Source: Deltaproteobacteria bacterium (GTDB lineage: Bacteria; Desulfobacterota; GWC2-55-46; JADFVP01). From it: a stretch of 33,815 nucleotides of DNA. The position numbers and the translations under genes are program-made. The stretch covers positions 1 to 33,815 of the forward strand of contig JAJRZX010000020.1 in NCBI GenBank assembly GCA_024275045.1, written 5' to 3'. The stretch's first letter is position 1; the number at the start of each line of letters is the position of its first letter. The notes beneath the pieces are model-generated. The model was given only the letters and a program-made list of their open reading frames with translations. It did no database searches and was not told where the DNA came from. Positions 1-33,815 of this stretch are shown piece after piece.

Positions 1-1995
1 ACCACGGATGAGCACGGTGTACGTGACCTTGACAGGATAGAATCCTCCGGTGTACTTAAGGCCATTGTACGGCCCCGCGCCATATCCTTTGCCTCTCTTG
101 GGCTTACACAGGTATTAATTGACAGAAAACTCGCCCAATCGCTTGCCGCGGACCTTGGTCTCAAGCTTAAACTTGTTGTCATGGATGATAACAGCGCTAT
201 GCTGGATATGCTTCGTCGCGGTAAAGCGGATATTATAATCGCCGGGCTTATCGCAGCTCCAGGTGATGGCGTGGCCTTTAGTGTGCCTTACAGGTATACT
301 GACGAGGTCCTTATATTAAAGAAAGTTGATGCAGAGGACAAGGGCAAAGGCAAGGGCAAGACCGCTCTCAAAGGGCGCACTATATGTCTTTCTCAGGGAA
401 GCCTTCGCACAGATGCCATTAAGAAGCTTAAGAGACTGGGTGCCACGAAGTTTAAGGAGCTGCCCAGAGGTTCCGGCCCAGATGAGGCCCTTGCCATGGT
501 AGCCGGGGGAGAGTGTTTTGCCGCTGCGGTGGATTCAGTATCATGGGATGAGCTCTCTGACAGCTACACCTCTCTCACCCTTGAGAGGGTCCTTTTAAAG
601 TCTCTTCCCATTGCCCTGGCAATGAGCCCCGGGGCCATTAATCTTAGAAGCAGGACAAATGAGTACCTTATCTCAAGGTCTCTGTCATCTGGTAGCAGGG
701 TTAAGTACAAGGTTGACCTTATAGGAATAAAGAAGAAAAAAGTCCTGCGCATGGTAACCCGTAATAATTCCCTAACTTATTATATTTACAGAGGTACGCC
801 CTTTGGTTTTGAGTATGAGATGATCAAAAAATTCGCCGACGCCCAGGGTGTAAGGCTTGAGGTGGTTCTGCCTCCGGGGCACAGCGAGTTAATACCGTGG
901 CTCCTTGACGGCAGGGCTGATATTGTGGCCGCTGCCATGACACGCACAGGTGAGAGGAAAAAAGAGGTGGCCTTTACCATTCCCTATAATTATGTAAAGG
1001 AGCAGGTCGTTGTGCGCGGCGATAATACATCGATAAAGTCAACGGCAGATCTCGTTGGAAAGACCGTTCATGTGAGAAAGAGCAGCTCTTATTATGAGAC
1101 CCTTATGGAGCTAAAGAATCAGGGCCTTGATTTTGAGATAGTGCTTTTACCCGAGGCCATGGAGACTGAAGACATACTCGAGGGCATTAGCGAGCACCGC
1201 TGGGATATTACGGTAAGCGACTCCAATCTTCTTACCATGGAGCGAGAGGAGGGTATAGACGTTAAGCCCGCCTTTACGCTTAAGAAGAGCGGTCTTGGAT
1301 GGGCCGTAAGAAAAGAGGACACCGAGCTCCTTCGCGCCCTTAATGCCTTTATAAAGAAGCAGTACAGAAGTTTTTTCTATAATACCATTAAAGATAAATA
1401 CTTCAGCAACCCCGCACCCTCGGCAGGTGCTGATAAAGACCTTCGTTATGACAGGAGCGGAAGGATATCTCCATATGACGACCTCGTAAAAAAATACGCG
1501 GCTATGTATGGTCTTGACTGGCGCCTTGTGGTATCACAGATGTTTCAGGAGTCCAGTTTCAACCCTCGTAAAGTGAGCTGGGCAGGAGCGAGAGGGCTTA
1601 TGCAGCTTATGCCGCGCACAGCCCGGGAGTTTGGTCTTAAAAAGTCATTTGACCCCGAGGCCTCAATCAAGGCAGGGACTTATTATATGAAGGAGCTCTT
1701 AAAGAAGTTTGGTTCTCCCATAAAATTAAAGGACCGTATCAGCTTTGCTCTGGCCTCATATCACGTGGGTTTCAACCATGTGGCAGACGCGAGAATTCTC
1801 GCGGCCAGGGAGGGGCTTAACCCTGATATATGGTTTGATAACGTGGAAAAGGCCATTCTGCTCCTGCAAAAACGCAGCTATTACAGCAAGACCAGATACG
1901 GGTACTGCAACGGCCGCAGAACCGTAATATATGTGCGTGAGATACTAAACAGGTATAACGCGTACCTGCGCCACGAGGTGCGTGAGGCGGCCTGA
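1..1995 (+). CDS. MltF-like lytic transglycosylase with two solute-binding domains (5' end outside window)
   Basis: The reading frame is open from base 1, so the gene begins before the window; 664 residues are visible and the first internal ATG is at 181. The protein likely cleaves peptidoglycan glycan strands in the periplasm. Two tandem SBP_bac_3-type domains are seen. The first starts at the left edge (LDRIESSGVLKAIVRPR) and the second is around residues 240-460 (from VLRMVTRNNS, with FGFEYEMIKKFA and GRADIVAAAM). An SLT goslin-type domain follows, with the catalytic Glu in MFQESSFNP, then GARGLMQLMPRTA and a YHVGFNH stretch. Family MltF proteins normally have one solute-binding domain before SLT, so the doubled module is unusual. 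The first domain also holds a Lys/Gly run (KGKGKGK). The next gene follows after 115 nt. Whether the solute-binding domains sense muropeptides or amino acids cannot be seen. Confidence 0.88.
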   Translation, partial: TTDEHGVRDLDRIESSGVLKAIVRPRAISFASLGLTQVLIDRKLAQSLAADLGLKLKLVVMDDNSAMLDMLRRGKADIIIAGLIAAPGDGVAFSVPYRYTDEVLILKKVDAEDKGKGKGKTALKGRTICLSQGSLRTDAIKKLKRLGATKFKELPRGSGPDEALAMVAGGECFAAAVDSVSWDELSDSYTSLTLERVLLKSLPIALAMSPGAINLRSRTNEYLISRSLSSGSRVKYKVDLIGIKKKKVLRMVTRNNSLTYYIYRGTPFGFEYEMIKKFADAQGVRLEVVLPPGHSELIPWLLDGRADIVAAAMTRTGERKKEVAFTIPYNYVKEQVVVRGDNTSIKSTADLVGKTVHVRKSSSYYETLMELKNQGLDFEIVLLPEAMETEDILEGISEHRWDITVSDSNLLTMEREEGIDVKPAFTLKKSGLGWAVRKEDTELLRALNAFIKKQYRSFFYNTIKDKYFSNPAPSAGADKDLRYDRSGRISPYDDLVKKYAAMYGLDWRLVVSQMFQESSFNPRKVSWAGARGLMQLMPRTAREFGLKKSFDPEASIKAGTYYMKELLKKFGSPIKLKDRISFALASYHVGFNHVADARILAAREGLNPDIWFDNVEKAILLLQKRSYYSKTRYGYCNGRRTVIYVREILNRYNAYLRHEVREAA

Positions 1996-2110
1996 AGTAT
2001 TTTCATCGATAGAGCTTGAAAATATCTTATGGTACGGCTCATATATGATAAAATCTCTGGTATATGTTTTATGCCCCCCCTCTGTTTTTTATCTATCCCG
2101 GAGGTCTCGT

Positions 2111-2548
2111 ATGAAGATAATACCCTCGTACCCATTGGCTGCTTTACAGTTTTTGCTACTTGTCCTGCTGCTTGGTTTTCCCCTGCCGTCATCTGCTTCA
2201 GAGATGCGCCTTGACGAGCAGTCATTGCGGTGTATAAATTGTCATGAGAACTCGATTCAGGGCGGCCTTGTATGCCACAAGGGAGGATGCGATCATCTCA
2301 TAGGAGAAGACTACGCTGAGCAGGCGGCTCGTAACCGTACGCTTACGCCGCCCTCATCCCTTAACCCTGCGCTCAAGTTAATCAACGGCAGAGTAGGGTG
2401 CCTTACCTGCCATATTCCTTTTGATAAAAAAAGCCATCTTGATATAGCGGCCAAACGCTTTGAGATTTATAAAGCAACAGGTACTGACCCAATGCTTGCG
2501 GTTGATAATAACGGCAGCGGTCTCTGCATGGCCTGTCACCGTAAGTAA
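2111..2548 (+). CDS. Small secreted triheme c-type cytochrome
   Basis: A 145-residue periplasmic electron carrier. I start it at the ATG at 2111, because GGAGG at 2100-2104 lies 6 nt upstream and the protein then opens with a signal peptide (MKIIPSYPLAALQ, a Leu-rich core, then SSASEM). An in-frame ATG at 1982 overlaps the previous gene and would bury the signal peptide. Three CxxCH haem sites are visible: CINCH, CLTCH and the C-terminal CMACH. A further Cys pair in VCHKGGCDH does not fit CxxCH. The later part (NGRVGCLTCH through AVDNNGSGLCMACH) resembles the doubled-CxxCH multihaem family. Candidate haem ligand histidines occur between the motifs. No partner oxidoreductase is adjacent, so its electron donor and acceptor are unknown. 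Confidence 0.82.
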   Translation: MKIIPSYPLAALQFLLLVLLLGFPLPSSASEMRLDEQSLRCINCHENSIQGGLVCHKGGCDHLIGEDYAEQAARNRTLTPPSSLNPALKLINGRVGCLTCHIPFDKKSHLDIAAKRFEIYKATGTDPMLAVDNNGSGLCMACHRK

Positions 2549-2608
2549 TTGGTACAGGGGGGGGAAGGGGCAGAGCAGTGAGATCTTAAATAAAAGGAAA
2601 TACGAATA

Positions 2609-3028
<420 letters not shown>

Positions 3029-3030
3029 GT

Positions 3031-3047
3031 CTCAGGTTTTACCTGAG
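3031..3047 (+). terminator. Possible weak terminator hairpin after the YjbQ gene
   Basis: CTCAGGT and ACCTGAG form a perfect 7-bp stem with a TTT loop, 2 nt after the stop codon. No U-run follows directly (the next bases are GCGGTAATTTATTT), so factor-independent termination is uncertain. Confidence 0.4.
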
Positions 3048-3188
3048 GCGGTAATTTATTTAAATCGCAACAAGGTTTTTCATAATATTATCCTCTCTAA
3101 AAAACGCAAACTCATACCCCTCATAATAGAGGACCATTAGAGTGGGGGTAGTCTCTGCGCATCATCATCTCGGTAGCTATTAGAAATC

Positions 3189-4304
3189 TTAAAAGAGGGG
3201 TTTACCCTCTACAATAAGCTCAATCCATTTGTCGTCCTTAAAGGCCCTTAGCGTGGGCCCGTAGAAGATAAAATCCTGATGAAAAGGTACGGCTACATTG
3301 CCGCCAAAACCGGCGTTGTCGCCAAGGGCGATATGCACTGTGCCAAGTATCTTCTCAGTCTCAAGGATGTTGTCGGGGCGTGTGGCCTTCTCATTAGTGC
3401 CTATGCCAAGCTCGGCCACATTGCCTGCAAGGGGTATCTCCTTAAGCTCTCTGCTTAAAACATCGGCGTACTCATCTTCGCCGCTAACCTTTACTGCCAT
3501 GCCTTTTTTTATCTCTACCGTAACAGGGGCGGTCATCTTACGGGTTGGGGCCCACTCAAGCACAAGTCGGCCCTCGGCAGTACCCTCAAGCGGGGCAAGA
3601 AATGCCTCGCCTGCCGGAAGGTTGCCGTAGGCGCCCGGTTTGGTAAGGATGCCTGAATCCGCAAGCACCTCTCGGCCTTTAATTGAGAACGTTATGGAGG
3701 TGCCGTTGGCAGAGGTTATCTCTACTTTAGCTCCACCGGAGAGTTTTTCTTTCAGGGAGTTGGTCCTTTCCGCAAGTTCCTTCCAGTTCACGGCCATTGC
3801 CCCGTAAAGCATGGATCTCTCAAATATGGGCATGCTTGCGTAACGTACCTTGCCTATGGAGGTGAGGTACTTTCTAAACTTGGTATGCGTGGTTGAGTAA
3901 TTGCTGAGAGCCACAACAGCTGCGGGCATTGCGGCCATAGAGGCGAATATGCCTTCAGCCTCTGAGATCTCATTATCATCTGCCGTCTTGGTGAGGATTT
4001 TTTTAAGGATTCCGCGTCGTGCCAGCTCGTCTATGGCTTTATCACCAAAAGCAGCCCTCCAGAGGGACTCATGGGGCTCTACGCCGTGACCCGCCCCTGA
4101 TGGAAACTCTCTGTATTCCGTACGACAGAGGCTGCTGCCCGCCTCTGTGAGCTCTTTTGCTATTGCCATCAGTTCAAGGCGGCGCTCCCGCTCGGCCTCT
4201 CCCGGGTGCTCATAAGCTGTAATGGTATCGGTAAAGACAATTACGCGGTCTTCTTTTTTTACGCCAAGGTTCAAGGTGAAGATGTTTTCCATTACCTCTT
4301 TCAT
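3189..4304 (-). CDS. M29 family metallo-aminopeptidase
   Basis: A 371-residue member of the M29 (thermophilic metalloprotease, AmpT/AmpS-like) aminopeptidase family, which removes N-terminal residues from peptides in the cytoplasm using a dinuclear metal site. The C-terminal part carries the metal-ligand pattern: Glu298 in AELGIG, His324 in GTVHIALGD, and the His342-x-Asp344 pair in FHQDF. The N-terminal half is less conserved (YREFPSGAGHGVEPHE). Translation could begin at a GTG at 4313, but that GTG is part of the Shine-Dalgarno GAGGTG (4316-4311), which lies exactly 6 nt before the ATG at 4304, so I chose the ATG. A sigma70-type promoter lies upstream. The gene is divergent from the response regulator and convergent with the YjbQ gene, so it is probably monocistronic. 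Confidence 0.88.
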   Translation of the reverse strand: MKEVMENIFTLNLGVKKEDRVIVFTDTITAYEHPGEAERERRLELMAIAKELTEAGSSLCRTEYREFPSGAGHGVEPHESLWRAAFGDKAIDELARRGILKKILTKTADDNEISEAEGIFASMAAMPAAVVALSNYSTTHTKFRKYLTSIGKVRYASMPIFERSMLYGAMAVNWKELAERTNSLKEKLSGGAKVEITSANGTSITFSIKGREVLADSGILTKPGAYGNLPAGEAFLAPLEGTAEGRLVLEWAPTRKMTAPVTVEIKKGMAVKVSGEDEYADVLSRELKEIPLAGNVAELGIGTNEKATRPDNILETEKILGTVHIALGDNAGFGGNVAVPFHQDFIFYGPTLRAFKDDKWIELIVEGKPLF

Positions 4305-4337
4305 ATAAAGCACCTCATGGTTTTTTTTGTTTGTTTA

Positions 4338-4365
4338 AATATACCATTATAACTTTTATTGTCAA
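4338..4365 (-). promoter_or_regulatory. Predicted sigma70 promoter for the M29 aminopeptidase gene
   Basis: On the minus strand, TTGACA (4365-4360) is followed after 16 nt by TATATT (4343-4338), about 34 nt upstream of the chosen ATG. The -35 box is perfect and the -10 is a 5/6 match. Confidence 0.55.
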
Positions 4366-4414
4366 TTTGTCTCTTCTGAGGGCGCGGCGGCTTGTATTTG
4401 AATAAAAAGAGATA

Positions 4415-4444
4415 TTGACACCAAGCCATGAAAACCAGTAAAAT
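4415..4444 (+). promoter_or_regulatory. Predicted sigma70 promoter for the response regulator gene
   Basis: TTGACA (4415-4420), an 18-nt spacer, then TAAAAT (4439-4444), about 50 nt before the GTG start. It is back to back with the promoter of the divergent M29 gene. Confidence 0.58.
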
Positions 4445-4493
4445 TAAAAGTAATTATCTCCCTGGACAAAAAATATAATTAGAAAGGTTCTTT

Positions 4494-4979
4494 GTGGTAA
4501 AGAAGCGCGCCCTGAGGGTGCTTATAGTGGATGATGACAGTAATCTCAGGGAGCTCCTTGAGGAAGGGGTTCAGGACTGGGGTTATGAGGTAGGCACTGC
4601 CTGCAGCGGGGAAGAGGCTATGGAGTGTCTTGCCGGTGAGAACTACAATGTTGTTGTCTGCGACCTGAAGATGCCCGGCATGGGCGGGCTGAAGCTCCTT
4701 AGAGAGATAAAGGCCTTTGACAAGATGATTCAGGTCATCATTATTACCGGTTACGCTACCCTTGAGACAGCCGTAAAGGCTATGGAGGCCGGGGCCTACG
4801 AGTACCTTACAAAACCATTCCGGCTTGATGAGCTAATGGTTATCATGAAGAACGTAAGCAAAAGAATTAACGAGAGTGAGGGCGAGGCGCCTTTTCATGA
4901 GAGGCTTAATAATACTCATGGAGAGCTTGAGGTTATGAGAGCTCTGCAGCGAAGCAGAGCGGAAGACCCTTCGGAGTAA
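4494..4979 (+). CDS. Receiver-only response regulator (CheY-like)
   Basis: A 161-residue phosphorylation-dependent signalling protein. The receiver domain covers about residues 8-125 with all key residues: acidic cluster Asp13-Asp15 (VDDDSN), phospho-acceptor Asp57 (VVVCDLKMPGM), Thr85 (IIITGYA) and Lys107 (TKPF). This pattern is typical of receivers from NtrC-like regulators, but no AAA+ or DNA-binding output domain follows. The tail of roughly 35 residues is polar and unrecognised. The start is GTG, supported by AAAGG 6 nt upstream. No histidine kinase gene is adjacent, so this is an orphan regulator whose partner lies elsewhere. It is followed by tilS on the same strand after 91 nt. Confidence 0.88.
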   Translation: MVKKRALRVLIVDDDSNLRELLEEGVQDWGYEVGTACSGEEAMECLAGENYNVVVCDLKMPGMGGLKLLREIKAFDKMIQVIIITGYATLETAVKAMEAGAYEYLTKPFRLDELMVIMKNVSKRINESEGEAPFHERLNNTHGELEVMRALQRSRAEDPSE

Positions 4980-5070
4980 GCGTTTAAGCGCCTCTTTCAG
5001 CTTAACCTGAGCCCTCTCTTAAGGCGCTCTTGCAGTATCAATCCTTTTTTTCTTCTAATTAAAGCTAAAG

Positions 5071-6390
5071 ATGATATCCACTGTAAGGGATACGATAAAT
5101 AAGTTTTCAATGCTCTGCACGGGCCAGCGCGTGCTTGTGGCAGTCTCTGGGGGGCCTGATTCCATGGCTATGCTCCATGTTCTTCTTGAGCTTAGAGAAG
5201 AGCTCGAAATGGTGCTTGCCGTGGCCCATCTGAACCATAATCTTCGCGGCAGGGAGAGTGAGCAGGACCTTCAGTTTGTTGAAGAGTGGGCCGCGAAGAA
5301 GGAGCTTGAGTTTTTCAGCCGTACCTTAAGAGCCGGGGCGCTTAAAAAAGCAGGACATGTCCTTGGCCTTCAGGCAGCGGCAAGGGAGAAGAGGCACGCC
5401 TTCCTCCATGAGGTTGCCTGTAAGTTCAAGGCCACCCGCATAGCCATGGGGCACACAATGGACGATCAGGCCGAGACCATGCTCATGCGCATGATGAAAG
5501 GCAGCGGACTTGCCGGCTTATCGGGAATTTGGCCCGTAAGAGGGCTGCTTATAAAACCGCTTATTGAGACCCGTCGCCTTGAGGTGGAGAGGTACATTGA
5601 AGAGCAGGGCATTGATTTTGTCAGCGACTCAAGTAACCTTAAAGACAGTTACCTCAGAAACGATATCCGCCATCATCTTCTGCCTTTTATAAAAGAGCAT
5701 TACAATCCCTCCATAGTAGAGTCCCTTGCAAGAACCGCCGGTGTGCTGCGCCATGATAACGAGTTCATCGAGGCCCTTGCCGGCCACCTTGGCCTTGTGC
5801 TTAAGAAAAAAGCAAAAGAGATAGTTCTTGACGGAGACAGACTGAGAGAGCTTCACATCTCGCTCCTTACCCGGGTTTTTCTTGCTTCCACGCATACCTT
5901 GAGCAAGAGTGCGCGTATTAACACCACGCATATTCAGGCATTTGTTGACCTTGTTAAGAGCTCCAGACCAAACCTGAGACTTGCGCTTCCAAATGGGCTC
6001 GCTGTTAGAAGGGAGTACGGACGGATTATGATTACCTCTGCTCCGCCTGCCGCGGTTAACCCCTTTACCGTACCCCTTGAAGTGCCGGGCAAGACCGTTA
6101 TAAAGGGAGTTGGGAGCATAAAAGCCGAAGTTCTTCATGGCAGGCCATCGGTATATAAGCGCGGTCTCGCTTATTTTGATTTCGCCTCTATTAAGGGAAA
6201 ACTCAAGGCAGGGTCTATGAGACCGGGGCAGAGGATTAGACCTCTTGGCATGAAGGGGCACAGAAAGATTAAGGATATCTTTATTGATGAGAAGATACCT
6301 CAAGCCCGCAGGAGTAAGATACCCATAATCAGTCTTAAGGATGAGGTCCTGTGGATAGGGGGGGGAGGCAGAGTGATGCCTGTAAAGTAA
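5071..6390 (+). CDS. tilS: tRNA(Ile)-lysidine synthetase
   Basis: 439 residues. The enzyme uses ATP to attach lysine to the wobble cytidine of the CAU-anticodon tRNA-Ile, so that it reads AUA codons as isoleucine; it is essential in most bacteria. The PP-loop ATP-pyrophosphatase signature SGGPDS is at residues 26-31, followed by AHLNHNLRGRES and the MGHTMDDQAETMLMRMMKG block typical of TilS. The C-terminal third (GMKGHRKIKDIFIDEKIP, then VLWIGGGGRV) matches the TilS C-terminal tRNA-binding domain. The gene is full length. The ATG at 5071 has only a weak purine-rich region upstream. ftsH, a common neighbour of tilS, is absent; a convergent gene follows instead. Confidence 0.95.
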   Translation: MISTVRDTINKFSMLCTGQRVLVAVSGGPDSMAMLHVLLELREELEMVLAVAHLNHNLRGRESEQDLQFVEEWAAKKELEFFSRTLRAGALKKAGHVLGLQAAAREKRHAFLHEVACKFKATRIAMGHTMDDQAETMLMRMMKGSGLAGLSGIWPVRGLLIKPLIETRRLEVERYIEEQGIDFVSDSSNLKDSYLRNDIRHHLLPFIKEHYNPSIVESLARTAGVLRHDNEFIEALAGHLGLVLKKKAKEIVLDGDRLRELHISLLTRVFLASTHTLSKSARINTTHIQAFVDLVKSSRPNLRLALPNGLAVRREYGRIMITSAPPAAVNPFTVPLEVPGKTVIKGVGSIKAEVLHGRPSVYKRGLAYFDFASIKGKLKAGSMRPGQRIRPLGMKGHRKIKDIFIDEKIPQARRSKIPIISLKDEVLWIGGGGRVMPVK

Positions 6391-6508
6391 GTGAATCAAC
6401 AAGGCGTACACTTAAGCTGGAGTTTAGAGCAAGCAGATCATGTAAATAAAGCGTTTGTTAAGACCCTTACAGGGTAAAAGGCTGGTAATGGGCTAAGCTT
6501 GGGGCAAA

Positions 6509-6562
6509 AAAAAACACACTTACCTGAAAAGTAAGGTGCTTACATATAGAGAGGTGTTTTTT
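6509..6562. terminator. Bidirectional terminator between tilS and the XRE-PilZ gene
   Basis: AAAAAACAC at 6509-6517 pairs with GTGTTTTTT at 6554-6562, and a second hairpin (around 6517-6538, CACTTAC against GTAAGGTG with one bulge) lies inside. A- and T-runs flank the structure, so it can give a U-tract in either direction, as expected between convergent genes. Confidence 0.55.
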
Positions 6563-6571
6563 AAACTTGAC

Positions 6572-7090
6572 TCAGCCTTTTACTATGGCGTTTATAACAT
6601 TGGAGATAACCTCAGGCATGGGATTATCAAAACGCACGCCTACTTCTTTTTCAGGTCCCGTGCCTTTTATCCAGACAACCTTTGAGAGCGTCTCAAGGTG
6701 CTTATCTCCAAAATTCCATCCAATGCTCAGTCGTTTACCGTTTGTTACTTTTTCGCTTGTCTTAAACATAAGCCCTGAGCTGCTGAGGTTCTCTGTGACA
6801 GCGCCAAAAGTAGGGGTCTCGCGGAAAGTGGCTATTGTGGTATTTTGTCCGAGCAGACGCACGTCTACGGGACAATTGGCTTTGAGTCTCAGTGACTGCC
6901 TGTTGCCGTCTACATGAGAGCCGCTGTGCATATCAAGCTTTTCAATACCTTTTACCGCCATTGGGCTTGGTGATGTACGGCCTCTCTCCCAACGGTTCAC
7001 GGTACTGAAGCTCACGCCCAGCTCTCTTGCCAGTCTCTCCTGAGACCAACCAAGGCTTAATCTTATTTTTTTTATACTCTCCGGATCCAT
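6572..7090 (-). CDS. XRE-type HTH fused to PilZ domain (putative c-di-GMP-responsive regulator)
   Basis: 172 residues in two parts. Residues about 5-50 form a Cro/C1-type (XRE) helix-turn-helix: IKKIRLSLGWSQERLA, then GVSFSTVNRWERGR. Residues about 63-170 form a PilZ domain with both canonical c-di-GMP-binding motifs intact: RxxxR at 64-68 (RQSLR) and NxSxxG at 101-106 (NLSSSG). A later GVRFDNP is typical of the PilZ barrel. The sequence thus suggests a one-component transcription factor that reads c-di-GMP; this is inference from the domain pairing. The ATG is preceded by GAGG at only 1 nt, so the ribosome-binding site is odd, but an in-frame stop upstream leaves little alternative. An extended -10 promoter and a CRP-type operator lie upstream. 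It is monocistronic and convergent with tilS. DNA targets are unknown. Confidence 0.88.
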   Translation of the reverse strand: MDPESIKKIRLSLGWSQERLARELGVSFSTVNRWERGRTSPSPMAVKGIEKLDMHSGSHVDGNRQSLRLKANCPVDVRLLGQNTTIATFRETPTFGAVTENLSSSGLMFKTSEKVTNGKRLSIGWNFGDKHLETLSKVVWIKGTGPEKEVGVRFDNPMPEVISNVINAIVKG

Positions 7091-7184
7091 ACCTCTGTCC
7101 AGTTCTGTCCTGTATCATGCAGAACAGTTTTAGTGTATTGCCTCTTTGATGCTCATAAAAGGTTTAATGTATATCTTGAGACTT

Positions 7185-7193
7185 AGTATAACA
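7185..7193 (-). promoter_or_regulatory. Predicted extended -10 promoter of the XRE-PilZ gene
   Basis: On the minus strand TGTTATACT forms an extended -10 element (TGnTATACT, the hexamer at 7190-7185) about 95 nt before the start codon. The -35 region is poor, as expected for an activator-dependent or extended -10 promoter. The predicted transcription start is near 7178. Confidence 0.42.
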
Positions 7194-7231
7194 TATGCAA
7201 GTAAAAGTATCTCTAAAAATCTGATATTTTT

Positions 7232-7249
7232 TTGTGACTTTAGTCACAA
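7232..7249. promoter_or_regulatory. CRP-type operator upstream of the XRE-PilZ gene
   Basis: TTGTGACTTTAGTCACAA is a perfect two-fold palindrome with 7-bp arms and contains TGTGA-N6-TCACA, the CRP-family consensus core. Its centre (7240.5) lies about 62 nt upstream of the predicted transcription start of the XRE-PilZ gene, the classical class I activator position. It is not followed by a T-run on either strand that would make it a good terminator for the cytochrome unit ending at 7307. Confidence 0.6.
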
Positions 7250-7306
7250 TTTTATCTTTTTTACGGATTTAAATCATCTTTTTTTAAAAGACCCTTTGAA
7301 AGCACG

Positions 7307-7978
7307 CTATTTCTTGGGTATCTTTACATTATCTTCATCATAGTTGCCCTTTGGCGCGGTCTCGTGGCAGGCAACGCAGTTTGAGAAGCTGTTAATGGAG
7401 CTGCGCTCAAAGACATTTCGTTTAAAAAGTTTACGGTGCTTTCTCTTAATATAGGGCACATCTCTTATGCTCTCAGGGGGCGTGGGAGGAAGGTCTCTTA
7501 AGATTTTACGCGCCCACCTCTTTCGTACCATCGTGTTCTCAGTGGAGTTTGCCTCAAGGTAATTAAGTATCTCCTTTACGGTATCATCCTCAAGAGAGAG
7601 GTCTTCTCCAAAGTGCTCTTCATTGTCCAGCATTATGAGCTCCCAGGAGCGTGCCGGCAGAAGCCAGGGCTGGTATAAGAAATGACAGGCCGAGCATTCT
7701 TCTTTATACAGTGCGTTCACTGGCTGTCCTTTGGATCTTGTGGCGGGACTTTTGATTTTTTTAAGATAATTGACATTACTGGCATTGGCGCCATAGTAGC
7801 GCTTATCCCAGGGTTTCCATTTATTTGTACTGGTACGGTGTTTGTTCTGAGGAGCTTTTATCTCTCTTCCGTGTTTGTCCTTGGCCGCGTTAGCCGTTAT
7901 TGTCAGTCCAAAGCACAGAAGTATGGAGATGGCCATTATCTTAAGCATATTTGGTAGAGAAAAAGTTTTAAGCTCCAT
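7307..7978 (-). CDS. Diheme cytochrome c (DHC family)
   Basis: A 223-residue periplasmic cytochrome of the DHC (dihaem cytochrome c) family. A signal peptide is visible (MLKIMAISILLCFGLTITANAA). Two haem sites occur, CSACH at 95-99 and CVACH at 201-205, in the family contexts YKEECSACHFLYQPWLLPAR and SNCVACHETAPKGNYDED. The ATG at 7978 has GGAG 6 nt upstream; an in-frame ATG at 7990 has no ribosome-binding site, so I prefer 7978. It is the last gene of a leftward three-gene unit and is clearly paralogous to the C-terminal domain of the b561 fusion two genes upstream. DHC proteins donate electrons to SHP in characterised systems. A basic linker of about 60 residues precedes the first haem. Confidence 0.88.
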   Translation of the reverse strand: MELKTFSLPNMLKIMAISILLCFGLTITANAAKDKHGREIKAPQNKHRTSTNKWKPWDKRYYGANASNVNYLKKIKSPATRSKGQPVNALYKEECSACHFLYQPWLLPARSWELIMLDNEEHFGEDLSLEDDTVKEILNYLEANSTENTMVRKRWARKILRDLPPTPPESIRDVPYIKRKHRKLFKRNVFERSSINSFSNCVACHETAPKGNYDEDNVKIPKK

Positions 7979-8005
7979 ATTTGACTCCATTAGAGGTAAA
8001 TAAAG

Positions 8006-8440
8006 CTATAAGGACATCATAAAAGTTATATAATCGCCCTTTTCCCTGGGGGTACACTGGCGTTCAAGTACCCATTTGCAGTTTCTCTTGAACCACTTCT
8101 CCACTTTTTTTGGAGTTGTAAAGCGGTCTTTGTTAACGGCAGGGGAGACGGGTTTAATTACCTTGCCGGCAGGTGTTTTGCCGCTCTTTGCGGGGTCTGA
8201 GGTATGGCAGGTGGTGCATCCGCGTTCTTTATGCTTTTTTGTGTGCATGCGTTTGGCAAAAAAGAGTTTTTTTCCTGCCTCAGCGCTGAAGTTCTTTATG
8301 GAAGGGTCTTGTTTTTGCGCTTCTTTGAGATATGAGTCCATGAGAACACTCATCTCAGTACTCAGCTTTGAGCCTGCCATGGCCTCTACTGTAAAAAGGG
8401 TAATTACCAGCAGCGAAGATAAGAGTAATCTGAAGACCAT
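8006..8440 (-). CDS. DUF1924 monoheme cytochrome c (SHP-like)
   Basis: 144 residues with an N-terminal signal peptide (LLLSSLLVITLFTVEAMA) and one haem site, CTTCH at 75-79. The rest matches the DUF1924/SHP (sphaeroides haem protein) family: GKKLFFAKR before the haem, then TSDPAKSGKTPAGK, KPVSPAVNKDRF and VEKWFKRNCKWVLERQCTP. SHP is a high-spin cytochrome whose Asn-ligated haem opens to bind O2, NO or hydroxylamine. The Asn in PAVNKDRF is the likely equivalent ligand, and Cys residues in RNC and RQC could form the family disulphide (inference). It lies between the b561-DHC fusion (23 nt) and the free-standing DHC gene (27 nt), matching the known b561/DHC/SHP module. GGAG precedes the ATG by 10 nt. 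Confidence 0.86.
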   Translation of the reverse strand: MVFRLLLSSLLVITLFTVEAMAGSKLSTEMSVLMDSYLKEAQKQDPSIKNFSAEAGKKLFFAKRMHTKKHKERGCTTCHTSDPAKSGKTPAGKVIKPVSPAVNKDRFTTPKKVEKWFKRNCKWVLERQCTPREKGDYITFMMSL

Positions 8441-8463
8441 ATGTATTAAACTCCTTTTACCCC

Positions 8464-9615
8464 TTAGCGGGGTATCTTTATATCCGCGTCCTCAAATGAG
8501 CCTGTCTCTGCGCCCGGGTGACAGGCCACACAGTTGCTTCTGCTCACAATTGACTCTCTCTTGAATACATCCTCTTTTAAGTAAGAGTGCTTACTTACCC
8601 AGTAAGGGGTCCTGGTAATGCGCAGCGGCGCTGAACCCGGTCTTAATGAGGCAAGTATCTTTCTTGATGCCTCTGAGTTGGAGCGTTCGGCAGACGCCGC
8701 AAGTAAAAACTCCTGTATCTCCGCAACGTCCCCGGCATCAAGGGAGGCGTCATCATCAAAGTGCTCTTCAAGCCCGGACATAATCCGTTTCCATGATCTG
8801 GCCGGTAAAAGCGTGGGATAAAAGGCGCTGTGGCATGAGCTTGCGCATTCATCCAGCCATAACTCATTTGCCGTAATGGCAGCCCAGGTCCCATCCTCGC
8901 CAAGTACCGGCGGAGAAGGGTAGGTGAGCGGTTTTTTTGCCGGCAGGTACATAAGGGCAAGTATGCTCATTACTGCCACCAGTGCCAGGGCAAAGATCCG
9001 CGCCCCCTTTGGTCCTTTCTCTGCCTCGTTGTCACTCTCACGCTCTGCTTCCGTCCACCCCTCTTCATCCTCCTTTACACCTGTAATCATTGAGACAATG
9101 ATGCGCTCTTTCAGTACAAGGTCATGAAAGAGGGCTGCCAGTACGTGTCCGGAGACGATAAAAAGCGTGAAATAGGCTATATAAGTATGTACGGGCCTGA
9201 CGAACTCTGCGGTCTCGTAAGAGAAAACCTCTGCAAAGACCCCTCTGCCCTCCTCACCTCCGTAAATGATTATGCCTGTTAAGGCCGTTATTGTTACTAA
9301 TGTAAGCAGGGATAAAACCACCCACGCAACGGCCGGGTTGTGTCCTATGTATCTAATGGGCTCGCGGCGAAGGGCCTTTACCAGAAAAAGCCTTACAGCA
9401 GGCCAACCCTTAACAAAATCAGAAAACCGAGAGTGCCGCCCCCCGGCAAAACCCCAGGTTACTCGAAAGGCTACAAGTCCCAGTACAATGTAACCTGCGG
9501 CTATATGATAATTAAGGTCAGAGTCGCGCCATGAGAAGAGCAGGGCTGAAAAAAATGCCGCCACTAAAAGCCAGTGAAAAAGACGCGTAGGGGTATCCCA
9601 TACTCTTATCCTCAA
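8464..9615 (-). CDS. Cytochrome b561 fused to diheme cytochrome c domain
   Basis: 383 residues. The N-terminal ~190 are a di-haem b561-type membrane cytochrome: VWDTPTRLFHWLLVA, YHIAAGYIVLGL, then RPVHTYIAYFTLFIVSGHVL supply the usual haem-b histidines across four membrane helices. An acidic linker, a fifth hydrophobic segment (IFALALVAVMSILALMYLPA) and a C-terminal DHC domain follow. The DHC haem sites are CASSCH at 257-262 and CVACH at 362-366. The first is CX3CH rather than CX2CH; the codons read clearly TGC GCA AGC TCA TGC CAC. The protein likely oxidises quinol and passes electrons through its own periplasmic diheme domain to SHP. The start is TTG, with an in-frame stop directly upstream and GAGG 12 nt away, so no longer form is possible. 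First gene of the unit, 91 nt after gspD. Confidence 0.88.
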   Translation of the reverse strand: MRIRVWDTPTRLFHWLLVAAFFSALLFSWRDSDLNYHIAAGYIVLGLVAFRVTWGFAGGRHSRFSDFVKGWPAVRLFLVKALRREPIRYIGHNPAVAWVVLSLLTLVTITALTGIIIYGGEEGRGVFAEVFSYETAEFVRPVHTYIAYFTLFIVSGHVLAALFHDLVLKERIIVSMITGVKEDEEGWTEAERESDNEAEKGPKGARIFALALVAVMSILALMYLPAKKPLTYPSPPVLGEDGTWAAITANELWLDECASSCHSAFYPTLLPARSWKRIMSGLEEHFDDDASLDAGDVAEIQEFLLAASAERSNSEASRKILASLRPGSAPLRITRTPYWVSKHSYLKEDVFKRESIVSRSNCVACHPGAETGSFEDADIKIPR

Positions 9616-9682
9616 TTAAACATATACCTCATTAAGTCATCATTAAAGCCTTTATACCTCTTAACTTATCTTTAGTTTCGAT

Positions 9683-9702
9683 AATACACGGCCAAGTGTA
9701 TT
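9683..9702. repeat. Short inverted repeat just after gspD
   Basis: AATACAC and GTGTATT form a perfect 7-bp stem with a GGCCAA loop, 4 nt past the gspD stop. No U-run follows on the minus strand, so it is at best a weak terminator, and read-through into the cytochrome unit is possible. Confidence 0.45.
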
Positions 9703-9706
9703 AAAT

Positions 9707-11992
9707 CTATTGTTTTTTCTCATACGCGTTATTAACGATACCCTCGTTAATGTACTTGCTGAGGTTCTGAAACTTTAACTTCAGCTCATCCGTGGCTGTC
9801 TGCGCCTCATCTGAGTTGGCTATTACCCTCGGGGTGAGCAGGATTACAAGCTCAGTCCTGTCTTTGGTTATGGAGGTGAATTTAAACAGCTCACCGAGAA
9901 AGGGTATTTTGCTTATAAGTGGTATCTCAGAGTGTGTCTTATTTGTCTTCGTATCTATGAGACCGCCGATGGCGATGGTCTGTCCGTCTTTAATGACCAC
10001 GGAGGTCTCGGCCTCTCTGTTGGTGAAGGATGGGAATTTGCCGTTGCCCACTTCTCTGCTTGTGGAGACATCGCTTATCTCCTGATGCAGCGTCATGGCC
10101 ACCATGCCTGACTCGGAAATCTGCGGGCTTACCGTGAGAACTATACCGGTCTTGCGGTACTCAATACTCTGAATTATACTGGAGGTGGTTGTTACCGCCG
10201 TCTGAGTGGATTGAGTGGCTATGGGCTCGTCGCTGCCAACGGTTATGGATGCCTTGGCGTAGTTTTTGACAAGTATATGAGGGTTGCTGAGTACGTTAAC
10301 CTTGCCGTCGGCGGCAAGGGCCTCTAAAAAACCAAAGAAGTTTTTTGAGTCAGTAACAAGGAGATTAAGCCCCGCGGAAGTCGACGCTCCTATGGGGGTA
10401 GAAATAATTGAGAGGGGGTTATCAATGGTGCCTGAGAATATGCCCGTATTACTCTGCGTACTTACGTTTCCTGAGAGGGCGGACCACTGTATGCCGTATT
10501 TCAGGCTCTCATCAAGGGCTACCTCTACTACCATGGCGTCTATGAGCACCTGTTTGGGGGGGCGGTCAAGCTCTTTGATGGTGCTGAGCAGGTTCTGATA
10601 ATCCCGTTCCGTGGAGCGGATTATAATGGCGTTTGTAGGCTCGTAGATAAATATCTCCATCTTCTGTGTGGTGCTGATGCTCTCTGTACCCGCGGAATCC
10701 TTTGTTGAGGTTGACCCCTGTTTTGCCTGAGAAGCTGCCTTTGTCTTTGTATTGCCCTTGCCTGTTGTGGCGGCGCTGTTGGCGGCCGCGGAGTCAAGGG
10801 CCGTTGTGCTCGAAGTATCGCTCTGCGCCTCATCGCTGTATATCTCAGAGAGTATGCCTTGTATATTGGAGGCAGTATCGTTCTTGACATAGTATATGTG
10901 CGTACTTATTTCATCAGATGAAGACGCCTTGTCCAGCTCCGCTATCCATGTCTTGGCAGAGGCCAGAAGTTTTTTGTTGGCTGATAATACGATAATGCTG
11001 TTAAACCTCTCAATGGGCACGGCGGAGAACTGATTAGAGTCCTTGTCGTAACCAAGGGCGCCGAAGATGTCATGGAGCTCAGCGGCAAGGGTATTTACGT
11101 TAACGTTATTGATGTGAACAAGAGATACGTTCAGTTTCTCAAAGAGGTCTACGTCAAGGGCCTCGATTATGGTAAGAAATTTTTTGATGTTAACGGACGT
11201 CTCTGTGATTATAAGGGTATTGGCCTTGGTGTATGTGGCAATGTTGCCCCCCGGTGATAGGGTGGGTGTAAGTATATCCACTATGTCGGCGGCTGAGATA
11301 AACTCAATAGGCACGAGTACGTTTATCATGGCAGCGCCGCGAGGGATTTTCTGCGGGTCTCTTACCGTATAGAGCCTCAGGTTGCCCTGCTTGGCTGATT
11401 TTGCCAGAACTATGGTGTAGAAATCACCTGTTTTTACCGAGGCCAGACCGTTAACCGCAAGTATTGTCTCAAAGATGCCTGATACGTCTCTTTTTTTAAT
11501 GGGTTTAGTGGTACGGATGGAAATCTTGCGTGTAAGGACCTCGGGGGAGAGTATGAAGTTACGCCCTGTAAGCTCGGAGATAGTCATGATTACGTCTTTT
11601 AGCATGGCATCGGAAAAATTAAGCTTTGCCATGCCTTTTTTCACTCGTGTGGAGGCTCTTTTTTTTGAACGAGTCCTTGTGCCTGATGTTGTCTTTGTCG
11701 CGGCCTGTGACGAAAGAGTATTGGACGGCGGCGCGGTAATGTGTTTCCTCTGGCGAAACGGGTGAGGCGGCGGTGTTATGCCGCCATTATCCTTTGCGGC
11801 TGCCTGGCTTAGGAGCAGGGGAGGCGGCTCCGGAAGCGAGTAATTAAGTATATCTGCCGCCTCGGCAGAGGGCACTAAGTTCTTTGCCTCTGAGTTTGAG
11901 GACGAGAGAGCGATAATGGCTGTGAAGAGGATTGATAGAAGGGATGCCTTGTGTAAGAGAGGCATTTTACTGTAGATTTTTTCTGTGAGCAC
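9707..11992 (-). CDS. gspD: Type II secretion secretin GspD
   Basis: 761 residues: the outer-membrane channel of the type II secretion system. A signal peptide is present (LLHKASLLSILFTAIIALSS). The periplasmic N-domains follow: N0 from about KLNFSDAMLKDVIMTIS, N1 with VPIEFISAADIVDIL, N2 with VSLVHINNVNVNTLAAEL and N3 with YYVKNDTASNIQGIL. Inside N3 is an Ala/Ser/Thr-rich insert of about 55 residues before MEIFIYEPTNAIIIRS. The secretin pore domain shows VLSNPHILVKNYAKA, VIKDGQTIAIGGLID and IPLISKIPFLGELFK, ending in ELVILLTPRVI. The C-terminus is short, with no obvious pilotin-binding extension. The start is GTG with GGAG 10 nt upstream; an ATG at 11965 lacks a clear ribosome-binding site. 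It is the last gene of the operon, about 150 nt after gspC. Confidence 0.95.
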   Translation of the reverse strand: MLTEKIYSKMPLLHKASLLSILFTAIIALSSSNSEAKNLVPSAEAADILNYSLPEPPPLLLSQAAAKDNGGITPPPHPFRQRKHITAPPSNTLSSQAATKTTSGTRTRSKKRASTRVKKGMAKLNFSDAMLKDVIMTISELTGRNFILSPEVLTRKISIRTTKPIKKRDVSGIFETILAVNGLASVKTGDFYTIVLAKSAKQGNLRLYTVRDPQKIPRGAAMINVLVPIEFISAADIVDILTPTLSPGGNIATYTKANTLIITETSVNIKKFLTIIEALDVDLFEKLNVSLVHINNVNVNTLAAELHDIFGALGYDKDSNQFSAVPIERFNSIIVLSANKKLLASAKTWIAELDKASSSDEISTHIYYVKNDTASNIQGILSEIYSDEAQSDTSSTTALDSAAANSAATTGKGNTKTKAASQAKQGSTSTKDSAGTESISTTQKMEIFIYEPTNAIIIRSTERDYQNLLSTIKELDRPPKQVLIDAMVVEVALDESLKYGIQWSALSGNVSTQSNTGIFSGTIDNPLSIISTPIGASTSAGLNLLVTDSKNFFGFLEALAADGKVNVLSNPHILVKNYAKASITVGSDEPIATQSTQTAVTTTSSIIQSIEYRKTGIVLTVSPQISESGMVAMTLHQEISDVSTSREVGNGKFPSFTNREAETSVVIKDGQTIAIGGLIDTKTNKTHSEIPLISKIPFLGELFKFTSITKDRTELVILLTPRVIANSDEAQTATDELKLKFQNLSKYINEGIVNNAYEKKQ

Positions 11993-12141
11993 TGTAGGTA
12001 AACTCCAATTAAGATGAGATTCAATGTCTTACCGATAGGTTCGAGGTATCTTACTATAAAAGACTTGTAAATCTCAACCAGATGCTTAAAAATATTTTTT
12101 ATATTGCAGGAGCAAAGTTCTTCTCATGCAGGTTGATTCTC

Positions 12142-12741
12142 TTACTTCTGTGCGGTGTTTGGCCATCTCTGCGAGACGCTGCGCGTTGTTGAGGGCCAGC
12201 CTCTTCTTTTAGCAGGTACTGCCTGAGTGTTATCGTTCATTACTATCCTGAGAGGCGTATTGCCTCTGCTCAGCAAGACCTCTTTCTCGGTAATCTCTGT
12301 TATCTTAAAACCCGCTATACTCTCACCTACTCTGTAGGACCTGGTCTCATCTTCCTTGCCTTTCTGGCTGATGACAGCGGCATTGCCCTTATTTAAGATG
12401 ATGGTTCCAAGCAGGGTAAGGTTCGGCGCCTTAAGAGGGGCCACGCTCTGTACGGCTTTTGGAGGGGCCTTTGGTGTTATGGGAGCCACATATGGCCTGC
12501 GTGTTGACCTGAATAGATCCTCTGTAACTATCTTATTGTAGGCAGTTCTTCTGAGGTGGCCTTTTTTGACCTGTCTTGGGGCTGACTTTTTCTCAGCCTT
12601 TACACCGGCGGTCTGAACGGTTGGAGCGGTCATCCAGATGCTGATGTTCCAGCCCAGAAGTGCGATTCCCAGGATAATAAGGACTATATTGAGCAGCTTT
12701 GCCTTATGCCCGGAGATGAGATTATCCCCGTAAATATTCAT
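12142..12741 (-). CDS. gspC: Type II secretion coupler GspC
   Basis: 199 residues. GspC is a bitopic inner-membrane protein that links the platform to the secretin through its periplasmic homology region (HR). A single membrane helix is seen near residues 15-35 (LLNIVLIILGIALLGWNISI), then a Pro-rich linker (APITPKAPPKAV), then the HR domain (LTLLGTIILNKGNAAVISQK, SYRVGESIAGFKI, VLLSRGNTPLRI). The usual C-terminal PDZ or coiled-coil region is absent; after the HR only about 25 mostly polar and basic residues remain. The start overlaps the gspM stop by 4 nt (ATGA), implying translational coupling. Its place at the distal end, next to gspD, differs from the common order where gspC leads the operon. 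Confidence 0.86.
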   Translation of the reverse strand: MNIYGDNLISGHKAKLLNIVLIILGIALLGWNISIWMTAPTVQTAGVKAEKKSAPRQVKKGHLRRTAYNKIVTEDLFRSTRRPYVAPITPKAPPKAVQSVAPLKAPNLTLLGTIILNKGNAAVISQKGKEDETRSYRVGESIAGFKITEITEKEVLLSRGNTPLRIVMNDNTQAVPAKRRGWPSTTRSVSQRWPNTAQK

Positions 12742-13310
12742 ATCACTACCCCTTTGTTTTTAATGGCCCCCTCAAGGATGATGGTGATATTCATCTGTGC
12801 GCTGTCTTTTGCGCCAAGGGTCCTTACGTGCATTGAGCGCACACTCATGAGAAGGGGAGAGACCTCTATGTCGTAGAGTAAGAGCGTGAGCTGGCTCAGC
12901 TTGGCCTTGAGATGAAACTCAACAGGTATCCTGATGTATTTGCCTGTCTCCTCAAAGTTCAGTACATTCTCTGAGCTTATGGCTATGTTTTTTCTGGCCA
13001 CCATTTTTTTAAATGCCTCCTGAAGCTCTGCCGCGGCTATGGTGGGTTTTTTGGCCTTCAGTAGACCTTTTTCCAGCGTGCTTATATTGGTCTTATCAAG
13101 CTCAATGAGTTTTTTTACCTCATCGCCGCGAGCCAGGATGGATGATGATGTCTGAAGCAAATCATTATACGCGGTTATCTCTTCCATAGAGCGCTGGTGG
13201 TGATTGTACCCCCATCGTATTATTAAGATAAGTACAAGGGCGCCTATGAGCGCGACGCCCGGAAGTATCCGTCTGTTCTCGCTTATTAAGGATAATACTT
13301 TGTCCCTCAT
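12738..13310 (-). CDS. gspM: Type II secretion inner-membrane protein GspM (PilO-like)
   Basis: 190 residues with one membrane helix at about 17-32 (GVALIGALVLILIIRW), a coiled-coil-like stretch (LLQTSSSILARGDEVKKLIE to STLEKGLLKAK) and a ferredoxin-like periplasmic domain. This is the GspM/PilO layout; GspM pairs with GspL in the inner-membrane platform. Sequence similarity in this family is low, so the assignment leans on architecture and position between gspL and gspC. It overlaps both neighbours by 4 nt. Confidence 0.82.
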   Translation of the reverse strand: MRDKVLSLISENRRILPGVALIGALVLILIIRWGYNHHQRSMEEITAYNDLLQTSSSILARGDEVKKLIELDKTNISTLEKGLLKAKKPTIAAAELQEAFKKMVARKNIAISSENVLNFEETGKYIRIPVEFHLKAKLSQLTLLLYDIEVSPLLMSVRSMHVRTLGAKDSAQMNITIILEGAIKNKGVVI

Positions 13311-14707
13311 AACTTACCCCCAGTGCCTGCGGCCGTATCTGCGATACTCTTGATGTTAAAGTGCATTCTGAAGCGTTCCTTGCCGTCGGCGGTCTTGGCA
13401 ACAGGGCCGTTGAACTCAAAATCCGTCATAAAAGGGGACTTGCTCATAGTCATAATGAGTAGTGATGCCCGTCTGGAATAACCCTCTATGGAAACCGAAT
13501 CTCCCTTGAAATCAAAACCCGTCAGCCAGGTGTCACGGGGCAGCAGCGTGGTGAGCTCTCTTAAGACCTCAAGTGCACCCGGTGAGTATGTTCCGTTTAT
13601 TTTCTCAAGAACAGCCGCCTGCTCCGCAAGGGTATTATGTTTTGAGGTGAGGGCCTTAAGCACCTCTTTTTTAGCCCTTACTTCCGTAAGGTCTCCCTCA
13701 AGGGCGCGAAGCGTTGTCCAATCTTTTAGCATATACGAAGAGCCGGCAAAGAGTGCGAGGATAAGGACTAAACCCGTTAGCATGAGGTTGTTCAGATGCG
13801 GGGTCCGTCCTCTGTTATGAGCTGATGGCGGAGCAAGGTTTATCTTCATCCGCCCCTTGCCCACAAGACTAAGGGCAGCTCCAAGCGCTGTTGCGGCCCG
13901 ATTTGGAAGGCCAAGCTCCGCAAGCCCCTCGGCCTTTACGGGAAGGGATATCTCCTCGGCTATGTTCTTAAGAAAATCACTGCGCGGCTCATCATCAGAG
14001 ATGAATATACCTTCATCAAGGTGCCTCTCATCCATGGGCCCTGTAAGGCTTAGGCGTGAGTGGTCAAGCTCTTTTTCAAGAAAGCCAAGACACTCGGCCT
14101 GCGGCTCCATACATTTTTCCAGACGTATGCTCTTTGAGTACACGGGGATAAGGTCTGAGAATATATCAAGGGTCATATCGCCTTGATTCAGCCCTATTAA
14201 GGCAATGTTTTTCTCAGGCAATATGTTCTTGGAGAAATATAATGCGTTAAAGAGCGACGAGTGCCACGCCGTGAGGCTTGATAGCGGTAAACCGGCCTCA
14301 GAGAAACTGTTTACCGCATTGTCTATAACATCTTTTTTGGCCGCGGTGAGTAGAATGGAGAAGACCTTCTGCTCTTTTTTAAGTATCTGAAACCCGTGTG
14401 ATACATCCTCAGTGGCGAATGGTATGTGTTTTTCCAGCTCAAAGCCCAGTATACTTTTAATGGATTCGCTCTTTGCCGCCGGTATTTTAAGCGCCATGGA
14501 GAGCGACGTCTCTCTTGGAAGCGCCACTGCGATGGCTACGTTCTTAAGACCTTTTTCTTCGATATAGGACTTAATCTCATTAATCCTGTCATTAAAGGTT
14601 ATGCCCTTTAATGTTAGATTACCTTTTATCTCCGTCTTGAAGAGCGAGGACTTCAGATGAACCATTGACCATGATGCCTGTCTTGTCTCTATGCCTATAA
14701 CATCCAT
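13307..14707 (-). CDS. gspL: Type II secretion protein GspL (PilM/PilN-like)
   Basis: 466 residues. The first ~310 form an actin/ATPase-fold cytoplasmic domain (PilM-like; IPAAKSESIKSILGFELEKH and IALIGLNQGDMTLDIF), which recruits the GspE ATPase. A single membrane helix follows (LMLTGLVLILALFAGSSYML), then a coiled coil and a PilN-like periplasmic domain (LLPRDTWLTGFDFKGDSVSI) that pairs with GspM. The length is typical. It ends in a 4-nt overlap with gspM and begins 49 nt after gspK. Confidence 0.88.
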   Translation of the reverse strand: MDVIGIETRQASWSMVHLKSSLFKTEIKGNLTLKGITFNDRINEIKSYIEEKGLKNVAIAVALPRETSLSMALKIPAAKSESIKSILGFELEKHIPFATEDVSHGFQILKKEQKVFSILLTAAKKDVIDNAVNSFSEAGLPLSSLTAWHSSLFNALYFSKNILPEKNIALIGLNQGDMTLDIFSDLIPVYSKSIRLEKCMEPQAECLGFLEKELDHSRLSLTGPMDERHLDEGIFISDDEPRSDFLKNIAEEISLPVKAEGLAELGLPNRAATALGAALSLVGKGRMKINLAPPSAHNRGRTPHLNNLMLTGLVLILALFAGSSYMLKDWTTLRALEGDLTEVRAKKEVLKALTSKHNTLAEQAAVLEKINGTYSPGALEVLRELTTLLPRDTWLTGFDFKGDSVSIEGYSRRASLLIMTMSKSPFMTDFEFNGPVAKTADGKERFRMHFNIKSIADTAAGTGGKL

Positions 14708-14756
14708 TTTTTTACCCTGTGGTGAAGTTGCAATCCTGTTGTATTAATGCGAAGTA

Positions 14757-15797
14757 TCAGTTAAGGGCCTGGGCCTCATCTTCCCAGTAAACTACCAGGG
14801 GATCGCTCCTCTCAGGTACTCGTACGGCTATGGCCTTTACCATAACCTTCATGCCCCGTACCTCGCCCTCTGCGTGAATTGTAAAATCCCTTGAGGTTAT
14901 GCCTCCTCCGTACTTTGGCCAGTCAAGGAGCCCCTCTGTCTCTCTACGGAGCATAATCTCCATGGACTTACCCTTGCCAAAGACCGCGTCAAGCACAGTG
15001 GCGTCCGCGGTATTCAGGTTTATCCTGCCCTCGCCGACAACGGTAATGTACGGTGCAAGCCCTTTGTAAGCGGGTTCTGCGCCGTAGCTTTTGCTCTGCA
15101 AATTCGCTCTCATCTCATATGGTATATTGCCGTCACCGTAGAATATGGCAGGCGTTACGCCTTTTAAGAGAAGCAGTTCTTCCGTGGTATCGAACTGTCC
15201 GTCCTTGGCGCCATATGGTTCTTCCAGAGAGCCGTAGTACTCATCCTCTGCGCCGTTAAAGTGAAATGCGTGGTTTTTGTCCCTCCAGTCAAGTATGGAG
15301 TCGGCGATGACATCACGTGTTGTGGTCTCCACGCCTGTTAATAAAAGAAGCTCTTTTATCTGTTCACGCGTAGCCGTATTAATATTCAGCTTGCCCTCTT
15401 CGTCATCAATATGATATCTCACATGCCCCTCGCCGAGGTTGAAGTCTCTGCTCACGGTAATGGTCTGTATATCATGGGCTTCCTGCTTGCCAAGTGTTAC
15501 TTCACCTTTATTGTTCCTGAATACAATATCGTAATTCGCGCCAAGCTCTGCAAGGCCCATGTTTATACCGGCAAAGGCAAGGTAACGGGCCGCTGTCTCG
15601 TCTTTAAGGTTTCTTACCGTATCAGTCTCAACTCGCATTGTATAAGCAAACTCAATTACCATAAACATGAGAAAGGCAAGTACCCAGAGGACCAGGAGAA
15701 GGGCGATACCTCTCTCGTTATTTATAAGATCGGGTGTTTTTTGTGCAGATGCCTCTGGACCCAATCTTTTGATGCGGGATTTTAAGTGCATTCCCAT
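14757..15797 (-). CDS. gspK: Type II secretion minor pseudopilin GspK
   Basis: 346 residues: the largest minor pseudopilin, which caps the pseudopilus tip with GspI and GspJ. The prepilin-like cleavage site is at Gly30 (NNERG followed by IALLLVLWVLAFLMF). The mature +5 residue is Leu rather than Glu, which is a normal feature of GspK. The body contains the helix-hairpin-helix-like pattern of GspK (DDEEGKLNINTATREQIKEL, GRINLNTADATVL). Acidic residues near EDEYYGS may form the family calcium site. It starts 5 nt after gspJ, with AGGAAAA upstream of ATG. Confidence 0.92.
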   Translation of the reverse strand: MGMHLKSRIKRLGPEASAQKTPDLINNERGIALLLVLWVLAFLMFMVIEFAYTMRVETDTVRNLKDETAARYLAFAGINMGLAELGANYDIVFRNNKGEVTLGKQEAHDIQTITVSRDFNLGEGHVRYHIDDEEGKLNINTATREQIKELLLLTGVETTTRDVIADSILDWRDKNHAFHFNGAEDEYYGSLEEPYGAKDGQFDTTEELLLLKGVTPAIFYGDGNIPYEMRANLQSKSYGAEPAYKGLAPYITVVGEGRINLNTADATVLDAVFGKGKSMEIMLRRETEGLLDWPKYGGGITSRDFTIHAEGEVRGMKVMVKAIAVRVPERSDPLVVYWEDEAQALN

Positions 15798-15802
15798 TTT
15801 TC

Positions 15803-16480
15803 CTAAGCCCCCCCGGGAGCCGAGGGCTTTGCTGCTCTCGGGTCATATGTAACCCCTACGGGCATGGTTATTGAGAGCGGCATAATGTGTTCCGTGAATA
15901 TGAACTCAACGCGCACCGCGCGAGGCAGCACCTTATTCGCTCCTATGTCCCACTTATCCAGCCATCCGCCATCGCCGAGATAAGAGAAACGCAGACTCTT
16001 TATACTCGGGCCGAGCTCAATTACTCTCTTGGCCTGATTAACACTGTCCACGGCAAGGGGTACGGTCTTTTCCTCAATCCTGAGACCATTATCACCAGCT
16101 CTGTAGTTAACAAGCATGGTACCGCCCCAGGGCAGCCCGGCCGCCGCGCTGTGGTGTGATGTTACAAAGGCTAACTCATTCTCCTCTCCCTTGAATATAT
16201 AGTTTTCTTGCCCGTTATTATTCTCTCTGTACGGGTACATGGAGGCTACATCCGTACTCAGCCTCTTTATTACAAACCTGCGCGTCTCCGCGTCTTCTAT
16301 AGCTTCTTCACCCTTTTGCCAGGAATGCTGACCCAGCCTCACGGATGAGAGTACAAGTCCTATCATGACCACGAGTATTGAGAGGGCGAGAATCGTCTCT
16401 ATAAGCGTAAAACCTCTCTCGTCCCTCATGGAGGTCCCGGGGCTCTGAGCGCTGATTAATCTTGAACTCAAAAGACCCAT
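15803..16480 (-). CDS. gspJ: Type II secretion minor pseudopilin GspJ
   Basis: 225 residues. The prepilin cleavage motif RG/FTLIE is at Gly23, with Glu at +5 and a hydrophobic helix (TILALSILVVMIGLVLSSVR). The downstream GQHSWQKGEEAIEDAETRRF and RLSTDVASMYPYRE are GspJ-like. A shorter form starting at Met18 (MRDERG) would give a more usual leader of 6 residues, so the true start could be 16429. It lies 6 nt after gspI. Confidence 0.9.
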   Translation of the reverse strand: MGLLSSRLISAQSPGTSMRDERGFTLIETILALSILVVMIGLVLSSVRLGQHSWQKGEEAIEDAETRRFVIKRLSTDVASMYPYRENNNGQENYIFKGEENELAFVTSHHSAAAGLPWGGTMLVNYRAGDNGLRIEEKTVPLAVDSVNQAKRVIELGPSIKSLRFSYLGDGGWLDKWDIGANKVLPRAVRVEFIFTEHIMPLSITMPVGVTYDPRAAKPSAPGGA

Positions 16481-16486
16481 GATCTC

Positions 16487-16960
16487 TTATTCCTCCAGAA
16501 ATATTGACTTCATTGATGTCAGTCTATATGTTGCCTCTTCTCTATTAGCCTTTCTCACGCTTACAACTACTTTCATAATGTAGAGATAGCCGTTGTTATC
16601 GGTACTGGCGTTCTCAAAGGGAGTTACCTTTACCTGCCATCTAAGGTCTCCTTCTCCGGTGCCCTCTGTAATGCCGGGATAGATGTCTTTATCCACCAGG
16701 GTCTCGGCCATTTTTTCTCTTGCAAGCAGCACGGCCTCGGTATGTTTGTTTGCCGCTACGGCAAGGCCAAGCCCGCCTGAGAAGAGCTGCATTACCATGA
16801 GTATGCCTATGCCAAGTATGGCAAGGGAGACCATTACTTCAAGCAGAGTAAAGCCGCTTTGTGCGCCTGCTCTTTTAAGTGCCTTTACCTTTAAGTCAGC
16901 TCTTTTCTCAGAGGTAAAGTCGTTATTCTTTGCAGCTCTTGCCGTCACATTAACACCCAT
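16487..16960 (-). CDS. gspI: Type II secretion minor pseudopilin GspI
   Basis: 157 residues. The SG/FTLLEVMVSLAILGIGIL prepilin motif has its cleavage Gly at 36 and Glu at +5. The following KHTEAVLLAREKMAETL is characteristic of GspI, which starts the pseudopilus tip complex. The leader is unusually long and basic (35 residues before the Gly), and no good ribosome-binding site precedes the ATG, so initiation may be by coupling from gspH, whose stop is 5 nt upstream. Confidence 0.9.
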   Translation of the reverse strand: MGVNVTARAAKNNDFTSEKRADLKVKALKRAGAQSGFTLLEVMVSLAILGIGILMVMQLFSGGLGLAVAANKHTEAVLLAREKMAETLVDKDIYPGITEGTGEGDLRWQVKVTPFENASTDNNGYLYIMKVVVSVRKANREEATYRLTSMKSIFLEE

Positions 16961-16965
16961 ACAAG

Positions 16966-17412
16966 CTATGAGATGAGGTGGCTGATGCGCACCTTGCCTG
17001 TTGAGGGTTCAACTTCAATAGTATAGGAGTTCTTGTTTTTATTGCTCTGCACCTTAAGAACCCCGCCGCTTGAACTGCCTCCGGGGTAAAAAGAGATAAC
17101 CCCGTTTTTTGATGATACCTCTGTGTCGCCTGCGGCAACAACCTCGCGTTCCGGGTCCGCGGCTCCTACGGCTTTAATGACAAGCCTGTCTCCGCGGGCC
17201 TCGGCGTAGTAGACGTTTCTCTCACGGAGCGCTCTGTTTCTTGAGTACTTTAAGGAGGCAGCCATCTTTCGTGTTGTTGATTTAAGGCCGATTTTGCCGA
17301 TTCCCGATAATATGGATGGGAATATAAGGGATACGGAGAGGGTAAAGATCATGAGTACGACCATTACCTCAAGAAGAGTAAAACCCCGCTCTTCAGAAAG
17401 CCGCCGCCTCAT
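16966..17412 (-). CDS. gspH: Type II secretion minor pseudopilin GspH
   Basis: 148 residues. A short leader ends at Gly10 (SEERG/FTLLEVMVVLMIFTLSV), with Glu at +5. A GspH-type body follows, including STTRKMAASLKYSRNRAL, found in GspH/FimT pseudopilins. GspH links the tip complex to the GspG shaft. The start overlaps the gspG stop by 4 nt. Confidence 0.9.
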   Translation of the reverse strand: MRRRLSEERGFTLLEVMVVLMIFTLSVSLIFPSILSGIGKIGLKSTTRKMAASLKYSRNRALRERNVYYAEARGDRLVIKAVGAADPEREVVAAGDTEVSSKNGVISFYPGGSSSGGVLKVQSNKNKNSYTIEVEPSTGKVRISHLIS

Positions 17413-17888
17413 GGCAGACCTTTCCAGCTCACTATGTCAAGGTTCTTGCCTTCTCCGCCTTCAAGGGCGTCCGCGCCAAGGGATACAAGGTCATAGTCTC
17501 CGTGTTTGCCGGGCGACGTGTATACGTAATCATTGCCCCAGGCGTCAACGGGCAGTTCTTTTTTAAGATAAGGACCGTCCCAGCCCCTTGTAACAGAGGA
17601 GGGTTTTACACGCAGGGCCTCAAGCCCCTCGGATGAGTCAGGGTAGCTGCCTACATCAAGGCGGTACATATCAAGGGCCGCGCCAAGGAGCTCTATCTGC
17701 GCGTAGGTGGTCTTGACCTTGGATTGCTCTACTTTACCAAAAAATCTCGGGGCAACAAGTGTTGCCAGCAGCCCTATGATGATGACAACTACGATTATCT
17801 CAATAAGGGTGAAGCCATCTTGCGTACTTAGCCGTCCTTTTACATATGATCCGGTAGAGATACTCTTTCTTTTTTTGAATATATTCAC
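17409..17888 (-). CDS. gspG: Type II secretion major pseudopilin GspG
   Basis: 159 residues: the main shaft subunit of the pseudopilus. The cleavage site DG/FTLIEIIVVVIIIGLLATL is at Gly25 with Glu at +5. The GspG signature follows: AQIELLGAALDMYRLDVGSY, SSEGLEALRVKPS, then DAWGNDYVYTSPGKHGDYDL, which carries the Ca-binding loop. The leader is longer than usual. It lies 17 nt after gspF and overlaps gspH by 4 nt. Confidence 0.95.
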   Translation of the reverse strand: MNIFKKRKSISTGSYVKGRLSTQDGFTLIEIIVVVIIIGLLATLVAPRFFGKVEQSKVKTTYAQIELLGAALDMYRLDVGSYPDSSEGLEALRVKPSSVTRGWDGPYLKKELPVDAWGNDYVYTSPGKHGDYDLVSLGADALEGGEGKNLDIVSWKGLP

Positions 17889-17905
17889 AATTTAATCTCC
17901 TTGCA

Positions 17906-19129
17906 TTACATTGGCATATCATTAAGGCTAAATACCGCAAGCATAAGTGAGATGACAACAAAACCCACTATAACGGCCATAACAAGTATGATGGCAGGTT
18001 CCAGCAGTGATAAAAGCCTTTTTACGGCCGTGCCTACATCGCGGTCGTATTTATCTGAGAGCCTGATGAGGGTCTCGTCAAGTTTGCCTGTCTCTTCGCC
18101 TACGGCCAGCATATGGATGGCCAGAGGAGGAAAGACAGAGGTCTCTTTCAGTGGTTCCGTAAGCCCTCGGCCTCTGCGCACCCCGTCAATGGCAGGGGTT
18201 ATCATGCGTGTCATATAGTTGTTGCCAACTGTTCTGACGGCAATCTTAAGGGATTCGAGTATGGGAAGCCCGCCCTGCATGAGGGCCCCCAGGGTTCTTG
18301 AGAACCTGGAGACCGCGGCCTTTTTAAGTATGGGGCCGAAGAGCGGTATGCGGAGTTTAAAGCGGTCAAACTTTACGCGTCCTTTCTCGGTCTTCTGTGT
18401 GGCCTTAAAAGCAAAGACAGAGGCCACGATGAGTATGAGTATAACCGGCCAGAACCGTGTAAGGGTGCCGCTGATATTAAGGAGTATCTGCGTGGGCAGA
18501 GGCATCGCGCCGCCCATGTCTTCCAGTATCACGGAGAACTTGGGGATAAAGACAAGGAGCATGAGGGCCACGGCGCTGCCGCCTACCAGGACAAGGAGCG
18601 CCGGGTATATGAGGGCGGACTTTATGTCTTCCTTGAGCTTTCGGGCGTCCTCGATGAATTTTTTAAGCCGTGATAGAACAATCTCCAGCGAGCCCCCGGC
18701 CTCTCCGGCGCGAACGGTGTTGATGTAGATCTCAGAGAAGAGCTGAGGGTGTTTATCAAGTGCGTCGGCAAAGGTCTCGCCTGCCTGAATGTCTTTATGT
18801 ACCTCGATTATAATTTGTTTGAATGCCTCGTTTCTCTCAAGCTCCGCAAGTATGGAGAGGGAGCGGTCAAGGGCAAGCCCGGCCTCTAGCATATCCGAGA
18901 GCTCTTGAGTAAAACCCACGACAAGGTGCGCCGATGCCTTACGCTTAAATAAGCTGAAGCCCCCACGTTTGCGGGCAGCGTTTTTTTCGTCAGCGCTGCT
19001 GCCGATGCGTATGGGAAAATACCCCATCTCATGGAGCTTATCCACAAGTGAGTCCCTGTCTTTGGCCTCAAGTGAGCCCTTGACGAATTTGCCGGCCGCA
19101 TCTGTGGCGTGGTAGAGAAATTGTGCCAT
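17906..19129 (-). CDS. gspF: Type II secretion inner-membrane platform protein GspF
   Basis: 407 residues, the usual GspF length. Two homologous GspF/PilC domains are present: one around residues 70-195 (VGFTQELSDMLEAGLALDRS, AGEAGGSLEIVLSRL) and one around 270-395 (RFSRTLGALMQGGLPILESL, AVGEETGKLDETLIRL). Three membrane segments are seen (ALIYPALLVLVGGSAVALML, FWPVILILIVASVFAF, AIILVMAVIVGFVVISLMLA). GspF couples GspE ATP hydrolysis to pseudopilin extraction. It lies 57 nt after gspE. Confidence 0.95.
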   Translation of the reverse strand: MAQFLYHATDAAGKFVKGSLEAKDRDSLVDKLHEMGYFPIRIGSSADEKNAARKRGGFSLFKRKASAHLVVGFTQELSDMLEAGLALDRSLSILAELERNEAFKQIIIEVHKDIQAGETFADALDKHPQLFSEIYINTVRAGEAGGSLEIVLSRLKKFIEDARKLKEDIKSALIYPALLVLVGGSAVALMLLVFIPKFSVILEDMGGAMPLPTQILLNISGTLTRFWPVILILIVASVFAFKATQKTEKGRVKFDRFKLRIPLFGPILKKAAVSRFSRTLGALMQGGLPILESLKIAVRTVGNNYMTRMITPAIDGVRRGRGLTEPLKETSVFPPLAIHMLAVGEETGKLDETLIRLSDKYDRDVGTAVKRLLSLLEPAIILVMAVIVGFVVISLMLAVFSLNDMPM

Positions 19130-19186
19130 TGTGAATCAGTTCTCCGGTTGCTTGTCATGATGCACGGTAGTACCACGGGCACTTTA

Positions 19187-20890
19187 TTAAGTAAGTGTGA
19201 CCCGTCCTACCTCTTCAATTGTTGTAATGCCTGCGAGGACTTTTTTCCAGCCGTCTTCGCGAAGCGTTACCATGCCGTTCTCAATGGCTTTTTGACGAAT
19301 TACATCAGAGCTGTTTCTTTCAACTATAAGGTGCCTTATCTCATCGTTTACGAGCATAAGCTCAAATAACCCCGTACGTCCCTTGTACCCGGAGTTGCTG
19401 CACTCCACGCAGCCCTTGCCTCTGAAGGTAACAATATCCTTATCATTAAGGTCTTTTACGTGTCTGTACTCATCGGCGATGCGCCTTCTAACCTCGGGTT
19501 CCGGTGTAACCTCCACCTTGCAGTTGGTGCATATTACACGGACAAGGCGCTGGGCAAGCACGCCTAAGAGGCTTGATGAGATAAGAAAACCCTCAACGCC
19601 CATATCTATAAGGCGCGTTATGGCGCCGGGTGCGTCATTGGTATGCAGCGTGGAGAGTATCATGTGCCCTGTTAACGCAGAATGAATGGCAATGTCCGCG
19701 GTCTCTGTATCCCGTATCTCACCTACGAGCACTACGTCGGGGTCTTGCCTTACTATGGAGCGCAGGCCGCTCCCAAAGGTAAGCCCAATCTTGGGTTTAA
19801 CCTGAATCTGGTTGATACCCTCAAGCTTGTACTCAACAGGGTCTTCGATGGTTATTACTTTTTTGCTTGATATATCCACCTTTGATAAGGCGGCGTAAAG
19901 CGTTGTGGATTTGCCGCTGCCCGTGGGCCCTGTTACAAGGACCATGCCGTGCGGCTGGTTTATCATATGCGAAAATGCGTCTCTCTTGGACTTTGAGAAA
20001 CCAATAGACTCTAACGTTCTCACGCCGTCCGGGTCAAGGAGCCTCATTACAAGAGACTCACCGTGAAGCGTGGGGATTATGGAGACACGTATATCAATGC
20101 TCTTGCCGCTGAGTTTTAGTTTTATGCGTCCGTCCTGCGGAAGCCTTCTCTCGGCGATATTGAGCTTGGACATTATTTTTATTCTTGAGGAGATGGCCGG
20201 GTGCAGGCGTTGGGGCATGGACTCCACGTCATACATTATGCCGTCTACCCTGTAGCGGATATGAATGGTGTTCTCATAAGGCTCTATATGAATATCACTG
20301 GCCTTTCTCTCAATGGCGTTGCGGATAAGCATATTGACAAGGTTTATAACCGGGGCCTCAAGGGCCATGTCTTTTAGCTGCTCTACGTCATCTATGTCAA
20401 GGTCGGCCGTGGAGTCTTTCTCGTCTATATCCTCAATTATCTTCTCCATGGTTACGGGACCATCGCCGTAATAAGACTCAATGGCATGGAGTATATCGCT
20501 CTCAGAGCCAATGACCACATCTACCTGAAGTCCCGTGGCAAAGGCAAATGCCTCTGCCGGCAGGTGATTAAGGGGATCGGCTGAGGCTATGGTGAGAATA
20601 CCGTTGCGTACTCTTATGGGAACGGCTTTATAAAACCGCATGAACTTAAGAGAGGGGACGATATCAAGGGCAGGGGGGGTCTTGGAATAATTATCTGTTG
20701 TGATGCAGGGGATCTCAAGCTTATTGCTGAGGACACGGAGCATGTCTTGCTCGGAGACGCAGCCAAGTTTGACAAGACGGACGCCTAACTTCTCTCCTGT
20801 GCGTGCCTGCTCCTCAAGGGCTGAGGCAAGTATCTTCTCATCTATTAACCCGTCATTGAGAATCAGCTCGCCTAATGGTATGGCTTTCAT
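19187..20890 (-). CDS. gspE: Type II secretion ATPase GspE
   Basis: 567 residues: the cytoplasmic hexameric motor of type II secretion. The N-terminal domain (about 1-150) is of the GspE/PilB type. The ATPase core has Walker A GPTGSGKS at 321-328, the Asp box IEDPVEYKLEGINQ, Walker B-like DPDVVLVGEIRD and the His box GHMILSTLHTND. A zinc-binding tetracysteine region follows (CTNC, then CVECSNSGYKGRTGLFEL). First gene of the eleven-gene operon. GGAG lies 11 nt before the ATG. Upstream is a 160-nt spacer with the terminator of the exoprotein gene and an AT-rich stretch that presumably holds the operon promoter, though no clear -35/-10 pair is evident. Confidence 0.96.
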   Translation of the reverse strand: MKAIPLGELILNDGLIDEKILASALEEQARTGEKLGVRLVKLGCVSEQDMLRVLSNKLEIPCITTDNYSKTPPALDIVPSLKFMRFYKAVPIRVRNGILTIASADPLNHLPAEAFAFATGLQVDVVIGSESDILHAIESYYGDGPVTMEKIIEDIDEKDSTADLDIDDVEQLKDMALEAPVINLVNMLIRNAIERKASDIHIEPYENTIHIRYRVDGIMYDVESMPQRLHPAISSRIKIMSKLNIAERRLPQDGRIKLKLSGKSIDIRVSIIPTLHGESLVMRLLDPDGVRTLESIGFSKSKRDAFSHMINQPHGMVLVTGPTGSGKSTTLYAALSKVDISSKKVITIEDPVEYKLEGINQIQVKPKIGLTFGSGLRSIVRQDPDVVLVGEIRDTETADIAIHSALTGHMILSTLHTNDAPGAITRLIDMGVEGFLISSSLLGVLAQRLVRVICTNCKVEVTPEPEVRRRIADEYRHVKDLNDKDIVTFRGKGCVECSNSGYKGRTGLFELMLVNDEIRHLIVERNSSDVIRQKAIENGMVTLREDGWKKVLAGITTIEEVGRVTLT

Positions 20891-21010
20891 AGCGTGTATT
20901 GCTCCGGGTTAAGGTTTTTTTTACAATATAATTATGTTCAGTCTATATAAGTAAGTCTTCTTTTTAAAAATAATAAGCAGGGTGTATTGTTTTTGAAAAA
21001 AAAAGGGGTT

Positions 21011-21040
21011 CTCTCCGCGGTCTGTATCAACCGCGGAGAG
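21011..21040 (-). terminator. Strong rho-independent terminator of the exoprotein gene
   Basis: A perfect 10-bp GC-rich stem, CTCTCCGCGG against CCGCGGAGAG, with a 10-nt loop, extended by GGG/CCC across a 2-nt bulge. On the minus strand it is followed by nine T (20996-21004). It lies 12 nt past the stop of the large secreted-protein gene and separates it from gspE. A TTTTTATTTT run on the plus side lets it work in both directions. Confidence 0.9.
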
Positions 21041-21051
21041 CCCTTTTTATT

Positions 21052-24000
21052 TTACCGGCGTATCATCTTTGGTGCTGCCGGTGCTGTCGCCGATGCTGGT
21101 GCTACCGGCGGGGTTGGAGGTGTAAGTTCCGTGCTGCCCGGTACGGGTACCTGTACATAGCCCAGGAGGTCCACAGGTATTGAGATAACCTGCGCAGGAT
21201 CCGGAGTTGTCCTGTACTCAAGGGCGCCTATATCCGTGAGGCAATCTGGCTGCCTGAAGATAAGGTCCGCATCGTACCCCGGTGCCTTGAGGAACCTTCC
21301 CTTGCCAATGGCAGGCGAGTTGGACTGAAGGTGCCAGTCCAGCGCCGCGGCGTCAACAAACATGGGGTCAGCATCAATGTTGTGCTGTCTGCCCTTCTGC
21401 TTTGGATTGTCAACTACACCGTTGATGATGTTGAACTCTTTTACGAGCATGGTGTCAGAGTTCTGGCTGGTCTCCCAGGGGAGGTTAACCGCAGGGTTGT
21501 CCACGTGGATATTGTCAATTGTCCACTGGTAGTTCTGCCCTGAGGTGTAGTCCAGATCCTCGCCAAACGGCACATCGTAGTGCAGGCTCCAGTTGTCCCA
21601 CAGGATGTTGTTGAATACCTGCACATCACTGAAGTAGGGCCATTTAGGCGCGGTGCTGTCTGCGTTGTACTCATGACCGTGACGCTCGCTGTCAATGGCT
21701 CCGCCTCTGGGGTCGTAAGTACCGGCTACGATATTACCTGTGATGGTATTGTTGTAGACCTTTGCGCGAAGAGTATCATCAAAGGCGATGGCCCCTCCGC
21801 GTGCAGTGGTCTCGCTTCTGTCATCGGCGATGTTCTCGGCGATAACGTTGTTGTAGACGTTAACCACAGAGATATCGTCGCCTACGTCCTCGAAGCTGAT
21901 ACCGCCGCCGTCATCTGCGGCAAAGTTACGGAGTATGACGTTGTCGTACAGGTCTACGGGGCCGGAATCCTCGAAGAAGAGGCCTCCGCCGTGATCATCG
22001 CTCCTGTTCTCCATGATCATGTTGCCGTAGATCTTCAGGTGGTCCTTTATCTCATACAGAGCCATGGCACCGCCGTAATCAGGCGAGTAGTTGCGATAAA
22101 GGAGATTGTTGAAGATCTCGTACGTACCCGGAGGTGTACTGTAGAGCTGATCATCGTAGCTGTGGTCAAGAAGCGGCTCATCAGGGCCGTACTCGGGCTC
22201 ATCGTTGATGCTGATGCCGCCGCCGTAGCCTTCGTAGTTGCCGTTCTCGGATATAAGGTTACTCCATATGCGCACGTCGTGGTTTGAGTGGTGCATCCAT
22301 ATTGCTCCGCCGTATCCGCCGGAGTTCTGGCTTATGATATTGTTGTTGATGTCTATGTTAGTGTTGCCGTAGTCAGCGAAGATTCCGCCGCCTATACCAA
22401 GGGTGCCCGGGTATCCTCCGGTAATGGTAAAGCCGGTGATGGCAATGTTACTTACCGAGCCAAGCATGCCGCCCTTACCAATGTAGAAGACCGCACCTGA
22501 AGAGCCGCTGAATGATCCGGTATTGGAGAGGTTCAGAGGATTCATGTCGTTTAGAACAAGGCCGTCAATCATGGACTCAAATGGACCTGAACCTATGATC
22601 TTTATATCAGAATCAATGATATGTACGGTCTCGTTATATGTGCCCGGTGCTACCATTACAAATACGGGCCTTACGGCTATAAGGTTATCCATAGCCTCGG
22701 TGATGGTGGCGTATGGTGAAGCGCTGCTTCCGTTACCGGCTCCTACCTGGGCCGCTGCGTCCACATACATGGTGTGAGCGGCAAGATAAGCCGTCCACTC
22801 TGCTGTGGCGTTGATTGTGGCAAGGTCTATCTGAGTGCTGTTGGAGAGACCTTCTGTTGTGGCCACTATCATGGGGCCGGGTATTGAGCTCTGAGGTATG
22901 TCAACTGTTATAGATGTGTCGGACCATGATATTACCTTGAGCTCCTGACCGCTGAGAGATACAGTTGAGTGTCCCTGAGCATCACCGAAGTTTACGCCGG
23001 TGATTGTATAAGGGTTAGTGGGACCGCTGAAGGCAAGTATCTGATTCGCGTTCTGCTCCTGCTGGCGAATGACTTTTATGCACTGGCGGGTCCTTGGTGT
23101 AAGGCCGTTTTTCTGCAGGTACTGCTTGGCCTTGGGGTTGTTTTTCAAGAACTCGTTTACTACAGGGTTGTTAATGGCGTTTTTCTTTCTCCATCCAACA
23201 AGCTGTATATCAAGGGCGTTGGAGCCTGAGTATACGGCGTTCTGAAAGACTCCGTACTCGCCGCCTGGTCCGTAGTTCCTGGCCTGAGGCGCACCGTTTA
23301 CTATTACAGGCGCGTTGGCAGGCAGGGCCGGAAGCGCTGCGGCAGGTCCCGCGCCTACGCCTAAGGGCAGCGGCGGTCCCAGTGGCAGGAGCGACCAGTC
23401 GGCCTCGAACTTGTATCCGCCCTGGCCAAAGGTGTAGTTAAGACCAAGTGGCAGGTAATCGGTTCTGTAGCTCTGAACCGGTAGTGATGCCGTCGGTGTT
23501 CCCGGTAGTGGTGTAGCGTAGGTAAGAGTGGGGTCGTTGGCCAGGTAAATATGTACTCCCGGCGCTGAGCGTCTCTCTACCTCGGGTTTCTGGGCCTGGC
23601 CGGCTACAAGGGGATCCGGTTCCGTTGCAGGGCATGCTCCTGTGAGAAAATCCGTAGGAGGCTGCCAGAGAGGCGAGTTGGGCTGCTTCTCATAGCAACG
23701 CGGATGACCCATGAAGGCCTGGCCGAGTTTGTAGCCATGATGGTCGTATATGCCAACACCTACGTGTGGTATACCCTGTTTCTCCCACCAGAGTATGGAC
23801 TGAGGGAAGGTGTCGATGATAAGGTCGTCAAATACGCCGCCCTCTATCTCACCGGCACGCGGTACGAGGGTGGTGGCGCCAAAGTCAAGGTCGTTTCTCT
23901 GGCCGCCTACAACAACTACGGCCTGTGTCTCAGTTCCGGCCGGTGATGCAGAGAAGCCGTTTGGTAAAGCAGCGCTTACCAGGTAGTTGCCTGGCGCTAC

Positions 24001-25368
24001 GTCCCTGAACTCGAACTGACCGAACCTGGGGCCCTTGTAGATACCGCCCCACTCGTCAACTTCCATATCACCCCTGTTATAGACTACCATGCCGGGGAAA
24101 AGCGAAGTGGCAGGGCAGAGTTCTTGCGAGGGAATGAACTCCTTGGGGCTGTAGCCCGCTATATGTCCCTGGCCTCCGGCGCGTGATTCTTCGTATACGC
24201 CGGTTGTGGAAGTGGCCACGACAATTGGGTTACCAAGTCCGTCGTACTGAATTGGATCGTTGTAAAGGTTGACGGTAACTCCTGTAAGGAGCGGGTCTTC
24301 ACTCTCGGTATACACACCGGTGGGACCCCATGTGCCGGTGGTCTTGTCGTAGGCAAGATGCTCATTGTATACTGAGCCGATTATCTCGCCAACACCTGCG
24401 GGTATCTGCTCCACATGGAGCTTTGTCCTGTAGTCTGCGGTGAACCATCCGATGTCTCTGTTACTCTCATCGAAGTTCTCGCATATCGTGGGATATGGGA
24501 AGATGGGAGAGGTAACATCGTCATAGCATGTCTGGGCCATAACGCCCCTGTATGTATTGGGTAGTGACGACATGTCTACTGAGAGATGTCCCATTACCTC
24601 AACCTCGGCAAGATTATCGAAGTTGAAGAAGCCGTCAGCCATGGGATCGTCATATTCATTTATTTTACCTGGAGCAGTTAACTCGTTTTTCCATACACTG
24701 CCGTCGGTAAGGCGCAGGTCTATTTTCACGCCGTTAAGGTTTGTTCCTGTTGTATCGTCTACTACATAACCGTTAATCCTTGCGAAAAAGCGCGGTATGT
24801 AGATCTGGACATTGGGATCGGGCAGGAGAGGGTCAACAGTAATCTGCTGTTCCTGCCAGATGTAATCAAGGGGTATGTCTGATGCGAATATCTTGTAATT
24901 TCCGGGAGGTACGTTATCGAACCGGAAGGTACCGTCTACGTTAGAGCCCAGAGCCGTGGCCACGGGGTGCGGTGGTGCGGCCTCTGTATCCCAGAGTATG
25001 GCAACGCCGTCAGGCATAAACATGTTGGGATATGTGCAGTCCTCAGCCGGATTGGTGGGAGGCGTGTCAAGGAGAACCTCCTGCCCCGTAAGCGGGTCTA
25101 TGACAGGGTCGCCGTTTACGTCAAACTGAATATATGATGCCCTCTGTCCCTGAGCAGGGTGGTAACCCTCTGTTAAGTCGGTGCAGAGATGTCCCACACG
25201 ATCGTAGTTGCATATCTGCGGGACCTCATGGGGGGAAATTATCTCAAATGTGTCCGTACCGTCAGCATCAAGAAAGGTACCTGTAATGGTACCGGTGCCG
25301 GTAGGGGAAGGCGGAAGTTGTCCCAGGTTGGGTACAAAGGCGTACCATGCCAGGTAGGCCCCTGCCAT
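21052..25368 (-). CDS. Giant secreted beta-helix protein, main (3') part of a frameshifted gene
   Basis: 1438 residues from an ATG at 25368, but the frame is open and protein-like for 30 codons further upstream, back to about 25458, with no start. This is the body of the gene whose 5' part is 25374-26282. Several SdrD-B/carboxypeptidase-regulatory-type beta-sandwich modules come first, with repeats such as DGTFRFDNVPPGNYKIFAS and QFEFRDVAPGNYLVSAALP. An IPT/TIG-like domain follows near 780-850. A right-handed parallel beta-helix runs over about 865-1290, with PbH1-like turns (NNNIISQNSGGYGGA, DNVILRNFAADDGGG). A choice-of-anchor-Q-like end follows (DADPMFVDAAALDWHLQSN, DIGALEY), then a Pro/Ala tail. 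Likely a cell-surface or extracellular protein; ligand or enzymatic role unknown. No catalytic motif was recognised. Confidence 0.8.
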   Translation of the reverse strand: MAGAYLAWYAFVPNLGQLPPSPTGTGTITGTFLDADGTDTFEIISPHEVPQICNYDRVGHLCTDLTEGYHPAQGQRASYIQFDVNGDPVIDPLTGQEVLLDTPPTNPAEDCTYPNMFMPDGVAILWDTEAAPPHPVATALGSNVDGTFRFDNVPPGNYKIFASDIPLDYIWQEQQITVDPLLPDPNVQIYIPRFFARINGYVVDDTTGTNLNGVKIDLRLTDGSVWKNELTAPGKINEYDDPMADGFFNFDNLAEVEVMGHLSVDMSSLPNTYRGVMAQTCYDDVTSPIFPYPTICENFDESNRDIGWFTADYRTKLHVEQIPAGVGEIIGSVYNEHLAYDKTTGTWGPTGVYTESEDPLLTGVTVNLYNDPIQYDGLGNPIVVATSTTGVYEESRAGGQGHIAGYSPKEFIPSQELCPATSLFPGMVVYNRGDMEVDEWGGIYKGPRFGQFEFRDVAPGNYLVSAALPNGFSASPAGTETQAVVVVGGQRNDLDFGATTLVPRAGEIEGGVFDDLIIDTFPQSILWWEKQGIPHVGVGIYDHHGYKLGQAFMGHPRCYEKQPNSPLWQPPTDFLTGACPATEPDPLVAGQAQKPEVERRSAPGVHIYLANDPTLTYATPLPGTPTASLPVQSYRTDYLPLGLNYTFGQGGYKFEADWSLLPLGPPLPLGVGAGPAAALPALPANAPVIVNGAPQARNYGPGGEYGVFQNAVYSGSNALDIQLVGWRKKNAINNPVVNEFLKNNPKAKQYLQKNGLTPRTRQCIKVIRQQEQNANQILAFSGPTNPYTITGVNFGDAQGHSTVSLSGQELKVISWSDTSITVDIPQSSIPGPMIVATTEGLSNSTQIDLATINATAEWTAYLAAHTMYVDAAAQVGAGNGSSASPYATITEAMDNLIAVRPVFVMVAPGTYNETVHIIDSDIKIIGSGPFESMIDGLVLNDMNPLNLSNTGSFSGSSGAVFYIGKGGMLGSVSNIAITGFTITGGYPGTLGIGGGIFADYGNTNIDINNNIISQNSGGYGGAIWMHHSNHDVRIWSNLISENGNYEGYGGGISINDEPEYGPDEPLLDHSYDDQLYSTPPGTYEIFNNLLYRNYSPDYGGAMALYEIKDHLKIYGNMIMENRSDDHGGGLFFEDSGPVDLYDNVILRNFAADDGGGISFEDVGDDISVVNVYNNVIAENIADDRSETTARGGAIAFDDTLRAKVYNNTITGNIVAGTYDPRGGAIDSERHGHEYNADSTAPKWPYFSDVQVFNNILWDNWSLHYDVPFGEDLDYTSGQNYQWTIDNIHVDNPAVNLPWETSQNSDTMLVKEFNIINGVVDNPKQKGRQHNIDADPMFVDAAALDWHLQSNSPAIGKGRFLKAPGYDADLIFRQPDCLTDIGALEYRTTPDPAQVISIPVDLLGYVQVPVPGSTELTPPTPPVAPASATAPAAPKMIRR
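21600..22500 (-). repeat. Beta-helix coding repeats (PbH1-like) within the exoprotein gene
   Basis: Roughly seven to eight imperfect coils of about 25-40 residues recur in the translated protein, each with an N-rich turn (YNNVIAEN, YGNMIMEN, YDNVILRN, FNNLLYRN) followed by GGG/GGA plus a short beta strand (GGGISFED, GGGLFFED, GGAIAFDD). The repeats are degenerate at DNA level, so the boundaries are approximate. Confidence 0.7.
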
Positions 25369-25373
25369 GGTGC

Positions 25374-26282
25374 CTACGTCATTGGGACGAAGTATAATGT
25401 CCCAGCACTGCGAACCCTCTTCTGTAGCAATCCAGAACCAGCCTGTATCAGGACCAAATCACAGGTCAGGAGAGGATCGCCGCTGACAGGGTCTGTAGGC
25501 ACTGTAACACCGGGAGGCACTGCCATAACCTCATGCTCGCCGGGTTTCAGGTTGCTGAAGTAATAAAGTCCCTGAATGTCAGGGCCTGCAAGCGGCGGCA
25601 TATCGGCCATTGTCTGCGTGCCTGATACACCGGACTGCTCAAAGTTGCCATCTTCATCAAAGATGTAGAAGGTTACACCCGGTAAGGCCGGGTCATCAGG
25701 GTAGTCATCCTCGCTGTTTACGTACAGATCAGAAAAGGCGTAAAGAAGGGCGTGTGCCGTTGGAAGTTCGCCTGTAACCGGATCCATTGGAGGAATGAAA
25801 GCGTCCATGGGGGAAAGTAATGCACCTGGCGCTGTATCGAGCAGAGAGAACTCACGGCTCGTAACATCATGGCCGGGGGCGCTGAACATTACCACATACT
25901 CCTCACCAACGGGAACAAATGCCTCATAAGTGTTATCCGTGGTAGGTGCCACATAACACTCAAAGGTTCCGCCGTGGTGCATGTTCTGCACCATGACTGA
26001 GGCGTCGTTTATGGCGCCGCCTGCGGGGGCCGGTGTGGGGATAGTAGGCCCGGGAGTGAGAACGCCTGTAATGGGGTCAATAAATGCCGGTCCCGTAGTG
26101 CTCGCGCCCGTATAGATTGAACCGTATATTCGTACTACTGATGCACCGGCCAGATCAGCGTCGTTCTGCGTCTGATAGCAGGTTGCCTTTGCGCTGCCGG
26201 CTGTTAGGAAAACTACCATGGCGGCGATAAATGCCATAAGCACAGGTAGTTTTCTATTTTGATAAATGATATTGGGCTTCAT
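25374..26282 (-). CDS. Signal-peptide 5' part of the frameshifted giant exoprotein gene
   Basis: 302 residues as it stands, starting at an ATG with AGGAG spaced 6 nt upstream. A clear signal peptide opens it (LPVLMAFIAAMVVFLTAGSAKA, cleavage near ATC). The body has beta-sandwich-type modules rich in Pro and Gly (VRIYGSIYTG, GVTFYIFDEDGNFEQSG, GLYYFSNLKPGEHEVMAVPP). The last ~27 residues after Asp275 look out of frame. Shifting at that point gives FGPDTGWFWIATEEG, which runs on into the 1438-residue frame. The two pieces together make 1743 residues. As written, the fragment would be exported without the beta-helix. Frameshift, sequencing error or true inactivation cannot be told apart here. 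Confidence 0.82.
   Translation of the reverse strand: MKPNIIYQNRKLPVLMAFIAAMVVFLTAGSAKATCYQTQNDADLAGASVVRIYGSIYTGASTTGPAFIDPITGVLTPGPTIPTPAPAGGAINDASVMVQNMHHGGTFECYVAPTTDNTYEAFVPVGEEYVVMFSAPGHDVTSREFSLLDTAPGALLSPMDAFIPPMDPVTGELPTAHALLYAFSDLYVNSEDDYPDDPALPGVTFYIFDEDGNFEQSGVSGTQTMADMPPLAGPDIQGLYYFSNLKPGEHEVMAVPPGVTVPTDPVSGDPLLTCDLVLIQAGSGLLQKRVRSAGTLYFVPMT
25454..25462 (-). other. Frameshift site joining the two exoprotein reading frames
   Basis: At minus-strand GAT-TTG-GTC the codons leave a sensible protein frame. One additional T in the T-run (plus-strand AAA at 25456-25458) would read GAT-TTT-GGT-CCT and continue without a stop to 21052. The whole span of 5231 nt plus one base is exactly 1744 codons. 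The other frame has a TGA just upstream of this point, so the crossover is confined to a few bases. Confidence 0.8.
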
Positions 26283-26393
26283 CTATCTCTCCTTTTTACT
26301 ATAGGTTTAGAGTGAGTGTATGAGAGTAGGTATATAATTTATGTTAAATAACAAAAAGCGGACTAAAAGCGTGGTCTTCCCGCAATTGTCATC

Positions 26394-26430
26394 TTAATAA
26401 GGTGCTGCTTCTTAAATAAGGTGTTGCTTC
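26394..26430. repeat. Tandem 18/19-bp direct repeat
   Basis: TTAATAAGGTGCTGCTTC (26394-26411) is followed at once by TTAAATAAGGTGTTGCTTC (26412-26430), which differs by one inserted A and one C-to-T change. It lies about 112-148 nt upstream of the exoprotein start. Confidence 0.65.
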
Positions 26431-26589
26431 CGTTGAATAATGCTGTAGAGCGGAGCATACTGCAGCCGTAACGGAGTGCTTTTTTTCCTTTCTAATGTAG
26501 TGACGGAATTTGTCGCAATCTTCCCCGTGGATCAAAGACTAACGATAACTCTAAGGGACACGATAGCAAACGATATAGCATGTGTCAAG

Positions 26590-26618
26590 AAAAAAACGAC
26601 AATATTTGTCATTTTTTT
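26590..26618. repeat. 29-nt interrupted palindrome centred on GACAATATTTGTC
   Basis: Seven A, then C, GACAA, TAT, TTGTC, A, and seven T. All positions of the arms pair except one (C against A). Flanking A- and T-runs make it resemble a bidirectional terminator, but the core is AT-rich and weak as a stem, so it may equally be a protein-binding operator. Confidence 0.6.
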
Positions 26619-26714
26619 GGCACTGAGGTGGTTGTGAGATGTTGTGCTATGGCTAACTCGTTGTTTTATAAGGTTTTAAGAGGTGACAATTATTGGAAGT
26701 TAAAATTTTTGAAG

Positions 26715-26730
26715 TGTGACACAGGTCACG
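26715..26730. promoter_or_regulatory. Second CRP-like site
   Basis: TGTGACACAGGTCACG fits TGTGA-N6-TCAC(A), with GTGAC and GTCAC as perfect 5-bp inverted arms. Similar in kind to the operator at 7232-7249, so both could be read by the same CRP/FNR-superfamily regulator. Confidence 0.45.
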
Positions 26731-26733
26731 GTT

Positions 26734-26747
26734 TACGCTATAGCGTA
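26734..26747. repeat. Perfect 14-bp palindrome
   Basis: TACGCTATAGCGTA is fully self-complementary and begins 3 bp after the CRP-like site. Its spacing to that site suggests a composite operator, but no matching known regulator motif was recognised. Confidence 0.55.
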
Positions 26748-26882
26748 TGAATACAAATATCTGCCGCCTCTATTAATGTATATATACAGGGTATAGACGG
26801 GCAGGGAATGAGAAGGCCCCTGCAAAGGTATTAAAGACGTATGCACCGCTATAATCCTACTCTTATTTAATGGGCATTGCAC

Positions 26883-26911
26883 TTGTGCATGGAGTCTTAT
26901 TTTGTTATATT
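26883..26911 (+). promoter_or_regulatory. Predicted promoter of the gamma carbonic anhydrase-like gene
   Basis: TTGTGC (26883-26888), a 17-nt spacer and TATATT (26906-26911), 34 nt before the GTG start. It would also serve the downstream ppx and guaB genes, which follow with gaps of 5 and 7 nt. Confidence 0.42.
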
Positions 26912-26945
26912 TATCTGATTAAGCATATACCTGAGGAGATGAGAC

Positions 26946-27464
26946 GTGATTCTGAGGTACAAAAATATCCTGCCCACCATAGATGAGAGTGTTTTCATCG
27001 AAGATAGCGCGCGTATAATCGGCGATGTACATATAGGCGAGTACTCAAGCGTATGGTTCAACTCCGTTGTTCGCGGTGACGTTAACTACATCAGGATAGG
27101 CAAGAGGACCAATGTGCAGGATAACTGCACTCTTCATGTTACAAAAGATATCTACCCCCTTTTACTTGACGATGATATAACCATCGGTCATAATGTCGTG
27201 CTTCACGGCTGCCGTATTAAGAGCAGGTGCCTTATCGGTATGGGGGCAATACTGCTTGATGACGTGGAGGTGGGCGAAGACTGCATAATAGGGGCGGGCT
27301 CCATTGTAACAGAGGGCACAAAGGCCCCTTCAGGCACCTTGCTTTTCGGTACCCCGGCCCGTGTAAAGCGCGATCTCCGTACCGATGAGCTGGAACGCAT
27401 CAAACGCTCTGCCAATAATTATATCGGCTATGCGAAAGACTACATCGAGGGTATAGGCAAGTAA
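26946..27464 (+). CDS. Gamma-class carbonic anhydrase-like hexapeptide protein
   Basis: 172 residues with a left-handed beta-helix of hexapeptide repeats (IGDVHIGEYSSVWFNSVVRG, VEVGEDCIIGAGSIV), the YrdA/CaiE/gamma-CA family. The three zinc-ligand histidines of the family are present (NCTLHV, ITIGHN and VVLHGC), as are the typical VRGDVNYIRIG and QDNC motifs. Many bacterial members show weak or no carbonic anhydrase activity, so the reaction is not certain. The start is GTG, with GAGGAG 7 nt upstream; a nearby ATG (26939) is out of frame. It opens a run of closely spaced plus-strand genes. Confidence 0.9.
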   Translation: MILRYKNILPTIDESVFIEDSARIIGDVHIGEYSSVWFNSVVRGDVNYIRIGKRTNVQDNCTLHVTKDIYPLLLDDDITIGHNVVLHGCRIKSRCLIGMGAILLDDVEVGEDCIIGAGSIVTEGTKAPSGTLLFGTPARVKRDLRTDELERIKRSANNYIGYAKDYIEGIGK

Positions 27465-27469
27465 AAAAT

Positions 27470-28429
27470 ATGAAGTACGCCACCATTGATACCGGCACCA
27501 ATACGCTGAGGCTCCTTATAGCGGAGCCGGGTCCAGGCGGCGGACTAAGGCCGCTACTTTATAAAAGGGCCATAACAAGGCTTGGCGGAGGTTATACCGT
27601 AGAGGCAGGCATGGCCACTGAAGCCATGGAACGCAGCATCAGCGCACTGACGGAGTTTGGTCATATTATAAGGGACCAAGGCGTGCAGCAGCTTAGGGCT
27701 ACCGCCACAAGCGTAGTAAGAAGGGCTCGTAACAGTGATGTCTTTATTCAAGAGGTAAAGAACAGGGCCGGGATTGAGATAGAGGTTATAGACGGCATGG
27801 AAGAGGCCCGCCTTACGCTCATGGGCGTAAACTCCGTTATCTCAGAGCCCGCCGAACGCTCTCTTGTAATGGACATAGGCGGGGGCAGCACGGAGTTTAT
27901 CGCTACCCTTAAGGGAGAGTCCATTGGCGCATGGAGTCTGGAGATGGGCGTTGTACGCCTGACGGAGAGGTTTTTTAACTCTGATCCGCCATGCCGGGAT
28001 GAGCTTTTTGCAATGGAAAGGGAGATAAACGAGGTTATAAGCGGGCTTTTCAGGCAAATGACGGCAGATGGAGTAGACCCCGTACAGTACTATGGAGGAG
28101 GCGGAGTTGAATTTATCGGCACCGCAGGCACAGTTACCACGCTGGCCGCTCTGGACCAGGACCTTGAAGAGTATGATAGGGCAAAGATTAATAACCACAC
28201 ACTCTCACGGCAGAGTGTAGAGTATTTTTACAAGTATTTATCAGGACTTACTATCTCGGAAAAAGAGTCTATACTTATGCTTGAGAAGGGCAGGGAAGAC
28301 CTTATTATTCCAGGTATCGCCATAACCCTTGCCGTGCTCCATAGATTTGGTTTTCAGGCCGTAAAGGTTAGCGATGCAGGGCTTCTTGAGGGCCTTATAA
28401 TAGAGATGATGAAAAAGACGGAGGTTTAG
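27470..28429 (+). CDS. Ppx/GppA family phosphatase
   Basis: 319 residues: the short, two-lobed catalytic core of the exopolyphosphatase/guanosine pentaphosphatase family, in the actin-like fold. Phosphate-binding motifs are seen: [11 protein letters not shown] at the N-terminus, [13 protein letters not shown] and [13 protein letters not shown], plus the catalytic-type [10 protein letters not shown]. It lacks the C-terminal HD-like domain of the long Ppx form. It could hydrolyse polyphosphate or pppGpp; the sequence does not decide. The start lies 5 nt after the previous gene and the end 7 nt before guaB, whose GGAGG sits inside this gene's 3' end. A link to GTP/(p)ppGpp metabolism is possible next to guaB. 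Confidence 0.9.
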
Positions 28430-28436
28430 AGTAGAT

Positions 28437-29897
28437 ATGAATACCCTGAAGATAAAAGAGGCCCTTACCTTTGACGATGTCTTACTTGAACCTGTGTACT
28501 CCAAGATTCTGCCGCGGGATGTGGATACATCAACAAGGCTCACGGAGAGGCTGCTGCTCAATATACCCCTTGTAAGCGCAGCAATGGATACGGTAACAGG
28601 CTGGCGTATGGCTATAGCCATAGCCCAGGAGGGCGGAATCGGTTTTATCCACAAGAACCTTACCGTGGATGAGCAGGCCGCTATGGTGGATAAGGTTAAA
28701 AAGTTCGAGTCCGCCGTAATACGCCACCCCCTCACGCTGCACCCCGACCAGATGGTGCGCGATGCTCTGGAAATCATGGGTGAGGAAAATATATCGGGAT
28801 TTCCAATAGTTAAGGACAATCTCCTCGTTGGAATACTAACGAACAGAGACCTGCGTTTTGAGTCAGACCCCACGAGAAAGATATCCGAGATAATGACAAA
28901 GGACGTGGTAACGGCAAAATCCGGTATCTCCATTGTAAAGGCAAAGAACATACTCCACGAGCACAGAATAGAGAAACTCCCCCTTGTAGACGCAAAGGGC
29001 CGCTTAAAGGGCCTTATCACGGTAACGGATATTGAGAAGCGGCAGAGGTTTCCAAATTCCTGCAAGGACAAGCTGGGCAGGCTCCGCGTAGGCGCCGCTG
29101 TTGGCGTCTCATTCGATAGAGAGGAGAGGGTGGACGCCCTCCTGAAGGCCGGCGCGGACTGTATAGTCATTGATACCGCCCACGGACACAGTAAAGGCGT
29201 GCTTGAGGCACTTAGAGACACAAAAAAGAACTTTAAATGCGAGCTCATCGCAGGCAACATCGCTACAGGTGATGCCGCAAAGGCCCTTATAAAGACAGGT
29301 GTTGATGCCCTGAAGGTTGGCGTGGGCCCTGGCTCCATATGCACCACAAGGATAGTCACGGGCATAGGAGTGCCGCAGATAACAGCCATCTTAGAGGTGG
29401 TTAAAGAGGCGAATAAAAAAGATATCCCCGTTATCGCAGACGGCGGCATAAAGTACTCTGGGGATATTACTAAGGCCATTGCCGCCGGCGCCTCTACCGT
29501 AATGATAGGCGGGCTCTTTGCCGGCACAGACGAGAGCACAGGCGAGACCGTCTTATATCAGGGCCGTACCTTTAAGGTGTATCGCGGCATGGGCTCAATT
29601 GAGGCCATGAAAAAAGGCAGCAAAGACAGATATTTTCAGGAAGATGTTGAGAGTGACCTTAAACTTGTCCCGGAAGGCATCGAGTCCTCCGTGCCCCACA
29701 AGGGCCCTCTTAGCGCCACCATATACCAGCTTGTAGGCGGGCTCAGGGCCGGCATGGGTTACTGCGGCTCAAGGACAATCCCGGAGCTTCATGATAAAGC
29801 GAGTTTTGTTAGAATCTCATCATCAGGGCTCCGCGAATCCCATGTCCATGACGTGATGATGACAAAAGAGCCGCCTAACTACAAACTCCATGTTTAG
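28437..29897 (+). CDS. guaB: Inosine-5'-monophosphate dehydrogenase
   Basis: 486 residues, full length. It oxidises IMP to XMP with NAD+, the committed step towards GMP. The N-terminal barrel part ([20 protein letters not shown]) is followed by two CBS domains at about 95-205 ([20 protein letters not shown] and [20 protein letters not shown]). The barrel then resumes with the catalytic Cys loop [18 protein letters not shown] around residue 300 and the flap region ([20 protein letters not shown]). C-terminal features such as [15 protein letters not shown] are typical. GGAGG lies upstream inside the preceding gene. A large inverted repeat begins at the stop codon. Confidence 0.97.
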
Positions 29898-29928
29898 GTG
29901 ATTTCTCTATTAAATAGAGAAATCACCT
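29896..29928. repeat. 33-nt perfect inverted repeat at the guaB stop codon
   Basis: Two 16-bp arms (29896-29911 and 29913-29928) around one central A, starting within the guaB stop codon TAG. No U-run follows, so it is not a classical terminator, although the long stem may stall or protect the mRNA 3' end. Confidence 0.75.
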
Positions 29929-29937
29929 GAAGGCAGC

Positions 29938-29967
29938 CTTACTTTCTTTTGGAAAAAAGAAAGTAAG
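29938..29967. repeat. Second inverted repeat downstream of guaB
   Basis: CTTACTTTCTTTT and AAAAGAAAGTAAG form 13-bp arms around a GGAA loop. This AT-rich hairpin type is recurrent in many genomes and may be part of a small palindromic element. Confidence 0.65.
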
Positions 29968-30055
29968 ATAAAGAAAACCAACGTAGTAAGTAACATTTCT
30001 GCACTTATGCAATTTTGTGGTGATTTGGGACAATAGCTCTCTGAAAAAGAAAGCC

Positions 30056-30090
30056 TTGTAGGATGGGTGGAGTGAAACGTAACCCATCAA
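30056..30090. repeat. REP-like palindromic unit, copy 1
   Basis: Starts TTGTAGGATGGGTG and ends ACCCATCAA; GATGGGT and ACCCATC pair across 13 nt. It belongs to the widespread GTAGGATGGGT...ACCCATC class of bacterial interspersed palindromes (recognised from memory). Confidence 0.7.
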
Positions 30091-30140
30091 TAAAGATATT
30101 CTTCCTTGATAAACGAAGGATCGGGTATAAAAAAACAGTA

Positions 30141-30175
30141 TTGTAGGATGGGTGAAGCGCAGCTTCACCCATCAA
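30141..30175. repeat. REP-like palindromic unit, copy 2
   Basis: Same sequence start as copy 1 (TTGTAGGATGGGTG) but a better hairpin: GATGGGTGAAGC and GCTTCACCCATC are perfect 12-bp arms with a GCA loop. It ends 13 nt before the guaA start and just upstream of the guaA ribosome-binding site, so it could affect guaA translation or mRNA stability. Confidence 0.75.
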
Positions 30176-30188
30176 CTAAAAGGTGACC

Positions 30189-31736
30189 ATGGACATCCAC
30201 TCAGGCAGGATACTAATACTTGACTTTGGCTCACAGTACACCCAGCTTATCGCGAGACGTATCCGCGAGGCAAAGGTCTACTGCGAGATCCACCCCTTTT
30301 CAACTAAAATCTCCACCATAAAAGCCTTCAGGCCCGCAGGTATCATACTCTCGGGCGGTCCGTCAAGCGTTTACGGGAAAAAAGCCCCCCTTGTTACCAA
30401 AGATATCTTTAACCTCGGTGTACCCGTGCTTGGCATCTGTTACGGTCTTCAGCTTACGGCCCGTCTACTTGGCGGCGTGGTAGAGAAAAGCGGCAAACAC
30501 GAGTACGGCGGAGCCGATCTGATTATCGGCGATAGGGCAGACCTCTTTAAGGGTATAAGAAAGAAAAAACTCCGCGTATGGATGAGCCACGGAGATAAAA
30601 TAAAAAAGCTCCCCTCTGGTTTTAAGTCCATCGCTAAAAGCGATAACTCCGCATTTTCCGCCATAAGAAACGAAAAAAAACGCATCTACGGCGTGCAGTT
30701 CCATCCCGAGGTAGTTCACAGCGAAGAGGGGACCCGTATTATCAGCAACTTTCTCTTTAATATCTGCCGTGTAAAACCCCTCTGGACCATGAGCTCTTTT
30801 ATAGATTCGAGTATAGCGGAAATAAGGGAAAAAGTAGGCAAAGACCGCGTAATCTGCGGCATCAGCGGAGGCGTTGACTCATCTGTAACGGCTCTGCTTG
30901 TGCATAAAGCCATAGGAAAGCAGCTTACCTGCATATTCGTTGATAACGGGCTGCTCCGTAAAGGCGAGGGGCTGGCCGTGGCAAAGGCCCTCAGAAAAAA
31001 CTTCAAGATGAACCTTCTCTGCGTAGACGCATCTGAGAGGTTTCTTAAATCCCTTCGTAACGTAGCAGACCCGGAACGAAAACGTAAATTAATAGGCGGT
31101 GACTTTATAAGGGTCTTTCAGGCCGAGGCACGCTCCATTAAGGACGCCTCTTTTCTGGCCCAGGGCACGCTGTATCCCGATGTAATAGAGAGCGTCTCCA
31201 CAAAAGGGCCTTCTGCCACCATTAAGTCCCATCATAACGTGGGCGGGCTTTTAAAGAACATGCATCTGAAACTCATCGAGCCCCTCCGCGAGCTCTTTAA
31301 GGACGAGGTTCGAGTACTTGGACGTGAGCTTGGGCTGGCCGCTGAGATGGTGGAGAGGCACCCCTTTCCCGGCCCCGGGTTGGCAATAAGGATAATCGGA
31401 GGCGTTACGCAGCAGAGGTGTCATATACTGCGAGAGGCCGATGCCGTAGTGCTTGAGGAGATTAAAAAAGCCGGGTTATATAATGAGGTCTGGCAGTCTT
31501 TTGCCGTGCTCCTGCCTGTTAAGAGCGTTGGCGTAATGGGCGATGAACGTACATATGAGAATACAATCGCCGTGCGCGCCGTGCAGTCCCTTGACGGCAT
31601 GACAGCTGACTGGGCGCGTCTGCCCTATGACGTGCTTGAGGTTATCTCTACGCGTATAATAAACGAGGTAAGGGGAGTAAACAGGGTGGTATATGATATC
31701 AGCTCAAAGCCGCCAAGCACAATCGAATGGGAGTAG
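30189..31736 (+). CDS. guaA: GMP synthase (glutamine-hydrolysing)
   Basis: 515 residues. It converts XMP to GMP using glutamine and ATP. The N-terminal class I glutamine amidotransferase has the nucleophile Cys84 ([15 protein letters not shown]) and the His-Glu pair in [12 protein letters not shown]. The ATP-pyrophosphatase domain carries SGGVDSS, and the C-terminal dimerisation domain shows [17 protein letters not shown] and ends in [12 protein letters not shown] at 30183 could start two codons earlier, but it overlaps the AAGG ribosome-binding site, which lies 5 nt before the ATG at 30189; I prefer the ATG. guaB lies upstream, separated by about 290 nt of inverted repeats, so the two may be co-transcribed. 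Confidence 0.97.
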
Positions 31737-31739
31737 AAG

Positions 31740-32444
31740 ATGGTTGAAGACCTGAAGGGCAAGGAGACGTGGAGGATTTTCAGAATACTCAGCGAGTTTA
31801 TCGAGGGGTTTGACGAGCTCTCCGATATAGGCCCTGCCGTCTCAATCTTCGGCTCTGCAAGGACACTCCCTGAGGACAGGTTTTACAAAAAGACAGAGCA
31901 AATAGCCGGACTTCTCTCTAAGGAGGGTTATACTATTATCACCGGAGGAGGGCCGGGAATTATGGAGGCCGCCAATAAAGGGGCTTTTGAGAACGGAGGG
32001 CTCTCCATAGGTCTTAATATCAACCTTCCAATGGAGCAGATCCCTAATAAGTATCAGACTCATTCTCTGAATTTTCGTTATTTTTTCGCAAGAAAGGTCA
32101 TGTTTGTAAAATACGCCATGGCCTACATATGTATGCCCGGAGGTTTCGGTACCCTTGACGAGTTTTTCGAGGCCCTTACTCTCATACAGACCCATAAGAT
32201 ATTCCCCCTTCCCATAATACTTTTTTGCAGCGAGTACTGGAATCCTCTCCTTGATTTTATGCATAACACTATGTTTAACTATAAGACTATTAGCGCAAAA
32301 GACCTTGAGATAATAAAAGTTACAGATGATGCAGATGAGGTCATTGAGACGATAAATAAACACATGAAGATAAAGGAAGAGTGCGTCAAAGCAGCTGCTA
32401 AAAAAATAAAAGAAGGCCGTGCGCGGTCTTTCAAGGAGTGTTGA
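31740..32444 (+). CDS. LOG family protein (nucleoside 5'-monophosphate phosphoribohydrolase)
   Basis: 234 residues with a Rossmann-like fold of the LOG/TIGR00730 type. The signatures GGGPGIMEAANKGA and PGGFGTLDEFFE (the PGGxGTxxE motif) are present. LOG enzymes release the base from nucleoside 5'-monophosphates, AMP or cytokinin ribotides being typical substrates. The start is 3 nt after the guaA stop, so it is almost certainly in the guaA operon, which hints at a nucleotide salvage or turnover role. The last ~25 residues are Lys-rich and probably flexible. Confidence 0.9.
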   Translation: MVEDLKGKETWRIFRILSEFIEGFDELSDIGPAVSIFGSARTLPEDRFYKKTEQIAGLLSKEGYTIITGGGPGIMEAANKGAFENGGLSIGLNINLPMEQIPNKYQTHSLNFRYFFARKVMFVKYAMAYICMPGGFGTLDEFFEALTLIQTHKIFPLPIILFCSEYWNPLLDFMHNTMFNYKTISAKDLEIIKVTDDADEVIETINKHMKIKEECVKAAAKKIKEGRARSFKEC

Positions 32445-32447
32445 TAG

Positions 32448-32645
32448 ATGAGCAAACACGGTAGTACCCATTGCTGTGACGAAGAACTGAAAAAGATTTC
32501 CATCATGCTTGAGGTGGACCAGATAGACGCCCTCCGTGAACTTGCCGAGGAGTATAAAGCAAAACTTGGCCAACGCTGGAGTATCAGCGCCATGGTGAGA
32601 ACAGCCGTAGGCGGTTTTTTAAGCAGCATGGGTAAGATATCCTGA
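32448..32645 (+). CDS. 65-residue protein, possible ribbon-helix-helix-like
   Basis: Unassigned. It opens with a short Cys/His-containing stretch (GSTHCCDEELKK), then ISIMLEVDQIDALRELAEEY, which fits a strand plus helix, and SISAMVRTAVGGFL, a second helix. That strand-helix-helix order is what ribbon-helix-helix DNA-binding proteins show, but nothing more can be said. Supported as a gene by AGGAG 9 nt before the ATG and by its position 3 nt after the LOG gene, on the same strand. Confidence 0.65.
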   Translation: MSKHGSTHCCDEELKKISIMLEVDQIDALRELAEEYKAKLGQRWSISAMVRTAVGGFLSSMGKIS

Positions 32646-32919
32646 GTCCGGCAAGTCTTATGTAAAGAGGGGCTCTGTAGGGACAGGGTGTCTGTCTTCT
32701 GTATTTATCTACGCAAGAACCGAGGTTTTTTTTAAATCCGGACGTGTATCTTAACCGTCTGCCTGCCATTGTCTTGTGGTACTGTTTTATTCTACGTTTT
32801 TATTGGCCTTAGTCTCTTACTCTAATTCTTATCAACACGCATATCCTTCTCCGTGGTCTTGTATAAAGGGTCTTCCTTTAATCTCAGCCATTCATCCCAT
32901 TACATAAGAGGGGGGGATT

Positions 32920-33285
32920 ATGTTTTCGGTAGTGCAAAAGGGCGTTAATCGAGTTGATATTGAGTTAAGGGGCAAGCTTGACTCAGAAGAGATGAGAATT
33001 GCCCTTGATGAGCTGGTGAAAAAATCAGAGAATATAAAAAACGGCAGAATGCTTTACGAAATAGTGGACTTTCATATCCCCTCACTTGGCGCCATTGTAA
33101 TTGAATTAACACGCCTCCCCGTGATGTTAGGGCTTATGAAAAAGTTCGAGCGCGTAGCCCTCTTAACTGACGCGTCGTGGTTAAAAAAAGCAGGCGAGCT
33201 GGAGGGGCTTCTCTTTCCGGGGCTGGAGATTAAGGCCTTTAGCAGAGTCCAAAGATCCGAGGCAGAGGACTGGCTGGCCGCTTAA
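32920..33285 (+). CDS. SpoIIAA-like (STAS superfamily) protein
   Basis: 121 residues. It resembles the SpoIIAA-like STAS family: a beta strand opening (VNRVDIELRGKLDSEEM), a central helix-strand pattern (MLYEIVDFHIPSLGAIVIEL), then RVALLTDASWLKKAGELEG and a C-terminal EAEDWLA typical of that family. The family has no proven enzymatic role; membrane-associated or anti-sigma-factor-like binding has been suggested for STAS domains in general. AGAGGGGGG lies 6 nt before the ATG. It follows a 274-nt spacer in which I see no gene or clear promoter. Confidence 0.75.
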   Translation: MFSVVQKGVNRVDIELRGKLDSEEMRIALDELVKKSENIKNGRMLYEIVDFHIPSLGAIVIELTRLPVMLGLMKKFERVALLTDASWLKKAGELEGLLFPGLEIKAFSRVQRSEAEDWLAA

Positions 33286-33452
33286 CTCTGATTTATTATT
33301 CAATTGGCATGCACAAAGATTTACGCTCTAACCTGTGTATCTGAAGGCTGCGGTCTCTTAAGCAGGGTCTATCTACCCTCTCATCAACAGTATCTCATCC
33401 TGCCTTCTTACTTTAGTAGTTTTTAATAACCCTTTTACGGAGGCACTGCATT

Positions 33453-33815
33453 ATGTACTCTAACAGTATTACGGCTGAGAAAAAAAGAGTAGGTTCGGAT
33501 AAGGAGATAACCCTTAGGAGAAGAAACGAGCTTGTGGGACTTGCCGAGGCAAAGCTTAAGGAGGGGTTTGAGATTTACCACTGGGCAGCTGATATACACG
33601 GCATTAATATTGAGCTTAAGACAAACTCGGCCCACCTCTCGGATTTTTGGGTGGATAACTGGTACCCCGCATCCGGGGGGCGTCATGTCTTGTCCCACGG
33701 CACCATCTATGCCGTAATGGGCGTGGAGGGAGAGGAACCTCATGGATATTATCATCATGATACAAAGACAGCCATATTTATCAATACCGAGTACTACGGC
33801 CAGTGCAAATCATGG
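33453..33815 (+). CDS. Unrecognised protein, 3' end outside the window
   Basis: Open reading frame of 121 codons running past the end of the window, starting at an ATG with ACGGAGG 9 nt upstream, so it is a real gene start. The N-terminal ~30 residues are basic and polar (EKKRVGSDKEITLRRRNE). It then has EGFEIYHWAADIHGINIELK, a Trp-rich stretch (SDFWVDNWYPASGGRH) and a His-rich run (EEPHGYYHHDTKTAIFINTE) ending at QCKSW. No signal peptide or membrane helix is visible. I do not recognise the family. The preceding SpoIIAA-like gene lies 167 nt upstream. Confidence 0.7.
   Translation, partial: MYSNSITAEKKRVGSDKEITLRRRNELVGLAEAKLKEGFEIYHWAADIHGINIELKTNSAHLSDFWVDNWYPASGGRHVLSHGTIYAVMGVEGEEPHGYYHHDTKTAIFINTEYYGQCKSW

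Follow-up and report, generated by a model that had tools for sequence, protein, structure and literature searches.

Reading frames at the locus

The window, the whole stretch of 33,815 bases that was analysed, is an entire contig (G000:C144) of a draft genome of 156 contigs and 2.28 Mb, and it carries two long minus-strand reading frames in close succession. The question that they raise is whether they represent two genes or a single gene whose frame is broken and, in the second case, what broke it. The upstream frame (25374..26282, minus strand, 302 aa) has an AAGGAG ribosome-binding site just 5' of its ATG, a signal-peptide-like start and the first Ig-like modules, and is out of frame past about residue 275. 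The downstream frame (21052..25368, minus strand, 1438 aa) contains SdrD_B, CarboxypepD_reg and SpaA-like modules, a TIG domain at about aa 785-835 and a right-handed beta-helix at roughly aa 880-1350. Its ATG, at 25368, lies 5 bases past the stop of the 302-aa frame.

Upstream of this ATG, the second frame remains open as far as a TGA at 25461-25459, and the stretch encodes FGPDTGWFWIATEEGSQCWDIILRPNDVGT; it opens with the coding-strand TTT that corresponds to the plus-strand AAA at 25456-25458. The complete interval, 21052-26282, measures 5231 nt, which is 1 nt below 1744 codons. A preliminary description of this DNA had reported the two frames with their coordinates, the AAA and the one-base shortfall, and these numbers are correct. 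Neither frame has a further stop or frame break in its share of more than 1700 codons.

Homologues across the junction

With the two halves used as separate queries, no joined sequence being built, five homologous frames from two related genomes were found to match both of them (L026, L027, L029 and L030 of G009, and L028 of G001, the two Deltaproteobacteria MAGs used as relatives). The alignments of all five to the window switch from frame -1 to frame -3 around 25440-25536, with frame -1 ending at 25536-25467 and frame -3 taking over from there, an agreement well past what chance would give. The homologues themselves are uninterrupted: 1588 aa from stop to stop in G009:C142, 1437 aa in G009:C27 and 2302 aa in G001:C18, with more distant copies of 1170 aa (G009:C4) and 1494 aa (G009:C33). 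G009 thus carries at least four members of this large-protein family (C142, C27, C4 and C33).

Homology of the upstream frame stops at residue 254-269 of 302 and its last ~27 residues, which have no match to the relatives, are therefore out of frame. In the second frame, homology resumes at 25458-25440, up to 30 codons 5' of the first ATG, and the alignments begin at residue 1, 4, 6 or 7 of FGPDTGWFWIATEEGSQ..., that is, upstream of the ATG. These 30 codons (25369..25458, minus strand), which are conserved among relatives and would be lost if translation began at the ATG, bear out the earlier remark that the sequence ahead of the 1438-residue start is protein-like.

More distant homologues, which a contig scan with a single protein did not find, were recovered when the scan was made with an alignment. 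One-frame homologues are also present in MAGs of Chloroflexi, KSB1, Calditrichota, Acidimicrobiales/Actinomycetes and Ferrigenium, so that homologues of six bacterial groups run on through the junction. The N-terminal regions of twelve relatives (Deltaproteobacteria, Chloroflexi, a Ferrigenium, Calditrichota and actinobacterial MAGs, without KSB1) are aligned unbroken across the site, and the motif W/F-x-EEGG-x-WD-x-L-x-PGDPGT-x-AGAYL-x-W spans it; the KSB1 copy is likewise in a single frame. The ATG at 25368 falls inside this conserved region, where it is a normal internal Met codon of the full-length protein (GTMAGAYL), and no good ribosome-binding site was found for it. Among the relatives, every locus that includes the junction is one frame, and none has a frame change there. 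The comparison with relatives that the preliminary description had called for thus finds the gene intact wherever the junction is included and the split shared by none, and its proposal of two halves of one gene is confirmed by homology to both halves and by the unbroken relatives.

Judging from these alignments, the two frames make up the two parts of a single gene for a putative large exported multi-domain protein, and at the break (25456..25475, minus strand) a short coding-strand T-run within about these positions is, on balance, one base short. A search of its own genome found no second copy of the gene.

Homologues occur in Ferrigenium straubiae KS, an iron-oxidiser MAG (L179), and in the Dive96 Chloroflexi MAGs (L175 and L177), which come from an iron-rich black smoker (PMC9769843); L175 and L177 each have two paralogues side by side.

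Cause of the frame break

We consider that a single gene, intact in its relatives, has most probably been split here by a sequencing or assembly error, to which we give a probability of about 0.63. One base would be missing by error from the short T-run near 25456-25475, the gene would look split for that reason, and the organism itself probably makes the protein in full. A survey of frame breaks contributes evidence to this reading. Stop-to-stop frames taken from relatives (1.29 Mb) were set against 1.08 Mb of the 2.28-Mb draft, of which ~374 kb were covered by homologues, and the candidates were then read by eye. Two further single-base breaks were found, in hisB (L081 ~4800-4811, corresponding to G000:C15 ~24800, where the IGPD profile is split into 1-90 and 104-144) and in tig, which encodes trigger factor (L140 ~10321-10335, G000:C39). 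Both have the same direction as the break in the large gene, each being one base short at a coding-strand T-run, and family searches found only one hisB and only one trigger factor in the genome. Since breaks of the same type hit two ordinary housekeeping genes, a technical cause is favoured, in keeping with what a large survey expects of singleton frame transitions (PMC3711429). Because the scan missed the tig break, which was spotted by eye, the number of breaks is a lower bound. A reverse scan of 376 kb of G001 gave one raw candidate break.

Several other apparent breaks in the survey were rejected on reading: those at L077 and L075 are adjacent genes (kinase and regulator), that at L138 is likewise a pair of adjacent genes (receiver and HDOD), and those at L157, L088, L135, L072 and L046 are adjacent genes or antisense shadows.

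Three considerations run counter to an error. The events are just three in ~374 kb, real one-base deletions favour runs too, and the T-runs here, of 3-4, are shorter than those where most platforms fail. The next explanation is a real and recent one-base deletion that would make the gene a recently formed pseudogene or a strain-level variant within the population, which we regard as possible and clearly less probable than an error. The first part would then be exported as a short fragment and the second, if made at all, would arise by restart at the ATG, without a signal peptide. A break unshared by relatives fits such a deletion equally well, large surface proteins are frequently lost or variable, the genome has no other copy of the gene, and the position of the ATG 5 bases beyond the first stop would allow a restart. 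That ATG, however, is an ordinary Met codon with no good ribosome-binding site and not an evolved start, and the breaks in hisB and tig would then have to mean a real loss of histidine synthesis and of trigger factor. The lack of further decay (extra stops or frame breaks) in the more than 1700 codons rules out an old pseudogene only.

Programmed -1 frameshifting, in which a minority of ribosomes would make the long protein, would take place at U_UUG, formed by the third base of a GAT and the following TTG (25458-25455). This tetramer (of the type Z_ZZN) stands exactly at the frame change, -1 is the direction required, and in-frame T_TTG is rare, with 2 occurrences in 4708 codons, this site included. 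Its presence is not independent evidence, however, because the loss of a base from a longer T-run gives the same tetramer. No X_XXZ_ZZN heptamer exists in 25374-25505, and the 70 nt 3' of the site fold no better than shuffled sequences (z -0.01, in a fold model without pseudoknots), so that no stimulatory structure was detected there. No relative has a frame change at the site. In E. coli, U_UUG raises shifting to no more than 1.8-3.6 times a 0.064% background, even when a strong pseudoknot is present (PMC4066793), which also counts against this mechanism, and we judge it very improbable. A shade less probable still is its specific form in which the break is genuine and inefficient -1 slippage at U_UUG would yield mostly a short exported fragment and little full-length protein, as a dosage control of one lineage.

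With regard to the cause, the preliminary description had left an assembly error, a recent pseudogene and a rare programmed frameshift side by side; an error or a recent mutation is now favoured, and the programmed shift is disfavoured by the absence of the break in relatives and by hisB and tig being broken alike. Its statement that the site is not a classical slippery one stands as far as the heptamer is concerned and had overlooked the U_UUG tetramer, a genuine -1 motif, though one with almost no activity in E. coli.

That the frames are two separate genes, fused by chance in the relatives, is scarcely credible: both are long and each has an ATG, but up to 30 conserved codons ahead of the second ATG would go, the second product would have no export signal, and the last ~27 residues of the first frame would still be without homology.

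Type II secretion neighbourhood

An intrinsic terminator (20992..21045, minus strand), in which a T run comes after a long GC hairpin, lies directly 3' of the large gene, with an MFE of -32.4 kcal/mol and a z of -7.2. Directly downstream, on the same strand, is the type II secretion (T2SS) cluster gspE-F-G-H-I-J-K-L-M-C-D (9707..20890, minus strand). Because this strong terminator separates it from gspE, the large gene is probably its own transcription unit, and a polar effect of the break on the T2SS genes, which we had considered, was dropped for the same reason.

T2SS genes adjoin the large gene in 7 of the 17 neighbourhoods examined, belonging to Deltaproteobacteria, KSB1 and Calditrichota (the window, L026, L028, L180, L186, L187 and L188). 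None were seen near L027, L029, L175, L177, L179 and L182, and several other loci end early. The order large gene, gspE, gspF and so on is common to both Deltaproteobacteria MAGs, and in KSB1 and Calditrichota the large gene is placed after gspD. Since the linkage is found ahead of the cluster in some groups and behind it in others, it suggests that the large protein may be a type II substrate.

The cluster of the window looks complete from gspE to gspD, with a GspL of the PilM/PilN type. It is followed at 7307-9615 by cytochrome b561/dihaem, DUF1924 and dihaem cytochrome genes, and in L026 a b561 gene likewise comes after gspD. Just upstream of the C33 copy of G009 lies a GspC-like frame (31% identity; L030 8831-9505).

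Protein domains and fold

Pfam searches of the family identify SdrD_B, CarboxypepD_reg and SpaA-like modules, a TIG domain and the beta-helix; no whole-length model exists in Pfam or NCBIfam, and no paper on a family of large Ig/TIG/beta-helix proteins was found in the literature. The 302-aa frame has, by eye, a hydrophobic signal-like N-terminal stretch ending in TAGSAKA, which makes the earlier designation of the protein as secreted plausible. A structure model of residues 776-1425 of the 1438-aa frame (mean pLDDT 76.8, pTM 0.85) supports a right-handed beta-helix fold for the predicted C-terminal domain, and the profile of this domain has a local match to pectinesterases.

If the whole protein is made, its N-terminal signal would direct export by the Sec pathway, the outer membrane would then be crossed probably by means of the neighbouring type II system, and the product, with its Ig-like modules and pectin-lyase-like beta-helix, would act at the cell surface or outside the cell.

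For annotation, the two frames should become one frame-broken gene, and further single-base breaks should be anticipated elsewhere in the draft. There is nothing unusual about the frameshift itself. Possibly weightier is a by-product of the analysis, a family of large exported Ig/TIG/beta-helix proteins that recurs beside T2SS genes in different phyla, and this recurrence makes the cargo of the type II system a directly testable question.

Comparison with known systems

The C-terminal domain shares its fold with right-handed beta-helix (pectin-lyase-like) enzymes, namely LnbX (5gqc), Pel9A (1ru4) and pectin methylesterases (Foldseek E 1.7e-6 and weaker, TM about 0.4); identity to these enzymes is 12-13%, and the likeness is one of fold, with no enzymatic activity claimed. 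The TIG and early beta-helix region matches weakly the LIC10774/LIC10365 family surface protein (NF047854; E 3.6e-9, 36 bits), far under the family cut-off of 380 bits, and the remainder of the protein differs.

With known programmed -1 frameshifting at Z_ZZN or X_XXZ_ZZN sites (PMC4066793), the locus has in common the -1 direction and the U_UUG tetramer at the site, whereas the motif is here among the weakest, is accompanied by no stimulator that we found, and is not conserved. A further precedent is the singleton frame transitions described by Antonov et al. 2013 (PMC3711429), which likewise occur in one genome only, with homology on both sides and no notable recoding motif, and from which the present break shows no substantial difference. 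That survey of frame transitions expects singletons with a BLASTp-validated frameshift to reflect errors of sequencing and not true indels (PMC3711429).
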